Shown here in pieces: positions 1-64,000 of a stretch of 64,000 nt of DNA. A program made the position numbers and the translations under genes. Positions within the stretch are counted from its first letter, which is position 1; each line of letters starts with the position of its first letter. The notes beneath the pieces are model-generated. The model was not told the DNA's origin. It was given only the letters and a program-made list of their open reading frames with translations, and made no database searches. Source of the stretch: Oscillospiraceae bacterium (GTDB lineage Bacteria > Bacillota > Clostridia > Oscillospirales > Oscillospiraceae); the NCBI GenBank assembly GCA_017415425.1, contig JAFQGT010000016.1, positions 62,001-126,000 of the forward strand, written 5' to 3'.

Positions 1-44
1 TTGGGAATTGCAAGTGTTTTTTTCTGATTTTTTAACTTTTTTCA

Positions 45-1268
45 TTAAAAAGCCCAATTGCCCTTGTGGAAAATGGTAACCGTTCTGCCGTCGCGGGTGA
101 TGGCGTCGATATGCATAGAATCACAGCCGATCATAAAGTCTTCGTGGATCATCGAATCGTTGATGCCCAGCGCCCGGCATTCTTCCAGAGTTTTGTTGTG
201 ATGATCCCGGATGGTATCGGCATAACCCATACCCAGCGCCAGGTGGCAGGCGGCGTTTTCGTCAAACAGGGTGTTATAGAACAGTAGGCCGCTTTGGGCA
301 ATGGGACTGTTCTGGGGAACCAGCGCGCACTCACCCAGATAGGCTGCGCCCTCGTCCATAGAGATCATCGTGTTCAGCAGTTCCTCACCCACCTCGGCCT
401 TGGCTTCCACAGCCTTGCCGTTTTCAAAGCGGATGGAGAAGTTATCGATCAGCTGACCCTGATAAGAAAGGGGCTTGGTGGAATAGACAATACCCTCTGC
501 CTGTCCCCGCTTGGGAGAGATGAAGCACTCTTCGGTGGGGATGTTGGGGTTAAAGTAGATGCCCTCCCGGCTGGTCTCACCGCCGCCGCAGAAGATGGCT
601 TCCGGGATCATTCCCACTGTCAGATCGGTGCCGTTGTCTGCTGTAAAGTGCAGCTTATCGATGCCCAGGTTATTCAGGTAGTCGCAACGGGCCTTCAGGT
701 TGGCATTATGCTCCTGCCAGGCCTTCACAGGATCCTCGGTGACCCGGGCGGTAAAAAGGATCGCCTCCCACAGCTTTTCCATAGCCACACTGACCCGCAT
801 ACCGGGGAATACCTTCTTGGCCCAGGCGGCGCCGGGCACGGCGGCGATGGTCCACTGCTGCTTGCCCTCACGCTGATCCATATAAGACTTGAGGATAGGA
901 TAGATCATCTGCCGGGACTTGGCCAGCTTTTGGGTATTCATACCCTTCAGGCCGTCGGGATCCTCGGAGATCAGATGAATGCGGGCAGGCAGGGTGTCGC
1001 AGTAGTGCTGCTGACGGGCCTTTTCCCACTCCTTCACCGTACCCAAGGTCTTCAGACTTCTGTAGCGCACGTGGACTTTCTCCAGAGGCTGATAGTTCCA
1101 CAGCACGGTGACCTCCCGGGCTTTGGCCTTATAGGCCTCCTCCACCACCATCTGGACAAATTCCGGCTGATCCAGATCGGCATACACCAATACATCCTGC
1201 CCCTTCTGTACATTGGCGCCGCAGCGGACAATCAATCGGGCGTACTCTCTTAAAACTGTTTTCTTCAT
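45..1268 (-). CDS. M29 family aminopeptidase
   Basis: A 407-residue cytosolic metallo-aminopeptidase of the AmpS/thermophilic aminopeptidase (M29) family, removing N-terminal residues from peptides. The family signature FNPNIPTEECFISPKR lies around residues 240-258 and contributes the metal-binding Glu. A second conserved block, HEDFMIGCDSMHID near residue 380, carries the His/Asp ligands. The length is typical for the family. The start is the ATG at 1268, preceded by AAAGGAG at good spacing; a longer frame to 1325 would run through the promoter of the divergent gene. It is a single gene diverging from the homocysteine methyltransferase. Confidence 0.9.
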   Translation of the reverse strand: MKKTVLREYARLIVRCGANVQKGQDVLVYADLDQPEFVQMVVEEAYKAKAREVTVLWNYQPLEKVHVRYRSLKTLGTVKEWEKARQQHYCDTLPARIHLISEDPDGLKGMNTQKLAKSRQMIYPILKSYMDQREGKQQWTIAAVPGAAWAKKVFPGMRVSVAMEKLWEAILFTARVTEDPVKAWQEHNANLKARCDYLNNLGIDKLHFTADNGTDLTVGMIPEAIFCGGGETSREGIYFNPNIPTEECFISPKRGQAEGIVYSTKPLSYQGQLIDNFSIRFENGKAVEAKAEVGEELLNTMISMDEGAAYLGECALVPQNSPIAQSGLLFYNTLFDENAACHLALGMGYADTIRDHHNKTLEECRALGINDSMIHEDFMIGCDSMHIDAITRDGRTVTIFHKGNWAF

Positions 1269-1331
1269 ATACTTACTCCTTTGTTTGTTTTCTTTTATGG
1301 TAACAGATTTCCCCACCTCCGTCAATGGATG

Positions 1332-1359
1332 TTGCTTTTTTCATAAGAAACGGTATAAT
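1332..1359 (+). promoter_or_regulatory. Promoter for homocysteine methyltransferase
   Basis: TTGCTT at 1332-1337, a 16-base spacer and a perfect TATAAT at 1354-1359, followed by the AAAGGA ribosome site and the ATG at 1382. It sits in the divergent gap between the M29 peptidase and this gene. Confidence 0.7.
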
Positions 1360-1381
1360 AAAGGGCAAAGGAAGTGGTACT

Positions 1382-2266
1382 ATGCTGACCCTCGCAGAAT
1401 TCAAGACTCTGACCGAAAACCCACTTTTGCTGGACGGCGCCACCGGCTCCAATCTTCAAAAAGCCGGTATGCCCCGAGGCTGCTGCACGGAGGAATGGAT
1501 CCTTGCCAATCCGGAAGCGTTGATTCATCTGCAGCGCAGCTATGCCGCGGCGGGCAGCCATATCATTTACGCCCCCACCTTTCAAGCCCAACCGATGGCT
1601 CTGGAGCGGGTGAACCTTCACAAGCAGACCCAGACTGTCAACGCCCACTTGGTTGCCCTGTCCCGGTCTGCCGCGCCGGATGCGCTGATCGCCGGAAATC
1701 TCACCACTCTGGCCGCCTACTGCGATAGCTTTGACCCGGCTTTGTTTGACACTTTGGTAGAAAACTATCGGGTACAGATCGGCGGCCTTTTGGAGGGCGG
1801 TGCGGATCTTCTGGCAGCGGAAACTCTGATGTATCCCCAGGAAGCGGAAGCCATCTTCACCGCCGCTCAGCTGGAAGGCGCAGAAGTATCGATGTACACC
1901 TTTACGATGCAGCCGGATGGCAGCCTGTTTTCCGGTCGTCCCGCCGGTCCTGTACTGCGGGAATTGGAGGAAGCCGGTGCAGCTGCCGTAGGCTTTAACT
2001 GTGTGGCTGCCGACAGTATGACCCCGGGTTTGGTGAGTACTTTGCGGCGGTATGTAAAAGGGCCTCTCATCTGTAAACCCAACGCCGGTGTTCCTGTAAT
2101 CGGGCCGGACGGTCTGGCCCACTACCCGATGCTGCCGGGAGAGTTTTCCTATATTGTGGCAAACTGCCATCAAATGGGTGCCGGAATTCTGGGTGGCTGC
2201 TGCGGAACTTCTCCGGATTATATTGCCGCAACAAAAGACAAAATAACCAAAAATACACCGATGTGA
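1382..2266 (+). CDS. Homocysteine S-methyltransferase family protein
   Basis: A 294-residue zinc-dependent homocysteine S-methyltransferase domain (MmuM/BHMT/MetH N-terminal family), which transfers a methyl group to homocysteine to give methionine. The N-terminal LLDGATGSNLQ matches the conserved substrate loop. The three zinc cysteines are present as GFNCVA (about residue 208) and GGCCGTSP near the C-terminus. There is no cobalamin or folate domain, so a small methyl donor such as S-methylmethionine or a betaine is likely; the actual donor cannot be read from sequence. The ATG at 1382 is preferred over 1325 because of the AAAGGA site and because the promoter overlaps the upstream extension. 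The stop codon lies inside the terminator stem. Confidence 0.88.
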   Translation: MLTLAEFKTLTENPLLLDGATGSNLQKAGMPRGCCTEEWILANPEALIHLQRSYAAAGSHIIYAPTFQAQPMALERVNLHKQTQTVNAHLVALSRSAAPDALIAGNLTTLAAYCDSFDPALFDTLVENYRVQIGGLLEGGADLLAAETLMYPQEAEAIFTAAQLEGAEVSMYTFTMQPDGSLFSGRPAGPVLRELEEAGAAAVGFNCVAADSMTPGLVSTLRRYVKGPLICKPNAGVPVIGPDGLAHYPMLPGEFSYIVANCHQMGAGILGGCCGTSPDYIAATKDKITKNTPM

Positions 2267-2286
2267 CCCAACATCGGTGTTTTTTT
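2255..2286 (+). terminator. Terminator of homocysteine methyltransferase
   Basis: Perfect 10-bp stem ACACCGATGT / ACATCGGTGT (2255-2264 and 2271-2280), 6-base loop, then six T. The stem overlaps the last codons of the gene. Confidence 0.92.
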
Positions 2287-2287
2287 G

Positions 2288-2316
2288 TTGCTATTGCTGG
2301 GGAAATTTGTTATACT
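2288..2316 (+). promoter_or_regulatory. Promoter for E2-like gene
   Basis: TTGCTA (2288-2293), 17-base spacer, TATACT (2311-2316). The predicted transcription start, near 2322-2324, lies almost on the ATG at 2326. Confidence 0.65.
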
Positions 2317-2325
2317 GAGGATGTT

Positions 2326-3744
2326 ATGGAAAAGAAGATTCACTTTTATGTCAGCCGCAAAAACGTGCTGACCTGGCTGGTGGCCCTTTGTATGGTCTGC
2401 TCGGCAGTGGCCCGCATTGTAATCGTCGGTGAGAAAGGCACTGGCGATTCACTGTATGTGTGGAGCCAAATCCTCCTGCCAATGGCAGCAGTCCTGCTGT
2501 ATAGCGCCATCATTCTACTCAACGGCAAGGAGCGGTTCTATCAGACCGCCATCCCTGTATGGTTTCTGTCTGCTTATTATTGCTTCACCTTTCCCGGTTA
2601 TGGCTTTGATAAGCTGATGAACGGACTGTTTTTTATTGCTATGCTCTTTATTGCCGTGCTTTATACTCAGATCTCCTGCGGCAAGGTGAAAGCAACCGTT
2701 TTGATCATTCCGCTGGCTCTGTTCCCTCTGGCAGTACTGCTGTATGTGGATCGGGCTGCCGTAATGGCTTGTGATGTTGCGGCGCTGTCTCCCCTGCTGC
2801 CGGACATTCTGGCGGCTGCCGGTCTTGTCTTGGTGGTATTTGCTATGCAAGTCCATTCTGACGGCGCGTATCACCCCACCTGGGGCGACCGCAGTGACGG
2901 ACGGCGGATCCGCACCCTTGCCCCTATGGCGCAGATCACCGCTTTCTTCCAGGTGGAGCGCAACACCTGCTCCAATCTGTTTGAAGAATCCTTCGAGATC
3001 TCCCACGTGGAACGCTATATCCGCCAGAAGCGCAAGGAGGGTATGACCGACTTTGGTCTGACCCACGTACTGCTGGCCGCCTATGTCCGAGGTCTTTGCA
3101 AGTATCCTCAGCTGAACCGGTTTATCTCCGGCCAGAAGGTTTTTTCCCGGGGCGAGGACATTCAGTACTGTATGGTAGTCAAGAAAGAGATGACGCTGGA
3201 ATCCCCCGATACCTCTATCAAGGTTCATCTGTGCCGCACCGATACAGCTCAAGATATATACAAAAAACTCAACGCAGCCGTAGAGTCTGTCAAAGCCAGC
3301 CAGGAGTTGGATTCCGGCATCGACAATCTGATTTCCTATCTGAATTTGATCCCCAGCATCGTGCTGAAATTTGTGGTCTGGCTGCTGAAGCTGCTGGATT
3401 ACTTCGGCTTGCTTCCCAAGTTCCTGCTGGAGCTGAGTCCCTTCCACGGAAGTCTGTTCTTTACCTCTATGGGTTCTTTGGGCATCCGCCCCATTTATCA
3501 CCATCTGTATGACTTCGGCAACCTGCCTGTATTCGGTGCATTTGGCTGTAAGCGCCGGGCGCTGGAAGTGCAGGAGGATGGCTCTATCATTCAGAAGAAG
3601 TACATTGATGTGAAGTTCACTCTGGACGAGCGAATTGTAGATGGTTACTATTATGCCACCTTCTTCAAGCACTACCGCAGCATCCTGCGGCATCCGGAAA
3701 TTCTGGACCAGGCACCGGAAGAGATCATTCCCGATATTGATTAA
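2326..3744 (+). CDS. Membrane-anchored E2-like (CAT-fold) acyltransferase domain protein
   Basis: 472 residues. The N-terminal ~180 residues form about five to six hydrophobic membrane segments. After a short charged linker the C-terminal ~270 residues resemble the catalytic domain of 2-oxoacid dehydrogenase E2/chloramphenicol acetyltransferase proteins, as in stand-alone clostridial 'E2 subunit' genes; examples are LTHVLLAAYVRGLCKYPQLNRF and the C-terminal LDERIVDGYYY. In true E2 enzymes the last motif reads DHRxxDG; here the catalytic His is replaced by Glu. There is no lipoyl domain, and no E1 or E3 genes are nearby. Role unknown; acyl transfer at the membrane or a non-catalytic role are both possible. 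It lies 3 bp upstream of birA, in the same direction, so probably cotranscribed. Confidence 0.7.
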   Translation: MEKKIHFYVSRKNVLTWLVALCMVCSAVARIVIVGEKGTGDSLYVWSQILLPMAAVLLYSAIILLNGKERFYQTAIPVWFLSAYYCFTFPGYGFDKLMNGLFFIAMLFIAVLYTQISCGKVKATVLIIPLALFPLAVLLYVDRAAVMACDVAALSPLLPDILAAAGLVLVVFAMQVHSDGAYHPTWGDRSDGRRIRTLAPMAQITAFFQVERNTCSNLFEESFEISHVERYIRQKRKEGMTDFGLTHVLLAAYVRGLCKYPQLNRFISGQKVFSRGEDIQYCMVVKKEMTLESPDTSIKVHLCRTDTAQDIYKKLNAAVESVKASQELDSGIDNLISYLNLIPSIVLKFVVWLLKLLDYFGLLPKFLLELSPFHGSLFFTSMGSLGIRPIYHHLYDFGNLPVFGAFGCKRRALEVQEDGSIIQKKYIDVKFTLDERIVDGYYYATFFKHYRSILRHPEILDQAPEEIIPDID

Positions 3745-3747
3745 CCT

Positions 3748-4545
3748 ATGAAAGAACAGATTTTATCCCATCTGAATGCAGAATGCCCCTGGCGGGACAC
3801 TCTGCATTGGTATTCCAAAATTGACTCCACCAATGCCCAAGCCAGTACTCTGGCAAAAAGCGGCGCTCCCCACGGTACAGTGCTGATTGCAGATACCCAG
3901 ACCGCTGGTAAAGGGCGAATGGGGCGCAGCTTCTGCTCTCCGGCGGGTATGGGTGTGTATCTGTCGGCAATTCTGCGGCCAAACTGCACACCGGACAAGC
4001 TGATGCATCTGACCTGCGCCGCGGCAGTAGCTGCAAGCGCCGCGATTGAAAAAGTCAGCGGCATCGCTCCCAACATCAAGTGGACCAATGATTTGGTAAT
4101 CGGACGCAAAAAGCTGGGCGGTATTCTCACAGAGCTGGGACTGGACGACCACGGAACTGTCAGTTTTGCCATCATCGGCATCGGCATCAACTGCTGCCAG
4201 CGGGAATCGGATTTCCCTCCCGAGCTGCAGGATATGGCTACCTCTCTGGCGGCCATAGGCAGCAAGAGCGTTACACCTGCAATTCTGGCTGCGGCACTGA
4301 CCGAGTCGCTATGGCAAATGAGTCAGCATTTGCTCACAGACAAAAAGGCTTTGATAGATGCCTACAGATCCCGCTGTATGACCGTTGGGCAGGATGTGGT
4401 GCTGCTGCAAGGAGAGTCCCGTGCGTACGGTCGGGCACTGGATCTGGATGCGAACGGAGGTCTGATCGTCCGGTTTGCCGACGGACAGGTACGAACCGTT
4501 ACTTCCGGGGAGATCAGTGTCCGGGGTATGTACGGCTACATATAA
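3748..4545 (+). CDS. birA: Biotin--[acetyl-CoA-carboxylase] ligase
   Basis: 265 residues. It joins biotin to the biotin carboxyl carrier protein through biotinyl-AMP. The nucleotide loop GKGRMGR (consensus GRGRxGR) is at about residue 53 and KWTNDLV, holding the conserved Lys for biotinyl-AMP, is near residue 112. The C-terminal SH3-like domain follows. The DNA-binding winged helix of bifunctional BirA repressors is absent, so this is a monofunctional ligase. It starts 3 bp after the E2-like gene and probably shares its mRNA. Confidence 0.93.
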   Translation: MKEQILSHLNAECPWRDTLHWYSKIDSTNAQASTLAKSGAPHGTVLIADTQTAGKGRMGRSFCSPAGMGVYLSAILRPNCTPDKLMHLTCAAAVAASAAIEKVSGIAPNIKWTNDLVIGRKKLGGILTELGLDDHGTVSFAIIGIGINCCQRESDFPPELQDMATSLAAIGSKSVTPAILAAALTESLWQMSQHLLTDKKALIDAYRSRCMTVGQDVVLLQGESRAYGRALDLDANGGLIVRFADGQVRTVTSGEISVRGMYGYI

Positions 4546-4552
4546 ATTTTTA

Positions 4553-4581
4553 TTGCTTTTTCTTTATTCTTTGGGTATACT
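4553..4581 (+). promoter_or_regulatory. Promoter for Cys-rich small protein
   Basis: TTGCTT (4553-4558), 17-base spacer, TATACT (4576-4581). An ACGGAGG site precedes the ATG at 4620. Confidence 0.7.
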
Positions 4582-4619
4582 GATTTTAGAATCACAAAAA
4601 TAAACGGAGGTATTTTCTA

Positions 4620-4853
4620 ATGAAGATTGTCGGAACGATTTTGAAGATCTTGGCTGCTCTGGCTGCCATCGCCGGTGCCATTTATGTAATCGCTACCTAC
4701 GGTGATCGGATCGTTGCCTGGGCAAAGGATCTGATGAGCAAGTACTGCTACTGTGATTGCTGCGGCGATTGCTGCTGTGATGGTGAGGATTGCTGCTGTG
4801 ACGATTGCTGCGAAGACGCTCCTGCAGAGGACGCTGATTTTGTAGAGGAATAA
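4620..4853 (+). CDS. Small Cys/Asp-rich membrane protein
   Basis: 77 residues. Residues 1-27 form one hydrophobic segment (signal anchor or signal peptide). The rest contains twelve Cys within about 25 residues, as doublets and triplets (YCYCDCCGDCCCDGEDCCCD...), interleaved with Asp, and an acidic C-terminus. It has its own promoter, a strong ribosome site and its own terminator, so it is very likely expressed. I do not recognise a family. The composition suggests metal or cluster binding or dense disulfides, but that is inference. Confidence 0.75.
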   Translation: MKIVGTILKILAALAAIAGAIYVIATYGDRIVAWAKDLMSKYCYCDCCGDCCCDGEDCCCDDCCEDAPAEDADFVEE

Positions 4854-4870
4854 GCCTGTTGCAAATATAA

Positions 4871-4902
4871 AAACCCCCGAATGCATCTGCATTCGGGGGT
4901 TT
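4871..4902. terminator. Bidirectional terminator
   Basis: Perfect 15-bp stem, AAACCCCCGAATGCA against TGCATTCGGGGGTTT, with a 2-base centre. A- and T-rich flanks serve both the Cys-rich gene (+) and the ASRT-ended operon (-). Confidence 0.9.
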
Positions 4903-4930
4903 CTTGTGTCCTGTTTCCCAAAAGCTACTC

Positions 4931-5296
4931 TTAGAAGGAGTAACCTGCGGGGCTGTAGTAAGCCATATTGGTCTGACGTACATCCAGACGGCCAAAGCAA
5001 GCGCATACAGGCACATCGGAGATCACGTGAATGGCATACTGACCAAAGGGAATCTGGAAGCCTTCCTTGCCGATAGGCTTATCCAGCCGCAGGCAGGTGG
5101 TTCTCTCAGCATTCAGATCCAGAGTGATCTTGTCATAAGGAGGCTTGTCCTCAAACAGGATCTTGATGCGAATATGTGCATCCTCATTACCCACATTGGT
5201 GATCATCAGAGCCTCGTGGCCGGGGAAGTCGGGGTTGTTGCCAGCAGGGGGCAGATCGCCATCACAAAATACCCAATTTCTTTTTCCGCATTCCAT
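4931..5296 (-). CDS. ASRT (sensory rhodopsin transducer-like) domain protein
   Basis: 121 residues making up a single ASRT/DUF1362 beta-sandwich, the family of the Anabaena sensory rhodopsin transducer and Thermotoga TM1070. Recognisable stretches are WVFCDGDLPPAG, GHEALMITNVGNEDAHI and CACFGRLDVRQ. No rhodopsin is present, so the domain more likely binds a small ligand or acts with the neighbouring hydrolases. It is the last gene of a three-gene minus-strand operon (M81, M24, ASRT), 19 bp after the M24 gene, with a GGAGGA ribosome site. The precise function is unknown. Confidence 0.78.
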   Translation of the reverse strand: MECGKRNWVFCDGDLPPAGNNPDFPGHEALMITNVGNEDAHIRIKILFEDKPPYDKITLDLNAERTTCLRLDKPIGKEGFQIPFGQYAIHVISDVPVCACFGRLDVRQTNMAYYSPAGYSF

Positions 5297-5315
5297 CTGT
5301 TTATCCTCCTTAATC

Positions 5316-6488
5316 TTACTTTACGTAGTTGAACAGCTCTTCTTCGAACTCGGGGCACAGGGGCTCCGCGCCGTTTTCGGTGATCACATAGCAGGTCTCC
5401 ACACGCAAACCGTTCAGAGTGGGGTGACCGAAGAAGCTGACGTCCACGTTGATGATCATATTCTTTTCCAGAACGTCATCGCTGTTGGGGCCAAAGAAAG
5501 GAGCTTCTGCTTCCATCAGACCCATCGTGTGGGCGAAGGGGCAAACCATATACTTCAGATAGCCGCCCTTTTCGTACAGCACACGGCCGGCTGCGTCGAT
5601 CTGTCTGCCGGTGTTGCCGATCTTCAGCATATTCTTAACATCCCGCATAACCTCGATCATATCCACCAGACACTTCTTCTGCTCGGGGGTGTATTCGCCG
5701 CTGACGGGAACGGTGTGACCGAAGGTACCAGCATAGCCGTTGATACGGGGAGCGATGCCCAGCATAACCATTTCGCCGCTCTCCATCACCTTGTTGGTAG
5801 CGGTAGGAACCACTGCGTTGGAGCGGATACCGCTGCCCACGATGCACTGGTATGCAAAGCCGTTGGCGCCGTTGGCGCGGCAGACTGCCTCACCGGCTGC
5901 AGCAACCTCAAATTCCCGGTTGCCGGGCTTGACCTTTTCCATCATTGCCTTGTAAGCGTCATAGCACAGGACGGTAGCGGCGCGAGCCTGCTCCACTTCC
6001 CAATCGCTCTTGATGTAACGGAATCTCAGATAATCATCGGTCAGATCCACGATGTCGCAGCCGGAAAAGCCCTTGACCAGATCCTGATGGACGGCATAAG
6101 GCATATCATTGGTACCAACCAGACCAACTCTGCGGACGGGGAACTTCTGATTCAGCTCAGCAAACAGCTCCTCGAATCCGATGATGGTTGCCAGAGGATA
6201 CTCCTCATCGGGCACCATAAATACCTTGAAGCAGCGGGAGTCGTGGATGGCTGCGGACTGCTTTGCGAAAGGCTCGCTCTCGGGGCCGCCCAGCAGCATA
6301 GTGGTGCCGTCTCTGCCTACCAGAACAGCGCCCTTTTCGAACTGGCCTACCCAACCGGTCAAATACCAGCCGTTAGCAACATTCAGCTCATCGAAATAGA
6401 TCACTGCAATGTCGGTGTCCTTCTCGTTCAGCAGCTGCACAACCTTGGCAACTCTCTTGTTGGTTTCTTCCTGATTGTAATAAGACAT
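5316..6488 (-). CDS. Creatinase/prolidase-like M24 family protein lacking metal ligands
   Basis: 390 residues with the two-domain creatinase/aminopeptidase P layout: N-terminal domain to about residue 150, then the pita-bread fold. In metal-dependent M24 peptidases the order of ligands is Asp, Asp, His, Glu, Glu. Here the region PRINGYAGTFGHT has Gly and Thr at the two Asp positions, the His is kept in PFAHTMG, the first Glu is Asp in NVDVSF, and the last Glu is kept in GLRVETC. This resembles creatinase, which works without metal, rather than an active aminopeptidase. It lies 15 bp after the M81 gene. Substrate unknown; a small amide or guanidino compound is a reasonable guess. Confidence 0.82.
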   Translation of the reverse strand: MSYYNQEETNKRVAKVVQLLNEKDTDIAVIYFDELNVANGWYLTGWVGQFEKGAVLVGRDGTTMLLGGPESEPFAKQSAAIHDSRCFKVFMVPDEEYPLATIIGFEELFAELNQKFPVRRVGLVGTNDMPYAVHQDLVKGFSGCDIVDLTDDYLRFRYIKSDWEVEQARAATVLCYDAYKAMMEKVKPGNREFEVAAAGEAVCRANGANGFAYQCIVGSGIRSNAVVPTATNKVMESGEMVMLGIAPRINGYAGTFGHTVPVSGEYTPEQKKCLVDMIEVMRDVKNMLKIGNTGRQIDAAGRVLYEKGGYLKYMVCPFAHTMGLMEAEAPFFGPNSDDVLEKNMIINVDVSFFGHPTLNGLRVETCYVITENGAEPLCPEFEEELFNYVK

Positions 6489-6503
6489 AAGAATACCTCC
6501 ACT

Positions 6504-7904
6504 TTAATTTTCAAATGCATCCCACTGGAAGTCCTCCAGAGGGTACATCGGTCTTACGATTCTTTGCAGGTTCAGCTTCTTCAGCTCCACGCAGCTGGCG
6601 CCCTGAGACAGGGCAAAGATCTCCCGGTCGGCAAAGGGCTTCAGCTCGGTAAACAGATATCCCAGCTTTACCACTACCACCCGGTAGCCCAGCAGATCCA
6701 CATTGGCTTCATCGAAATTCCGCTTCTCGATAAAAGCGCTGCGCTTTTCTGTAAATACAATATCCAAATTTCCTACACAGAAGGTCAAGCTGCGTCCGAT
6801 CAGTTCCTTGCCCCAGCCGAGAATGTTGCCGTGGGCCTTGACCACTGCATCCACTCCAAACTCGTCTAGATGAACCTTTGTGCCGTCGGCGCATTCCCAG
6901 AATTTCTCCACCAGTTCCTGGTTGGTAATACCAGCTACGCAGACGGGCTTTTGCAGATCCTTGCTCAGGAACAGACGGAGCATCTCTGTGCGCTCACCCT
7001 CTGCACCGGCGGTGGTGTTATCTCCGCTGTCGGTGATGAAGATACGGTTCTCCTGACCAGCCAATGCCAGATCCACACAGACCTCCGGCTCATCAGCCTC
7101 GATCTTAAACTTATACACCCCACGGGTCGCCCACAGCTTATTGGCCACCTCTTTGGCGATCTTCTTAGCAGTTTCGCAGTCCCGGGCGCAAACCACCGTG
7201 GATGCGCTGGTGTTGGGAGCATCGATCCAGCAATGACCCAGGAACGCATTGACCGCATACACGCCGTCCAGCTTTTCCAGCTCCAGGGTTTCTTCAATAA
7301 TACTCTTTAGCGGTTCTTCACCGGTAAGCACCGTATCGTTCTTCAGCAGGAAGGGTACTCGCTGCACGTACAGGCAGGGCTTCTCCCCTGTCTTCAGCGC
7401 TCTTACCAGACCTTCCGCTGCCCGGATCTGAGCCTGTACCTGGTCGGTATGGGGCACGGTCTTAAAACCGCTGACGATATTTGCGTATGTACCCAGCTCG
7501 TCTGTAATATTGGCGTGGGCATCCATCGTCAACGAAATCACACAATCCTTGGAGACGATTTTGCGGATCTCCTTCAGCAGATACAGCTCACCGCTGCCGA
7601 TACCGTCCACTTCCATACTGCCGTGGAAGAAGATGTACACACCTGCTGCGTCTGAATTCTGCCGGACAGTATCCAGAATTTGGTTGGCATAGTAAAAATA
7701 AACATCCTGCTCCACGGTTGCCGAGGGAAGCGCCACCGCATACACCGAGGGAACGGCAGTATAACCGGCTTTTTCAAAGATTTCCTTAACTACAAGCTTT
7801 TGAAAAATGTCCTCCCCTTTTGCATACTCAAAGTCGTACTTCTGGGGATGTAACTTAGCACCGGAGTTGGATTCACACTGAAAAGATGCACAAATAATCT
7901 TCAA
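6504..7904 (-). CDS. M81 family hydrolase (MlrC-like)
   Basis: 466 residues of the M81/MlrC family, named for microcystinase C, which hydrolyses linearised microcystin. Family blocks are visible: FHGSMEVDGIGSGE (about residue 95), TMDAHANITDEL, FKTVPHTDQ and the C-terminal SGDNTTAGAEGERTE. I prefer the TTG at 7904: it lies 9 bases after AAAGGAG and gives an N-terminus like family members (MKIICASFQCESNSG). The ATG at 7913 abuts the ribosome site with no spacer. It is the first gene of the M81-M24-ASRT operon. Its natural substrate is unknown. Confidence 0.83.
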   Translation of the reverse strand: MKIICASFQCESNSGAKLHPQKYDFEYAKGEDIFQKLVVKEIFEKAGYTAVPSVYAVALPSATVEQDVYFYYANQILDTVRQNSDAAGVYIFFHGSMEVDGIGSGELYLLKEIRKIVSKDCVISLTMDAHANITDELGTYANIVSGFKTVPHTDQVQAQIRAAEGLVRALKTGEKPCLYVQRVPFLLKNDTVLTGEEPLKSIIEETLELEKLDGVYAVNAFLGHCWIDAPNTSASTVVCARDCETAKKIAKEVANKLWATRGVYKFKIEADEPEVCVDLALAGQENRIFITDSGDNTTAGAEGERTEMLRLFLSKDLQKPVCVAGITNQELVEKFWECADGTKVHLDEFGVDAVVKAHGNILGWGKELIGRSLTFCVGNLDIVFTEKRSAFIEKRNFDEANVDLLGYRVVVVKLGYLFTELKPFADREIFALSQGASCVELKKLNLQRIVRPMYPLEDFQWDAFEN

Positions 7905-8042
7905 AACACTCATCTCCTTTTCGTGTATATTTATATTATATCGCACTGTAGGCGGAATGGAGTGCATAAAAGAAAACTCTTCCAACACAATAGGAAACAT
8001 TTTTAATTATGTTGTGCTTTTCTGCACTTGCGGTTAGAAAAG

Positions 8043-8076
8043 AAAAAAGCAAACACCGAAAAGTGTTTGCTTTTTT
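8043..8076. terminator. Terminator, probably the original one of tRNA-Gln
   Basis: Perfect 14-bp stem (8043-8056 with 8063-8076) built on GCAAACAC/GTGTTTGC with A6/T6 ends and a 6-base loop. It lies directly beyond the tRNA 3' fragment on the minus strand, where a tRNA-Gln terminator would have been before the island inserted. Confidence 0.8.
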
Positions 8077-8077
8077 C

Positions 8078-8100
8078 TGGCAGAGGATGAGGGATTCGAA
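8078..8100. repeat. Left attachment-site core of the island (tRNA-Gln 3' fragment)
   Basis: 23 bases identical to 27028-27050: the CCA end, discriminator, acceptor 3' strand and part of the T-arm of tRNA-Gln on the minus strand. The homology stops abruptly on both sides, so this is a duplicated integration core and not a tRNA gene. Confidence 0.9.
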
Positions 8101-8216
8101 TTCCGGGGAGCTTCAACTTTCGTTAACCAAAGTTAGCTTTTTACCGCCATGTTTTGCAGATTTCCGAACTTTATTTGCCACTCATAACCACTTAAAACCA
8201 CCTATTACCACCCCGA

Positions 8217-8238
8217 TAAGGGAAAAAATAAGGGAAAA
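8217..8238 (+). repeat. Left integrase arm-type site pair
   Basis: TAAGGGAAAA at 8217-8226 and again at 8229-8238, two bases apart. The same pair in the same orientation and spacing occurs at 26908-26929 by the right end, as expected for arm-binding sites of a Tn916-like integrase. Confidence 0.75.
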
Positions 8239-8313
8239 TTCAATGCATCCGCATAGCAGGTACATTTCGAAAATTTTTTTGGTGATTACAAATCCATAAA
8301 GTTATAATAATGA

Positions 8314-8341
8314 TTGATTTCTGCCCCAATTGGTGTATAAT
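8314..8341 (+). promoter_or_regulatory. Promoter for fic
   Basis: TTGATT (8314-8319), 16-base spacer, perfect TATAAT (8336-8341), 50 bp before the chosen start codon. Confidence 0.75.
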
Positions 8342-8354
8342 AGAGGCAGATAGT

Positions 8355-8378
8355 ACGCAAGTTAATACGCAAGTTAAT
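8355..8378 (+). repeat. Tandem 12-bp repeat in fic leader
   Basis: ACGCAAGTTAAT twice in perfect tandem, just after the predicted transcription start and before the GGAGG site of fic. It could be an operator or a slippage-prone leader. Confidence 0.85.
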
Positions 8379-8390
8379 GGAGGTGTTTTC

Positions 8391-9383
8391 TTGAAAGATT
8401 ACAAGCCGCCCTTTACGATTACAAATGAGATTTTGACCTATGTATCTTCCATTTCTGAAAAAGTAGGACGCATTACCGCAACCAGCAATATGGAGGCAAA
8501 GCCCCATCTGCGGAAGAATAACCGAATCAAATCCATTCATTCCTCTCTGCGGATTGAAGCAAGCTCCCTTTCTCTGGGGCAGGTACGAGATGTCATCAAC
8601 GGCAAGACTGTTCTTGGTGAGCAGAAAGAGATCCAGGAAGTCAAAAACGCCTATGCCGCCTATGAGAAGCTGGCTGAGATCGATCCATTCAACATTCAGG
8701 ATCTAAAAACTTTCCACGGCATCATTACCAAATACATTGTAGATGAGTCCGGTGATTTCCGTCGTGGTGAAGAAGGCGTCTTTAATGGTGACCAGTGCAT
8801 TTTTATGGCACCGCCTGCAAAGTTCGTCCCCCAGCTAATGGATGACCTGTTTGGTTGGATGAAAACAGCGCAGGAAACGGTTCATCCGCTGATCATCAGC
8901 AGCGTGTTCCATTATGAGTTTGTGTTCATCCACCCCTTCTCCGACGGCAATGGCAGAATGGCGCGACTCTGGCACACTGCAATTCTTTCCAAGTGGAAGC
9001 CGGTTTTTGAGTATATTCCCATTGAAAGCCAGATCGAGAGATTCCAGGAGGACTACTATAACGCAATTGCCAAGTGCCACATTGACGGTGAGTCTACTGC
9101 GTTCATTGCGTTTATGCTCTCCCAGATCGATAAGATCCTGGACGATATCTCTGTTCAAATCTCCGAAGACAATGAGCAGCTTTCGGAATACGTCAAACGA
9201 CTGCTGGATATTATGGAGTATGACACGCCCTACACCAGCGCAGCATTGATGGAAAAGCTGGGACTTAAATCCAAGGAGGGTTTCCGCAGAAATTATCTGC
9301 GCCCTGCCATCGAGCTAAATCTGATTCACATGACAATCCCGGATAAACCGAACAGTAAAAACCAGAGATATATAAAACTCTAA
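8391..9383 (+). CDS. Fic family protein (AMP transferase type)
   Basis: 330 residues. The Fic core motif HPFSDGNGRMAR, which transfers AMP (or another nucleotide phosphate group) to a hydroxyl on a target protein, is at about residues 183-194. Upstream, SLRIEA near residue 50 matches the inhibitory helix motif (S/T)xxxE(G/N) with Ala at the last position, so this is likely a self-inhibited class II Fic protein. A C-terminal winged-helix-like segment follows (about 265-330). The TTG at 8391, 7 bases after GGAGG, is the best start; an upstream ATG at 8310 lies within the promoter. Likely a stress or toxin-like regulator; no antitoxin gene is adjacent. Confidence 0.9.
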   Translation: MKDYKPPFTITNEILTYVSSISEKVGRITATSNMEAKPHLRKNNRIKSIHSSLRIEASSLSLGQVRDVINGKTVLGEQKEIQEVKNAYAAYEKLAEIDPFNIQDLKTFHGIITKYIVDESGDFRRGEEGVFNGDQCIFMAPPAKFVPQLMDDLFGWMKTAQETVHPLIISSVFHYEFVFIHPFSDGNGRMARLWHTAILSKWKPVFEYIPIESQIERFQEDYYNAIAKCHIDGESTAFIAFMLSQIDKILDDISVQISEDNEQLSEYVKRLLDIMEYDTPYTSAALMEKLGLKSKEGFRRNYLRPAIELNLIHMTIPDKPNSKNQRYIKL

Positions 9384-9406
9384 TCAAACGAAATCAAATC
9401 TATGAT

Positions 9407-9450
9407 AACTGTTGGGGTCAGGCGCATATCGCCTGACCCCAACAGTTTTT
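9407..9450 (+). terminator. Terminator of fic
   Basis: 18-bp perfect stem around GTTGGGGTCAGGCG (9407-9424 with 9430-9447), 5-base loop, T-rich end. Confidence 0.93.
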
Positions 9451-9839
9451 AATAATTCAAATCCCAACTAGTTTATCACTATCGCGCCTTGTGTTACCGC
9501 AGGATCCACCATATCAGAGTTGCTATCGTAGATTGCATTGTCATTCCTAAGATGCAGATCGGATATATACCAAGTTCTGCGCCTTCTGCAATTTCGAAGG
9601 TAAGGATCAACATTTCATCATCCATCACTTCTCTGATTTCACTCCCATAATAGGCGAAATTACAACTGATGTATCAGCGGCCGACCGACTGCACATTCCT
9701 CTTAGGAATACAAGGTTGCAGCCAGTAAACAAAACATACCAGCATTCATACCAAATAATGATACCCTATAAACAAAGAAGGATTCCGTTTATATTCTCTA
9801 TTATATTCCACACCGCAAGCCAAAGAATTGTAACGCACC
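9451..9839. other. Gap without a recognisable gene
   Basis: The only coding possibility is a 43-codon minus-strand frame at 9494-9625, acidic at its start and hydrophobic at its end (…WWILR). It has no convincing ribosome site and no family I know; it may be a gene remnant. The rest is AT-rich with nothing evident. Confidence 0.4.
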
Positions 9840-10541
9840 TTAATAAAATTCCTTCAAATCCTCCAAACGCAATAGCATTGGCTTATTTCCTGTCGCAGCT
9901 CCGGTATCAATGCAAATCCAGCTTTTCGTTTTGATTACCTTCCCCCTATATTGTTCGCCAAAGAATTCTGTTGGAGTATGGCCAAATACAACTACAGCAT
10001 CGTCAAAATACTGTGTATCCATAGTTGGCCGAGCCCAAAGCAGTTCGTCAGGCGTGTAATAGTTAAGCGGTCTACTGGGATGAAAATTCTCCAATCCGGC
10101 ATGAACCAAGATAAAATTTTTGCCGCCGATAGTTACTGTGTCGTAAAGGGGTGCGTCTCTCAGATAATCCAGGATCCCCTCCATGACATCCGGCTCTTCT
10201 TTTAGAAACTTACGCAATCCCGATAGAGTGGGTGTTGCACCATTGGAGAGCCACACGTTGAGTAAATTCATTTTTTCGATATCTAGCTTGGATAATCTTT
10301 CGTCCGTAACAGTCTCAAACAAGAAATCGCAGGATAGCAGCATTGCTTCGTGATTGCCGAGAATCAACTGGACATTCGGCTGTTCCGCCATCCAGCGCAA
10401 CAGTTCTGCTCCTTGCGCACCTCTATCGATTACATCACCGAGTACGAACAAAAAATCATTTTCGCTGAAACCCGCATCGTTTAAGAGATCAAGAAACAAA
10501 TTTAACGGATAGCCGTGAAGATCAGATGTCACATATATCAT
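9840..10541 (-). CDS. Metallophosphoesterase (PrpE/ApaH-like phosphatase)
   Basis: 233 residues of the calcineurin-like phosphoesterase fold. Metal-binding motifs appear in order: SDLHG (residues 6-10), GDVIDRG (about 35), GNHEAM (about 62), then VHAG and GHTPTEF. This is the layout of bacterial Ser/Thr protein phosphatases and diadenosine tetraphosphatases. A GGGGGA site precedes the ATG at 10541. It is an island cargo gene facing the Fic gene. A functional link, with the phosphatase opposing Fic or another modifier, is only a guess. Confidence 0.88.
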   Translation of the reverse strand: MIYVTSDLHGYPLNLFLDLLNDAGFSENDFLFVLGDVIDRGAQGAELLRWMAEQPNVQLILGNHEAMLLSCDFLFETVTDERLSKLDIEKMNLLNVWLSNGATPTLSGLRKFLKEEPDVMEGILDYLRDAPLYDTVTIGGKNFILVHAGLENFHPSRPLNYYTPDELLWARPTMDTQYFDDAVVVFGHTPTEFFGEQYRGKVIKTKSWICIDTGAATGNKPMLLRLEDLKEFY

Positions 10542-10607
10542 ACAAACGTGTCCCCCTATTATCTCTATTTATTTAATTATACGTTCAATGCAATACTTTG
10601 ACAAGAA

Positions 10608-10643
10608 ATATCGGGGCAACATAATAACATTGTTGCCCCAATA
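10608..10643. terminator. Hairpin, possible terminator
   Basis: Inverted repeat TCGGGGCAAC / GTTGCCCCAA with A/T-rich flanks in the gap between the repeat membrane protein and the phosphatase, both on the minus strand. Confidence 0.6.
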
Positions 10644-10732
10644 TCTAAATCAGTTTTCAATTGCCTATTGCGTCATTTATTCGTGCTGTATTTCCAATGT
10701 GCTTATTTTCTGCTATACAAACAGTAGGAGGA

Positions 10733-11377
10733 TTATTCTTTTCTACTGCGACCTTGCTCTACTCCAAATGCATCGTAGTTAGTATATGAACCATCTGCTT
10801 TTCTTTCAGAGTATCCTTGGTACACACCCCATTCGTCATAATGCTCCACGCGATCGCCCTTGTCTATCGAACGTCCTGTTTGTGTGCCCCAAAAGTCCGT
10901 ATGTATGATTTCCCCATTTTCTTTTCGTTCGCTATAAGAATGAGGTGTTCCCCAGTAGTCTGTATGCGTAGCCTTGTTGCCATTGTATGAGGTCTTACCA
11001 CCGGGTACACCGAAAAAGCTCTCATGCTGATAGTTTCCCATGTTGGATTCACTGGCTGATGGCTTCCCAATAGATTCCAATGTGGGTACATATGTATATT
11101 TCTCGCCTGTCACATCTTCATATGCCTTCTTGTAGGAATCTAACATTTGCCTATCAGCATCATCTTCGATGCCGTTTCGAATAATTGTCACTACCGCCCA
11201 AAGAGCTGCTATAATGGCGCAAATCCAAATAATAGTATCTGTACTCTCCTTAGACCATCCACAAAACAGCTGAAGTATTCCAAACACAATTGCTCCACCC
11301 ATAAAACCGCCTGCGCCACAAAGGGCACCAAACAAAGCTGCTTTGATCAATCTAAATATCCATCTGAATATGAACAT
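10733..11377 (-). CDS. Membrane protein with aromatic-Gly C-terminal repeats
   Basis: 214 residues; family not recognised. Two to three membrane segments lie within residues 1-63, then a hydrophilic stretch. About four tandem units of ~20 residues fill residues 135-214: HTDYWGTPHSYSERKENGE, HTDFWGTQTGRSIDKGDRV, HYDEWGVYQGYSERKADGS and NYDAFGVEQGRSRKE. The pattern (H/N)xD-aromatic-G..G.S suggests small beta turns. An AAGGAG site precedes the ATG. It follows the giant surface gene across a 13-bp hairpin and could be cotranscribed with it by read-through. Confidence 0.65.
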   Translation of the reverse strand: MFIFRWIFRLIKAALFGALCGAGGFMGGAIVFGILQLFCGWSKESTDTIIWICAIIAALWAVVTIIRNGIEDDADRQMLDSYKKAYEDVTGEKYTYVPTLESIGKPSASESNMGNYQHESFFGVPGGKTSYNGNKATHTDYWGTPHSYSERKENGEIIHTDFWGTQTGRSIDKGDRVEHYDEWGVYQGYSERKADGSYTNYDAFGVEQGRSRKE

Positions 11378-11400
11378 CGTTTTCTCCTTTTTATATACAG

Positions 11401-11428
11401 AAACCTATGCGGCAAGCCGCATAGGTTT
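11401..11428. terminator. Hairpin after the surface-protein operon
   Basis: Perfect 13-bp stem AAACCTATGCGGC / GCCGCATAGGTTT with a 2-base centre, between the giant gene and the repeat protein. There is no long T run on either side, so termination may be partial. Confidence 0.6.
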
Positions 11429-11457
11429 CTGCGAGCAGATTTATTATTTACTGCTAG

Positions 11458-14400
11458 TTACTTTGCTCTATACTGTACCCACTCTTGCACATTAGAGATA
11501 GTATCAGAAGCGGACACACTTGTGCTGCTTTCTAGATTTTCTATCTTTTGGTACTGGAACATCTTATAATAATCTGTGTAGGTACTTGTATAGTAATCAA
11601 ACCGATAGAAATAACTGCTTCTTGCATTCACGCCTGTGCAATTATACCACAAATATTGACCATGGCCTTGATTCCAGTTGTTATACTCCGCAGCATATGC
11701 CTTAGTGGACTTAAATGCTTGGAAGTATTGATATTTATAATTTGCACACTGTGAACCAACTGCTGCAGCGGATGCATAACCGGATTTATAGTAAATGGCT
11801 CTATTCAAGTATCCTGTTGATGTACCTGTGCTATACATCCAATGCCAATAAACATAGCCTGCCCAACTGTTCGATACTGTACGTTTCGTCGTTTCAGTTT
11901 CTGAATTGGTATATGCCGACTTCATGAACGAAGTGTAAATAGAATTACCTGTATCAAATCCACTGGGGAACGAAGCATAATTGGCAGAACCTGTTCCTGA
12001 TTGTACCCAATAACTTCCCGTCTGTGTATAGCCAGCCAACGAAGTTTCTCTGGATTCTGTTGTTGTAGTCTTGGTATAACTCCATTTGCGATTTAACACT
12101 TGTGCGCCAGCAGGTAAATCAGATGCCTTAACCCAGCCAGAGGTTGCATTTAATGTGGCCGTTGCATAAATATCCGAAGATGTTACATCCTTAGTGACGG
12201 TTACCGAATCAACGCCGCGGCTTGTGATTGTGTAATAATCTGCCTTTGTGTAGGTCACTTGCAAGGTGTCACCATAGTAGATCTTCGCACCACTGCTTAG
12301 AGTTTCGGTGGCAGCACCTGCATTGGGAGAACTGGTACGCTTAACTGTGATGGTGTAACCAGTACCGGTGTTCCAGGATGCGCTATAGGCGTTTACTGTC
12401 CACTGTGCGTACAACGTATGGTTAGCAGCAGCAGTAACCGTTGTAGTATTTTCGACCTTTGTGCCACCGGTAGCGGCTGTGTACCAGCCATTAAAGGTGT
12501 AGCCAGTTCTGGTGGGAACAGGCATATCCCCGTAGGATTCACCGTAAATAACTTCTTTGGATTCAACAGAGGTACTACCACCATTAGCATCGAAAGACAC
12601 GGTAAACTCATTCAGTTTCCACTTTGCATACAAGGTCATATCGCTTGTGACTGGTGTCTCAAAACTGAATGCCGTTGTTAGCTCTTCATCTGTGTACCAC
12701 CCCAGGAAGGAATAGTGTTCTTTTTCGGGGGGCACAGGAGCAGTCAGCTTTGTATCATACCCAATAGCAACCGGGTCTATGGCAGTTCCATCATTTGTAT
12801 CAAACGTTACTGTTACTTTGCCCAGATACTTTACATACTCACCCTCAGTAATTGTTTTTACATTTTCAGGATATTTGAGCATACCTGTATTGGTAATTTC
12901 ACCGCATACAAGGTAGTTGCCGCTAAAGTCCAGCGTTCCAGTTATGCCAGCGTTCGCCTTAGACAGTGTTACATTCTTACTCAGGACGGAATTGCCGCTA
13001 TTAGATGTTAGGATTACATTGCGATACAGCTTCAGGGCTGTATGTTCTGCAGTCAGGCACAGCGCAAGTCCGGGAGCATTTTCAACAGTCACTCTTGCCA
13101 GTGTTACTGTTTCTGAAGAGAAATTCAATGGGATGTCCTTATTCTCCGTGAGCGTTATGTTGCTGATAAATGTTTCCGCAGCATCAGACTTGATCTTAAG
13201 ACCGCTGAAGGTCTTACCACCACCGATCAGTTTAAAATACTCGGTTGCGCTTGTCACTTCCTTGGTGCCGGTGTAATCATCTGTAAGCTTTGTCAGATCA
13301 ACAGTGATTTTCTTTGCACCGGAATTTACAGCAGCATCGGCAACAGCAGCATCATAGGCCATAACTGCAATTTCGTTTACGCCTTCAAATGCGCCTTCCC
13401 CAAGTTCTGTGACCATATTGTCGATCATAAATGCAGAATACTCGGTCTCGCCCTTGCTGTTGACAAATTTACCCAGATTTACACAGTCCTTAAAAGCGCC
13501 TTTCCCGATTTTTGTAACGCCGTAGGCAATGACGGTTTCCAGATTTGTACAACCCTCAAATGCATAGTCGGGAATTTCTGTTACATACATCGGTAAAATG
13601 ACTGTTTTAATTTCTGTATTTCCTCTGAATGCATTGGCATCAAAGCTTGTAACCACAACAGGATCACTGGTGTCATCCAAGTTGTCCACGCCTAAATACT
13701 GAGGAACGACAACATCACCAGTAAAGTCTTCGACAGCCTCAAAACCTCTTACGCAACCATAGCCATCTTCGCCGACCTCGATTTCCAGACCTTCTGTCTG
13801 ACCAGTGACACCGGCAATATATTCGTTTACTTCGTAAGGAATTTCAAAAGTAACGAGGCCGTTTTCACAATCCTTAAAGGAAGGATCCTTCAGAGAATAA
13901 TCCCAGTAAGCGTAAGTATCATCCTCAAGGACGTTGAAGGTATATGTATAATAAGAAGCTGTTGCGATGTCGTAGCCGACAACGCCGTAGACATGCACGA
14001 TACCGGCTTCGACCAGTCTGTGGTTGCCCACATGGTCATCCTTATGAGCCTCGACATGCACATTTTCCTTGGACATATACTCAGAAACTGTCACAGAGTT
14101 GGAGTAACCGGTTTCATCACTGGTCACACCAGAGACGCTCTCAGTATTTTCCTTTGCGCCGTTCAAGGACTTGCTGATGTTGTAGGTAGTGGTGCTTCCG
14201 ATTTCTTTTGCAATTGCTTCAGCGATAGAGGTCTCCTGACTCATCTGCTCGCTCTTTTCATAGCTGTTTGTGGAATTCCAGTTTGTGGAATTGCTTGTTA
14301 CAGCATTGTAGTAGGCAGAGCTGCTGCTTGAAAAATCAGTGCCCACAAAGCTCGAAGAATTTGTATCCACGTGGAAGGCTTCATTATCCTTTCTGCCAGA

Positions 14401-16605
14401 AGAAACCTTCGCGTCAGCAGTTATGGTTGTGGTGTTTTTCACGCCGGCTTCAACCTTTGCAATGCCAACTGGAGCAGAAACACCGGCGCTCACTTCTGTT
14501 TCATTCTTAAAGCCCGTGCTGAGCTCTGCATCGCAATACTTCTCTGTTGACTTGTCGTAGGAAGTATTGATACCGAAGGAATCCTCGGTTGTCACTCTTG
14601 CAGAGTTGGAACTGGTGCTTCCGGATTCCATGCTGGAATAAGAGGAACCGCCTTCGCTATTACTTATGAAGTATGCATTGCCGACCACATTACCCTTGGA
14701 ATCGACTCTTTCCTCCGAATGGACCTGCTTGGTAGAATCTTCTTGACTTTCGCTCATTATGTCATTCCATCCCTCGGACAGCGTCCATCCAGAGCTGCGA
14801 GTGGTAGCATTGGCGACAGTCTTAGCAATGTTCTGAGCATCTTCTCTGGAAAATTCCGTTTTCAGTGTTGTTGTATCCACAAAGTCAACGGTGGTGTTTT
14901 GGTACATAACCTTGTCACCATTCTCACGCTGATATGTATACAACGGAACATTGTCGATTTTTCCGATATTGTAGACAAACAGGAACTGTTTGCGTTCATT
15001 ATCCTCTATGATAATGGGATCGCCGTAATCTGCGTAACTCGTTGCACGGTTACGGTCAGATGTCCAGTTTGCGCGAAGTGTTACATTCTCCGCTGTGCCG
15101 GGCTTAATTTCATTAACAATAAAGCCATCATCATTGGACCAGCCTACAAAGGTATACTTATAGGCGGTGGGATTTGTCAGTGTCAACCCGGTATCGATGG
15201 TGTATTTTGCCTTATTTTTAAGTTCTTCGCCGCCATAGGTCGTATATACATCTACATCCGGTGTGTCGAATGTTACGGTATACACATTCTGCGTCCACTT
15301 AGCATATAGAACCAACTCTTGTGTACTGCCCTTGGGGATAACATCCCATCTTGTGCCGTGTTGGTCTACCCAGCCATCAAAGGTATATCCGGGGGAAGAC
15401 AAGGGCTGGAGGATTACCATCTCACTTTCTTTGTAGGTAGCCGAATTAGGATTTTCGATCACTTGCTTTTGCAAATAAGCATCGCCCTGATCAATGTAAT
15501 CACCAGCTGCCAGGAAGTATGTAATGGTATGCTCCTTGGGCTGAAGCTTTTCGATTACGGTTTGCTCTACCACCCATTCACCGCAAACAGAACACTTAAT
15601 GCCGTCAGTTAGGCCTTCCTTTTCCGTTGTCGCAGCATAGCCAGGAACGGAAACCTCCGTATGGTTATTTGCTACCTTAAGAACAGCATTGCACTTGGTA
15701 CAGGTTTGTGCTTCGGTGCAGGTAGGTTCAGCACCCGGCTGATGTCCCAACGCCTGGACAACAACATCCTCAAACTTGATCTCGGTGGTACCAGCTTCAT
15801 TACTAAAATACTTTCCACACTTGGAACAATTCCAGTAAGCAATGTTGCCATTCTCTGTACAGGTAGCCGCATCCTCAGCAACATAATTTAACGAGTGTAC
15901 GCAATTTTCAAAAAGAGGATATTCCTCTTCTCCGAACAGAATATGATACAGCAAATATACAGCATCGTTACTGTCTGTTTTGCCATTGCCATCTATGTCG
16001 CCACTTTGCTTTATCGGATACTCTTCCTTACCAAACAAAGTGTGATACAGAAGATAAACAGCATCATCACTGTTCTTCTTTTCATTACTATCCATGTCCC
16101 CGCGAATTTCATTTCTGATTTCCACATTGCCCGGGACCACTGTAACCGCTACGGAAACCTCATCACCATTTTCATCCATCGTTTTGAGTATGACTGAGCA
16201 AGAAATACTAACATCAGAATCTATAACAGCACTGTTAATTTTGAATGTCATTTTCAAAACAGGGCCGTTAGCATCCGTGTTTTCTCCAAAGGTCAGAACG
16301 CCACGACCCTGTGAGGAATTCCAGTTCTTGATTTCAGCATCGCACAACCACTCAACATTGATTAATGTCATTTTACTTGCATCATAAGTAATATCAGAAA
16401 TCGCCATGCTTTTGACAACTGGAGCATTATCGAGCGTAGCAACCAATTCCACAGTTTCCCCCGGCAACGCATCTGCTGTCTCAATTACCACTTTGGCCCC
16501 TGTTGCAGCAGCCACTTGAATCGCAGAGATTGGCACCATTGACAGCACCATAACGACCAACAAAAAGACCGCTGTTATCCTTGTTGAAATTTTTCTTAAC
16601 CGCAC
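11458..16605 (-). CDS. Giant secreted multidomain protein: cohesin-like, dockerin, InlB-type repeats, LRR
   Basis: 1715 residues. Approximate order: signal peptide 1-34; cohesin-like beta domain 36-165; duplicated dockerin type I region 170-235 (second copy DIDGNGKTDSNDAVYLLY has a canonical calcium loop, the first is degenerate); Cys-rich GHxPG/CxxC segments 235-360; two InlB/Listeria-Bacteroides-type repeats 370-535 (ending YAKWT, RANWT); a Ser/Thr-rich alternating beta region 540-900; BspA-like leucine-rich repeats 960-1070; two more InlB-type repeats 1265-1400 (YAKWK, YAQWT); a Tyr/Trp/Ser-rich C-terminal domain 1470-1715. There is no LPxTG or other sorting signal. The start is GTG, 8 bases after AGGAGG. 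It lies 22 bp downstream of the collagen-like gene and is probably controlled by the same promoter switch. Likely an adhesin or matrix protein; a toxin-like role for the middle region is possible. Confidence 0.8.
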   Translation of the reverse strand: MRLRKISTRITAVFLLVVMVLSMVPISAIQVAAATGAKVVIETADALPGETVELVATLDNAPVVKSMAISDITYDASKMTLINVEWLCDAEIKNWNSSQGRGVLTFGENTDANGPVLKMTFKINSAVIDSDVSISCSVILKTMDENGDEVSVAVTVVPGNVEIRNEIRGDMDSNEKKNSDDAVYLLYHTLFGKEEYPIKQSGDIDGNGKTDSNDAVYLLYHILFGEEEYPLFENCVHSLNYVAEDAATCTENGNIAYWNCSKCGKYFSNEAGTTEIKFEDVVVQALGHQPGAEPTCTEAQTCTKCNAVLKVANNHTEVSVPGYAATTEKEGLTDGIKCSVCGEWVVEQTVIEKLQPKEHTITYFLAAGDYIDQGDAYLQKQVIENPNSATYKESEMVILQPLSSPGYTFDGWVDQHGTRWDVIPKGSTQELVLYAKWTQNVYTVTFDTPDVDVYTTYGGEELKNKAKYTIDTGLTLTNPTAYKYTFVGWSNDDGFIVNEIKPGTAENVTLRANWTSDRNRATSYADYGDPIIIEDNERKQFLFVYNIGKIDNVPLYTYQRENGDKVMYQNTTVDFVDTTTLKTEFSREDAQNIAKTVANATTRSSGWTLSEGWNDIMSESQEDSTKQVHSEERVDSKGNVVGNAYFISNSEGGSSYSSMESGSTSSNSARVTTEDSFGINTSYDKSTEKYCDAELSTGFKNETEVSAGVSAPVGIAKVEAGVKNTTTITADAKVSSGRKDNEAFHVDTNSSSFVGTDFSSSSSAYYNAVTSNSTNWNSTNSYEKSEQMSQETSIAEAIAKEIGSTTTYNISKSLNGAKENTESVSGVTSDETGYSNSVTVSEYMSKENVHVEAHKDDHVGNHRLVEAGIVHVYGVVGYDIATASYYTYTFNVLEDDTYAYWDYSLKDPSFKDCENGLVTFEIPYEVNEYIAGVTGQTEGLEIEVGEDGYGCVRGFEAVEDFTGDVVVPQYLGVDNLDDTSDPVVVTSFDANAFRGNTEIKTVILPMYVTEIPDYAFEGCTNLETVIAYGVTKIGKGAFKDCVNLGKFVNSKGETEYSAFMIDNMVTELGEGAFEGVNEIAVMAYDAAVADAAVNSGAKKITVDLTKLTDDYTGTKEVTSATEYFKLIGGGKTFSGLKIKSDAAETFISNITLTENKDIPLNFSSETVTLARVTVENAPGLALCLTAEHTALKLYRNVILTSNSGNSVLSKNVTLSKANAGITGTLDFSGNYLVCGEITNTGMLKYPENVKTITEGEYVKYLGKVTVTFDTNDGTAIDPVAIGYDTKLTAPVPPEKEHYSFLGWYTDEELTTAFSFETPVTSDMTLYAKWKLNEFTVSFDANGGSTSVESKEVIYGESYGDMPVPTRTGYTFNGWYTAATGGTKVENTTTVTAAANHTLYAQWTVNAYSASWNTGTGYTITVKRTSSPNAGAATETLSSGAKIYYGDTLQVTYTKADYYTITSRGVDSVTVTKDVTSSDIYATATLNATSGWVKASDLPAGAQVLNRKWSYTKTTTTESRETSLAGYTQTGSYWVQSGTGSANYASFPSGFDTGNSIYTSFMKSAYTNSETETTKRTVSNSWAGYVYWHWMYSTGTSTGYLNRAIYYKSGYASAAAVGSQCANYKYQYFQAFKSTKAYAAEYNNWNQGHGQYLWYNCTGVNARSSYFYRFDYYTSTYTDYYKMFQYQKIENLESSTSVSASDTISNVQEWVQYRAK

Positions 16606-16627
16606 AATGAGTTCCTCCTTTACATGA

Positions 16628-19600
16628 TTAGCTTACTGTTACCTGTACTATCACTGATTGACAAGGAAGGGAAATTTCATCTCCATTTTCGTCAAAATAT
16701 TTCAAAATCATCTCGATTTCCATTGTATATGTTCCGGATGCAACTGCGTCCGCCACAGTAAATTGGAACGTAAAAATATCTCCATCCACTACGCCTTGCT
16801 CTACCAAGGTCGATGCGCCCTGAAGTCTTGTCTTGTTAAAATTCTGCAAGTCATATTCATAGTCAGAAGACCAAGTACCCTTCTTAATGATTATACCCGC
16901 CGGAACATTGGAAATTGAAATACCCATCGTTTTTATAGGGGTAGAACAGTTAAGTAATTTCACTGGAATCGATAATGTTGCATTTTTCTCAACCGTCTGA
17001 TTTGAGGTGCTTAAATACGCACCGGTTATCTGTGTATACTGTGCAGTTACTGTCAAATCAGTAGTTACATTGCTGAATGTCTTATCCCAGCCGGCGAAGA
17101 CATAACCATCTCTGGTAGGATCAGCAGGAACTGTGGCAGATTTGCCGGATTCTACGGTCTGAGTCTTCAACACTGCACCGTCCCAATCTTTGAATGTTAC
17201 AGTATAAGTAGTGGGAGTAACGGGATCGTTGCCAAGGAGACCGCTCAGGTCATGGGTCTCAGTAGTACCGTCGGTGTAGTAAATGATCCAGTTCGTTCCC
17301 GAAATCTCAGTTCTGAGGATGCCGCGACCAGCATCGCCTTTTGCACCAGTTGCGCCCTGGGGACCTTGTGCACCGGTATCGCCTTTATCACCCTTTTCGC
17401 CCTTTATGCAGCCAAGGATAGTTGCAGTACCATTTTCACCATATTTTACAGACAGATTGCCATCTGTATCCAGGGACAGGTACGGTGTCAAACCATCTGC
17501 TCCGGTATCACCTTTTTCGCCCTTTTCACCTTGGGCACCTGTCGCACCAGTTGCACCGGTATCGCCCTTTTCACCCTTTTCTCCGCGGATGGGACCCAGT
17601 GTTGTGCTGCTGCCGTCAGTCATCGTAATAACCAACTTGAAGTCTGTCGTCAAAGTGACGCTTTGGATGCCATTACCAGTTGCACCGGTTGCACCAGTTT
17701 CGCCCTTGTCTCCCTTGTCGCCTTTATCGCCCTTTTCGCCTACAATTGATTGCTCCAAAACGATAGGCTCACCTTCGCTCAAGGTGATTACCAAGTAATT
17801 GTCTTCGTTGACGCTAACACCGGTAACACCTACGCCAGCATCACCCTTGTCACCCTTGGCTCCGGTTGCACCGGTATCACCCTTGTCGCCCCTTTCACCA
17901 ATCGCCTTCACGCCGGTGGTGACCCAGGTATTACCCTCATCAACGGAAATTTCCCACTCATTTGTAGTCGAATTGATGCGGATCTGCGGTGTGATACCGT
18001 CTTCACCCTTTTCGCCCTGAGCACCGGTGACACCAGCATCGCCTTTGTCACCCTTTTCACCTTGGATGCCCTGTGCACCTGTGGCACCGGTATCGCCCTT
18101 GTCACCCTTGGCTCCGGTTGCCTTTACACCGGTAGTTGTCCAGGTTGCACCATTATCCGTGGAAATTTCCCACTCGTTTGTGCTTGCATTGATGCGAATT
18201 TGGGGTGAAATACCATCCTTGCCTGTGCCGCCCTGTGCACTGCCACCGATAACATTTTCAAAAGTAAACACCTTATTGTTAGTCAGCGTAATGGTCATTG
18301 TGCCATTGCTGATCTTGATATTCTGAATACCAACGCCCTGTTCGCCCTGAGCGCCTGTGGCACCGGTATCGCCCTTGTCACCCTTTTCGCCTTGGATGCC
18401 CTGTGCACCGGTATCACCTTTATCGCCCTTAGCGCCGGCAGAACCCTTTAAGGACTCCAGCCATTCAACTTCCGTAGCTGCTGTGGTCAAACCATTCTTA
18501 ATTGCCAGCTCATAGGCCGACAATCCGTTCTGTCCGGCTGTGCCGGTTGCACCAGCATCACCCTTCTCACCGGTCGCTTTTACGCCGGTAGTAGTCCAGG
18601 TACTGCCTTCGTCAACAGAGATTTCCCACTCGTTAGTCATTGAATTGATTCGAACCTGAGGTGCAATACCGTTTTCACCCTTGTCACCCTTTTGACCTTG
18701 GGCACCGGTAGCACCGGTATCACCCTTGTCGCCCTTTTCACCAGTCGCCATTATGCCGGCAGAAGTCCAGGTGTTACCCTCGTCAACAGAAATTTCCCAT
18801 TCGTTTGTGCTTGCGTTGATGCGAACCTGAGGCGTGATACCGTCTTCACCCTTGTCGCCCTTTTGGCCTTGGGCACCGGTTGCACCAGTGTCACCTTTTT
18901 CGCCCTTCAGGCTTTCAATCCACTCAGTCTCTGTTGCAGCTGTAGTCAAACCGGCAAACTTTGCGATCTCATAGGCAGACTTACCGTTTAAGCCATTCTG
19001 TCCAGCTGCGCCCGTCTCTCCCTTTTCTCCCTTGAGAGATTCCAGCCACTCCTGCTCAGACAAAGTTACTCCATTTGCCTGGGCAATCTCGTATGCAGAC
19101 AAACCGACAGCGCCAGTTGCACCGGTATCACCCTTGTCGCCCTTTTGCCCTTGAACGCCAGTGGCACCAGTATCACCTTTTTCACCCTTCAGGCTCTCGA
19201 TCCACTCTGCTTCTGTGGCAGCCGTGGTCTTTCCAAGCATCACTGCGATTTCATAAGCAGACAGCCCGTCCTCGCCCTTGGGTCCGGCAACGCCTGCTGT
19301 TCCAACCACCTTGCCCACATTGACGCTCTGGTTGTTGGAGAACACCAAAATCAGTTCGCCGGCATTATTGATGTCTACATTGGTGATGCTAACACCATCT
19401 TTACCGTTAGCACCGTCCTTACCATTCGCTCCGTCTTTACCGTTGGCACCATCCTTGCCGTCTGCGCCATCCTTACCGTTCACACCGTTAATGCCTTGCG
19501 CCTTGCCGATGTTCACAGTAGTATCGTCAGACAGTGTTAATACCAACTCTCCCTTTTCATTAAAAGAAGCAGTCTTTACACTGACAGAAGCACTATTGCT

Positions 19601-19909
19601 CAAGGATGCCAATGCGCTGTTCCACTCGGCTTCTGTACCTTTATATCCGTTTTCAACTGCAATCTCATAGGCAGACTTGCCGGACAGAGATTCCAGCCAT
19701 TCCTGCAGTGTCCCCTCGTAGCCGTTTTCCACTGCAAGTTCGTAAGCAGACAGCCCATTTTCGACCTTCTGCATCTGTGCGTCCGTCTTGGCATCATGGA
19801 CAGTAAGCGCAACAATGGTTGCAATACCTGCCATTAAAATGATTGTCAGAACAACACATAGCGTTTTTAACAACGCTGTCTTTCCTCTTGTGGTTTCTTT
19901 GTTTACCAT
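16628..19909 (-). CDS. Membrane-anchored collagen-like protein with C-terminal cohesin-like domain
   Basis: 1093 residues. A single N-terminal hydrophobic helix (about 13-37) acts as a signal anchor. Then come units of the type GLSAYELAVENG..GTLQEWLESL alternating with long Gly-X-Y collagen repeats rich in GEKGDTGATG and spacers containing ITPQVRINASTNEWEIS, to about residue 925. An InlB-like repeat (about 930-990) is followed by a cohesin-like beta domain at the C-terminus that ends with YFDENGDEISLP, similar to KTMDENGDEVSV in the giant downstream protein. It probably forms a triple-helical stalk that displays the C-terminal domain away from the cell. The ATG at 19909 follows AGGAGG. First gene of the operon. 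Confidence 0.85.
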   Translation of the reverse strand: MVNKETTRGKTALLKTLCVVLTIILMAGIATIVALTVHDAKTDAQMQKVENGLSAYELAVENGYEGTLQEWLESLSGKSAYEIAVENGYKGTEAEWNSALASLSNSASVSVKTASFNEKGELVLTLSDDTTVNIGKAQGINGVNGKDGADGKDGANGKDGANGKDGANGKDGVSITNVDINNAGELILVFSNNQSVNVGKVVGTAGVAGPKGEDGLSAYEIAVMLGKTTAATEAEWIESLKGEKGDTGATGVQGQKGDKGDTGATGAVGLSAYEIAQANGVTLSEQEWLESLKGEKGETGAAGQNGLNGKSAYEIAKFAGLTTAATETEWIESLKGEKGDTGATGAQGQKGDKGEDGITPQVRINASTNEWEISVDEGNTWTSAGIMATGEKGDKGDTGATGAQGQKGDKGENGIAPQVRINSMTNEWEISVDEGSTWTTTGVKATGEKGDAGATGTAGQNGLSAYELAIKNGLTTAATEVEWLESLKGSAGAKGDKGDTGAQGIQGEKGDKGDTGATGAQGEQGVGIQNIKISNGTMTITLTNNKVFTFENVIGGSAQGGTGKDGISPQIRINASTNEWEISTDNGATWTTTGVKATGAKGDKGDTGATGAQGIQGEKGDKGDAGVTGAQGEKGEDGITPQIRINSTTNEWEISVDEGNTWVTTGVKAIGERGDKGDTGATGAKGDKGDAGVGVTGVSVNEDNYLVITLSEGEPIVLEQSIVGEKGDKGDKGDKGETGATGATGNGIQSVTLTTDFKLVITMTDGSSTTLGPIRGEKGEKGDTGATGATGAQGEKGEKGDTGADGLTPYLSLDTDGNLSVKYGENGTATILGCIKGEKGDKGDTGAQGPQGATGAKGDAGRGILRTEISGTNWIIYYTDGTTETHDLSGLLGNDPVTPTTYTVTFKDWDGAVLKTQTVESGKSATVPADPTRDGYVFAGWDKTFSNVTTDLTVTAQYTQITGAYLSTSNQTVEKNATLSIPVKLLNCSTPIKTMGISISNVPAGIIIKKGTWSSDYEYDLQNFNKTRLQGASTLVEQGVVDGDIFTFQFTVADAVASGTYTMEIEMILKYFDENGDEISLPCQSVIVQVTVS

Positions 19910-19949
19910 TTTCCTACCTCCTGGGTGCTTTTCGCAGGCTTGCCGTACA

Positions 19950-19967
19950 ACATAATCAGAATTATGT
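19950..19967 (+). repeat. Inverted repeat, proximal copy (IR-L)
   Basis: ACATAATCAGAATTATGT; its exact reverse complement is at 20213-20230. It lies 41 bp upstream of the collagen-like start codon. Confidence 0.9.
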
Positions 19968-20029
19968 ATATTTCCAGAATCGGATAAACAGACCAAACTG
20001 GTTACTATATCCATTTTTGGGCATAGAAA

Positions 20030-20072
20030 TGTACACCCTCACTTGTTTTTTGCAAAAACAGTCAGCGAGGGT
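20030..20072. repeat. Long hairpin inside invertible segment
   Basis: ACACCCTC and GAGGGTGT flank an inner imperfect stem with a TTTTTTGCAAAAA centre. No clear T run follows on either strand. In both orientations it lies between the recombinase gene and the promoter-to-operon path, so it could insulate the operon from read-through. Confidence 0.6.
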
Positions 20073-20135
20073 GTGTTTGTGCTGTCAATAATTTTCTTGT
20101 TTCAATATTTTTTGCGTTTCTTGCGTATGTACTAC

Positions 20136-20164
20136 TTGATTTTTGCCGTTTGCAGATATATAAT
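20136..20164 (+). promoter_or_regulatory. Switch promoter, presently reading rightward
   Basis: TTGATT (20136-20141), exactly 17 bases, perfect TATAAT (20159-20164). In this orientation it transcribes away from the surface-protein operon and into the 3' end of the recombinase gene on its antisense strand. I found no equally good leftward promoter in the segment. Confidence 0.75.
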
Positions 20165-20212
20165 TATCCTGTATTTATGTACATATTTTGCCTTTTCGGG
20201 GCTTGCCGCACC

Positions 20213-20230
20213 ACATAATTCTGATTATGT
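20213..20230 (-). repeat. Inverted repeat, distal copy (IR-R)
   Basis: ACATAATTCTGATTATGT, the exact reverse complement of 19950-19967. It ends 15 bp from the recombinase stop codon. Confidence 0.9.
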
Positions 20231-20245
20231 GGTTTTTCTTTTGGT

Positions 20246-21076
20246 CTACACTACCAATCCCAGGCGTTCAATCTTGCGACGATGCTCAATACCAGTGGTC
20301 ATAATATAGATCCGAGTGGTGTTGATGGAACTGTGACCCAGGATGTCGGCCAGCTTGGCAATATCCTTTTCGATTCCGTAGAAAGTGCGGGCAAAAAGCT
20401 TCCGCAGATTATGGGGGAACACCTTGCTTGGCTTTACACTGGCAGTCTCGCACAGTTTCTTCATAGCGGACCAAATATTACTACGGTTCAAAGGTTTGCC
20501 GGTACGAGTAACGAATATCGTGCCGGTGATAATACCGTGCCGCTTGGCGTAATTCAATAAAATACTTTTCAGCTTGCCCGGAACGAGGATCGTCCGGGTT
20601 TTGTTTTTACAATCGACCGTGACTTCGCCACACTGGATTGCCTCCACCGTGAAGTATCGCAACTCTGAAACACGAATTCCTGTACCACATATGGTTTGAA
20701 TCACCAAGTTTAACTGCTCGTTTTTCTTGGACGCATCCAGCAAACGCATATACTCCGCCTTGGTCAGCTCTTTGTCCTCGGTGCAGTAGGTCTGCTGTTG
20801 CATCCGAATGTTCTTCGACTTACAGTTGGATAACCCCAAAAAGTCCAGCAGGCTGTTCACACTGGCAAGCATAGAATTAATAGAGCGAACCGCAAAACCT
20901 CGCTCCACCAAATGTCTTTTCCAAGCAACAACTAATTCCTTTGTAATTTCGTTATCGTCTGCATAAACGCAGAACACTCGCACATCTCGCAGATATTTCT
21001 CCTGTGTCGCTGCACTCTTCTCCTCCCGATAAAGATAATTTGCAAATTCCTGAATTTCCTTATTTGATAGTTTCAT
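20246..21076 (-). CDS. Tyrosine recombinase, candidate promoter invertase
   Basis: 276 residues with an N-terminal SAM-like core-binding domain (about 1-85) and a C-terminal catalytic domain. The catalytic set is visible: Arg in GTGIRVSELRYF, HNLRKLFARTF (H-x-x-R), LGHSSINTTRIYI (the conserved His and the Tyr nucleophile). The short length without arm-binding domain resembles XerC/D-like recombinases that drive phase variation in Firmicutes. An AAGGAGG site precedes the ATG at 21076. Its 3' end lies next to the 18-bp inverted repeat. That it inverts the segment is inferred from position and type. Confidence 0.85.
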   Translation of the reverse strand: MKLSNKEIQEFANYLYREEKSAATQEKYLRDVRVFCVYADDNEITKELVVAWKRHLVERGFAVRSINSMLASVNSLLDFLGLSNCKSKNIRMQQQTYCTEDKELTKAEYMRLLDASKKNEQLNLVIQTICGTGIRVSELRYFTVEAIQCGEVTVDCKNKTRTILVPGKLKSILLNYAKRHGIITGTIFVTRTGKPLNRSNIWSAMKKLCETASVKPSKVFPHNLRKLFARTFYGIEKDIAKLADILGHSSINTTRIYIMTTGIEHRRKIERLGLVV

Positions 21077-21087
21077 AATGCTTCCTC

Positions 21088-21123
21088 CTTGATTTTGATA
21101 GTAATATTGTACCCAAAATCAAG
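21088..21123. promoter_or_regulatory. Inverted repeat over recombinase promoter
   Basis: CTTGATTTTG (21088-21097) and CAAAATCAAG (21114-21123) with a 16-base spacer holding TACAAT on the minus strand as a possible -10. The proximal arm adjoins the ribosome site of the recombinase. A candidate operator for the neighbouring XRE regulators or for the recombinase itself. Confidence 0.6.
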
Positions 21124-21144
21124 CAGCAATGGAAAAACGCAAAA

Positions 21145-21176
21145 TCCGCATGCCTGCCCTCACGCAAGTATGCGGA
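21145..21176. terminator. Weak hairpin in divergent gap
   Basis: TCCGCAT/ATGCGGA 7-bp stem with a long loop and T-rich sequence on both outer sides. It may separate the recombinase from the regulator genes. Confidence 0.4.
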
Positions 21177-21303
21177 CATATTTTTATATTCACCACCTCA
21201 TATGCTTGCTTTTTTCGTAGTAATTATACGATAAGAATTATTAAAATGCAACGATTTGTTGCAGTATAATTTACGAAGAATACAAGTAAAAGGGGTGCAT
21301 ATT

Positions 21304-21609
21304 GTGAAGGACATTCTTTCAACTATCGCCAAATACCGCGAAGATAGAGGTTGGACTGAGTATCAGCTGGCTGAGCGTTCCGGTCTGCCCCAGTCTACTA
21401 TCTCCTCCTGGTATCGCAAAAACATGGTTCCTACCATCCCCTCATTGGAAAAGATCTGCACAGCTTTTGGGATCACTTTGTCGCAGCTATTCACGGAAGA
21501 CGATGAGGCTGTTTCTCTTACCGCTTCCCAAAAGAAGCTTCTGGAATGTTGGTCCAGACTTAGTGAGGAGCAGCAAAACGCTGTGTTCTTGCTAATAGAA
21601 AAAATGTGA
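21304..21609 (+). CDS. XRE family transcriptional regulator
   Basis: 101 residues. A Cro/C1-type helix-turn-helix spans residues ~5-60 (YQLAERSGLPQSTISSWYRK) and a short acidic tail follows. GTG at 21304 is chosen because AAAGGGG lies 8 bases upstream; the frame is open to 21256 but without a start signal. A TATAAT at 21265-21270 may be its -10 box. It diverges from the recombinase and could control it. Confidence 0.82.
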   Translation: MKDILSTIAKYREDRGWTEYQLAERSGLPQSTISSWYRKNMVPTIPSLEKICTAFGITLSQLFTEDDEAVSLTASQKKLLECWSRLSEEQQNAVFLLIEKM

Positions 21610-21648
21610 TCCTATAGAAACTAACCGAGAACTTAATATCAATTGACG

Positions 21649-21682
21649 AAAAGGTGTCACATCATGTGTGACACCTTTTTTG
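21649..21682 (+). terminator. Terminator of first XRE gene
   Basis: 13-bp stem AAAAGGTGTCACA / TGTGACACCTTTT, 5-base loop, T run. Confidence 0.92.
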
Positions 21683-21815
21683 TATGCAAAACGCTATTCC
21701 CGTGAAGTTTTCTTGAAACTCAAATATGACCTCTCACATATTATTAATAAATCAGTCGAAAAAAGGCTTTTGGCCTGGATTTGAGCTGAAATTTTAATGT
21801 ATGAGAGGTTTTTAT

Positions 21816-22046
21816 ATGAAAAACGCGACCAATTACGAAGAAACAAGAAAAAATTTGGAGGACAATATTAACCGCATTTTGAATGAGAAAGATCGGTCAG
21901 CGCGGTGGTTGAGTCTTAAAATTGAGAAAAACGCATGGTACATAACCCGTATACTGAACGGAAAGATTGATCCGTCCTTGCAGGTGATTTGTAAAATTGC
22001 AACAGTTCTGCGTGTGTCGGTAGCAGATCTTTTTACGGAAAAATAG
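21816..22046 (+). CDS. Small XRE family regulator
   Basis: 76 residues, essentially one Cro/C1-type helix-turn-helix domain (WLSLKIEKNAWYITRILNGK, then ICKIATVLRVSVADLF). ATG 21816 follows AGAGG; an upstream ATG at 21801 contains that ribosome site in its coding part and is less likely. Resembles phage- or island-type repressors. It may act on the inverted repeats at 22381-22394 or 21088-21123, which is a guess. Confidence 0.8.
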   Translation: MKNATNYEETRKNLEDNINRILNEKDRSARWLSLKIEKNAWYITRILNGKIDPSLQVICKIATVLRVSVADLFTEK

Positions 22047-22055
22047 GGTTAAAAA

Positions 22056-22080
22056 AGTTATGGGACCTGTCAGGTCCCAC
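22056..22080 (+). terminator. Hairpin after small XRE gene
   Basis: TGGGACCT / AGGTCCCA stem with a 3-base loop just after the stop codon and an A-rich left flank; only a few T follow. Confidence 0.6.
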
Positions 22081-22094
22081 TTTGCCAAAACCTA

Positions 22095-22124
22095 TTGCAA
22101 TGTACGAAATGACTGTGCTATACT
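22095..22124 (+). promoter_or_regulatory. Promoter for 53-residue ORF
   Basis: TTGCAA (22095-22100), 18-base spacer, TATACT (22119-22124). Confidence 0.65.
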
Positions 22125-22162
22125 GACTACACCAAACTTTTATTTACGAAGGAGGAATTAAA

Positions 22163-22324
22163 ATGACAAACGAAAAGTGCCGTTCCAAAAGAAGGTGTTT
22201 GCCTTCCTTGTTGCAAGGATTAAGCCCCCTTGTAATGATCGCAGAGTATGGAAAACCAACGAAGAAATATTCTGCTGACGAAAAACTTTCCTGCAGTGAA
22301 AGCAACGAGGAAACGCGTAGATAG
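22163..22324 (+). CDS. Small basic ORF of the island
   Basis: 53 residues, starting MTNEKCRSKRRCLPSLLQ and ending in charged residues. Family not recognised. It has a promoter, a strong AAGGAGG site and a terminator immediately after, so it may well be translated. Its leader from TTTACGAAGGAGGAATT is duplicated 270 bp downstream before an 11-codon ORF. Confidence 0.5.
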   Translation: MTNEKCRSKRRCLPSLLQGLSPLVMIAEYGKPTKKYSADEKLSCSESNEETRR

Positions 22325-22355
22325 CACTCATCCGGGGACGGATGGGTGCTTTTTC
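22323..22355 (+). terminator. Terminator of 53-residue ORF
   Basis: Stem AGCACTCATCCG paired with CGGATGGGTGCT (one wobble), 4-base loop, then TTTTT. Confidence 0.88.
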
Positions 22356-22380
22356 GTTTGTTGTCTGCTTAGTTTTTGTT

Positions 22381-22394
22381 ACCTCAACTGAGGT
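22381..22394. repeat. Short dyad, possible operator
   Basis: ACCTCA-AC-TGAGGT upstream of the second leader; typical size for a small repressor site. Confidence 0.4.
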
Positions 22395-22431
22395 TCAAAA
22401 TATATTTTATATTTACGAAGGAGGAATTTAA

Positions 22432-22467
22432 ATGAAAAACTATGAAAACAGGAAATGTGAAGGGTAA
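22432..22467 (+). CDS. 11-residue leader-like ORF
   Basis: MKNYENRKCEG with an AAGGAGG site in a leader copied from that of the 53-residue ORF. It ends at the left arm of a GGGTAATCA/TGATTACCC hairpin (22462-22500). It may be a translated leader feeding the structured region downstream. Confidence 0.35.
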   Translation: MKNYENRKCEG

Positions 22468-23060
22468 TCAAAGATTGAAGCATTGAGCAAATGATTACCC
22501 GGTGTTTTGACCAAGGTGAGGATGCCGACAGTCAAAACAAAAACAATGTGAGCCAAAACTGTTTGGTTCACAGGCGCGATTCGTATGCGAGGCAAAGTGT
22601 GCCGGAAACCATACGAGAGACAGCTGTGCCCCGGACGGCTGAATGCGAAAAAGGGGCGGCGGACAGGGCTGATTACAGATCACGGTGATCTGACTGTCAA
22701 CTGACAGCCGATGCTCTAAGGCTGCAGTAACTTCTGTACCCAAAAGGAATTTTGGTACAGAGGAAAAAGAGCTCCGGAATCGGTGGACGGAAAAGTTGCT
22801 GACGAAAATGCATTTCCACCGACGGCAAGGGTATCTGCCGAAGCTCGTGACGAAAATGAATGAGATGCCCACGACGTTTGAGAGTTCCGTCGTTAAATAA
22901 AATTGCTCAGACGGCAGCGCGACCGTCCCCCTTTTGTGGGAATTTCGCGAAGCGAATTGTTTCCGGGATTTAATCGCTACACTACAGAATGAAAATCCCC
23001 GCTGATCAGGTCTATCGTACCTGAACCGGATCACCGGCACTCGGCGCAGCGTCAGCAAAG
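22468..23060. other. Hairpin-rich noncoding stretch, possible structured RNA
   Basis: No plausible protein. Many compact stem-loops follow one another, for example TGTGAGCCAAA with TTTGGTTCACA (22549-22574), CAGATCAC-GGT-GATCTG (22675-22691) and TCTGTACC…GGTACAGA (22734-22762), plus two copies of TGACGAAAATG. It follows a leader ORF in the same direction. I cannot assign it to a known RNA class. Confidence 0.45.
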
Positions 23061-23192
23061 GACTCTATGTTAGTGTCTTTTGCACCTCTTGGATGCAAGA
23101 GGATACGCTCGGCAAGTCGGAGATGATGATCCTTTCAAAATCTCTGATGAAGCCAAGTACTAACCTCTGTTCCCAATCGAATATCGCACCCC

Positions 23193-23864
23193 AAACTCTC
23201 TTTTCGATATGACAAATGACTATCCCTTCGAAATGAATATGACCTTCCTTTCGAAATGAGGATTTGCACCTGCGTGATAAAGCCATTCGGCTCTCTGCAA
23301 GTTGTCATTCGCCTTGGTGAATGACAAGCTGCAGGAAGCCGAATACGACAAGCACAGACTTCCAGTCGCAGGTGCCAGAGCTATCGTTTCGATATGATAT
23401 ATGACTGTCTTTTCGAAATGATTTATGACTCTCATTTCGAGAGCCGAGCCGTTTCTATCGGACGGTAGTCAGATAGAAACGGCTCGGAGACAAGGTCGGA
23501 GAGCCGTGATTAGCAGGGCATAATTCCCCGCGTCAAAATAGAATCAGTAAGAAACGAGAGTAGATGTCCCCCTTTTGACAGTGGGTGAATTATGCCCTGC
23601 GGACTATCATTTCGATATGATATATGACTATCCTTTCGAAATGACATATGACTGTCTCTTCGAGATGACATATAACTTTCTCTTCGAAATGACATATCCA
23701 CTATCGTTTCGAAAGTCTTATAGATTAATCATAGGTTAATCTCAGATAATCCTTTCTCTACCAACTGTCCCTTAAAGATGACTATATGGAGATTGACTGT
23801 CCTTTTGAAAGAATCTATGACTATCGTTTCGAAATGATATTTCGAAAGCTAACTATCATTTGGC
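23193..23864. repeat. Degenerate 24-bp repeat array interrupted by long hairpins
   Basis: About fourteen units of consensus TGACTATCNTTTCGAAATGA plus YATA, centred on the palindrome TTTCGAAA. Groups lie at 23193-23262, 23376-23441, 23601-23718 and 23790-23864. The groups are separated by large inverted repeats: 23266-23375 (GCACCTGCG/CGCAGGTGC ends), 23444-23487 (16-bp stem CCGAGCCGTTTCTATC) and 23513-23600 (14-bp stem GCAGGGCATAATTC). Units touch without spacers, so this is not a CRISPR array. It lies directly upstream of a tyrosine recombinase gene. Confidence 0.85.
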
Positions 23865-24020
23865 ACGCTCTTGGCGTGCGAGGGTTCTTGCCGATTGAAT
23901 TCCTGACCAGATTCGATCGGCAAGAACCGCGACAAAAATTTTCGTACGCAAAACCGTTTTCGTCAGCGAGGAACTCTAAAATTTTCGTGACGAAAATGAC
24001 CCCTAAGATCTCAATTTTCG
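23863..24020. repeat. Further hairpins and TTTTCGTGACGAAAA dyads
   Basis: Stem-loops GCACGC/GCGTGC (23863-23879) and GGTTCTTGCCGAT/ATCGGCAAGAACC (23883-23938). Then several ATTTTCG motifs, including a perfect dyad ATTTTCGTGACGAAAAT near 23983-23999. CGTGACGAAAATG also occurs near 22849. Confidence 0.7.
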
Positions 24021-24096
24021 TTCAGAGATTTTTTCGCAGTGGAGGTCCCTACGCTGCGTGAAAATAAAAAAATACAAATGAAAGGAGGGGTTGCTT

Positions 24097-25125
24097 ATGA
24101 GTCACAAGCGCCCCAACCCCGCAAGGGTCTACGCACCGCCCGGTGCAAACACTACAATTCCGGAGAATCTTCCCCCTCCCGGGGTAATCAATCCGGGACT
24201 GGTCAAGAATCTACTGGAACAGGTCACGTCGATCTACAAGCACAGTAATGAGAAGAGTTTCAAGACCAGAGTTCGGTACTATGAAGCAGCAAAAAGATTC
24301 TGCTGTTTCTTAGCCGCCCGTTTTCGTCTTGAGAAATTCAAGAATGTGGACGACAGACATTTTCGTGCCTATGCAGAGCATCTGAAGAAGATCGGTGCAT
24401 CGCCCGCAACCATCCAGGCAGAGCTGGCAGGCATACGGTTTTTCTACAGATTGTCCGGTGGCAAGAACAAGCTGTCTGAAAACAGAAGTCTGAATCTTCC
24501 AAAGAGAGCTGTGGGTACGGAGAATCGTGCCTGGCTCCCCGAGGAAAAGGAGAAAGCAGTTGCCATTGCTACGAGAATGGGCAGAACTGATGTTGTGATT
24601 GCGATTGATCTGGCTTATGAGTTAGGCTTAAGAGTGGAAGAAATCTGCGTCACAAGGGTTGAGTATTTGATATCCGCGAGGAATACCGGCATTTTCGTTG
24701 TTCCCAAAGGCAAAGGAGGTCAGAGACGTGCCATCAAGTTAAATCCGATGCAAAGAGCAATGATCTCCAAGTATGTGGACTACGCCAAGGCCATGGGCTT
24801 ACAGCCCGGTGATTATCTGATCTCGGACAGCGAAAAGCACGGTGTGAAGATGGAGATCAAATCTCTGCAGAATTGGATGAGCCACAACAGAGAGAAGTTT
24901 ATGGTCAAGGATCGTGACAAGATCGTAGAAGCAGATAAGAAGAAAAGACACGCCACCATCTCCTGGCACGGACTTCGCCACAGCTACGCACAGAAGACCT
25001 ATGCAGAGGCATTGAAAGTGAAACCCAAGCAAGCGGAAAAGATCGTTAGCGAGAATCTCGGGCATCATCGATGCAAGGTAACGAGGATTTATCTGGCCGA
25101 GGTAAAGGTCAAGAAGTCCAAGTAA
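24097..25125 (+). CDS. Tyrosine recombinase/integrase
   Basis: 342 residues. An N-terminal core-binding domain (about 45-135) precedes a catalytic domain with Arg in YELGLRVEEIC, HGLRHSYAQ (H-x-x-R), LGHHRCKVTRIYL (conserved His, Tyr nucleophile). A Lys-rich insertion lies before HGLRH. The ATG at 24097 is preceded by AAAGGAGGGG. It lies just downstream of the 24-bp repeat and hairpin region, which may hold its recombination sites. It differs clearly from the island integrase and from the putative invertase. Confidence 0.87.
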   Translation: MSHKRPNPARVYAPPGANTTIPENLPPPGVINPGLVKNLLEQVTSIYKHSNEKSFKTRVRYYEAAKRFCCFLAARFRLEKFKNVDDRHFRAYAEHLKKIGASPATIQAELAGIRFFYRLSGGKNKLSENRSLNLPKRAVGTENRAWLPEEKEKAVAIATRMGRTDVVIAIDLAYELGLRVEEICVTRVEYLISARNTGIFVVPKGKGGQRRAIKLNPMQRAMISKYVDYAKAMGLQPGDYLISDSEKHGVKMEIKSLQNWMSHNREKFMVKDRDKIVEADKKKRHATISWHGLRHSYAQKTYAEALKVKPKQAEKIVSENLGHHRCKVTRIYLAEVKVKKSK

Positions 25126-25276
25126 CACACCCCATTTTTTGTTTTTTTATAGTTAAGAAGGAGTTTTTCAAAATGAAAATAACATCCCCTGATATGCGGG
25201 ACTGATATATAAGGAAATACCAGGGACCAATGAAACAAGGGCGGTGGCACCCGTCACCGCCCGTAAGGAGAAAATT
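25126..25276. other. Gap before xis with leader-type signals
   Basis: T-rich stretch, an AAGGAG site before a 10-codon frame (25174-25206), and a GGGCGGTG/CACCGCCC hairpin (25239-25263). No longer gene. Confidence 0.4.
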
Positions 25277-25330
25277 ATGATGAATTTGAACTTGCCCGCC
25301 TCCGGCAGAAACGGAGGCAACGAAATTTAG
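25277..25330 (+). CDS. 17-residue small ORF
   Basis: MMNLNLPASGRNGGNEI, with AAGGAG at good distance. The stop overlaps the AGGAGG site of the next small ORF, suggesting translational coupling toward xis. Confidence 0.35.
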   Translation: MMNLNLPASGRNGGNEI

Positions 25331-25343
25331 GAGGTAACTATCT

Positions 25344-25424
25344 ATGACGGATAGAATCGTATCAATCATTTATGAAGCCGCAGAGACTGCCTCCTTGCTG
25401 TTGCATACGGCGAGGAGGATGTAG
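25344..25424 (+). CDS. 26-residue leader ORF coupled to xis
   Basis: MTDRIVSIIYEAAETASLLL and six more residues. TAGGAGG lies upstream. Its stop codon ends one base before the xis ATG, and the xis ribosome site lies within it, so translation of xis is probably coupled. Confidence 0.45.
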   Translation: MTDRIVSIIYEAAETASLLLHTARRM

Positions 25425-25425
25425 T

Positions 25426-25614
25426 ATGACCCTACAAGAGAAACTGCAAAAATATCCCCCGGTCCTTTCTGTGAAAGACCTGGAGGACATCCTGCGAATC
25501 AGCCATAACACGGCATATGCCTTAGTGCGCTCCGGACAGATCCACAGTGTTCGCACAGGTCGAAGCTACCGAATACCCATAAATGCAGTAGTTGACTACA
25601 TGAAAAAGAACTAA
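25426..25614 (+). CDS. Excisionase-like helix-turn-helix protein
   Basis: 62 residues of the MerR-like/HTH_17 excisionase class (LSVKDLEDILRISHNTAYAL, then GRSYRIPINAVVDYM). Such proteins bend DNA near the attachment site and favour excision. The ATG follows AGGAGG. It lies 75 bp upstream of the integrase in the same direction. Confidence 0.85.
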   Translation: MTLQEKLQKYPPVLSVKDLEDILRISHNTAYALVRSGQIHSVRTGRSYRIPINAVVDYMKKN

Positions 25615-25619
25615 TTTCA

Positions 25620-25648
25620 TTGCGGATTTGCCGCATTCATGGTATAAT
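25620..25648 (+). promoter_or_regulatory. Promoter for integrase
   Basis: TTGCGG (25620-25625), 17 bases, TATAAT (25643-25648). A TGCGG/CCGCA dyad overlaps the -35 side. Confidence 0.65.
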
Positions 25649-25689
25649 ATTGGTGTACCTGCTATGCGGCAACGAAAGGAGTAATATTT

Positions 25690-26910
25690 ATGCCGCAAAG
25701 CAAAAACAAGAAAAATAATAAAGCAGCTTCCGGGATGGGAACCATCCGCAAGAAGACCGTCTGCAAAGGCGGCAAGCAGTACGAATACTGGGAAGCCAGA
25801 TACACCGTCGGCTTTGATCCCGGCACCGGAAAGCAGGTTCAAAAATCTGTCAGCGGTAAGACACAGAAAGAGGTTGCGCAGAAGCTGAAGGAACTGACTG
25901 CCGCTCTGGATGCAGGCACCTACATCGCACCGAGCAAGGTGACGGTTGGACAATGGCTGGATGTTTGGCAGGAGGATTATCTGGTCAATGTGAGGCCTTC
26001 CACTGTCACATCCTACGAAGCCACCATCCGCAATCACATCAAACCGAGGATCGGCGCGATTCGTTTGGAGGCTCTGACCACCCAAGACATTCAGAATTTC
26101 TACAACAGTCTGCGGTCACCCTCGGAGAATCGGAAAGCACTGTCTGCTAAGACCATCAAGAACATCCACGGAATTCTCCATCATGCGTTGCAGCAGGCCA
26201 TGCTCAACAATTACATTCGTGCCAACCCCTCGAATTCCTGTGTCATTCCCAGGGCAACCAAGAAGAAAGTCAAACCGCTGAATGAGTATCAGATTGCAGA
26301 CTTCCTGAAGGCGATCAAAGGACACAAGTACGAGAATATATTTTTGGTTGCCCTGTTCACCGGAATCCGGCAAGGCGAGGTCTGTGGCCTGCAATGGGAG
26401 TGTGTGGACTTTGATGATGGCACGATCCTTATTGACAAACAGCTGCAGAGCCTGCGTGCCACGACCCGGGGTGACAGTGAAAAGTATACCTTAGTTCCCA
26501 CCAAGAATGGCAAGGAGAGAACGATCACTGCCGCGCCCTATGTGATAGAACTGCTCTGGAAAACAAAGCAAAGCCAAAATGCCAACAGAAAACTCTGGGG
26601 CAACGCATTCCAGGAAAATGATCTGGTCTTTACCGATGATCTCGGCAACAGGATTACGCCCCAGGCACTATACCGGGCGTTCAAAATCATTGTGACAGAA
26701 TCGGGAATGCCTATGGTTCGTTTTCATGATCTTCGCCACTCTTATGCCGTTATTTCTCTGAAATCCGGTGATGATGTAAAGACTGTCCAGGAAAATTTAG
26801 GCCATGCAACCGCTGCTTTTACCTTGGATGTGTACGGTCATGTGACGGAAAAGATGAAAAAAGACAGTGCAAACCGTATGGAAGCATTTATAAAGTCCGT
26901 GAGCCAATAA
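25690..26910 (+). CDS. int: Island integrase (Tn916-type tyrosine recombinase)
   Basis: 406 residues in three domains: N-terminal arm-binding domain with a YWEARYTVGFDPGTGK beta motif (about 30-65), core-binding SAM-like domain (about 80-180), catalytic domain. The catalytic residues are visible: Arg in FTGIRQGEVCGL, HDLRHSYA, LGHATAAFTLDVYGHV. An AAAGGAG site precedes the ATG. It reads toward the tRNA-Gln 3' end 120 bp away; its stop codon overlaps the right arm-type repeats. Expected to integrate and excise the island at the 23-bp core. Confidence 0.93.
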   Translation: MPQSKNKKNNKAASGMGTIRKKTVCKGGKQYEYWEARYTVGFDPGTGKQVQKSVSGKTQKEVAQKLKELTAALDAGTYIAPSKVTVGQWLDVWQEDYLVNVRPSTVTSYEATIRNHIKPRIGAIRLEALTTQDIQNFYNSLRSPSENRKALSAKTIKNIHGILHHALQQAMLNNYIRANPSNSCVIPRATKKKVKPLNEYQIADFLKAIKGHKYENIFLVALFTGIRQGEVCGLQWECVDFDDGTILIDKQLQSLRATTRGDSEKYTLVPTKNGKERTITAAPYVIELLWKTKQSQNANRKLWGNAFQENDLVFTDDLGNRITPQALYRAFKIIVTESGMPMVRFHDLRHSYAVISLKSGDDVKTVQENLGHATAAFTLDVYGHVTEKMKKDSANRMEAFIKSVSQ

Positions 26911-26929
26911 GGGAAAACGTAAGGGAAAA
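26908..26929 (+). repeat. Right integrase arm-type site pair
   Basis: TAAGGGAAAA twice with 2 bases between (26908-26917, 26920-26929), the same arrangement as at 8217-8238. Confidence 0.75.
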
Positions 26930-26978
26930 TAAAAATTCGCCCTTGAAAATCTGAACATTTCAAGTCTTAAAAGCAGCA

Positions 26979-27018
26979 AAAAGCAAAAAGAAACCCCAGA
27001 ATTCCGAAGAATTCTGGG
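26979..27018 (-). terminator. Terminator of tRNA-Gln supplied by the island
   Basis: On the minus strand, CCCAGAATTC-TTCG-GAATTCTGGG (27018-26995) followed by T-rich sequence, 9 bases beyond the tRNA CCA end. It belongs to the island because it lies inside the right core repeat. Confidence 0.82.
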
Positions 27019-27027
27019 TGATTTCAA

Positions 27028-27101
27028 TGGCAGAGGATGAGGGATTCGAACCCCCGCAAACGGAGTCAGAGTCCGGTGTGCTACCGTTACACTAATCCTC
27101 T
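27028..27101 (-). tRNA. tRNA-Gln (anticodon CUG)
   Basis: 74 bases with encoded CCA. The acceptor stem AGAGGAT/ATCCTCT is perfect. D-arm GTG…CAC; anticodon loop CTCTGAC reads CAG; T-loop TTCGAAT is standard. The last 23 bases are the right core of the integrated island. Confidence 0.93.
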
Positions 27102-27186
27102 ATCGCACGGACAAATGTTATTATACGCAAATCCCGAGAAAAGTCAAGAAAATTTTTCTTGTTTTACGAATATTTTTCCCTCCGGA

Positions 27187-27738
27187 TTATTCCCCTTCCC
27201 AAGGGAAAGGCTTCCCTTTCAAAACCCATTTGCGCAGATAGGAAAAAGTCGCTTTCTCCCCTCGATCCCGGAGCATTCCCAACAGAAAATCCAGCTCTTG
27301 CCGGGTCTGTGGGTGCATACGAGATTTTTCCACGCTTTTATCAAAATATGCATAGGCAGATCCATCTGTATAGTTTTTCCCTTGGTATGTCTTACAGGCC
27401 GCCACCCGATCCATCACCATCTCAACCAGATACCGTCTGGGCATAGCCAGTGGCTCGTAGACGCGAGTCTGCAAATTCATATCCGTCCAATACTCATAAT
27501 GATGCCGGTTTCTGCCTTTGTGATGCATCCACGACTCGCTATAGCCTTTGGCCTCTCGCTCAGCACTGTTGGGACTGCGGACACCCTGGTAATACCGGGC
27601 ACCGTTGAGAAATTCCGTGGGAGCATACTTGGACAGATCGTGGGTCAGACCCTGCCAGATCAATCCCACCCGAAAGCATCCGCCCATCACTAAAAAGCGA
27701 TGCTTTGTGATGGTCTTAAAATGCTGCCACAGTTTCAT
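27187..27738 (-). CDS. DUF5662 family protein
   Basis: 183 residues. The conserved HDLSKYAPTEF and MHHKGRNRHHYEYW segments are His/Asp-rich, like HD-type metal sites, and define DUF5662, common in gut Firmicutes. The family has no established function. Single gene just outside the island, flanked by a bidirectional terminator upstream. Confidence 0.8.
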   Translation of the reverse strand: MKLWQHFKTITKHRFLVMGGCFRVGLIWQGLTHDLSKYAPTEFLNGARYYQGVRSPNSAEREAKGYSESWMHHKGRNRHHYEYWTDMNLQTRVYEPLAMPRRYLVEMVMDRVAACKTYQGKNYTDGSAYAYFDKSVEKSRMHPQTRQELDFLLGMLRDRGEKATFSYLRKWVLKGKPFPWEGE

Positions 27739-27841
27739 AGAACACGCCTCCCCTCGACCCGTTTATTATACCCGCATTTTTTACCAATTGCAAGGGAAAG
27801 GAACCGTAATCCAAGTACCCATTATAAAAACTCACCGGAAC

Positions 27842-27878
27842 AGCAAAACGCTCGACCGGGCAGGTCAAGCGTTTTGCT
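27842..27878. terminator. Terminator of the MarR-DegV operon
   Basis: 16-bp stem AGCAAAACGCTCGACC with GGTCAAGCGTTTTGCT (one mismatch), 5-base loop, T-rich on both sides. Confidence 0.8.
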
Positions 27879-27899
27879 TTTATAAGATTCTGTTTCCAT

Positions 27900-28751
27900 T
27901 CAGTTTGCCTGATGGTTCTTGAAAAAAGCCACCACCACAGCGCCGGGCCCCGCGTGGGTGCCGATCACGCTGCCGACAGTGGTGTAGTGCACTTGCTCCA
28001 GATTGCCCTCCCAGATGCGACGGCTGTCTTCGATATATTTCAGCAGGAGCGCATCGGAGATTCCGCTGTAACCCAGCAAAACCGGTTTGCTGTAGTCAAT
28101 GCCGCCGGCCTTATCGATCTGCTGCACCAGCAGGTTGTTACCCATCTTAGAGCCACGGGCCTTGCCCAGCATTTGGATCTCTCCGTCAATCACGGAAAGA
28201 ACAGGCTTGATATTCAACACGCCGCCGGCAAAGGCCACCGTTTTTGAAATGCGGCCGCCTTTTTTCAGATACTCCAGCGTGTCCACCAGTGCAACCACCA
28301 CGATATTTTTCTTTTCTTCTTCCAGCACAGTCGCAATTTCTTCCGCGCTCTTTCCTGCATCCAAAAGGTTAATTGCCAATTCTACCAGAATTCCGCTGCC
28401 CATCGCCGCGCTGCCGCTGTCCACAATGTAGATATTTTCATAATCCTCTGCGGCGATTACAGCGCTTTGATAGGTACCGGAAAATTTAGACGCAAGGGTG
28501 ATCACCACCGCCGATTCTCCAGCCTGCTTGGCTTTTTCAAATTCCCGGATAAACGCCTCAGGGGTGGCCTGGCTTGTGGTAGGCAATGTATCGCATTCGA
28601 TCAGTTTTTCATAAAAGGTCTGATGATCTATGGTAACACCATCAATATACTCCTCTTCTCCGAAGTTCACAGTGAGGGGTACGGTATGCACACGGCTCCG
28701 AAATTCCGGCAGCAGGTCTGCTGTGGAATCTACAATAATTCTTGCTATCAT
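27900..28751 (-). CDS. DegV family fatty-acid-binding protein
   Basis: 283 residues. DegV/FakB proteins hold a fatty acid and present it to the kinase FakA. IIVDSTADL at the N-terminus, the lipid-contacting LPTTSQATPEAF (about 57-68) and ITLASKFSGTYQSA (about 83) are hallmarks. No fakA is visible here. It overlaps the marR stop by 4 bases (ATGA), so the two are cotranscribed and lipid uptake may be tied to the regulator. Confidence 0.9.
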   Translation of the reverse strand: MIARIIVDSTADLLPEFRSRVHTVPLTVNFGEEEYIDGVTIDHQTFYEKLIECDTLPTTSQATPEAFIREFEKAKQAGESAVVITLASKFSGTYQSAVIAAEDYENIYIVDSGSAAMGSGILVELAINLLDAGKSAEEIATVLEEEKKNIVVVALVDTLEYLKKGGRISKTVAFAGGVLNIKPVLSVIDGEIQMLGKARGSKMGNNLLVQQIDKAGGIDYSKPVLLGYSGISDALLLKYIEDSRRIWEGNLEQVHYTTVGSVIGTHAGPGAVVVAFFKNHQAN

Positions 28752-29209
28752 AATATATGCTCCTTATTTTCTCCGGTCTTTGAAACCGTCTCCAGACTCT
28801 GGCTGATGATGGATAGGCTGCGATAAAACGCTAACCGCTCCTCCTCAGTGAGGCCGCCGCTGACCGCATCCAGAACTCCGTCGATCTTGTCCGCAATCTG
28901 TTTGCCTACCAATTTCCCCTTAGGGGTCAGCATTAGGGGGCTTCTATAACTTTTGGCATTCCTGGATTTACAGGTAAGATACCCATTCTTTTTCAGATAA
29001 TCCAGCGCACGAGAAATGGTTGCCTTATCTTCTTCACACCGTTCACACAGATCGGTAGCCGTTGCACCTTGATTGATATAAAGATAATACAGGCAGGAAA
29101 CGTGGGCGCTTCTCAAATTGTAGTCCGCCATTTCTTGATTTTTGATCTTGCGGATATTGCGGCTGATCCGGTTGATTAATACCGTGAAAGTTTCAAATCG
29201 CTCTTCCAT
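28748..29209 (-). CDS. MarR family transcriptional regulator
   Basis: 153 residues with a winged helix (ATDLCERCEEDKATISRALD then NGYLTCKS…YRSPLMLT). ATG at 29209 is chosen for its GGAGGTG site. Upstream lie two copies of CTTGTTGA-N4-TCAACAAG around the promoter, so it very likely represses itself and degV. Related to FabT-like regulators by its partner, though that is inference. Confidence 0.88.
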   Translation of the reverse strand: MEERFETFTVLINRISRNIRKIKNQEMADYNLRSAHVSCLYYLYINQGATATDLCERCEEDKATISRALDYLKKNGYLTCKSRNAKSYRSPLMLTPKGKLVGKQIADKIDGVLDAVSGGLTEEERLAFYRSLSIISQSLETVSKTGENKEHIL

Positions 29210-29227
29210 ATAAACACCTCCCGTCAA

Positions 29228-29284
29228 CTTGTTGATTTCTCAACAAGCAAGAGAATAACACACACTTGTTGAAATGTCAACAAG
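29228..29284 (-). promoter_or_regulatory. Promoter and twin MarR operators
   Basis: Two identical-arm palindromes CTTGTTGA-N4-TCAACAAG at 29228-29247 and 29265-29284. Minus-strand promoter: TTGACA (29280-29275, inside the distal palindrome), 17 bases, TATTCT (29257-29252). The proximal palindrome covers the transcription start. Confidence 0.88.
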
Positions 29285-29369
29285 AAAGAAACAGAACAGG
29301 CAGGGAGACCCCATCTCCCTGCCTGTCATTTTCGTTCAAACTACAATGCACGCTGCACCGCCTGTGAAA

Positions 29370-29915
29370 TTATTTGCGCAAGGCTTTGCGAAGCACAGGG
29401 GTGATCAGCAACGCTACCCCACCGCCCACCAGCGCAGTGAACAACTGCGGCCAAGAGAATGTTGCAGGCAGCGCTGTGAGCATCGGCGGTTTCATCGCAC
29501 CGGAGGTCAGCAATCCTTCTGCAAACACACCGCAGATCAGCCAGGCAACGATGGCATACATTGCAGCAAATTTCGCCGCAGCCGCACTTACCCACCCAAT
29601 GACTTGGCGGACAATTTTCTTACTACTTCTGCCTGCGATCGAATACAGAAGAACTACAAACACCGTGTTACCCACCATAATGGCAGGCACTGTCAGAATC
29701 TGAGGGGCGATCCCCAACAGATATGCCAGCACCGGAGAGATAACCGCCACCGTAATACCGCTATAAAGACCGGCCACCAGCACCGTAACCGCCAAAACTG
29801 CATTCACAAAAGAACCGGTAACCAGCTGACCCAAGGGTTTGGTCAGCGCCTGCAGCGTTACAAGCAACGCCAGCATAACCGCAGTTTCTGTGATCCAACG
29901 AATTTTCCTACGCAT
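29370..29915 (-). CDS. ECF transporter S component
   Basis: 181 residues, five to six hydrophobic helices, with the N-terminal AVMLALLVTLQALTKP typical of substrate-capturing S components of energy-coupling-factor vitamin transporters. The EcfA/EcfT module is not here, so it probably shares a genome-wide one. I cannot tell the substrate and see no riboswitch in the leader. ATG 29915 follows AAAGGAG; a minus-strand TATAAT lies at 30007-30002. Confidence 0.8.
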   Translation of the reverse strand: MRRKIRWITETAVMLALLVTLQALTKPLGQLVTGSFVNAVLAVTVLVAGLYSGITVAVISPVLAYLLGIAPQILTVPAIMVGNTVFVVLLYSIAGRSSKKIVRQVIGWVSAAAAKFAAMYAIVAWLICGVFAEGLLTSGAMKPPMLTALPATFSWPQLFTALVGGGVALLITPVLRKALRK

Positions 29916-30079
29916 ACCTTCCGCTCCTTTGTTTACGCCCGTCCCGGCATAAATCTGCCGCAGACAGGAATCCAAATCATATTTTCCGCAAAACTGCCGT
30001 CATTATAACAGATTCTTCTTAAAAAAGCCAGAGCGATTCCGGTAAGTCTTTTGTGTTGTAGGAAATGGGTTTCCCGCAT

Positions 30080-30103
30080 AAACGGGAGGCGAAACGCCTC
30101 CCC
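30080..30103. terminator. Hairpin after spoVAC (REP-like)
   Basis: GGGAGGCG-AAA-CGCCTCCC with adjoining CCCGCATAAACGGG. The sequence type resembles dispersed intergenic palindromes of Clostridia. Confidence 0.6.
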
Positions 30104-30108
30104 TACAT

Positions 30109-30546
30109 TCAAAATAAGGTTTTAATCCAATAAATCAAGCCATACACAACGCTGGCAGACACACCGTAGACGATGACAGGGCCGGCGATTGTGAACATCT
30201 TCGCGCCCACGCCGAGGATGAAGCCTTCTGTCTTATATTCTACCGCGGGGGCGGCGATGGCGTTGGCAAAACCGGTGATAGGTACCAGTGTGCCGGCTCC
30301 GGCGAATTTGGCAATATCATCGTAGACACTTAGCCCCGTCAGCAACGCCGATAGCGCCACCAGTGTGATGGACACAGTGGTGCCCGCCTGCTCCTTTTCC
30401 AGGCCCAGCGCCTGATATCCGTTCAACAGCGCCTGTCCGATACAGCAGATCAATCCTCCCACCAGAAATGCCAGCAGGCAGTCCTTCCCTATGGGAGATT
30501 TGGGTGCCATATTCTGCACCAGTTTTCCGTATTCCTTTTCCGTCAT
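30109..30546 (-). CDS. spoVAC: Stage V sporulation protein AC
   Basis: 145 residues with four to five membrane helices; part of the SpoVA channel that moves dipicolinic acid into the forespore. VQNMAPKSPIGKDCLLAFLVGGLICCIGQ and GLSVYDDIAKFAGAGTLVPITGF are characteristic (quoted in part). spoVAD and spoVAEb, usually next to it, are not in this neighbourhood, so this may be a stand-alone paralogue. ATG 30546 follows GGAGGTG, which is also the 3' arm of the terminator hairpin. Confidence 0.85.
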   Translation of the reverse strand: MTEKEYGKLVQNMAPKSPIGKDCLLAFLVGGLICCIGQALLNGYQALGLEKEQAGTTVSITLVALSALLTGLSVYDDIAKFAGAGTLVPITGFANAIAAPAVEYKTEGFILGVGAKMFTIAGPVIVYGVSASVVYGLIYWIKTLF

Positions 30547-30583
30547 AAAAAACACCTCCCGGGGATAGGTTTTCCCGGGAGGT
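30547..30583 (-). terminator. Terminator whose 3' arm is the spoVAC ribosome site
   Basis: Minus-strand stem ACCTCCCGGG / CCCGGGAGGT (30583-30574 with 30563-30554), then GTTTTTT ending at the spoVAC ATG. It would end transcription from the DHHW gene and hide the spoVAC ribosome site in read-through mRNA. Confidence 0.8.
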
Positions 30584-30595
30584 AATTTTTATGCA

Positions 30596-31720
30596 TTAAC
30601 GCAAGAAAATCAGATTGCTGTCGGTCATAAAGTTGCCCAAGCTGTAGGTGATCAGCACATCGGTGAAACCCTCCGCCTCCACCAATTCAGAAATGGGATT
30701 TTTGTAGTATCGCAAGTCTACCAGCACCACAGATTCATAGGAATGCGCCAAAAATGTGCCCAGACAGTTAGCATAGGAGTCTCGGATCACCAGGAGTTTC
30801 CCCTTGCCTTCCGCTGCGGGATTCTCGATCCGCACCAGAGAGTGGTTGCCGTCCAAATAGACGGTGTACTTATCCAGTTCTTCCAACCGATCCCGGTAGA
30901 ACAGAGACCTGCTGACCGCTTCCGATTCCCCATTGGTCACAGTGAAATCGCCACCTGCATTCCACAGCTCCACATTTTCCCCCTTTGTCAGCCACAGGCC
31001 GCTGCGAGAGTATGTGGATCCATAGAAGCCGTCATAGGACTCTACTGTAAAAGCATCCCGGGTCAGATAATCCCGCCCCAACTGCTCCATATAAGTCTTA
31101 TAAGCGGCATAGGCACCCAAGCTGGTCCAATGGTGGTCTGTGCGATAGAACAACGCCCCCGGATCCTGAACCTCCGTAAAGGCCGCGATCAGATCCACCG
31201 TATTCACGTTTTCCCCCGCCAAGCCATAGATGTCCCTAATGATTTGGGAATCGTTGTAGGGGTTTGCCAGACCCTGGATGGTATCCTCCAGGCAGAAACC
31301 GGCAGAGGGAACCAGCATCATATCCACCGGCTGACCGATGGTTTCAGCGAAATTGTTGATGATTTCCACTTTGGATTGTGCAGCTACCGGATCCCAACGC
31401 ACCGGTGGTTCTACCAACCGGCTACCCTCCGCCCGGTAGACCTCCTTGGTCACCTGTCGGTTGGAAAGCAGATCATAGTAAGCAGACAGACCCACAAAGA
31501 AATCCCGTCCCGGCACGTGGTCGGCCAGATAGGTTTCCACCTCTTCTCCGAACTGACCGGAGGCCAAATTCTGCCAAGTCAAGCGAGGGGCTTCTGCCAG
31601 ATAACGCTTTTCTTTTTCAGAAAAATCTTGCCGGGGCAGCGCCAAGAACAGCAACAGCACCGAAACAAGAAAACCGCAGAAAAGAGAACAGAGCAAAATA
31701 TCTGATTTTTTCGTTTTCAT
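30596..31720 (-). CDS. DHHW family protein (AlgX/AlgJ-like)
   Basis: 374 residues. One N-terminal membrane anchor, then a SGNH-like extracellular domain with the signature YRTDHHWTSLGAY (about 198-210), and RDSYANC near the C-terminus. Such proteins pair with MBOAT acyltransferases to O-acetylate surface polysaccharides, as AlgI-AlgJ/AlgX do in alginate. It lies 12 bp after the MBOAT gene. Confidence 0.85.
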   Translation of the reverse strand: MKTKKSDILLCSLFCGFLVSVLLLFLALPRQDFSEKEKRYLAEAPRLTWQNLASGQFGEEVETYLADHVPGRDFFVGLSAYYDLLSNRQVTKEVYRAEGSRLVEPPVRWDPVAAQSKVEIINNFAETIGQPVDMMLVPSAGFCLEDTIQGLANPYNDSQIIRDIYGLAGENVNTVDLIAAFTEVQDPGALFYRTDHHWTSLGAYAAYKTYMEQLGRDYLTRDAFTVESYDGFYGSTYSRSGLWLTKGENVELWNAGGDFTVTNGESEAVSRSLFYRDRLEELDKYTVYLDGNHSLVRIENPAAEGKGKLLVIRDSYANCLGTFLAHSYESVVLVDLRYYKNPISELVEAEGFTDVLITYSLGNFMTDSNLIFLR

Positions 31721-31732
31721 ATGCCCCCTCCT

Positions 31733-33118
31733 TTAGAAACGGAAATAGATAAACGGGTTGTAGCTCTGGCTGACCAATGCAGCCACACACAGGAGCATCA
31801 GCACAGCGCATACGCCGATGGCCGCATACTGACCCCAGGACTTCTCCCGAATCTTTCTGTAAGCGAGCACGCCTGCAGGGGTTGCCGCAATGGCGCTGAC
31901 CAACATAAGCGGCAGGTATGCCAGAATATGGTTTATGCCCGTCACCGGCGTTGCCGACAGGGAGAAAGCTTTGGCAAGGAAGTTGCCCAGCGCGCCCATA
32001 TCCTCAAAATAGAACAAACTCCAACCCAGCAGAACGATAACCATCGTGTACAGGTGGTTAACTACCGCAGGTGTCTTCTTCAGCACCTTCAGCAGCACAA
32101 CCTTTTCCAAAATCAGCAGGATTCCGTAGTACAGACCCCACAGCAGGAAGTTCCAGCTGGCGCCGTGCCACAGGCCCGTCAGACCCCATACGATCAGCAG
32201 ATTCAGGATCTGCCGCTTGATACCCTTGCGGTTACCGCCCAAAGGAATGTACACATACTCCCGGAACCAGGTGGATAGAGAAATGTGCCAGCGCCGCCAG
32301 AATTCCGTGACGCTCTTGGAAATGTAGGGATAGTCGAAATTGATCAGGAACTCAAAGCCCAACATTCTGCCAAGGCCAATTGCCATATCCGAGTAGCCGG
32401 AGAAGTCAAAATACAGTTGCAGGGCGTAGGCCGCCATACCCACCCAAGCACCCAGTGTGCCGGGCTGAGCCTGCAACTCCTGCCACAAAGCACCCATTTG
32501 GTTGGCCAGCAGCACCTTTTTTGCCAAACCAACGACGAACATCCGGATGCCGGATGCAAACTTCGTCATATTCTCCCGGCGGCTTTGCAGCTGCTGGGCA
32601 ACATCGGCGTACCGCACGATCGGGCCGGCGATCAGCTGAGGAAACAGCGTCACATAGGTGCCAAAGGTAATGGGGTTCTTCTGCACCGGAGCATCATCCC
32701 GATAGACATCGATGATGTAGCTCATCGACTGAAATACATAGAAAGAGATGCCGATTGGTAGGGTAATTTCCGGCACTTTCACCGCGGAAAGGAACGGCAA
32801 CACCGCCTGTAGGCTTTCCATCACGAAGCCGGCGTACTTGAAAAAGCCCAAAATTAACAGGTTTGCGGCTATGCCTGCAGCCAGCACTGCCTTAGCACTT
32901 TTTTGCTGCGCTTTCCGCTTCCAAACCCACGCGCCAAACACATAGTTAAGCAAAATGGTAGCAACCATCAGCACCACATATACCGGTTCGCCCCAGCCGT
33001 AGAAGATCAGGCTCACCACAAACAGGGTTAGATTCCGCAGCTTCCGGGGAGACAGGTAGTACAGCATCAGTACGATCGGCAGATAAAAATATAAGAAAAC
33101 ATTGCTGGAAAACAGCAC
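31733..33118 (-). CDS. MBOAT family O-acyltransferase
   Basis: 461 residues, about eleven membrane helices. The AlgI/DltB signature is present: WRRWHISLSTWFREYVYIPL (about 281-300) and the catalytic His in LTGLWHGASWNF (about 324). It is thought to pass acetyl groups across the membrane to a surface polymer with the downstream DHHW protein. A second similar pair lies at 50107-52609. Confidence 0.92.
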   Translation of the reverse strand: MLFSSNVFLYFYLPIVLMLYYLSPRKLRNLTLFVVSLIFYGWGEPVYVVLMVATILLNYVFGAWVWKRKAQQKSAKAVLAAGIAANLLILGFFKYAGFVMESLQAVLPFLSAVKVPEITLPIGISFYVFQSMSYIIDVYRDDAPVQKNPITFGTYVTLFPQLIAGPIVRYADVAQQLQSRRENMTKFASGIRMFVVGLAKKVLLANQMGALWQELQAQPGTLGAWVGMAAYALQLYFDFSGYSDMAIGLGRMLGFEFLINFDYPYISKSVTEFWRRWHISLSTWFREYVYIPLGGNRKGIKRQILNLLIVWGLTGLWHGASWNFLLWGLYYGILLILEKVVLLKVLKKTPAVVNHLYTMVIVLLGWSLFYFEDMGALGNFLAKAFSLSATPVTGINHILAYLPLMLVSAIAATPAGVLAYRKIREKSWGQYAAIGVCAVLMLLCVAALVSQSYNPFIYFRF

Positions 33119-33143
33119 AGATGATTCCTCCTATAGCGCGCGT

Positions 33144-33182
33144 CAGCCTTTTCCGATGCCGAACCGGCAGAGGAAAAGGCTG
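33144..33182. repeat. Intergenic hairpin
   Basis: CAGCCTTTTCC / GGAAAAGGCTG with inner GCCG-AAC-CGGC, between the DUF4358 gene and the MBOAT gene. No T run, so more likely an mRNA structure. Confidence 0.6.
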
Positions 33183-33206
33183 CACACGGTTTACTGATCG
33201 CTTATT

Positions 33207-33674
33207 TTAGAACACGTTCGCCATTGCTTCCGAGTCGGGAGACACAAACAACGCGATAAAATTCCCTTTTTGCACCAGCTGCGCTTTCTCAACCACAGCA
33301 TACTGCTGGGGAGAGTACTCTTTGCTCTCCTCGCCCTTTTTCTGCAGGCGTTTGTTTGCCAGCTCCATCAGCCGGCTGGCAGCAGCTTCGTCTGTCGCTT
33401 CCAGCAGCCAGATCTCATCGGTCCGCAGGCTGTCGGCACAAATGGCTACCACCGCCTGTTTCACATCCTCCTGGCGGATGCCGCAGTAGTCCAACATCAT
33501 ACCCGCGTCCAATTTCAGCATTTCGGGCATTTGCACGGTCTGCTGCACTTTCTCATACATCTGCGTCATATCTGTGACGGTAGGGGTGTCGTTCTTCCCT
33601 GCCGGTTCATTTCCGCAGGCCGCCAGCGACAGCGCTGTCAGCAGTGCGAGGCAAAACACAATCATTCTTTTCAT
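33207..33674 (-). CDS. DUF4358 lipoprotein
   Basis: 155 residues. Signal peptide with lipobox LSLAAC (Cys at residue 20), then a DUF4358 domain of unknown function typical of Clostridia, often found with sugar-polymer acetylation genes as here. ATG 33674 is preceded by GAGGAGA. It lies 11 bp downstream of the SGNH lipoprotein gene, same strand. Confidence 0.8.
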   Translation of the reverse strand: MKRMIVFCLALLTALSLAACGNEPAGKNDTPTVTDMTQMYEKVQQTVQMPEMLKLDAGMMLDYCGIRQEDVKQAVVAICADSLRTDEIWLLEATDEAAASRLMELANKRLQKKGEESKEYSPQQYAVVEKAQLVQKGNFIALFVSPDSEAMANVF

Positions 33675-33685
33675 AGTATCTCCTC

Positions 33686-34678
33686 TCACAGACCCAAGTG
33701 GTCTTTCAGAATATCCAGCCACAGCTTGCAGGCTGCGTCGGTAAAGTGCACATAGGCATCCGAGCAGTACTTCTCAGCCAGGCCGTTATTGGAGTCCTTG
33801 AAATACGGTGCCAGGTTAATAAACTCACAGCCGTTGGCGCTGGCAAATTCCGCCAGACGCACATTATAGGCGTCCATATTCTTGTTGTTTAGGTCGCCGA
33901 TCTGGCCGGCAGTGTAAATGGGTGTACCGGACTGAATATAGATAGCAATATCCGGGTTTTTGCTGCGAATATTATCCACCAGCTTGGCCCAGTTTTCCAT
34001 CGTCTTGTTGATGCCCCACAGAGCAATATCGTTCATACCCAGCTGGATAAACACCTTTTTCGCGCCGCAGGCTGCCAGCGCATCTTGAGGTGTCATATCC
34101 TGTCCCTGATAGCTCAAATACATCGAATTATGCACTGCGTGGGAAACAGAATAGCTGCCCTGGCACAGGAAGGTTACCTTTCCCATACGGCCGGTAGCCA
34201 TATGGTAGTTACGCAGCTTCAGTGTTACCGAGTCGCCGATGAAGGCTGCATCGGACAGGAACTCTGCCAGTGCTGCGTAGTCTCCATCAGAGGCCGGAGG
34301 ATCTGCCACTGCAGGAGGAACCTGGGTAGGCTCTGTGGGCTGGGGTACGGGGGTATAATAGGTCTCCTCGGTGGGATCCAGCGTGCGGTCTTCAGTAGGT
34401 TCCTCGGTGGGTTCTTCCGTAGGTTCTTCTGTGGATTCTTCGGTGGGATCCTCAGTAGATTCTTCCGTGGGATCTTCAGAAGGCTCTGTATCGGTAGCAT
34501 CCGTTGCGTCGGTAGCATCTGTTACCTCAGAAGCATCCGTTTCCTGTGTTCCGGTAGAGCCGTCGGTTTGGGATGCCGTAGTATCGCTGGGTTCTGTAGC
34601 ATTATCTTTGCCGCAACCTACCAGCAGCAAGCTGATCACCAACAGCAGGCAGACAAGTACATTCCATATCATTTTCAT
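33686..34678 (-). CDS. SGNH/GDSL hydrolase-type lipoprotein
   Basis: 330 residues. Lipobox LLLVGC (Cys at 22), a low-complexity linker (25-120) of Ser/Thr/Asp and Glu/Pro/Thr with PTEE(S/P) tandem units, then an SGNH hydrolase domain: AFIGDSVT (nucleophile Ser), QLGMNDI (Asn), and the C-terminal DAYVHFTD (Asp and His). Probably an esterase or acetyltransferase acting on a surface polymer, held away from the membrane by the linker. ATG 34678 follows GGGAGGG. Confidence 0.87.
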   Translation of the reverse strand: MKMIWNVLVCLLLVISLLLVGCGKDNATEPSDTTASQTDGSTGTQETDASEVTDATDATDATDTEPSEDPTEESTEDPTEESTEEPTEEPTEEPTEDRTLDPTEETYYTPVPQPTEPTQVPPAVADPPASDGDYAALAEFLSDAAFIGDSVTLKLRNYHMATGRMGKVTFLCQGSYSVSHAVHNSMYLSYQGQDMTPQDALAACGAKKVFIQLGMNDIALWGINKTMENWAKLVDNIRSKNPDIAIYIQSGTPIYTAGQIGDLNNKNMDAYNVRLAEFASANGCEFINLAPYFKDSNNGLAEKYCSDAYVHFTDAACKLWLDILKDHLGL

Positions 34679-34765
34679 AGGATTCCCTCCCAGTATCTTT
34701 TTATCTGTTTTATTATAGTGGTTGTCTTGGTTTTTTTCAACATATTTCTTTCTTTTGCAACATAA

Positions 34766-34793
34766 AGCGGTGCGTTCTTCAGAACGCACCGCT
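34766..34793. terminator. Terminator between sugar transferase and SGNH genes
   Basis: 13-bp stem AGCGGTGCGTTCT / AGAACGCACCGCT; short T-rich flank on the minus strand. Confidence 0.7.
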
Positions 34794-34797
34794 CATA

Positions 34798-35448
34798 TTA
34801 TACCGCACCTTTTCCGGTCAATACCACCCGGATGGTCATAAGTATGATTTTTAGGTCTGTCCACAGACTTCTTTCCCGAATGTACCGCATATCCTCTTCC
34901 ACCCACTGGTCAAAATTGTGATTATCGCTGCGACCACAGCACTCGTGATAGCAGGCAAGGCCGGTCTTCACATCCAGCCGGTGCCGCTGATAAGGTGTGT
35001 ACTCCGCTACCTCCCGGGGCAGGGGAGGACGGGGTCCGATGATGGTCATATCGCCCTTGATGATGTTCACCAGCTGGGGCAATTCATCTATACTGGTTTT
35101 GCGGATAAACTTGCCGATCTTGGTGATTCTGGGATCATCTGCGATCTTAAAGGCAGGGCCTTCCATCTCGTTTTGATCCATCAGCTGATCCAGCATCTGG
35201 TCGGCATTTACACACATAGAGCGGAATTTGTACATACCAAACTCTTTGCCGTTTTTGGTCAGCCGCGTCTGTTTATAGATGGGCGAACCGCCGTCGTGGG
35301 CTTTGATGGCGATGGCCACCACCAAAAGCAGGGGACTTAATACGATCAGTGCAAAAACACTTAAAATCAGATCAAAAAAACGTTTAAAAAAATCATATAC
35401 AGGCTTGGGTTTTGTACCCTCATAAACTCTTTCTGCTACCGTCTGCAT
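34798..35448 (-). CDS. Undecaprenyl-phosphate sugar transferase (PglC/WcaJ-like)
   Basis: 216 residues. An N-terminal membrane hairpin (about 24-48) is followed by the bacterial sugar transferase domain: KFRSM (about 73), the catalytic Asp-Glu in RKTSIDELPQ, and IIGPRPPL. It attaches the first sugar phosphate to the lipid carrier for a surface polysaccharide or glycan. ATG 35448 follows GGAG. No glycosyltransferase cluster is adjacent, but the acetylation genes downstream fit a surface glycan. Confidence 0.9.
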   Translation of the reverse strand: MQTVAERVYEGTKPKPVYDFFKRFFDLILSVFALIVLSPLLLVVAIAIKAHDGGSPIYKQTRLTKNGKEFGMYKFRSMCVNADQMLDQLMDQNEMEGPAFKIADDPRITKIGKFIRKTSIDELPQLVNIIKGDMTIIGPRPPLPREVAEYTPYQRHRLDVKTGLACYHECCGRSDNHNFDQWVEEDMRYIRERSLWTDLKIILMTIRVVLTGKGAV

Positions 35449-35560
35449 ATTTATTTCTCCTATGTTTCTTCTTTTTCTTATGCATTTGACCCCATTATAC
35501 CAATATTGCCGCTGTTTTGCAAGTCCATTTTCTGTCATCATAACCATAGGCTGCAAAAAC

Positions 35561-35588
35561 CGCAGGCGCACCCAAAGGTGCGCCTGCG
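35561..35588 (-). terminator. Terminator of the housekeeping operon
   Basis: 12-bp stem CGCAGGCGCACC / GGTGCGCCTGCG, 4-base loop, TTTTT on the minus strand, 6 bp after the rnc stop. Confidence 0.9.
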
Positions 35589-35594
35589 AAATCG

Positions 35595-36278
35595 TTATTT
35601 TTCTGGGAACAGCTGCTCCATCGCCGCACGGGCGGCATCTTGCTCAGCCCGCTTTTTGCTGGAACCTGCACCCTTGCCCACAACCTTGCCATTGAGGAAT
35701 ACTTCCACAAAAAACTGCTTGTCGTGATCCGGGCCGTCCTCACCTACCAGTGTATAACTGAGCTGCTGATTTTTCTTCTGCTGCACCAGTTCCTGCAGAG
35801 CGGTCTTATAGTCCTGATTCTGCAGCCGTTCGGAAGGCACATTGGTCAGAATAAATCGCAGGATGATCCCTTCCGCTGCGGCCATTCCGCCGTCCAGGAA
35901 GCTGGCTGCGATCACTGATTCCATCGCATCCGCCAGAATGGATGCCCGGTTTCTGCCGCCGCCCTGTTCTTCACCGTGACCCAGCAGCAGATGCTTTCCC
36001 AGATCCACCTTAGCGGCAACCTTGGCCAAGCTGGTTTCACAGACCATATCCGCACGCATTCTTGTCAGCTCACCCTCCGGGCGATCGGGAAAGTTTCGGT
36101 ACAAATGCTCCGCCACCACCATACCCAGAATGGAATCCCCCAGAAACTCCAGCCGCTCATTGCTGCGCAAGCTGTTATGCCAGCGCTCATTGGCATAGGA
36201 GGAATGGGTTAGGGCATTTTGCAGCAGCGTGATATTATGAAACCGATAGCCGATAGCCGCTTCCAGATCCTTAATCAT
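35595..36278 (-). CDS. rnc: Ribonuclease III
   Basis: 227 residues. Cuts double-stranded RNA in rRNA and mRNA maturation. The catalytic signature NERLEFLGDSILG is at about 40-52 and the second acidic site in ADAMESVIAASFLDGG near 117. A dsRNA-binding domain fills the last ~70 residues (GKGAGSSKKRAEQDAA). Starts inside the end of plsX (8-base overlap) with a GAGGAG site. Confidence 0.95.
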   Translation of the reverse strand: MIKDLEAAIGYRFHNITLLQNALTHSSYANERWHNSLRSNERLEFLGDSILGMVVAEHLYRNFPDRPEGELTRMRADMVCETSLAKVAAKVDLGKHLLLGHGEEQGGGRNRASILADAMESVIAASFLDGGMAAAEGIILRFILTNVPSERLQNQDYKTALQELVQQKKNQQLSYTLVGEDGPDHDKQFFVEVFLNGKVVGKGAGSSKKRAEQDAARAAMEQLFPEK

Positions 36279-37305
36279 CCGAATTCTCCTCTTTTGCCAA
36301 TGCCTGCAGACTTTGCTCGAGTTCTGCGGAAAAATCGTTCTTTGCCGCATCCACGGCCTGACGGACAGCGTGATAGAAGGCCACATCGTCAGAAGAACCG
36401 TGAGCCTTGATCACCGGCTTGCGAATACCCAAAAACTGCGTGCCGCCGGTGAGCCGATAGTCCAGAAGGCCGGTGATATGCCGGATGCCGGACTTGCAGA
36501 ACAGGGCGCCCAGCATTGTCAGCACATTTTTCTTAAACATCCGCTTCAGCAAGCTTCCCATAAACATCGCCGTGCCCTCAATAGACTTGAGCAATACATT
36601 GCCGGAGAAGCCATCGCAGACCACCACATCCACCATTCCCAAGGGCACATCCCGCGCCTCGGCATTGCCTATAAAGTTGATAAGGCCCTTGTTGTGGGCA
36701 TCGGTCAGAAGGGCATAAGCCACCTTCTGCAGCGGTGTACCCTTGGTATCCTCCGCACCGATGTTCAGTAGACCCACCTTGGGATTTTCCACCCCTAAGT
36801 ACTTTTTGGCATACAGCGAGCCAATCACGCCGAACTGCAGCAAAAACTCCGAACTGCACTCAGCATTGGCGCCGCAATCCAAAATCACCGTCTTGCCCCC
36901 TGCTTTATTGGGAACAACAGGACCCATCGCAGCCCGGCGGATGCCCTTGACCCGCTTGACGATCAAAGTTGCGCCGGTAAGCAGCGCGCCGGTGGAGCCG
37001 GCGGAGATAAAAGCATCTCCCTGACCATCTGATAGCATTTTCAGACCCAGCATCATAGAGGAGTCCTTATGCTTTCTCACCGCGGCGGTGGGATCCTCAT
37101 GAATATCCACTACATCCTCGGCGTTAACCAGTTCCACGCCCTGAGGCAAATTATCAATGCCGTTGTCACTGAGCGCCTTCAAAATCTCTGCGCCGCGACC
37201 AACCAATGTGATCTGGACACCAAAATCCTTGGCTGCCCGGACAGCACCCAAAACCGGTGCCAAAGGCGCATTGTCGCCGCCCATTGCGTCAAGAATAATC
37301 TTCAT
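36271..37305 (-). CDS. plsX: Phosphate acyltransferase PlsX
   Basis: 344 residues. Makes acyl-phosphate from acyl-ACP for phospholipid synthesis. N-terminal MKIILDAMGGDNAP and the later GSTGALL and CDGFSGNV blocks are diagnostic. acpP, commonly between plsX and rnc, is absent here; the two overlap instead. Confidence 0.95.
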   Translation of the reverse strand: MKIILDAMGGDNAPLAPVLGAVRAAKDFGVQITLVGRGAEILKALSDNGIDNLPQGVELVNAEDVVDIHEDPTAAVRKHKDSSMMLGLKMLSDGQGDAFISAGSTGALLTGATLIVKRVKGIRRAAMGPVVPNKAGGKTVILDCGANAECSSEFLLQFGVIGSLYAKKYLGVENPKVGLLNIGAEDTKGTPLQKVAYALLTDAHNKGLINFIGNAEARDVPLGMVDVVVCDGFSGNVLLKSIEGTAMFMGSLLKRMFKKNVLTMLGALFCKSGIRHITGLLDYRLTGGTQFLGIRKPVIKAHGSSDDVAFYHAVRQAVDAAKNDFSAELEQSLQALAKEENSDD

Positions 37306-37322
37306 TGCCGCACCTCTTTCTC

Positions 37323-38627
37323 TTATAAACCTGCCTGTACCATTTCCTCAATGATCGCCAAAGAGCGATTGGCAATGGCCAGATTTTTTTCTGCTTTCTT
37401 CCGGATCCGTTGCTCCAAGGGCGCTACGATGCTGAAATTCACATTCATAGGCTGGAAATTTTCGATCCGTTCATCGCTGATATACAGACCCAGCGCGCCG
37501 ATAGCCGTCTCCTTGGGGAAATCGGGCACTTCCCTGCCCTGCACCTTGGCCGCCATAGCGATGCTGGCCAACATACCGGACGCAGCGCTTTCCACATACC
37601 CCTCCACGCCGGTCATCTGCCCGGCAAAGGCAACCAGAGGATCGCGGCGGTCGGCATAGTACCGATCCAGCAGCTTGGGGCTCTGCAGGAAGGTATTCTG
37701 GTGCATCACACCGTAGCGGACAAACTCCGCATTCTTCAGTGCTGGGATCATAGAGAACACCCGCTTTTGCTCACCAAACTTCAAATGGGTCTGGAAACCC
37801 ACCAGATTGTACACGCTCTTGGCGGCATTGTCCTGCCGCAGCTGGACCACCGCGTAGGGCTCCTTGCCGGTCTTGGGATCTACCAAACCCACCGGCTTTA
37901 ACGGGCCGTAGCGCAAGGTATCCTGACCCCGACGGGCCATCACCTCCACCGGCATACAGCCTTCAAAGACCCGCTTGTCTTCAAAGCCGTGAACCTCCGC
38001 TTCTTCGGCGGAGATCAATTCCTTCAGAAATGCCTCATACTGCTCCTTGTTCATGGCGCAGTTTACATAATCCGGCGTTCCCCGATCATACCGGCTCTGC
38101 CACCAAGCTTCCTCCATATCCACAGACTCTGCGGTCACCAGCGGCGCCGCCGCATCAAAGAAATGCAGATAGCCGGTACCGAAGTACTCGCCGATAGCCT
38201 TGGACATATCGTCGGAGGTCAGTGGGCCTGTGGCGATAATCACAGGGCCTTCCGGCACCTGGGTGATCTCCTCCGCCACCACGGTAATATTGGGATGATT
38301 GCGGGTCTTCTCCGTAACCAAATCGGAAAATCCCTGCCGATCCACCGCCAGACAGCCGCCTGCCTCCACGCGGGTGGCATCGGCGCAGGCGATGATCAGG
38401 CTACCCAGCCGGCGCATCTCCTCTTTTAGAAGACCTACAGCGTTTTCCAGCTTATCGCCCCGCAGGGAATTGGAGCAAACCAGTTCGGCAAAGGTATCCA
38501 CGTGGTGAGCAGGACTCTTCTTGTGGGGCTTCATCTCATAAAGCACCACCGAGATGCCCCGCTGCGCCAGCTGCCAGGCCGCTTCCGCGCCGGCAAGACC
38601 GGCACCGATGACTTTTACAGTTGCCAC
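37323..38627 (-). CDS. trmFO: Methylenetetrahydrofolate--tRNA-(uracil-5-)-methyltransferase
   Basis: 434 residues. FAD- and folate-dependent enzyme that makes T54 in tRNA. The N-terminal dinucleotide-binding VIGAGLAGAEAAWQLAQ and the FAELVCSNSLRGD block are typical. Two bases separate it from the topA stop, a common clostridial pairing. Confidence 0.95.
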   Translation of the reverse strand: MATVKVIGAGLAGAEAAWQLAQRGISVVLYEMKPHKKSPAHHVDTFAELVCSNSLRGDKLENAVGLLKEEMRRLGSLIIACADATRVEAGGCLAVDRQGFSDLVTEKTRNHPNITVVAEEITQVPEGPVIIATGPLTSDDMSKAIGEYFGTGYLHFFDAAAPLVTAESVDMEEAWWQSRYDRGTPDYVNCAMNKEQYEAFLKELISAEEAEVHGFEDKRVFEGCMPVEVMARRGQDTLRYGPLKPVGLVDPKTGKEPYAVVQLRQDNAAKSVYNLVGFQTHLKFGEQKRVFSMIPALKNAEFVRYGVMHQNTFLQSPKLLDRYYADRRDPLVAFAGQMTGVEGYVESAASGMLASIAMAAKVQGREVPDFPKETAIGALGLYISDERIENFQPMNVNFSIVAPLEQRIRKKAEKNLAIANRSLAIIEEMVQAGL

Positions 38628-38629
38628 GG

Positions 38630-40873
38630 TTATGCCTCCTTGCTCTTGGCGGTCTTCTTTGCCGCGGTTTTTTTCTTGGTTGTTTTTTTTGCCGTCTTCT
38701 TGGCGGCAGGCTTACTCTCCGGCGCTGCGCCTTCAGGCAGCACCTCGCCGGGTTCTGCGGTGCTTACAGACTTCTTCTTATAGTAACCCCGCTTATCCTC
38801 CGGCAGGAAGTTCTCGCAAGCTCCATTTACACAGAAAGGCTTGTTCCGACCCCGACCGGACTTCTTGAACATGGTCTGTCCGCACTTGGGACAATCCTCC
38901 GCTGTGGGGATATCCCAAGTCATAAATCCGCAATCCGCGCCCCGCTCGCAAGCATAGTAAGCATAGCCCCGCTTGGATTTGCGCTTGAGGATGGTGCTGC
39001 CGCACTTGGGGCAGCGACCGGGCATCTTCTCCACGATGGGTTTGGTGTTGGTGCAGGTGGGGAAACCGGGACAAGCCAGGAATTTGCCGAACCGACCGAT
39101 CTTCACCACCATATTTCTGCCACAGATCTCGCAGATCTCCTCAGTGACCTCCTCGGGCACTTTCAAACGGACACCCTCCAGGGCAGACTCCGCCTCTACC
39201 ATTTCCTTGTGGAAACCTTTATAGAAATCGGCAAGGACAGCTTTCCATTCCTGGTTGCCTGCCTCCACCTCGTCCAGCCGGGTCTCCATATTGGCGGTAA
39301 ACTCCGCGTCGATGATATCCGTGAACCGCTCCATCATCAGGCTGTTGACCACCTCGCCCAGGGCTGTAGGCTGCAGGCGCTTGTCTACCTTATTGACATA
39401 CTCTCTGTCCTGAATGGTGGACACGATGGTGGCATAGGTGGAGGGACGGCCAACACCCTTTTCCTCCATCGCCTTCACAAGGCTTGCCTCGGTATACCGG
39501 GCGGGAGGCTGGGTGAAATGCTGTTCCTGCTTCAACTCTGTCATATTCGCAAGCTCACCCTCCTGCAGATCTGGCAGGGGGCTGCCCACGGCCTCGACCT
39601 CCTCATCCCGCCCCTCTTCATAGACGGCCAGGAATCCGGAGAACTTGACGCTCTGGTGGGTGGAGCGGAACATATGACCGGCGCACATCGTGTCGATGGT
39701 CACAGTATCATAAACGGCGCTTGCCATCTGGGTTGCCAAGAAACGGCTCCAGATCAGCTTATACAACCGATACTGCTCCCGGGTCAGGCTGCTTTGAATC
39801 CGTTCCGGATCCAGCTCCACGTGGGTGGGACGGATGGCCTCGTGGGCATCCTGGGCGCTGGATTTGGTCTTAAAGGTATGGAATTTACCATAATAATAAT
39901 CTTTTCCGTACCGGGTCTTAATAAAGTCTGCTGCAGCGGCCATAGCCTCATCGGACAGCCGCAGAGAATCGGTACGCATATAAGTGATCAGACCCAAAGT
40001 GCCCTCGCCGGCCACATCCACGCCCTCATAGAGCTGCTGGGCAACGGCCATGGTGCGCTTGGGGGTCATATTCAGCTTCCGGGACGCCTCCTGCTGCAAG
40101 GTAGAGGTGGTAAAAGGAGGCGCGGCGGTACGCTTTTTATCGGCTCTCTTCACACCGGTAACAGTAAAGGTCTTGCCGGTAATGTCGACAATGATCTGCT
40201 GAACCTGCTCCTGGGTTTCCAGCTCACGCTTTTTATCCTCTCCGTGATAACGGGCAAGGAACATACCAGGCTTACCAATCCGGCTGAGTTTCACATCCAA
40301 TGACCAGTATTCTTTGGGAATAAAGGCGCGGATCTCATTTTCTCTGTCCACCACAAACCGGGTGGCAACCGATTGGACTCTGCCTGCTGACAGACCGCGG
40401 CGAACCTTCTTCCACAACAGCGGTGAAAGCTGATAGCCTACGATTCTGTCCAGAATCCGGCGTGCCTGTTGGGCATCCACCAGACACTGGTCAATGGCTC
40501 TGGGATTGGCAATAGATTCTTTGACTACCTTCTGGGTGATCTCGTTAAAGGTGACTCTGCGAGTCTTCTCCTCCGGCAACGCCAGCAATTCTTTCAGATG
40601 CCAGGAGATCGCTTCACCCTCTCGGTCCGGGTCAGTTGCCAGATATACCATATCCGCCTTTCTGGCTGCCTTGCGCAGATCGTCAATGATCTCGCTTTTG
40701 GCGCTCAAGGCGATATACTCCGGGTCAAAACTGTCCAGATTCACACCCATCGTGCTCTTTGGCAGATCCCGCAGGTGGCCCATACTGGCCTTGACAGTAT
40801 ACTCCGGACCTAAATATTTGGATATCGTCTTCGCCTTGGAGGGCGACTCCACGATGACAAGATTGGAACTCAT
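38630..40873 (-). CDS. topA: DNA topoisomerase I
   Basis: 747 residues, type IA. Toprim domain at the N-terminus (VIVESPSKAKTI; ATDPDREGEAISWHL) and the active-site Tyr in ITYMRTDSLRLS (about 300). Three C-terminal Cys4 zinc segments (CEICGRNMVVKIGRFGKFLACPG region, then CPKCGSTILKRK, then CPKCGQTMF). A Lys/Ala-rich tail closes the protein. Relaxes negative supercoils. Confidence 0.96.
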   Translation of the reverse strand: MSSNLVIVESPSKAKTISKYLGPEYTVKASMGHLRDLPKSTMGVNLDSFDPEYIALSAKSEIIDDLRKAARKADMVYLATDPDREGEAISWHLKELLALPEEKTRRVTFNEITQKVVKESIANPRAIDQCLVDAQQARRILDRIVGYQLSPLLWKKVRRGLSAGRVQSVATRFVVDRENEIRAFIPKEYWSLDVKLSRIGKPGMFLARYHGEDKKRELETQEQVQQIIVDITGKTFTVTGVKRADKKRTAAPPFTTSTLQQEASRKLNMTPKRTMAVAQQLYEGVDVAGEGTLGLITYMRTDSLRLSDEAMAAAADFIKTRYGKDYYYGKFHTFKTKSSAQDAHEAIRPTHVELDPERIQSSLTREQYRLYKLIWSRFLATQMASAVYDTVTIDTMCAGHMFRSTHQSVKFSGFLAVYEEGRDEEVEAVGSPLPDLQEGELANMTELKQEQHFTQPPARYTEASLVKAMEEKGVGRPSTYATIVSTIQDREYVNKVDKRLQPTALGEVVNSLMMERFTDIIDAEFTANMETRLDEVEAGNQEWKAVLADFYKGFHKEMVEAESALEGVRLKVPEEVTEEICEICGRNMVVKIGRFGKFLACPGFPTCTNTKPIVEKMPGRCPKCGSTILKRKSKRGYAYYACERGADCGFMTWDIPTAEDCPKCGQTMFKKSGRGRNKPFCVNGACENFLPEDKRGYYKKKSVSTAEPGEVLPEGAAPESKPAAKKTAKKTTKKKTAAKKTAKSKEA

Positions 40874-40891
40874 AGTTTCCTCCGCTGTTGA

Positions 40892-42112
40892 TTATTTCAA
40901 GCTGACCCGACCGCCGGGATGCTTCAAAACCAAACCCTTTACGGTAAGCACAGTCAGCACTGACAGCACCCGCCCCGACGGCAATTGCGCCCGGGCAATG
41001 ATATCTGCCGGCTCCTGTGGATGGCGGGTCAGCAGCGCCAAAATGGCCTGCTCTTCCTCATTTAGGGCAGTTTGCTTGTTATTTAACACACTATAAGTGG
41101 AAATTCTTTCGTTGTCAATGGGTATTTTTTCGTCTTTTTCCGGATTCTTTTGCATTTTTCCCGGCAATTCTGTGTTCTCAGCCACTTTCCAACCGGATGC
41201 TTGTTCCGGTGCAACAGAATCCTTTTGCGGCATTTTCACCACCCCGGGGTAGCAGGATTCATACTCCTTCAGCACATCCCAGCCGGAGAAAACTGCCATA
41301 GCCCCCTCCTGCAGCAGCTGGTTGCTTCCGGCGCAGCTGGCGGTATTGATGTTGCCGGGAACTGTAAATACATCTCTTCCCTGTTCCAGCGCCAAATTGG
41401 CAGTGATGAGCGCTCCGGACTTTTCCGGTGCTTCCGCCACCAAAATACCGTTGCAGATGCCGCTGATAATTCGATTGCGGTGAGGAAAATGCCAATGCAG
41501 TGGTTTTGTGCCCGGCGGATATTCCGAAAGCAGGCAGCCGTCCTCTACCACTCTGGCAAACAGACGCCGGTTGCTTGAAGGGTACACCACATCCACGCCG
41601 CATCCCAGCACACCCACGCAAGGCTTTCTCGCGTCCAACGCACCCTGCATTGCAGCAGTATCCACGCCAAACGCGCCACCGGATACGATCATACCGCCTC
41701 CTGCGGCGATCTGGCTGCCCATTTGATGGGCTACCTGCAGACCATAGCCGGAGGCTTTCCTGGTGCCTACGATTCCAATAAAGGGGCATTCATCCCAATC
41801 CGGCAGGATACCATTATAATATAGTACCAGCGGCGCGTCTGTGGTATTCCTTAACCGATTAGGATACGCTGCATCCATCAGTGTAAAAACACCGATTCCC
41901 TTCCGGCGGCACTGGATCAAGATTTGCTCTGCTTCCACAAGATCCTTCTGCTGCAGACTCTTTGCCTGCTTATCCGTCAAATTGCGTTCTGTTAAAGCCT
42001 CTGCAGACGCATAATAGATGTTTTCCGGGTCACGAAAACGTTCCAGCAGGCGGTGTTTCTGCAATACAGACAAATCTGCAAGCTGAGAAAACCAAATCCA
42101 GTACAGTAACAT
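40892..42112 (-). CDS. dprA: DNA-processing protein DprA
   Basis: 406 residues. Loads RecA on incoming single-stranded DNA in transformation. A Rossmann-like core contains GIVGTRKASGYG (about 114), SGGAFGVDTAAMQGAL and GCGVDVVYPSSN. An N-terminal SAM-like region precedes it and a C-terminal winged helix (about 345-406) follows. ATG 42112 has an AAGG at suitable distance; a GTG two codons upstream is also possible. Confidence 0.92.
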   Translation of the reverse strand: MLLYWIWFSQLADLSVLQKHRLLERFRDPENIYYASAEALTERNLTDKQAKSLQQKDLVEAEQILIQCRRKGIGVFTLMDAAYPNRLRNTTDAPLVLYYNGILPDWDECPFIGIVGTRKASGYGLQVAHQMGSQIAAGGGMIVSGGAFGVDTAAMQGALDARKPCVGVLGCGVDVVYPSSNRRLFARVVEDGCLLSEYPPGTKPLHWHFPHRNRIISGICNGILVAEAPEKSGALITANLALEQGRDVFTVPGNINTASCAGSNQLLQEGAMAVFSGWDVLKEYESCYPGVVKMPQKDSVAPEQASGWKVAENTELPGKMQKNPEKDEKIPIDNERISTYSVLNNKQTALNEEEQAILALLTRHPQEPADIIARAQLPSGRVLSVLTVLTVKGLVLKHPGGRVSLK

Positions 42113-42133
42113 TTTCACACCCTTCTTTCTCTA

Positions 42134-42877
42134 TCATTTCATCTGCCACATAACAATGGTAGCCGCCACCGCAGCATTTAACGATTCACATCTGGGGTTC
42201 ATCGGAATAATCAATTCCTCCTGAGCACTGTCCAGGATTTCTTTACGGACACCCTGCCCCTCGCTGCCAATGACCACTGCCATCGTGCTCAGCTTTACTT
42301 CCCGCAGATCCTTGGCCCGGTCTGACAGAGCGGTCACTGCCACAGAGATCCCCGCCTCATCACAGGCGGTTTTCAACTGCTGCCAGGTGCTTTGCACCAC
42401 CGGAGTACGGAACACCGCACCCATACTGGAGCGAACCACCTTGTGGCTATAGGGGTCTGCGCAGCCCTCCAGCAGAACCACCGGAATCTCCAAAGCGTCG
42501 GCTGTCCGCAGGATCGTTCCCAGATTGCCCGGATCCTGAATGCCATCCAGCAGCAGCATACCCGGTCTGGGAACAAATTCCTTCTGGGGACAAAACCGGC
42601 ACAGGAACAGCGCTCCCTGGGGGGTCTGCATAGGAGAGATGGATTCCATCACATCCTTCGGCACAACCACAGTACGTACGCCCTCTGGAATTTGGGCAGT
42701 AATATCCTCGGACAAGATCACCGTATCCAGACCTGGCCACCATTTGACTGCTTCTTCCAACAACTTTGTGCCGTCGGCTACAAACAATCCGGCGCTCTCC
42801 CGTTCTTTCCGGGAGACCAGCAGTTTTCGCACCTGCTGCAGCAGGGGGTTTTTTCGACTTGTAATATACTCTGTCAT
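42134..42877 (-). CDS. TrmH/SpoU family RNA methyltransferase
   Basis: 247 residues. 2'-O-ribose methyltransferase of the knotted SPOUT fold with an N-terminal substrate-binding domain. Motifs: LLDGIQDPGNLGTILRTADA (motif 1), VIGSEGQGVRKE (motif 2), IPMNPRCESLNAAVAATIVM (motif 3, reversed context). RlmB-like; target RNA not certain. Its ATG overlaps the ktrA stop by 4 bases. Confidence 0.92.
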   Translation of the reverse strand: MTEYITSRKNPLLQQVRKLLVSRKERESAGLFVADGTKLLEEAVKWWPGLDTVILSEDITAQIPEGVRTVVVPKDVMESISPMQTPQGALFLCRFCPQKEFVPRPGMLLLDGIQDPGNLGTILRTADALEIPVVLLEGCADPYSHKVVRSSMGAVFRTPVVQSTWQQLKTACDEAGISVAVTALSDRAKDLREVKLSTMAVVIGSEGQGVRKEILDSAQEELIIPMNPRCESLNAAVAATIVMWQMK

Positions 42878-43521
42878 AGCTTCTGCACGGCGCTCAAGGC
42901 GTCCATACCTCCCAATACCACCATCACATCCCCGGGACAGATCACATACTCTGCCGCAGGAGATACATTGATGCTGCGTTCCTGTTTCACTGCAATAATG
43001 TTGACACCCAGCTTTGCCCGAACATTGAGTTCTTTCAGAGATTTTCCCTGCCAGACAGCCGGGGCCGGCACTTCAATGATTCCATACTCCTGAGCCAGTT
43101 CGATATAATCCAGCACATTGGGGCTGACCAGACTTCTGGCAAGCCGGGTAGCCTGTTCCTGTTCCGGAATCACTACCTTGTCGGCGCCCAGTTTCATCAG
43201 CACCTGCCGGTGAGTCTCATCAAAAGCCTTGCAGACCACATAAGGAACACCCAGCTCCTTCAAATTCATCGTCGCCAGCACAGAATCGGCCAGACTGTCA
43301 CCGATGGCTACCACCGCACAGTCAAAATCCGCTACACCCAGCGCCTTCAACACATCCTTATCCCGGGCATCACCTACCACAGCCTGGGTCACTTCATTAC
43401 TGATGTGCTGAACCAGCTCCTGCCGGTTATCCACCACCAGCACATCACAACCCAACTGATACAGCCGCCGGGCGATCTGGCTGCCAAATCGGCCAAGGCC
43501 GATGATCACATACGATTTCAT
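42874..43521 (-). CDS. ktrA: Potassium uptake regulator (RCK/TrkA-N), KtrA type
   Basis: 215 residues: an N-terminal RCK nucleotide-binding domain (VIIGLGRFGSQIARRLYQLG, then DARDKDVLKALG) and a TrkA-C domain (about 135-215). A cytosolic ring that gates the KtrB channel in response to nucleotides. Lies 12 bp downstream of ktrB. Confidence 0.93.
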   Translation of the reverse strand: MKSYVIIGLGRFGSQIARRLYQLGCDVLVVDNRQELVQHISNEVTQAVVGDARDKDVLKALGVADFDCAVVAIGDSLADSVLATMNLKELGVPYVVCKAFDETHRQVLMKLGADKVVIPEQEQATRLARSLVSPNVLDYIELAQEYGIIEVPAPAVWQGKSLKELNVRAKLGVNIIAVKQERSINVSPAAEYVICPGDVMVVLGGMDALSAVQKL

Positions 43522-43533
43522 ATTGTACCCTCC

Positions 43534-44919
43534 TTATCCGATCAGCAAGTTGGTGTCGGCGTAGCGGAACCGATCCTGCGCTTGATTTCCCATCAGGAAT
43601 CCAAGGCTGATGGTCAGCACACCTACCCGTCCGAAATACATAAATAAGATAATCAAAAGCTGGGCAGGTACGCCCATCACCGGAGTCGCACCGGCGGTCA
43701 GCCCCACCGTTGCCAACGCCGAAACCGCCTCATAAAGACCGTCGGTGAAGCTCACCGGCACTGGGGATGTTGCGGTAATAAAGAATCCGCCGAAAAAGGC
43801 AAGTGTCACCATAATGAAGAAGATCGTCATCGCGTTGATGGCTTTTGCCTCCGGAATGGTGCGACAGAATACGTGAACACTGCTTCTGCCCCGGGCCTTG
43901 GCTACCATAAACAGTACCAGCACCACAAAAGTCACGGTCTTCATACCGCCAGCTGTAGAGCCGGAGGATCCGCCGATGAGCATTACCACCATTGAGATGG
44001 CTTTCCCGCTGTCGGACAGCCCTGCCTGATCCAACGAAGCGAATCCGGCAGTCCGCAGGGTCACAGTCTGAAACAGGGCATTGAGGATCTTTTGCCACAC
44101 CGGCATAGGGCCGAGGGTTTGGGAATTATTCCACTCCAGCAGCAGGAACATTCCCGTTCCCAATACGATAACGGATGCTGTGGCGATCAGCACCAGCTTG
44201 GTATACACACTGAATTTTCGGAAGGAACGAACTCTTGCCAGCTCCTCCCACACGAAAAAGCCCAGACCGCCCACGGTGATCAGCACCATCAGTGTGATCA
44301 GCACCACAGGATCATTCTGAAAGGGGATCAGGCTCTGTCCCGGAGACAGCTTACCGAAAATATCAAAGCCTGCATTACAGAATCCAGACACCGCGTGGAA
44401 CACGCCCCAGACCAGGGACTGCCGGAAGCCATATTCCGGCCAAAACCGCAGTAGCAGCACCAGCGCACCGGCAAGCTGTACGGTCAGGCTGCCCAGAATC
44501 ACCGTCTTCTGCAAATGCACCACGCCCTGCATATCGTTCAGGCTCATCGCCTGGGCCATAATCATCCGCTGGCGCAGACCCACCTTTTTCCGCAGCAAAA
44601 ATACCACCATTGCCGCCGCGGACATAAAGCCCAAACCGCCCACCTCGATCAGCAGCAAGATCACCGTCTGACCGAAGCCGCTCCATTGGGTCCAGGTATC
44701 AAACAGCACAAGACCCGTCACGCAGGTGGCGGAGGTGGCGGTAAACAGCGCAGGAAGAAATCCGCAGGATTCCCCACTACGGGATGCCGCAGGAAGAAGC
44801 AATAATCCAGTTCCAACCAGAATGATCGCTGCAAAGGTCAGTGCAATGATCTGGGTAGCGTCCAAATTCAGCTTGCGGCTCTTTTTCCACAGCTTCAGTG
44901 TCCATTTTCCTCCTGTCAC
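43534..44919 (-). CDS. ktrB: Potassium transporter subunit KtrB/TrkH
   Basis: 461 residues, about ten helices in four M1-P-M2 repeats. Selectivity-filter loops include TATSATCVTGL (about 57) and GGSSGSTAGGMKTVTF. GTG 44919 follows GGGGAGA; an ATG at 44952 lies at the predicted transcription start and has no ribosome site. First gene of the long minus-strand run ktrB-ktrA-spoU-dprA-topA-trmFO-plsX-rnc. Confidence 0.92.
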   Translation of the reverse strand: MTGGKWTLKLWKKSRKLNLDATQIIALTFAAIILVGTGLLLLPAASRSGESCGFLPALFTATSATCVTGLVLFDTWTQWSGFGQTVILLLIEVGGLGFMSAAAMVVFLLRKKVGLRQRMIMAQAMSLNDMQGVVHLQKTVILGSLTVQLAGALVLLLRFWPEYGFRQSLVWGVFHAVSGFCNAGFDIFGKLSPGQSLIPFQNDPVVLITLMVLITVGGLGFFVWEELARVRSFRKFSVYTKLVLIATASVIVLGTGMFLLLEWNNSQTLGPMPVWQKILNALFQTVTLRTAGFASLDQAGLSDSGKAISMVVMLIGGSSGSTAGGMKTVTFVVLVLFMVAKARGRSSVHVFCRTIPEAKAINAMTIFFIMVTLAFFGGFFITATSPVPVSFTDGLYEAVSALATVGLTAGATPVMGVPAQLLIILFMYFGRVGVLTISLGFLMGNQAQDRFRYADTNLLIG

Positions 44920-44954
44920 GGTGTTCTCCCCTTTCTGTATACTTTCACACATAT

Positions 44955-44984
44955 ATTATATAACAGGTATATAGTGCTTTGCAA
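44955..44984 (-). promoter_or_regulatory. Promoter of ktrB operon
   Basis: Minus strand TTGCAA (44984-44979), 18 bases, TATAAT (44960-44955). Confidence 0.7.
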
Positions 44985-45020
44985 GCAGGGTTTTTATGAA
45001 TACCCATTTTCTGTATGTAA

Positions 45021-45050
45021 AAAGAGCGGTTCTGCAGAACCGCTCTTTTC
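45021..45050. terminator. Terminator of chrA pair
   Basis: Perfect 28-bp palindrome AAAGAGCGGTTC-TGCA-GAACCGCTCTTT, immediately after the second chrA stop; usable in both directions. Confidence 0.92.
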
Positions 45051-45626
45051 TTACGACCAGATTCCCAAATAACCGGCAATGATACCCGCCAACGCGGACA
45101 GGCACACGATCACAATGGGATGCACCTTTTTCAGCGCCAGCACCAGCATCACCGCGAACAGGCCCAACGACACATAAAACGCCGCTCCGGAAAGCACGCC
45201 TAAGCTCAATCCCGCAGGAAAGAACACCGTCATCGCCACATTCAGCACCGCCCCGGCGATCATACCCACCACCGCAGGCTTCAGACCGGTCATACAGCCT
45301 TTGACCACTGAGGAATCCCGGAACTTTTCATAGCACTTTGCAACGATCAAAATAATGATAAAGCTGGGCAGCACCACACCCATCGTACTGCAGAACGCCC
45401 CAAACAGGCCGCCCATTTCCGTGCCCACATAAGTAGCCATATTCACCGCAAAGGGGCCGGGGGTAGACTCGCTGACCGCCACAAAATCCACGATGGCCTG
45501 CTCAGAGATTTTATCTCCCCACCGGGCAGCCACCTCCGACTGGATCATCGGCAGCATCGCGTAACCGCCGCCAAAGGTGAAGGCGCCGATCATAAAAAAG
45601 GTGCAAAACAGTTCCAGATAGATCAC
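45051..45626 (-). CDS. chrA: Chromate transporter, ChrA half (second)
   Basis: 191 residues, about six helices, one CHR domain (FTFGGGYAMLPMIQSEV; SESTPGPFAVNMATYVG). In Firmicutes two half-size CHR proteins encoded together form the equivalent of long ChrA; substrate may be chromate, sulfate-like anions or unknown. GTG 45626 follows AAGGAGG; a longer frame to 45761 lacks a signal. Overlaps the first chrA by 4 bases. Confidence 0.9.
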   Translation of the reverse strand: MIYLELFCTFFMIGAFTFGGGYAMLPMIQSEVAARWGDKISEQAIVDFVAVSESTPGPFAVNMATYVGTEMGGLFGAFCSTMGVVLPSFIIILIVAKCYEKFRDSSVVKGCMTGLKPAVVGMIAGAVLNVAMTVFFPAGLSLGVLSGAAFYVSLGLFAVMLVLALKKVHPIVIVCLSALAGIIAGYLGIWS

Positions 45627-46177
45627 GCCTGTGTCCTCCTTGCCATATATTTCGCTGTGATCAGACCGAACACGGCGCAGCCGATCAGCACCGGGAACAC
45701 ACTCACATCCAAAATGGCTGTCAGCAGGAACGCTCCTGCCATAATGATATAGGAAACCCAATTTTTGGGGTTTTTCTTAAACATATTCCACAGCGCCTTG
45801 CAAAGCAGCGCCAGTACACCAGCACGAATGCCGTAGAAGGCATACCGGACAGCTTTCAACGATTGGAACTGCCGCAGCACAAAGGAGATGGCATATATCA
45901 GGATAAAAGAAGGCAGCACCACACCTAACGTAGCGCACACAGAACCCCATACACCGCAGGTGCGGTATCCCACAAAGGTCGCCGCATTGATAGCGATGGG
46001 GCCGGGAGTGGACTCGGCGATGGCCACGATCTCCAGAATATCCTCGTCACTGATCCAGTGGTGGGTCTCCACCGTTTCCTTTTGGATCAGCGGGATCATA
46101 GCGTAGCCGCCACCGAAGGTAAACGCGCCGATCTTAAAGAACGTGATAAATACCTTCCATAGTTCACGAAATTTCAT
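45623..46177 (-). CDS. chrA: Chromate transporter, ChrA half (first)
   Basis: 184 residues, about six helices, CHR domain with FTFGGGYAMIPLIQKE and AESTPGPIAINAATFVG, paired with the gene downstream. ATG 46177 follows AAAGGAGA. Confidence 0.9.
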   Translation of the reverse strand: MKFRELWKVFITFFKIGAFTFGGGYAMIPLIQKETVETHHWISDEDILEIVAIAESTPGPIAINAATFVGYRTCGVWGSVCATLGVVLPSFILIYAISFVLRQFQSLKAVRYAFYGIRAGVLALLCKALWNMFKKNPKNWVSYIIMAGAFLLTAILDVSVFPVLIGCAVFGLITAKYMARRTQA

Positions 46178-46259
46178 ATGTCCGTATCTCCTTTCCAAAA
46201 CGATATATACTTAAGATACTCCAATGCAGTGATTTTTGCAACTGTTTTGGCTGTATCAT

Positions 46260-46288
46260 TTGACTCCAAGCCAAAATCGTGATACCAT
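46260..46288 (+). promoter_or_regulatory. Promoter for tcdA
   Basis: TTGACT (46260-46265), 17 bases, TACCAT (46283-46288). Confidence 0.6.
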
Positions 46289-46316
46289 AAATCCAGAAAA
46301 ATGAAGGAGGGGTCTT

Positions 46317-47042
46317 ATGAATCCCTATTCCCGCACCCAATTTGTGCTGGGGGAAGCCGCTATGCAGAAGTTATGGGATGCCCGTGTGGCCGTATTTGGT
46401 CTGGGGGGCGTGGGTGGTTATGTGGTGGAAGCGCTGGCTCGCAGCGGCATTGGCACGCTGGATCTGATCGACCACGACACCATCAGTCCCACCAACATCA
46501 ATCGACAGATCCTGGCCACTCAGCAGACCATCGGCCGGGACAAGGCAACCGTTGCCGCTGAGAGAGTGGCAGCCATCAATCCCGATATCCGGGTCAACGC
46601 CTGGAAGACCTTCTACCTGCCGGAGACCGCAGATAGCTTTGATTTCACCCAATACGACTATGTGGTGGATGCCATTGACACCGTCACCGGCAAGCTGACT
46701 CTGGTGGAGGCTGCCAAAGCCGCGGGAACCCCCATTATCAGCTCTATGGGCACTGGCAACAAACTGGACGCTACCGCCTTCCAGGTAGCGGACATCTCCG
46801 AAACCTCCGTGTGTCCCCTGGCCCGGATTATCCGCAAGGAGTGCCGCAAGCGGGGCATTGACCGGCTGAAGGTGGTCTACTCCACCGAAGACCCCATTGA
46901 CACTACCCTGCCTCCCGACGATCCTGCCTGGGCAGAGTTGCCTGAGGGGCGCAACGCCTTGCCCGGCTCTGTGTGCTTTGTACCGGCTGTGGCCGGTATG
47001 ATCATCGCAGGTGAAGTGATCAAGGATATTGTAAAAGAATAA
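46317..47042 (+). CDS. tcdA: tRNA threonylcarbamoyladenosine dehydratase
   Basis: 241 residues of the ThiF/E1-like family. Cyclises t6A37 to ct6A in tRNA using ATP. ATP-binding GLGGVGGYVVEALARSGIG (about 29-47), DHDTISPTNINRQ, and the partially preserved CPLARIIRKECRKRGI block. The long length and lack of a ubiquitin-like partner favour TcdA over ThiF. AAGGAGG precedes the ATG. Confidence 0.9.
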   Translation: MNPYSRTQFVLGEAAMQKLWDARVAVFGLGGVGGYVVEALARSGIGTLDLIDHDTISPTNINRQILATQQTIGRDKATVAAERVAAINPDIRVNAWKTFYLPETADSFDFTQYDYVVDAIDTVTGKLTLVEAAKAAGTPIISSMGTGNKLDATAFQVADISETSVCPLARIIRKECRKRGIDRLKVVYSTEDPIDTTLPPDDPAWAELPEGRNALPGSVCFVPAVAGMIIAGEVIKDIVKE

Positions 47043-47045
47043 GCA

Positions 47046-47070
47046 AGACCCTCCATCCGGAGGGTCTTTT
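47046..47070 (+). terminator. Terminator of tcdA
   Basis: AGACCCTCC-ATCC-GGAGGGTCT followed by TTT, directly after the stop codon. Confidence 0.92.
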
Positions 47071-47076
47071 CCTGTC

Positions 47077-47105
47077 TTGCCACAGGAAAACAACTGTGTT
47101 ATACT
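47077..47105 (+). promoter_or_regulatory. Promoter for DUF5058 operon
   Basis: TTGCCA (47077-47082), 17 bases, TATACT (47100-47105). Confidence 0.65.
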
Positions 47106-47135
47106 GTTTTTTGACAATATTTGGGAGGTGTTTCC

Positions 47136-47966
47136 GTGGAATTTTATGTAAACCACCCTGTTCTGTTCATTCTGGCAGGGTTGCTGGTAGCTGTGGTATT
47201 GGCTCAGTCTGTCTTCTTTCTGCTGAAAGCCGTACGCCGCAGCAAGGAGCTGGGTATGGATCAGACCAAGATCAAAAAAACCATCAAAACCGCTGCTATC
47301 TTTACCATCGCTCCGGCGGTAGCCATCGTCATCAGTGTAATGACTTTGAGCAAAAAACTGGGACTTCCCCTACCCTGGCTGCGGCTGAGCGTTGTAGGCT
47401 CTATGAGCTATGAAACCATCGCTGCCAATAACGCCTTGAGCGTGATGGGTCAGAGTCTGGGTTCCGATGTGCCAATCACCGCCCAGCAATATGTCAATGT
47501 GCTGCTGGTGATGACCATCAGCATTATGGCAGGCATTTGGCTCGTCCCCGCCATCGGCAGAAAACTGCAAACCGGTATGCAGAATATGGGTAAACGGGAT
47601 GCCAAATGGGCAGACCTGTTCAGCAATTCCCTGTTTATCGGTATGATTTCCGCATTTTTGGGCTATGTTTTCTGTGATGTTTCCCGCCTGTGGACCGCTG
47701 ACGAAAACGGTCAGGTGATTGTGAACGTCAGCCAGTTTCTGGAGGACGGCTCTAAGGTTACCGTACCTGTTGCCTATACATCCACCTCCGGTCTGGTGCC
47801 GGTATGCACGATGGTAGTCTCTGCGGTAGCGATGCTACTGTGCGGTCTGCTGATGCGCAAGCCGAAGCTGAAATGGCTCAGCGAATACGCCCTGCCTATC
47901 AGTCTAATCATCGGAATGGCCGCGGCCATCCCTTTGACCGCGCTTCTGGGAATGGAGGTATCGTAA
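47136..47966 (+). CDS. DUF5058 family membrane protein
   Basis: 276 residues, six to seven hydrophobic helices. GSMSYETIAANNALSVMG and the ISAFLGYVFCDV block fit DUF5058, a family of unknown function that occurs with a second small membrane protein and peptidases. GTG 47136 follows GGGAGG. It is followed at 1 bp by the TGA-interrupted membrane gene and then an M20 peptidase, suggesting a two-subunit carrier for a peptide or amino-acid product. Confidence 0.78.
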   Translation: MEFYVNHPVLFILAGLLVAVVLAQSVFFLLKAVRRSKELGMDQTKIKKTIKTAAIFTIAPAVAIVISVMTLSKKLGLPLPWLRLSVVGSMSYETIAANNALSVMGQSLGSDVPITAQQYVNVLLVMTISIMAGIWLVPAIGRKLQTGMQNMGKRDAKWADLFSNSLFIGMISAFLGYVFCDVSRLWTADENGQVIVNVSQFLEDGSKVTVPVAYTSTSGLVPVCTMVVSAVAMLLCGLLMRKPKLKWLSEYALPISLIIGMAAAIPLTALLGMEVS

Positions 47967-47967
47967 T

Positions 47968-48633
47968 ATGAAAAAGCCTATGACCTATTTAGATTCTGTC
48001 CACCGGGACGGTACCATCTGGAACTTAAGTGTGATGGTTTTGCTGTTTTTGTTCCCAGTTGCTGTAGCAATGCTCTTTGGGGTTACTCCCGATTGGAACG
48101 CGCTTTTGCTGGGTCTGATTGCCACCGCTCCGATGTACTGGACAGTGGGTGTGATCGAAACCGTTACCTATGTGCCGATGCTGGGCGCAGGCGGTTCTTA
48201 TTTAAGCTTCGTCACCGGTAACCTGACCAATCTGAAGATGCCCTGAGCCATCAACGCTCTGGAGCAGAACGAAGTCAGTGCCAACAGCGAGGAGGGCGAA
48301 GTGATCTCCACCATTGCCATTGCCACCTCCAGCATCGTCACCACCTTGATCATTGTGGCAGGCGTGCTTATGATCGTTCCTCTGACACCTCTGCTGGGCG
48401 CACCGGTGCTGCAGCCTGCCTTCCAGCAGATCCTGCCGGCGCTGTTTGGCGGTTTGGGTGTGGCCTTCGTATCTAAAAACTGGAAGATCGCCGTAGCCCC
48501 TGTGATCCTGATGCTGGTTCTGTTTATCTTTGTTCCTGCCCTCAACTCCGGCACGGTGGGTCTTATGGTGCCTGTCAGCGCCCTGTTTACCATCGTGGTC
48601 GCTCGGATCCTGTACAGGAAGGGAGTACTGTAA
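47968..48633 (+). pseudogene. DUF5058-partner membrane protein with in-frame TGA at codon 93
   Basis: A 222-codon frame, five to six membrane helices, interrupted once by TGA at 48244-48246 within TNLKMP-[TGA]-AINALEQ. The frame continues intact for 129 codons on the other side, with normal composition and a normal stop 1 bp before the next gene. The region just after the TGA (SEEGEVISTIAIATSSIVTT) reads as functional membrane-protein sequence. Either a nonsense mutation, a sequence error, or recoding as selenocysteine; TGA is one base from both Cys codons. I see only a very small GCTC-TG-GAGC hairpin downstream, weak support for a SECIS. Called a pseudogene provisionally. Confidence 0.55.
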
Positions 48634-48634
48634 T

Positions 48635-50068
48635 ATGATCGGCTGGATTCTTCTGGGTATCCTCCTCTTGTTTTTGGCAGTTTTGGTGATTCGCGCATTG
48701 CGGTTCACTCCCAAACCCCAGCGGCAGACCGAAGACAGTCAGATTGTTTTTGATCAAGATGCCGCTGTGGCCGCTCTGCAGAAACTGGTGCAGTGTAAAA
48801 CCATTTCCTACAATGACCACACCCAAGAGGACGATGCGGAATTCCAAAAGCTCACCCGCCTGCTGCCGGAACTGTATCCCGATGTATTTCGTGTTTGCTC
48901 TTTTCTGCAGCTGCCCGACCGGGGTCTGCTGCTGCGCTGGAAAGGTAAATCTTCAGAAAAACCCTCTGTGATGATGTCCCACTACGATGTAGTGCCTGTC
49001 CAGGAGGAGATGTGGGAAAAGCCCCCCTTTGCGGGTATTATCGAAGACGGTTTCCTGTGGGGTCGGGGCACGCTGGACACCAAGGTAACCTTAAACGCCG
49101 CACTGTTTAGCGCCAACCAGCTGATCGCCGAAGGATTTGTCCCGGAAAACGATGTGTATTTTGCTTTCTCCGGCGGTGAAGAGGTCAACGGCAAGGGCGC
49201 CGTCCACATTGTCAATTACTTCAAAAAGCAGGGCATCGCCCCTGAACTGGTACTGGATGAAGGCGGCGCTGTGGTGGAGAATGTATTCCCCGGTGTTAGC
49301 GTTCCCGGCGGTATGATCGGCATTGCAGAAAAGGGTATGATGAATGTGCTCTACACCGTCCGCTCCGGCGGCGGCCACGCCTCTGCACCTCCCCCGAAGA
49401 CCCCTATTACCACGCTTGCCTCCGTTTGCCGCAAGGTGATTGACCACCCCTTCAAAATGGATTTGAATTTCCCGGTGCGGCAGATGTATGATACACTGGG
49501 TCGGCATTCCACCTTCCTCTACAGGCTGATCTTTGCAAACCTGTGGTGCTTCAAACCGGTTCTGGATTTGATCTGCAGAATGAACGGCAAGGAAATGAAT
49601 GCCCTGGTCCGTACCACCACCGCCTTTACCCAGGCTGAAGGAAGCAGCGCGCGGAATGTAATTCCCGCCCAGGCACATCTTGTTTCCAATATGCGCTTGA
49701 GTCCCGCCACCACGGTGGAAGGCGCGGAGGCTTTTCTAAAGAAAGTGGTAAACGATCCTCAGGTGGAACTGACTGTGCTGGAAAGCTGCCCGCCCAGTCC
49801 CATCTCCGAAACCGATTGCGACAGCTACTATAAAGTAGCAGACGCAGTGGCAGCAACTTGGAAAGGCTGCATTGTGACCCCCTATATAATGGTACAATGC
49901 TCCGATTCCCGCCACTACCGGGACATTTCCCGGCACGTGTACCGATTCTCCGCTATGGATTTGACCGCCGAGGAGCGCAAGACCATCCACGGTAACAACG
50001 AACGCATCCGGCTGGAGGTAATCGCAAAATCTGTAGAATTTTATCTTCGTATCCTGGGCAAATGTTAA
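48635..50068 (+). CDS. M20 family metallopeptidase, membrane-anchored
   Basis: 477 residues. One N-terminal helix (3-24), then an M20 dizinc peptidase: MMSHYDVVPV (His and Asp), GRGTLDTKV (bridging Asp), FSGGEEVNG (catalytic and metal Glu), and the C-terminal SDSRHY with the last His ligand. The dimerisation lid lies at about 215-330. Similar to carboxypeptidase PM20D1/CPS1-like enzymes. Overlaps the operon's transcript 1 bp after the previous stop. Confidence 0.9.
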   Translation: MIGWILLGILLLFLAVLVIRALRFTPKPQRQTEDSQIVFDQDAAVAALQKLVQCKTISYNDHTQEDDAEFQKLTRLLPELYPDVFRVCSFLQLPDRGLLLRWKGKSSEKPSVMMSHYDVVPVQEEMWEKPPFAGIIEDGFLWGRGTLDTKVTLNAALFSANQLIAEGFVPENDVYFAFSGGEEVNGKGAVHIVNYFKKQGIAPELVLDEGGAVVENVFPGVSVPGGMIGIAEKGMMNVLYTVRSGGGHASAPPPKTPITTLASVCRKVIDHPFKMDLNFPVRQMYDTLGRHSTFLYRLIFANLWCFKPVLDLICRMNGKEMNALVRTTTAFTQAEGSSARNVIPAQAHLVSNMRLSPATTVEGAEAFLKKVVNDPQVELTVLESCPPSPISETDCDSYYKVADAVAATWKGCIVTPYIMVQCSDSRHYRDISRHVYRFSAMDLTAEERKTIHGNNERIRLEVIAKSVEFYLRILGKC

Positions 50069-50071
50069 TAC

Positions 50072-50107
50072 AAAACGGGAGTGTTCTTTCGAACACTCCC
50101 GTTTTTT
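50072..50107. terminator. Terminator between convergent M20 and DHHW genes
   Basis: 15-bp stem AAAACGGGAGTGTTC / GAACACTCCCGTTTT, 4-base loop, T7. Confidence 0.95.
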
Positions 50108-51210
50108 TACTTCATAGCGCCGCTGCTGTTAAGGATCAGGGTACTGTACATAAACAACACATCCTGGTTGGTAAACTGGATATACTGACTCAGCAGCGCG
50201 GAGCTGATATACCGCAGATCCACCACGGTCACCTTCTTGTAGTTTTCCACCAGCAGCGGAGTCATAGAGCTGCCGAAGGAATCCCGGAACACGATCAGTT
50301 CCTTATCGCTGGTAGCCTTGGGGTTCTCGATGGTCAGAAGCGCCTGAGCACCGGACAGGAACACATCATAAGGATCGCTGCCAAACAGCTTCTGCATATC
50401 ATAGATCCGCTGATACCGCTTAGTCTCGTGATTGTACACCTTGCAGGCATCCAGCACCCGGCTCTTCATAATATACAGTTCTTCTGCGTCCATCGGCAGA
50501 GCAGCCTGACCGTAATACACACCGTAGAAGGGTTTATCCATCAGCGTAGGGGTATAGTTTTCTGCCTTGGGGGGTGTCACGCCCATAGCCTCACACAAAA
50601 CGGCGGCGGCATCCAGGATTTTCTCCTGTCTCCAATGGGTATCGGTGTAATAGTAGTCGGTAACATCCAGAGCGCCTGTCAGATCGATGGGCGTTGCCCA
50701 GGACATACCCTCTTCCATCTTGGTGAACAGAGCCTCGTAATCCATTGCAGGATACCCGTTCTGTTCTGCCAAATAGTATCCCTTGTCAGGAACTACAGCC
50801 ATATAGAGAGATACATTGGTGCCCTCCAGATTCTGCTGGTAGATGTTGTTGAAGATCTTCAGAGCATAGTTGATGGAGGTTTCATTGAGTTTGGCGTCCA
50901 GCTTGGCGGCGTAGCCATCCACAATGTAGATGCCGTTGTTATCCTTCTGCTGCATAACGCCATAGGTATACAGGGATTTTAAGGTGCGGAAGGCATCCCG
51001 CAAGGGGAACTGATCCAGGGTAAAGTCCTCAAATTCTCCCATAAAGCTGCCGCCGAGAATGCTCTCTAAGGTAATATCCGGCATCTGATCCAAGGGCCGG
51101 CGCTCCGACGCAGAAACATCCTGCCGAGGGCCAAACCACATAAATCCTGTGAGAACTACCCACAGCACTACCAAAATACCTGCGCCGATGGCGCGAATTT
51201 TTTTATTCAT
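50107..51210 (-). CDS. DHHW family protein (second copy)
   Basis: 367 residues. N-terminal membrane anchor (about 5-26), extracellular SGNH-like domain with YYYTDTHWRQEKIL in place of the DHHW core (TDTHW), and VFRDSFGSSM near residue 318. Partner of the MBOAT gene 13 bp upstream. Similar in layout to 30596-31720 but clearly diverged. Confidence 0.83.
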   Translation of the reverse strand: MNKKIRAIGAGILVVLWVVLTGFMWFGPRQDVSASERRPLDQMPDITLESILGGSFMGEFEDFTLDQFPLRDAFRTLKSLYTYGVMQQKDNNGIYIVDGYAAKLDAKLNETSINYALKIFNNIYQQNLEGTNVSLYMAVVPDKGYYLAEQNGYPAMDYEALFTKMEEGMSWATPIDLTGALDVTDYYYTDTHWRQEKILDAAAVLCEAMGVTPPKAENYTPTLMDKPFYGVYYGQAALPMDAEELYIMKSRVLDACKVYNHETKRYQRIYDMQKLFGSDPYDVFLSGAQALLTIENPKATSDKELIVFRDSFGSSMTPLLVENYKKVTVVDLRYISSALLSQYIQFTNQDVLFMYSTLILNSSGAMK

Positions 51211-51223
51211 ACCGTAACCCTCC

Positions 51224-52609
51224 TTAGAAGCGGAAATACAGGAAGGGGCTGAAGGAGCCATCTACCAAAAATGCCGTACACAGCAGCAGCAGCGCGATCA
51301 GCACGATGGGCTCCAGAATGGCGCCCACCTTGGTCTTGTAGACCCGGTTGCCCAGATTCTTTACTACAGGTGTGCAGCCTACAAAGCCCAGCACAAATAA
51401 GATGGCAAAGCTACCCAGATAGTAGAGAGTCTGCTGGGTCACCAGAGGAACACCGGCAAAGCCGAACATACCCATCAGGTCACCGCCTGCCTGTGCAAAA
51501 TCTTCAGCGTTGAACAGCACAAAGCTGATGCAGACCGCCAGCAGCACATAACCCCGGCGCAGAATCGTAGGCAGTTTCTGCAGAGCAGGTACCCACTTCT
51601 CCAGAAGCAGCAGCACCGCAAACATAAGTCCCCATACGATAAAGTTCCAGGCAGCGCCGTGCCACATACCGGTGAGCATCCAAACGGTGAGAATATTCAG
51701 CACCCAGCGGGATTTCTTCACCCGGTTACCGCCCATCGGAATATACACATAGTCCCGAAACCAGCTGCCCAAGCTCATATGCCAGCGACGCCAGAACTCG
51801 GTGACACTCTTGGAAGTGTAGGGATAGTTGAAGTTTTCAATAAAGTGGAATCCGAACACTCTGCCCAAACCGATGGCCATATCGGAATAGCCGGAGAAGT
51901 CAAAGTAGATATTCAGCATAAAGGCGGTGGCGTAGATCCAGTAAAACAGCACAGAAGGCGCATCGGTTTCCCGGAACATCTTCATCACCAGAGCAAACTG
52001 GTCGGCGATCAGGACTTTCTTGGCAAGACCGATAATGAATCGCCGCAAACCTTGGGCGATCTCATCCCAGCTGTGGGTTCGACTGTCCAGTTCCCGGGCA
52101 ACATCAATATACCGCACGATAGGGCCAGCAATCAGCTGGGGGAACAGGGTCACATACGCACCGAAGCTGATGGGATTGCGCTGCACAGGCACATCACCCC
52201 GGTAAACATCGATGGTGTAGCTGAGGCTCTGGAAGGTGTAGAAGCTGATACCAACCGGCAGAGCCAGACGCAGCAGAGGAACGCTGAGACCGGTAGCCGC
52301 GTTGAAGCTGGTCACAAAGAAGTCGGCATACTTGAAGATACCCAGAAAACCCAAGCCGACGACCACAGATACGATCAGCCAGAATTTCTTCCAGCTTTGC
52401 TTCTGTGCCTTTCCGATAGCCAGACCGCAGCCGTAGAACAGGGCAATGGTAGCGATCATCAAAAACACATATTTGGGCTCACCCCAGGCGTAGAACACCA
52501 GACTGAACAGCAACAGCACTGTGTTTTTCAATGCTCTGGGTACCAAAAAGTAGCAAAGCACTACCGCCGGCAGAAAATAATACAAGAATGGGATGCTGGA
52601 AAACAGCAT
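51224..52609 (-). CDS. MBOAT family O-acyltransferase (second copy)
   Basis: 461 residues, about eleven helices. WRRWHMSLGSWFRDYVYIPM and the catalytic His in LTGMWHGAAWNF are conserved with the paralogue at 31733-33118. ATG 52609 follows AAAGGAGAG. Likely O-acetylates a surface polymer together with its DHHW partner. Confidence 0.92.
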   Translation of the reverse strand: MLFSSIPFLYYFLPAVVLCYFLVPRALKNTVLLLFSLVFYAWGEPKYVFLMIATIALFYGCGLAIGKAQKQSWKKFWLIVSVVVGLGFLGIFKYADFFVTSFNAATGLSVPLLRLALPVGISFYTFQSLSYTIDVYRGDVPVQRNPISFGAYVTLFPQLIAGPIVRYIDVARELDSRTHSWDEIAQGLRRFIIGLAKKVLIADQFALVMKMFRETDAPSVLFYWIYATAFMLNIYFDFSGYSDMAIGLGRVFGFHFIENFNYPYTSKSVTEFWRRWHMSLGSWFRDYVYIPMGGNRVKKSRWVLNILTVWMLTGMWHGAAWNFIVWGLMFAVLLLLEKWVPALQKLPTILRRGYVLLAVCISFVLFNAEDFAQAGGDLMGMFGFAGVPLVTQQTLYYLGSFAILFVLGFVGCTPVVKNLGNRVYKTKVGAILEPIVLIALLLLCTAFLVDGSFSPFLYFRF

Positions 52610-52867
52610 ACGATCTCTCCTTTCAAAAAGCAGCCATATTCCCGCTGCCAATGATGCAAACTTAAGAGAGGACTTGGTTTTCGTCCTCTCTTGCCATAAA
52701 AAACTCTGCACAGATATCCTGACGCAGAGCAGCTCCTATTTGAGAGCGATCTGCCAAGCAAGCCAAACACTCCCTTTTAAGGGGCATTATAACAACCACG
52801 CAAGGAGGTGTCAAGGACTTTACAAAAAGTTTATAGTACCGTCAATATTTGGTCAAATCTGGAATTT
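52610..52867 (-). other. Long 5' leader of the MBOAT-DHHW operon
   Basis: About 170 bases lie between the promoter and the ATG. They include CTCTGC…GCAGAG followed by TTTTTT (52722-52697), which resembles a terminator, and AGAGAGGAC…GTCCTCTCT (52691-52663). No known riboswitch motif recognised. Confidence 0.55.
52786..52814 (-). promoter_or_regulatory. Strong promoter of MBOAT-DHHW operon
   Basis: Minus strand TTGACA (52814-52809), 17 bases, TATAAT (52791-52786): both boxes are perfect consensus. Confidence 0.88.
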
Positions 52868-53800
52868 TTATTGCCATTTTCGGAAGATTACCTGCTCCTT
52901 CAGCTTTCGCACCAAATCCTCCCGGGGCGCCTGAGAACCATCTTGCATCACGCTGGCGGCACCCATAGCCATTGCCAGCCGGATGGTCTGTTGCTCCGAC
53001 AAGCCGCGGCTTTCCGCAAAGGCCATCGCCGCCACCATAGAATCCCCTGCTCCCACGGTGCTTTTCACCGGCACAGATAGGCTGTCCGCCTGATAAATAC
53101 CACCCTCCAGCAGAAACAGCGCCCCGGCTCCGCCCATAGAGATCACAACCTTGGCAATTCCTCTGCTTTGCAGTTCCTTGCCTGCGGCTAACAGTGCCTC
53201 CGGGGTTTTCAGTTCCCGACCCAGCACCCGGGAAAGCTCAGTTTCATTGGGCTTGATCAGATAAGGTACGGCATCCATTCCCCGGGCCATTGCCTCTGCA
53301 TCTGCGTCTAAAAACACTTTTACACCCTTCCGGGTCAACGCATCCACCCAAACTGCATAAGTATCCGACCGCGCGCCTGCAGGCAAACTGCCGGATAGCA
53401 CTGCAATATCCCCCGGCATTACCCGCTGCAGCATCTTATCCAGCAACTGGGCCAGCGGCTGGGGCGCTATCCGGGGGCCCGGCTCATTGATATCCGTATT
53501 TTCTCCCCGCACCGGGTCGATCAGCTTCAGATTGGTGCGGGTCTCCCCCTCCACCCAGACGGGCAGCGTAGCGATCCCCTCTTCTGCCAGCAGCGCGATC
53601 AGCTGATGCCCTGCCTGCCCCGCGGCAAGCAGCACCGCCAGAGAGTCCTCCCCCAGCGCTTTCAGACACTTGGAGACATTGATACCCTTGCCCCCGGCAT
53701 CCACCCGAACACTTTGGATCCGATTCACCTGTCCGGGGATAAAATCCGGCAAAACCGCCGTTTTATCAAGGGCAGGATTCAGCGTCACAGTATAAATCAT
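52868..53800 (-). CDS. pfkB: 1-phosphofructokinase (PfkB family)
   Basis: 310 residues. Phosphorylates fructose 1-phosphate (or a related ketohexose phosphate). MIYTVTLNPALDKT at the start, GGKGINVSKCL (about 37-47), and the anion-hole motif STVGAGDSMVAAMAF (catalytic Asp near 252). No PTS genes lie nearby, so the sugar cannot be confirmed; tagatose-6-phosphate kinase is an alternative. Overlaps the small membrane gene by 4 bases. Confidence 0.87.
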   Translation of the reverse strand: MIYTVTLNPALDKTAVLPDFIPGQVNRIQSVRVDAGGKGINVSKCLKALGEDSLAVLLAAGQAGHQLIALLAEEGIATLPVWVEGETRTNLKLIDPVRGENTDINEPGPRIAPQPLAQLLDKMLQRVMPGDIAVLSGSLPAGARSDTYAVWVDALTRKGVKVFLDADAEAMARGMDAVPYLIKPNETELSRVLGRELKTPEALLAAGKELQSRGIAKVVISMGGAGALFLLEGGIYQADSLSVPVKSTVGAGDSMVAAMAFAESRGLSEQQTIRLAMAMGAASVMQDGSQAPREDLVRKLKEQVIFRKWQ

Positions 53801-54015
53801 TCCTGTTCTTCCTTTTCCTTTTTCACGTGGTACAAAATACCCCGGACACTGTAATACACACCCAGAAGACCAACCACCAACGTGACTGCGGCCGTATTCC
53901 GGGATAATTCAGAACCCACCACACCAGCCAAAGTCAGCGCATCATAGATCACAGAAGCCAGTGCCAATACCAGCACAGCGATCCAGGTTTTCTTACTGTA
54001 TTTGCGAATATCCAT
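53797..54015 (-). CDS. Small membrane protein
   Basis: 72 residues with two hydrophobic helices (about 11-33 and 39-60) and a basic/acidic tail. Not recognised. ATG 54015 follows AAGGAG; its stop overlaps the pfkB start, so the two are cotranscribed. Confidence 0.6.
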   Translation of the reverse strand: MDIRKYSKKTWIAVLVLALASVIYDALTLAGVVGSELSRNTAAVTLVVGLLGVYYSVRGILYHVKKEKEEQE

Positions 54016-54085
54016 AACCGTACTCCTTTTTGTTTTTTCTATCATACAATAATTCCAACCGATTGGCAACCAAAAGGATAAAAAA

Positions 54086-54113
54086 ACACGAAGGCCGCTG
54101 CTTGGCAGCGGCC
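54086..54113 (-). terminator. Terminator of M23 peptidase gene
   Basis: GGCCGCTGC-TTG-GCAGCGGCC, with TTTTTTT shortly after on the minus strand. Confidence 0.85.
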
Positions 54114-54150
54114 CCCGTACAAAGAGGAAAAAATGAAGAAGTTGGTTTGG

Positions 54151-54816
54151 TTATTCCTGAGCTAAAAACTCTGCCGGATCCACAGGTTCCCCGTTACAGC
54201 TGACGCTGAAGTGGAGATGATCTCCCAGGGCGCTCTCCAGCAGTGCGGTATTGCCCACATAGCCGATGGTGTCCCCTGCGGCCACCTCCATACCTGGCTC
54301 TGCCACTACCTGCTCAGACAGGCTGGCATAGCAGGTGGTGTACCCATTCTGATGGCGGATGACCACGGTTGTGCCCATTGTGTCGTCCTCATAGACCGTG
54401 TAGACCTCCCCTGCGGCGGCAGCCAGAACTTTGGTGCCGCTTTCCGCGGCAATATCCACACCGTCGTGGGTGCGCCAATCCCGGGTAGTCTGATTATAGG
54501 TCAGCTGATCCATAGCGAATACCGCCAGAGTCTGGCCTTCTACAGGCGCCACCGTTTTCATTTTGTCGGGCTTGGAGACCGTAGGGGTCTGCTGCTGTCC
54601 CTGCTGGCTGTCCACGGACGGCTCCGGGGACACCACAGGTAGCTTATCCTCTTCATCCTGCTGTGCATCAGCAGGAATCGTCTGCTGCAGAGAATCCTTG
54701 GTTTTGTCGGCATTGCGATAATAGAGGAATCCGGAGATTCCGATGGCAGCGGCACACAGCAACAGGGCTATGTAGTAGCCCTTACCGCTGACGCTGCCGT
54801 TTTTTTTGTTGCGCAT
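54151..54816 (-). CDS. M23 family peptidase (LytM/SpoIIQ-like)
   Basis: 221 residues. One membrane segment (about 14-32), a Gln/Pro/Ser-rich linker to ~90, then an M23 domain with THDGVDI (H-x3-D) and DHLHFSV (H-x-H), so the zinc ligands are complete. The layout, a short anchored single M23 domain, resembles SpoIIQ, but a general cell-wall endopeptidase is equally possible. Confidence 0.85.
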   Translation of the reverse strand: MRNKKNGSVSGKGYYIALLLCAAAIGISGFLYYRNADKTKDSLQQTIPADAQQDEEDKLPVVSPEPSVDSQQGQQQTPTVSKPDKMKTVAPVEGQTLAVFAMDQLTYNQTTRDWRTHDGVDIAAESGTKVLAAAAGEVYTVYEDDTMGTTVVIRHQNGYTTCYASLSEQVVAEPGMEVAAGDTIGYVGNTALLESALGDHLHFSVSCNGEPVDPAEFLAQE

Positions 54817-54934
54817 TATTTAGCACCTCCGAAATCCAGTATTGCCAACTGGCTGGTTTTTATACCATTTTCCGGAAAAATTTTTCCTTTTCTCTCCTGT
54901 GTATATTGCCGCGTCTGTTCTGATAAAAACGCCG

Positions 54935-54963
54935 TTGACAAATGTCGTATTATCGGTTATATC
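54935..54963 (+). promoter_or_regulatory. Promoter of pot operon
   Basis: TTGACA (54935-54940), 17 bases, TATATC (54958-54963). Confidence 0.65.
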
Positions 54964-55013
54964 TATAATATTAAGGGTTACCTTATACCTATATAAAGAA
55001 ACGGGGGAGGATA

Positions 55014-56135
55014 ATGTCCAAAGAACTCATCAGACTCCAGGATCTTACAATGGAGTTCGACGGGGAACGGATACTTGATGGTATCAATCTCTATTTTAAC
55101 GATCACGAATTTCTCACGCTGCTGGGCCCCTCCGGCTGCGGCAAAACCACCACTCTGCGAATTATTGGCGGGTTTTTAACCCCCACCTCCGGCAGGGTGC
55201 TTTTTGACGGAAACTGCATCAATGATGTGCCGCCTTATCAGCGGCAGATCAATACCGTTTTTCAGCGTTACGCCCTGTTCCCTCACCTGAATGTGTACGA
55301 TAACATCGCATTCGGTCTGAACGTGGCCAAACTGCCCAAGGCCGAGATTAGTCAGCGGGTGGAAGAGATGCTGGAAGTAGTCGGTCTGCAGGGGTTTGCC
55401 CACCGCCACATTGACTCTCTGTCCGGCGGTCAGCAACAGCGTGTTGCCATTGCCCGGGCGCTGGTGAACCGGCCCAAGGTTCTGCTTTTGGATGAACCGC
55501 TGGCGGCTCTTGACCTGCGTCTGCGCAAAGATATGCAGAACGAACTGAAGCGGATCCAGCAGGCTATGGGCATCACATTTATTTATGTGACCCACGATCA
55601 AGAAGAGGCACTCTCTATGTCCGATACTGTGGTGGTTATGGACAAGGGCCGTATCCAACAGATCGGCAGACCTGAGGATATTTATAACGAGCCGAAAAAC
55701 GCCTTCGTGGCAGACTTTATCGGCGAAAGTAACATTCTGGACGGCGTGATGCTGTCTGACTATAAGGTCAAATTCTTCGGTCGGGTCTTTGACTGCGTGG
55801 ACGCCGGCTTTGCTCCCAACGAACCGGTGGATGTGGTCATCCGTCCCGAAGACATTGACTTTGTGCCTGCCGGCGAAGGCCATTTGGTGGGTACGGTTAC
55901 CAGTGTGACCTTCAAGGGTCTTAATTACGATATTATTGTGGACTTCCGCGGTTTTAAGTGGCTGATTCAGACCACCGACTACCACGGCGAAGGCGAGACC
56001 GTTGGCATCCGTCTGAACCCCGAGGACATCCACATTATGCACAAGAGTGAATACTCCGGTATGTTCGGCGACTACAGCTCCTACTCTGCCGAGTACGACG
56101 AGCTGACGGAGGATGCAGACAATGAAGAAGAATAA
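55014..56135 (+). CDS. potA: Spermidine/putrescine ABC transporter ATP-binding protein
   Basis: 373 residues. Walker [10 protein letters not shown] (about 39), Q-loop, signature [15 protein letters not shown] (about 138), Walker [13 protein letters not shown], switch His in THDQEE, and a C-terminal TOBE domain. Energises import through PotB and the PotCD fusion. GGGGGAGG precedes the ATG. Confidence 0.93.
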
Positions 56136-56946
56136 GTCTATCCTTCTGAGCGGCCCGTATATTCTATGGATGCTGGTGTTTACACTGATTCCCCTTGGGG
56201 TGGTGGGCTACTATGCCCTAACCGACCCGGACACCGGTGCCTTCACCTGGGGAAACATTCAGGATCTTATGCTGTTTATCCCCACGCTGGGTACTTCTGT
56301 GTGGTATTCTCTGGTTTCCGCATTGATCTGCCTGTTGCTGGGTTATCCGGTGGCTTATTTCATCGCCCACCGGGGTCCTACCGCCCAAAAGATCCTGTAT
56401 ATGCTGGTGATGCTGCCGATGTGTATGAGCTTTTTGCTCCGCACACTGGCTTGGGTAGGTCTTCTGGAGTCCAACGGTATTATCAACCAGTTTTTAGGAC
56501 TTCTGGGTCTTGGATCTGCCAATATGATCGGCACACCCGGCGCAGTGATCCTGGGTATGGTATATAATTATCTACCCTATATGATCCTGCCTCTGTACGC
56601 CATCATCGTAAAGATCGACAATCGCCTCATTGAGGCTGCGGAAGATTTGGGTTGTACCCCAAAACAGGTCTTTGCAAAGGTGGTTCTGCCCCTTTCTATG
56701 CCCGGAATCCTCTCCGGCATCACGATGGTGTTTGTACCGGCTGTCTCCACCTTCTATATTTCCCAAAAACTGGGCGGCACCGATACTACTTTGTTGATCG
56801 GTGACGTAATCGAGCGGCAGTTCAAATCCGCCGGCAATCCCAATCTGGGCGCTGCGCTGAGCTTGGTGCTGATGCTGCTGGTGTTTATCTGCACCGGTAT
56901 TATGAACCGGTTCGGCAGTGATGAGGAAGGCGGTGTGGTGGTATGA
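56122..56946 (+). CDS. potB: Spermidine/putrescine ABC transporter permease PotB
   Basis: 274 residues, six helices, with the EAA loop [21 protein letters not shown] (quoted in part: [10 protein letters not shown]) contacting the ATPase. ATG 56122 is preferred over 56113 because the CGGAGG site lies 9 bases before it. Overlaps the end of potA by 14 bases and potC by 4. Confidence 0.93.
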
Positions 56947-58850
56947 GAAAAACAAACCGCATTTTCTCCGTTCTGATCTTCATTTTCCTGTATATCCCTA
57001 TGGCTGTGCTGATCCTGGCCTCCTTCAATACCGGAAAGAATATTGCCATTTTTGAAGGGTTTACCTTTGATCAGTACAAGGAGCTTTTCCGGGATCGGGA
57101 TCTTCTGGCGCTTTTGGGTAACTCCCTACTGATCGCCATTTTATCCACCGCCATCGCCACCGCCTTCGGCACCTTTGCTGCGGTGGGCATCCACAGCTTA
57201 AAACCCCGGATGCGCAAAGCGGTTATGACCCTGACCAATATCCCTATGACCAACCCGGATATTGTGACCGGTATTTCCCTTTCCCTGCTGTTTGTGTTTA
57301 TCGGCACCGGTATGCTGGGTCAGAAGCAGAGTCTGAACTTTTGGACACTGCTGATCGCCCACATCACCTTCAACCTGCCCTATGTAATTCTGAATGTGAT
57401 GCCCAAACTGCAACAGATGAATCCCGCTCTGCAGGACGCTGCGATGGACTTGGGCTGCACCCCTGTAAAAGCCTTTTTCAAAGTCACCCTCCACGAGATT
57501 ATGCCCGGTATGGTTGCCGGTGCCATTATGGCTTTTACGATGAGTCTGGACGACTTTGTGATCAGCTACTTTGTCACAGGCACAGAATTTGTAACATTGC
57601 CGGTGAAGATCTACTCCTTTACTAAAAAGCCCATCCACCCCAAGATTTACGCAATGTTTACCTTGCTGTTTTTGCTGATCTTCGTACTGATGGTAACGAT
57701 GAACCTGCTGCAACTGCGTGGTGACAAAAGAAAGCAGGACCGCCGTATCAAGATGGCCAGCCGGGGTATGCGGGTCTTCCGCCGAGCGATCGCCATTATC
57801 TGCACGGTGGCACTGATCTGCGGCAGCGCGTTTCTGATCATCCGCTCCCGGAAAGATAAGATCACCCTCAATGTGATGAACTGGGGGCAGAACATCGCCG
57901 ACGGCAGCGACGGAACGATAGATCTGATCGCAGCCTTTGAGGAGGCTTACCCATATATCGACGTGAATTACTCCGAGTACGCCTCCAATGAAGAACTGTA
58001 TTCCAAGCTCTCCAACGGCGGTCTGGTGGTGGATCTGATCATCCCCTCGGACTATATGATCGCCCGGATGATCTCGGAGGATATGCTTCTGCCCCTGGAT
58101 TTTGGCAACATCCCCAACTACAAAAATGTAATGGACACCTACAAAGACCAGGCCTATGACCCGGAGAATCAGTATTCCGTGCCTTACACCTGGGGAACGG
58201 TAGGTATCATCTACAATGCAAAGTATGTGGACGAAGCCGATGTGACCGGCTGGGATCTCCTTTGGAATGAAAAATACAAAGGTCAGATCCTGATGTTCGA
58301 CAATTCCCGGGATGCTTTCGGCATCGCTCAGTATAAGCTGGGCTACAGCGTCAATACCACAGATAAAGAAGAGCTGCAGGCCTGTGCCGATGCACTGTCC
58401 GCCCAACGGCCGCTGGTGCAGCAGTATGTAATGGACCAGGTCTATGCCAAGATGGAAGAAGAGAATGCCTGGATCGCCCCCTACTATGCCGGCGACGCAA
58501 TGATGATGATGGAAAACAACGAAAACCTTCGGTTCTATCTGCCGGAGAACGAGTCTTTCAATCTGTTCATTGATGCGATGTGCATACCCTACTGCTGTCA
58601 GGAGAAGGCAGCTGCCGAGCTGTTTATAGACTTTATGTGCAACCCGGAGATCTCCGGTGCCAATATGGACTACATCTGCTACGGCTCTCCCATTGAAGGC
58701 GCCACCGAGTATATGGACGAATACCTGGCGGAAAGCGAAGTGATCTATCCCCCTGCTGAGATTTTGGAGCGGGGCGAAAGCTACGGCTTCCTGCCGGAGG
58801 ACATCACCCGGTATGTGGAAAACCTGTTCCTGCAGGTACGACTCAATTAA
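56943..58850 (+). CDS. potCD: PotC-PotD fusion: permease plus substrate-binding protein
   Basis: 635 residues. Residues 1-265 form a PotC permease with six helices and the EAA-type loop DAAMDLGCTPVKAFFKV. A basic linker (about 258-280) leads to an additional helix (about 281-302) that acts as anchor, and residues 303-635 form a PotD-like periplasmic-binding fold (LNVMNWGQNIADG; VPYTWGTVGIIYN, the polyamine-contact region). Usually two genes; here a single chain tethers the receptor to the channel. Confidence 0.93.
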   Translation: MRKTNRIFSVLIFIFLYIPMAVLILASFNTGKNIAIFEGFTFDQYKELFRDRDLLALLGNSLLIAILSTAIATAFGTFAAVGIHSLKPRMRKAVMTLTNIPMTNPDIVTGISLSLLFVFIGTGMLGQKQSLNFWTLLIAHITFNLPYVILNVMPKLQQMNPALQDAAMDLGCTPVKAFFKVTLHEIMPGMVAGAIMAFTMSLDDFVISYFVTGTEFVTLPVKIYSFTKKPIHPKIYAMFTLLFLLIFVLMVTMNLLQLRGDKRKQDRRIKMASRGMRVFRRAIAIICTVALICGSAFLIIRSRKDKITLNVMNWGQNIADGSDGTIDLIAAFEEAYPYIDVNYSEYASNEELYSKLSNGGLVVDLIIPSDYMIARMISEDMLLPLDFGNIPNYKNVMDTYKDQAYDPENQYSVPYTWGTVGIIYNAKYVDEADVTGWDLLWNEKYKGQILMFDNSRDAFGIAQYKLGYSVNTTDKEELQACADALSAQRPLVQQYVMDQVYAKMEEENAWIAPYYAGDAMMMMENNENLRFYLPENESFNLFIDAMCIPYCCQEKAAAELFIDFMCNPEISGANMDYICYGSPIEGATEYMDEYLAESEVIYPPAEILERGESYGFLPEDITRYVENLFLQVRLN

Positions 58851-58852
58851 AC

Positions 58853-58882
58853 AAAAAGAGCAGGCTCTGCCTGCTCTTTTTT
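58853..58882 (+). terminator. Terminator of pot operon
   Basis: 13-bp stem AAAAAGAGCAGGC / GCCTGCTCTTTTT, 3-base loop, directly after the stop. Confidence 0.94.
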
Positions 58883-58896
58883 CAACCGTATAAAAG

Positions 58897-58926
58897 ACTC
58901 CCCGGCAGAAAAATCCGCCGGGGAGT
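58897..58926 (-). terminator. Terminator of aspS
   Basis: Minus strand ACTCCCCGGC / GCCGGGGAGT with a 10-base loop, then CTTTTA. Confidence 0.85.
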
Positions 58927-58934
58927 TGTTATGC

Positions 58935-60710
58935 TTACAGGTGCGCTTCGTTGATCAGGATATGCACATCATCCAGCTGCTTCTGGGAGACCGCGGTGGG
59001 CGCATCCATCATCACGTCCTGGGCGTTCTTGTTCATTGGGAAGGTGATGACCTCACGGATGGACTCCTCGCCGGTCAGCAGCATTACCAGACGGTCAACG
59101 CCGGGTGCTGCGCCTGCGTGGGGAGGCGCACCGTAGGTAAAGGCGTTGTACATTGCGGGGAACTTGGCCTTTACATCTTCTTCGCCCAGACCTACCATCT
59201 GGAAAGCCTTGACCATAATCTCAGGATCGTGATTCCGGACAGCGCCGGAGGCAGACTCGTAACCGTTGACCACCAGGTCATACTGGTCAGCATTGATGGC
59301 CAGCAGTTTTTCTACATCGCCCTCGGCATCCAGCAGGGTCTGCATACCGCCCTGGGGCATAGAAAACGGATTGTGACAGAATTCCAGCTGACCGGACTCC
59401 TCACCCATCTCGTACATGGGGAAGTCCACGATCCAGCACATAGCGTACTGCTCCTCGTCGAAGTGACCGGGGATGCGCTTGCCCATCATGGTGCGGATCA
59501 CGCCGGCGGTCTTCTGGGCAGAGAGTTTCTTGCCGGCAGCCATACATACGAAAGAGCCGGGCTTCAGGTTCAGCTTGGCGGTGAGCGCATCCGTGTAGTC
59601 GGTAAGGAACTTGGAAACACCACCGGTGAACTGACCGTTCTCATCCACCTTGATCCAGCAGGCCTTGTTTCCGGTCTGGACCTCTACGTCATTTAACAAC
59701 TTGTCGATCCACTTGCGGCCCTCGCCGAAGTTGTCCACGGCAACCGCCTTGACGGTAGCATTCTGGAAAGGTCCGAATTCGCAGTCCGCCACCTCAGCGG
59801 TGATATCCTGCACCTCCAGGTCGATTCGCAGGTCGGGCTTGTCGGAGCCATAGCGTTCCATTGCCTCATTAAAGGGAATATGGCGGAAAGGCGCCTGAGA
59901 GATCCGCTTGTACTTGCCGAACTTCTGGAATACGGGAACCAGCACCTCTTCCAAAGTGGTCAGCACGTCGTTCTGGGTGGCAAAGGCCATCTCCATATCC
60001 AGCTGATAGAATTCGCCGGGAGTGCGGTCCGCCCGGGCATCCTCATCCCGGAAGCAGGGTGCGATCTGGAAATAACGGTCGAAACCGGAGGTCATCAGCA
60101 GCTGCTTGAACTGCTGAGGCGCCTGGGGCAGAGCATAGAACTTGCCGGGGTGATTCCGGGCGGGAACCAGATAGTCACGGGCACCCTCGGGAGAGGATGC
60201 GGTGAGGATGGGGGTGGTGATCTCCAGGAAGTTCTTCTCGGTCATCAGACGACGCAGCTCCGCCACCACCTGGCAGCGCAGGATGATATTGGACTTTACC
60301 GCCGGATTCCGCAGATCCAGATACCGGTACTTCAGTCTGACATTCTCGTCTGCATCCCGGCTCTTGTTGATCTCAAAGGGCAAGGAGTTGTGGATGCACT
60401 TGCCCAGCACCTTGATCTGGGTAGGAACAACTTCGATATCGCCGGTGGCCTGCTTAGGATTCTTGCTCTCCCGCTCCCGAACTGTGCCGGTGACAGAGAT
60501 GGTAGTCTCCTTATTCAGGCCCTTGATGGCCTGCATCATCTCTTCGGTCTCGATGACAACCTGAGTAGTACCGTAGAAGTCACGCAAAACCACAAAAGCG
60601 AAGTTTGCGCCCACCTCGCGGACATTCTCCATCCAGCCTGCAATGGTCACATTCTGACCGGCATTGGCAAGGCGGAGCTCTCCGCAATTATGTGTTCTGG
60701 ATTGCATCAT
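58935..60710 (-). CDS. aspS: Aspartyl-tRNA synthetase
   Basis: 591 residues, bacterial class IIb type. N-terminal OB-fold anticodon domain (about 1-110), catalytic core with motif 2 FRDEDARADRTPGEFYQLD, the bacterial GAD insertion (about 285-420) and motif 3 GAAPGVDRLVMLLTGEESI near the C-terminus. Charges tRNA-Asp; whether it also charges tRNA-Asn cannot be told. AGGGGA lies before the ATG at 60710. Confidence 0.96.
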   Translation of the reverse strand: MMQSRTHNCGELRLANAGQNVTIAGWMENVREVGANFAFVVLRDFYGTTQVVIETEEMMQAIKGLNKETTISVTGTVRERESKNPKQATGDIEVVPTQIKVLGKCIHNSLPFEINKSRDADENVRLKYRYLDLRNPAVKSNIILRCQVVAELRRLMTEKNFLEITTPILTASSPEGARDYLVPARNHPGKFYALPQAPQQFKQLLMTSGFDRYFQIAPCFRDEDARADRTPGEFYQLDMEMAFATQNDVLTTLEEVLVPVFQKFGKYKRISQAPFRHIPFNEAMERYGSDKPDLRIDLEVQDITAEVADCEFGPFQNATVKAVAVDNFGEGRKWIDKLLNDVEVQTGNKACWIKVDENGQFTGGVSKFLTDYTDALTAKLNLKPGSFVCMAAGKKLSAQKTAGVIRTMMGKRIPGHFDEEQYAMCWIVDFPMYEMGEESGQLEFCHNPFSMPQGGMQTLLDAEGDVEKLLAINADQYDLVVNGYESASGAVRNHDPEIMVKAFQMVGLGEEDVKAKFPAMYNAFTYGAPPHAGAAPGVDRLVMLLTGEESIREVITFPMNKNAQDVMMDAPTAVSQKQLDDVHILINEAHL

Positions 60711-61064
60711 ATAGAAAATCCCCTTATTTGTAAATTTATCGATTTATTTTCTCACAAAATCCGCAAAATGTCAATCATCTGTTGCCCTGCGGACAGGCAA
60801 AAACAATGGTGCTCTACACGCCCCTGCCGGGATCGGCAGAAGCAGAATCCTTTGCAAATTCTTCCTGCGGAAAAAACGTCCCTTTCTCCTGTCTGCAAAA
60901 TCCACAAAATTCCCACTTTCAGAAAAGTTTTTATGTGAATACTATGAAAAGTTGATTTTTTTGCAATTTTTTGATTGATTTTATGGTTCTTTTGACATAC
61001 AATAGTTTGACGACAGGACCATAACCATTTTATGGAATGTCAAAGCATCCACTGAGGTGAAATT
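60711..61064. other. Divergent gap aspS-trmL
   Basis: No gene. It holds the trmL promoter and AT-rich sequence upstream of aspS. No T-box or tRNA-like elements that I can recognise. Confidence 0.5.
60975..61003 (+). promoter_or_regulatory. Promoter for trmL
   Basis: TTGATT (60975-60980), 17 bases, TACAAT (60998-61003). Confidence 0.6.
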
Positions 61065-61547
61065 ATGCTGAACATCGTACTGGTGGAGCCGGAGATTCCG
61101 CAGAATTGCGGCAATATTGCCCGCACCTGTGCCGCCACCGGCTGCAATCTGCATTTGATACGTCCGTTGGGGTTTGACATCTCCGAAAAAGCCGTGAAGC
61201 GGGCAGGTCTGGACTATTGGCATCTGGTCAATGTGCAGGTCTACGACAATTTGCAGGACTTTTTCGCAAAGAACCAAGTCAGTCAAATGTGGTGTCTGTC
61301 CACCAAAGCGCCCCGCGCCCATACAGAGGCCGCCTATGAGGACGGTTGCTACCTGTTCTTTGGCAAGGAGACCAAGGGGCTGCCGGAGGATTTTCTGCAG
61401 GCGCATTATAGCAGCTGTGTCCGGATTCCTATGCGGCAGGAAGCCAGAAGTTTGAATCTCAGCAACGCTGTGGCCATTACTGTGTATGAGGCCCTGCGGC
61501 AGCTGGACTTTCCCCACCTGCAGGACTTCGGTAAAATGAGAAAATAA
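61065..61547 (+). CDS. trmL: tRNA (cytidine(34)-2'-O)-methyltransferase
   Basis: 160 residues, a minimal SPOUT methyltransferase. LVEPEIPQNCGNIARTCAA at the start, FGKETKGLPEDFL, and the C-terminal IPMRQEARSLNLSNAVAI complete the knot. Methylates the wobble base of tRNA-Leu. A GAGGTG site precedes the ATG. Confidence 0.94.
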   Translation: MLNIVLVEPEIPQNCGNIARTCAATGCNLHLIRPLGFDISEKAVKRAGLDYWHLVNVQVYDNLQDFFAKNQVSQMWCLSTKAPRAHTEAAYEDGCYLFFGKETKGLPEDFLQAHYSSCVRIPMRQEARSLNLSNAVAITVYEALRQLDFPHLQDFGKMRK

Positions 61548-61571
61548 CATATAACTATGGAGGAAATAACT

Positions 61572-62771
61572 ATGAACTACAACAAGAAGTCTATTGAAGA
61601 TATCGACGTAGCCGGTAAGCGCGTTCTGTGCCGCTGCGACTTCAATGTCCCCACCAAGGAAGGCCGAATCACTTCCGACAAGCGGATCGTGGCTGCTATG
61701 CCCACCATCGAGTATCTGGTAAACAAGGGCGCCAAGGTCATTCTGTGCTCCCATATGGGCAAGCCCAAGGGCGAATGGAAGCCCGAGCTGAGCCTGAAAG
61801 TGGTTGCTGACCGTCTGTCCCAGCTGCTGGGTAAAGAAGTGATTATGGCTTCCGACGTAGCCGGCGAAGATTCCAAGGCGAAGGCTGCCGCTCTGAAAAA
61901 CGGCGACGTGATGCTGCTGGAGAACACCCGTTACATTAAGGGCGAGACCAAGAACGATCCCGAACTGAGCAAGGCTCTGGCTGATCTGGCTGACATTTTT
62001 GTCAATGACGCATTCGGTACCGCCCACCGGGCTCACTCCTCCACCGCCGGCGTAGCCGACTACCTGCCTGCTGTTTCCGGTTACCTGGTGCAGAAGGAAG
62101 TGTCCATTATGGGTAAGGCTCTGGCTAACCCCGAGCGTCCCTTCGTGGCAATCCTGGGCGGCGCAAAGGTCTCCGATAAGCTGAATGTTATCAATAATCT
62201 TCTGGAGAAGGTGGACACCCTGATCATCGGTGGCGGTATGGCCTATACCTTCCTGGCCGCTCAGGGCTACTCCGTAGGCAAGAGCCTGGTTGACAATGAG
62301 AAGCTGGACTACTGTAAAGAAATGATGGCTAAGGCCGAGGCTAAAGGCGTTAAGCTGCTGCTGCCTGTGGATACCGCTATCGCTGCCTCCTTCCCCTCCC
62401 CCATCGACGCTGAGATCCCCGTAGAATATGTGGATTGCACTGCCATCCCCGCTGACCAGATGGGTCTGGACATCGGCCCCAAGGCTTGCGCAGAGTTTGC
62501 TGCCGCTGCCAAGGCTGCCAAGACCGTTGTCTGGAACGGACCTATGGGCGTGTTCGAAAACCCCACTCTGGCAAAGGGTACCATCGCTGTTGCACAGGCT
62601 CTGGCTGATTCCGACGCTGTGACCATCGTCGGCGGCGGCGACTCTGCAGCTGCTTGCGAGCAGCTGGGTTTTGCAAACGCAATTACCCACATCTCCACCG
62701 GCGGTGGCGCTTCTCTGGAATTCCTGGAAGGCCTGGAACTGCCCGGCATTGCTTGCCTGGAAGACAAATAA
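61572..62771 (+). CDS. pgk: Phosphoglycerate kinase
   Basis: 399 residues. Glycolytic ATP-forming step. [11 protein letters not shown] (about 15), [26 protein letters not shown] and the C-terminal VGGGDSAAA and [13 protein letters not shown] nucleotide and hinge blocks. ATG 61572 follows GGAGG. Confidence 0.97.
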
Positions 62772-62793
62772 TTCATATTTTCAAAATGACCTC

Positions 62794-62822
62794 ACTCCGG
62801 CCGGGTCATTCCCGGCCGGAGT
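62794..62822 (+). other. Intercistronic hairpin pgk-tpiA
   Basis: 12-bp stem ACTCCGGCCGGG / CCCGGCCGGAGT with a 5-base loop but no T run; more likely an mRNA-stabilising or attenuating structure than a full terminator. Confidence 0.7.
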
Positions 62823-62882
62823 CCCTATGTAAATTACATCGTTTTACCGATGTGTATATATTGACCGAAGGAGAGATTCAAT

Positions 62883-63662
62883 ATGAACAGAAAATATCGT
62901 AAGACCGTCATTGCCGGCAACTGGAAAATGAACAAGACCCCCTCCCAGACCAAGGAGTTTATGACCCAGCTGAAGGCCATTATGCCCAAGGGCCGTTGGT
63001 GCGATGTTGCACTGTGCGTGCCCTCCGTTTGCATTCCCGCCGCTGTCCGCGCTATGCGTGAGACTCGGGTAGGCATCGGTGCAGAAAACTGCAACGCCAA
63101 CCCTTCCGGCGCATACACCGGCGAGCTGGCCACCAATATGCTGGTAGACGCCGGCTGTAAGTACGTAATTATCGGCCACTCCGAGCGCCGTGAGATGTTC
63201 GGTGAGACCGACGCAGACGTCAACGCAAAGGTTCTGGCCGCTCTGGATGCCGGTCTGATCCCCATTATGTGCTGCGGCGAGACTCTGGAGCAGCGTCAGA
63301 AAGGCGTCACCGCTGAACATATCACTATGCAGATCAAGCTGGGTCTTGCCGGCGTGCCTGAGGAGAAGATCCGCAAGGTTATCATCGCTTACGAGCCCAT
63401 CTGGGCCATTGGCACCGGTCTGACCGCCACCCCCGAGCAGGCTGAGGAAGTTTGTGAAATGATCCGTACTGTGGTCCGCAAGCTGTACTCCTCCAAGAAC
63501 GCCCGTGCCATCTCCATTCTGTACGGCGGCAGTATGAACGAGAAGAATGCTTTCGAGCTGCTGGCTCAGCCGGACATTGATGGCGGTCTCATCGGCGGCG
63601 CTTCCCTGGTTCCCGAGAAATTCGTTCAGATCATCGAAGCTGCTAACCAGCACACTGTGTAA
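62883..63662 (+). CDS. tpiA: Triose-phosphate isomerase
   Basis: 259 residues, TIM barrel. AGNWKMNKT (substrate Lys), IIGHSERREMFGETD (catalytic His), AYEPIWAIGTGLTATPEQA (catalytic Glu, loop 6) and ILYGGSM. Follows pgk and was probably once or still is transcribed with it. GGAGAG lies before the ATG. Confidence 0.97.
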   Translation: MNRKYRKTVIAGNWKMNKTPSQTKEFMTQLKAIMPKGRWCDVALCVPSVCIPAAVRAMRETRVGIGAENCNANPSGAYTGELATNMLVDAGCKYVIIGHSERREMFGETDADVNAKVLAALDAGLIPIMCCGETLEQRQKGVTAEHITMQIKLGLAGVPEEKIRKVIIAYEPIWAIGTGLTATPEQAEEVCEMIRTVVRKLYSSKNARAISILYGGSMNEKNAFELLAQPDIDGGLIGGASLVPEKFVQIIEAANQHTV

Positions 63663-63671
63663 TGCCCTTTC

Positions 63672-63707
63672 GGAGCAGCTGCCCCAGCAGCTGCTCCTTT
63701 CGCTTTT
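63672..63707 (+). terminator. Terminator of pgk-tpiA
   Basis: 11-bp stem GGAGCAGCTGC / GCAGCTGCTCC, 4-base loop, T-rich tail. Confidence 0.9.
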
Positions 63708-63741
63708 TACCACGATGGAATTCATCCACGGAGGACTTTTT

Positions 63742-64000
63742 ATGAAAACGCTTGTGTTGCCTGCGAATCTGCAAAGCACTGCAGAAAAGGCGGCAAATAT
63801 TATCAAAATTGGAGAGCTGGTGGCCATTCCCACAGAGACTGTCTACGGTCTGGGTGCGGACGGGCTGAATCCGGAGGCGGTGGCCAAGATCTTTGTTGCC
63901 AAGGGCCGTCCCCAGGACAATCCCCTGATCCTCCACGTGGCAGAGGCCAAGGACATAGAAAAATTCTGTCACAGCATTCCGGCAGCCGCCTATGCTTTGG
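63742..64000 (+). CDS. L-threonylcarbamoyladenylate synthase (Sua5/YrdC), partial
   Basis: The first 86 codons, cut off by the window end. PTETVYGLGADGLN and KIFVAKGRPQDNPL are the signature of the YrdC/Sua5 fold, which makes the threonylcarbamoyl-AMP used for t6A in tRNA. Fits the presence of tcdA, which acts on t6A. CGGAGGA precedes the ATG. Whether a C-terminal Sua5 domain follows cannot be seen. Confidence 0.92.
   Translation, partial: MKTLVLPANLQSTAEKAANIIKIGELVAIPTETVYGLGADGLNPEAVAKIFVAKGRPQDNPLILHVAEAKDIEKFCHSIPAAAYAL

Follow-up and report, generated by a model that had tools for sequence, protein, structure and literature searches.

The window analysed here, the whole stretch of 64,000 nucleotides taken from an Oscillospiraceae bacterium whose genome is available as a 1.73-Mb draft assembly in 41 contigs, contains an operon of two genes for predicted surface proteins, the gene of a tyrosine recombinase and, between them, a short segment enclosed by two inverted sites (Table 1). 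The operon had originally been predicted to encode a collagen-like protein paired with a cohesin-dockerin partner, a description whose collagen-like half stands, whereas the other half comes down to weak matches. The second protein matched cohesin and dockerin entries among PDB sequences with E values of 0.0026 and 0.0012, and a Pfam scan at E ≤ 0.001 found no cohesin or dockerin domain in the operon proteins. The C-terminus of the collagen-like protein resembles the cohesin-like part of the second protein (31% over 113 aa) and gave no cohesin or dockerin match against the PDB. The operon, the segment and the recombinase gene all lie within an island of 18.97 kb (8078-27050) delimited by 23-bp direct repeats, with an integrase gene beside the tRNA, which bears out the proposal that the switch rides on a tRNA island. 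Other island genes encode a Fic-domain protein (8310-9383), a calcineurin-like phosphoesterase (9840-10541), integrase-like proteins (24091-25125 and 25690-26910) and small HTH regulators (21256-21609 and 21801-22046). An Rfam scan gave little or nothing beyond the tRNA.

Table 1. Features of the switch, its operon and the surrounding island, with positions in the window.
Feature	Position	Strand	Remarks
Left attachment copy	8078..8100	+	Matches the tRNA-Gln 3′ end exactly over 23 bp
1715-aa predicted surface protein, second operon gene	11458..16605	-	LRR_5 and List-Bact repeats; weak cohesin-like/dockerin-like N-terminus
Collagen-like predicted surface protein, first operon gene	16628..19909	-	1093 aa from ATG at 19909; longest open frame starts at 20014
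AGGAGG ribosome-binding site of the collagen gene	19917..19922	-	Outside the segment; read from the sequence
Distal recombination site (predicted)	19950..19967	.	ACATAAT-CAGA-ATTATGT on +; arms and matching centre conserved in relatives
Predicted invertible segment	19968..20212	.	245 bp between the sites; parts reversed in G016 (locus L149) and G041 (locus L167)
Hairpin, predicted bidirectional terminator / insulator	20033..20074	.	Five T within the 10 nt beyond each exit; z -3.9 and -4.5
Predicted sigma-70-type promoter, TTGATT-N17-TATAAT	20136..20164	+	Consensus match; strand scores compared
Proximal site and its T tract, resembling a terminator for the OFF-state transcript	20210..20243	+	Function inferred
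Proximal recombination site (predicted)	20213..20230	.	ACATAAT-TCTG-ATTATGT on +; inverted copy of the distal site
Xer-like tyrosine recombinase, predicted invertase of the switch	20246..21076	-	276 aa, open frame
Integrase gene adjoining the tRNA, probable island integrase	25690..26910	+	Domain match
tRNA-Gln, island integration target	27028..27101	-	Right attachment copy 27028-27050

The two 18-bp sites are exact inverted copies of each other with 245 nt between them, so that the whole switch, sites included, spans 281 bp. Each consists of palindromic 7-bp arms (ACATAAT/ATTATGT) around a non-palindromic centre, CAGA in one copy and TCTG in the other, as had been reported from the first reading of the sequence. 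Allowing up to two mismatches, the window has no such sites beyond the pair, where 0.17 would be expected, and at least two sites turned up in only 2 of 100 shuffled sequences; the rest of the assembly holds five others (a control pattern has three sites there), each with two mismatches. The flanks of the two sites also repeat directly (19926-19967 and 20189-20230), the inner flank of the proximal site being identical to the outer flank of the distal one at 17 of 24 nt (5e-5 by shuffling), and with the segment flipped this repeat would form a long palindrome in the leader of the collagen gene, with a predicted fold of -40 kcal/mol. This repeat, noticed post hoc and unique to the window among the 85 loci whose orientation could be called (at a threshold of at least 9/12), is best regarded as a curiosity.

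At a distance of 15 bp from the nearer, proximal site lies the stop codon of the recombinase gene, which is intact, in agreement with the original prediction of a short XerC/D-like gene at that spacing. The protein belongs to the tyrosine recombinase family PF00589, with both the catalytic domain and the residue set present: R135, K159, H222, R225, H248 and Y257 are invariant across 20 aligned recombinase sequences, and we take this R..K..HxxR..H..Y series to be of the catalytic type. By sequence, the solved structures and curated models closest to it are those of XerC, XerD and XerA, and it scores far below the curated cut-offs of the NCBIfam equivalogs for these three proteins (best 127.9, against 220).

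The promoter-like sequence inside the segment was confirmed together with its direction: it aims toward the 3′ end of the recombinase gene and away from the collagen gene, an orientation that we call OFF. Modelled inversion yields a leader of 99 nt to the collagen start, assuming that transcription begins 7 nt past the -10 element, close to the roughly 100 bases anticipated. The layout suggests a mode of action in which the adjacent recombinase, acting on the two sites of the window, would flip the 245-bp segment between them. When ON, the promoter would transcribe the operon through the distal site, giving a leader of about 100 nt, and the hairpin, then placed behind the promoter, would stop transcription running on from the recombinase gene. 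When OFF, as in this assembly, the promoter would fire toward the 3′ end of the recombinase gene and the transcript would be stopped at the proximal site and its T tract, which would keep it from running antisense into the recombinase; the hairpin would then sit between the recombinase and the silent operon. That the segment flips in this strain, and that expression changes with it, is what we infer from the sequence.

The switch had also been described as locked in the OFF state. In the sequence we found no feature capable of locking it, and OFF is simply the state recorded in one draft assembly. It might be argued from this single recorded state that the switch once worked and is now fixed OFF in the lineage, but a draft assembly gives a single state even where the molecules are mixed, and the recombinase gene is open and conserved, the sites are identical and the promoter is near consensus, all of which make such a fixation quite unlikely.

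To place the locus among its relatives, homologues of the recombinase were sought in 101 congeneric genomes (the own genome included), in named genomes, in 399 genomes of the family and in viral contigs, taking 80 of at least 590 loci from the named genomes and at most 30 loci from the family set, and further congener loci were added by a DNA search of 136 genomes. After removal of duplicates, for which the final 150 nt of the recombinase gene were the criterion (a rule under which near-identical pairs such as L182/L183 remain), there were 143 unique loci, of which 21 with less than 350 nt downstream were dropped, leaving 122 assessable loci, the window included. An inverted pair scoring at least 16/18 lies just 3′ of the recombinase in 109 of these 122 loci, while 13 are without a pair at that cut-off. 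Its start lies at most about 90 nt beyond the stop codon of the recombinase gene (median 16 nt), with a median centre-to-centre distance of 262 bp between its sites. Controls gave 0/122 in shuffled sequences and 0/108 in upstream regions, with a best control score of 15/18; here, as for the centre and hairpin counts below, the shuffles were simple base shuffles. The conservation of the repeats wherever the recombinase is conserved had been named beforehand as a point on which the idea could fail, and the repeats are retained in the proportion just given. Contigs end less than 350 nt past the recombinase in 21 of 143 loci, as against 6 of 143 on the upstream side, an excess that would fit assembly breaks at a flipping segment; several of these ends belong to contigs from the viral collection that stop right at the recombinase stop (L199, L201, L202 and L213), for which trimming may be another cause.

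Further evidence comes from the centres of the sites. Pairs picked by similarity could favour matching centres, and for this reason a second search was done with the arms alone, ignoring the centre. It found two sites in 102 of the 122 loci, and their centre tetramers match in the inverted sense in all 102 and in the direct sense in none, even though 61 distinct tetramers occur; shuffled partners matched in a mean of 2.5 cases and a maximum of 9. In the similarity-selected pairs, the two copies differ at 41 arm cells as against one centre cell. A centre that is identical within a locus and variable between loci is the expected mark of strand exchange by tyrosine recombinases. It could be thought that the pair represents terminators, or palindromes bound by a regulator, around an intergenic region where no inversion takes place, since each site is itself palindromic and the proximal one, taken together with its T tract, is scored as a terminator. 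Terminators, however, have no need of matching 4-base loops, and centres that are matched yet variable are hard to obtain from them, which favours strand exchange. The same data bear on the idea of a small mobile element or cassette, with the two sites as its ends, which would be excised or integrated rather than inverted. The recombinase does have integrases among its family relatives, and the direct repeat of the flanks (17 of 24 positions) would suit an element of that kind, but excision needs centres matching in the direct sense, which none of the 102 loci have. Moreover, the assembly holds no second paired copy, and two sites stay beside the recombinase in 102 of 122 loci, so this alternative appears very improbable.

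A set of 60 more distant loci, drawn from 18 genomes and searched for the arms, comprises 44 loci with two sites, seven with the proximal site only and nine with none. The centres match in 41 of the 44 two-site loci and are unequal in L232, L259 and L290. These distant members often have other arms, such as ACAAAAT/ATTTTGT, and arms like ACAAAAT and ACAGAAT mostly stay paired within a locus; in three of the genomes (G357, G425 and G378; loci L231-L247) there are five or six copies of the recombinase per genome. The thought that copies within one genome avoid each other's centre, as if each had a private address, found no sign in 18 multi-copy genomes: 50 of 57 within-genome pairs differ and seven share a centre (12%), compared with 33 shared of 1218 between genomes (2.7%). 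Some of the shared within-genome centres look like recent duplicates. In L012 and L151 the inverted repeats are nested and doubled, with two site copies per end forming one 65-nt perfect inverted repeat in all, and perhaps two crossover pairs are possible there.

A switch of this type should be met in both orientations, and the comparison among related genomes recommended by the original prediction found both. Promoters were scored with the -10 element ending 30-65 nt from the near site, and with this call the 109 loci with a pair divide into 26 where the promoter points toward the downstream gene (ON), 59 where it points away (OFF) and 24 unclear cases. Unrestricted promoter scoring gave 61 away, 27 toward and 21 unclear, with one contradiction between the two methods. 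The scores of the two strands differ by at least 2 in 45 of 109 segments, against 3 of 109 after shuffling. An internal hairpin is present in 50 of 109 segments (3 of 109 shuffled), and by the unrestricted promoter calls all 15 ON loci have it in the half next to the recombinase, whereas 26 of 30 OFF loci have it in the half next to the operon; as a marker it is not fully independent of the promoter, which it cannot overlap. Since the half holding the hairpin follows the ON or OFF call, promoter and hairpin swap ends together. On a FastTree tree of the recombinase, the 84 labelled loci require 24 changes of state, close to the upper end of the values from shuffled labels (mean 21.9, range 16-25), which is what a state passed on for only a short time would produce. 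A GCCCAAA motif tried as another marker of orientation agreed with the promoter call in 14 cases and disagreed in 6, and was dropped. At least 5 T in 10 nt follow the proximal site in 43 of 109 loci and the distal site in 18 of 109, so a terminator role of the proximal site is a mere tendency across the family.

The most direct comparison is offered by a congener, G016, whose locus L149 carries the same type of cargo. Relative to the window, the 5′ part of its collagen gene aligns on the plus strand (76%) and so does its recombinase (71%), whereas the promoter and the proximal-site DNA between these collinear flanks align on the minus strand (73%), that is, reversed. Part of the segment of L167 in G041 is also reversed with respect to the window. 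This locus is in the ON orientation; its recombinase match is short (residues 220-276, in an open frame of 184 aa), and this copy may no longer flip by itself. Among loci with collagen-type cargo beside the switch, L149 and L063 are ON, whereas L156, L078 and L177, like the window, are OFF, and a relative of the second gene is found in four of these five loci, the exception being L177, where the locus is cut. A contig from the viral collection, L291, has a collagen operon with the same CAGA site and, by eye, a TTGAAC-N17-TAAAAT promoter directed toward the operon, thus ON; no recombinase was found on this locus, whose end falls within the segment. The second protein has relatives in 12 of 136 genomes of the genus, the own genome included, some of them on contigs other than that of the switch (G016, G105 and G057).

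A segment reversed between conserved flanks in G016, and a promoter and a hairpin that change ends together, are again not what static terminators or regulator-binding palindromes would produce, and we consider that explanation most improbable. Taken with the 102 matching centres and the two orientations observed between species, the reversal upholds the proposal of an invertible promoter worked by the adjacent recombinase: very probably, the locus is a self-contained promoter-inversion switch, where the predicted flip of the 245-bp segment by the recombinase turns the collagen-like operon on and off.

The genes that follow the switch in other loci are of many kinds. A simple script was used to call the first proteins downstream of the switches, and 95 of these were scanned (that of the window and 94 of 105 others, the 11 proteins below 110 aa being left out), all except the window's cut to 500 aa. 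Their Pfam matches include signal peptidase S26 (10), DUF4379 (6), ResIII (6), SPFH (5), LRR_5 (4) and collagen (4), and with such a mixture the switch is therefore not tied to one type of gene. The signal peptidase, the commonest first gene with 10 of 95 (L051, L052, L153, L157 and L176 among them), appears SipW-like by eye, and downstream proteins of L088, L097 and L165 are presumably TasA-like, as judged by eye. A helicase-like gene with an HPTGTGKS motif, again read by eye, comes directly after the switch in L152, L083, L086, L094, L101 and L193, and with this kind of cargo some defence-like function might be phase-variable.

Homologues of the recombinase at E ≤ 1e-60 are present in 133 of 399 sampled genomes of the family (own included), with at least six in several of them. 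Named carriers with the pair include Holdemania sp. Marseille-P2844 (L044), Hespellia stercorisuis DSM 15480 (L051) and Collinsella tanakaei ET10 (L057), a distribution that suggests transfer between classes and phyla. Records labelled as plasmids from Subdoligranulum variabile, Monoglobus pectinilyticus and Pusillibacter faecalis MM59 also hold relatives with 47-49% identity. Of the four records read, three have two sites with these arms after the recombinase, one of these three having three sites, and in the stretch from Pusillibacter an inverted pair with different arms can be made out by eye. In the plasmid and phage collections every match stayed below 60% identity, and a two-site gapped pattern searched in viral contigs gave little or nothing. 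The switch of the window is one member of a very common family with many cargoes.

Switches of comparable design have been described before. The fim switch of Escherichia coli is characterized by short repeats and control by two enzymes. It differs from the switch of the window, which has one Xer-like recombinase, in its sites and hosts as well as in its enzymes, FimB and FimE. A tyrosine integrase inverts its 314-bp fimS segment, by which an operon for a surface structure is connected or disconnected, as reported in PMC9993118. Closer in its host are the RecV switches of Clostridioides difficile (cwpV and flagellar), which like that of the window occur in Clostridia, depend on a tyrosine recombinase and concern short segments near surface or motility genes (PMC5903667). 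RecV, however, acts on several sites, and according to the same source a single site in C. difficile R20291 has a recombinase nearby, whereas that of the window is linked to its switch. XerC, XerD and XerA act at one dif site, in contrast to the inverted pairs of this family with their median spacing of 262 bp.

The nearest precedent is inverton group 139 of the hCom2 gut community, which comprises 33 invertons, 32 of them from Clostridia, and is linked to a tyrosine recombinase, invertase group 35 (PMC11892184). The authors called its repeat motifs novel and reported shifts of orientation over culture passages (PMC11892184). Two examples of the group span 257 and 255 bp (PMC11892184), compared with 281 bp in the window. 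Judging from size, host class and enzyme type, the family of the window is probably the same as group 139 and invertase group 35. The hairpin, the rule of the centres and the collagen cargo, all features of the window family, go unmentioned in the passages of that paper on the group (PMC11892184). Among the open-licence papers listed by our searches, we found no collagen-like or dockerin cargo with an invertible promoter, nor the family-wide rules for centre and hairpin, and a search for the arm sequence gave little or nothing. The suggestion that the system was undescribed can thus be kept in part: the collagen/cohesin-dockerin cargo may well be new, but the type of switch is known and a group of such invertons from Clostridia is already in print (PMC11892184).

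We lean, with some reserve, towards a broader reading, in which a one-gene flip cassette (recombinase, site, insulated promoter, site) is widespread in gut Clostridia and beyond and would make any adjoining operon phase-variable, be it for signal peptidases, helicases or SPFH proteins. The crossover tetramer that each locus has of its own would serve as the address tying its two sites together, and here the cassette, riding on a tRNA-Gln island, would make a collagen/cohesin-dockerin surface fibre all-or-none. The family allows phase variation to be studied by comparison in gut-derived Clostridia, which are mostly known from draft genomes, and its layout predicts the switched operons and their state straight from an assembly. 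If the interpretation is true, a very large collagen-like surface assembly would be made by only part of the population of this organism.
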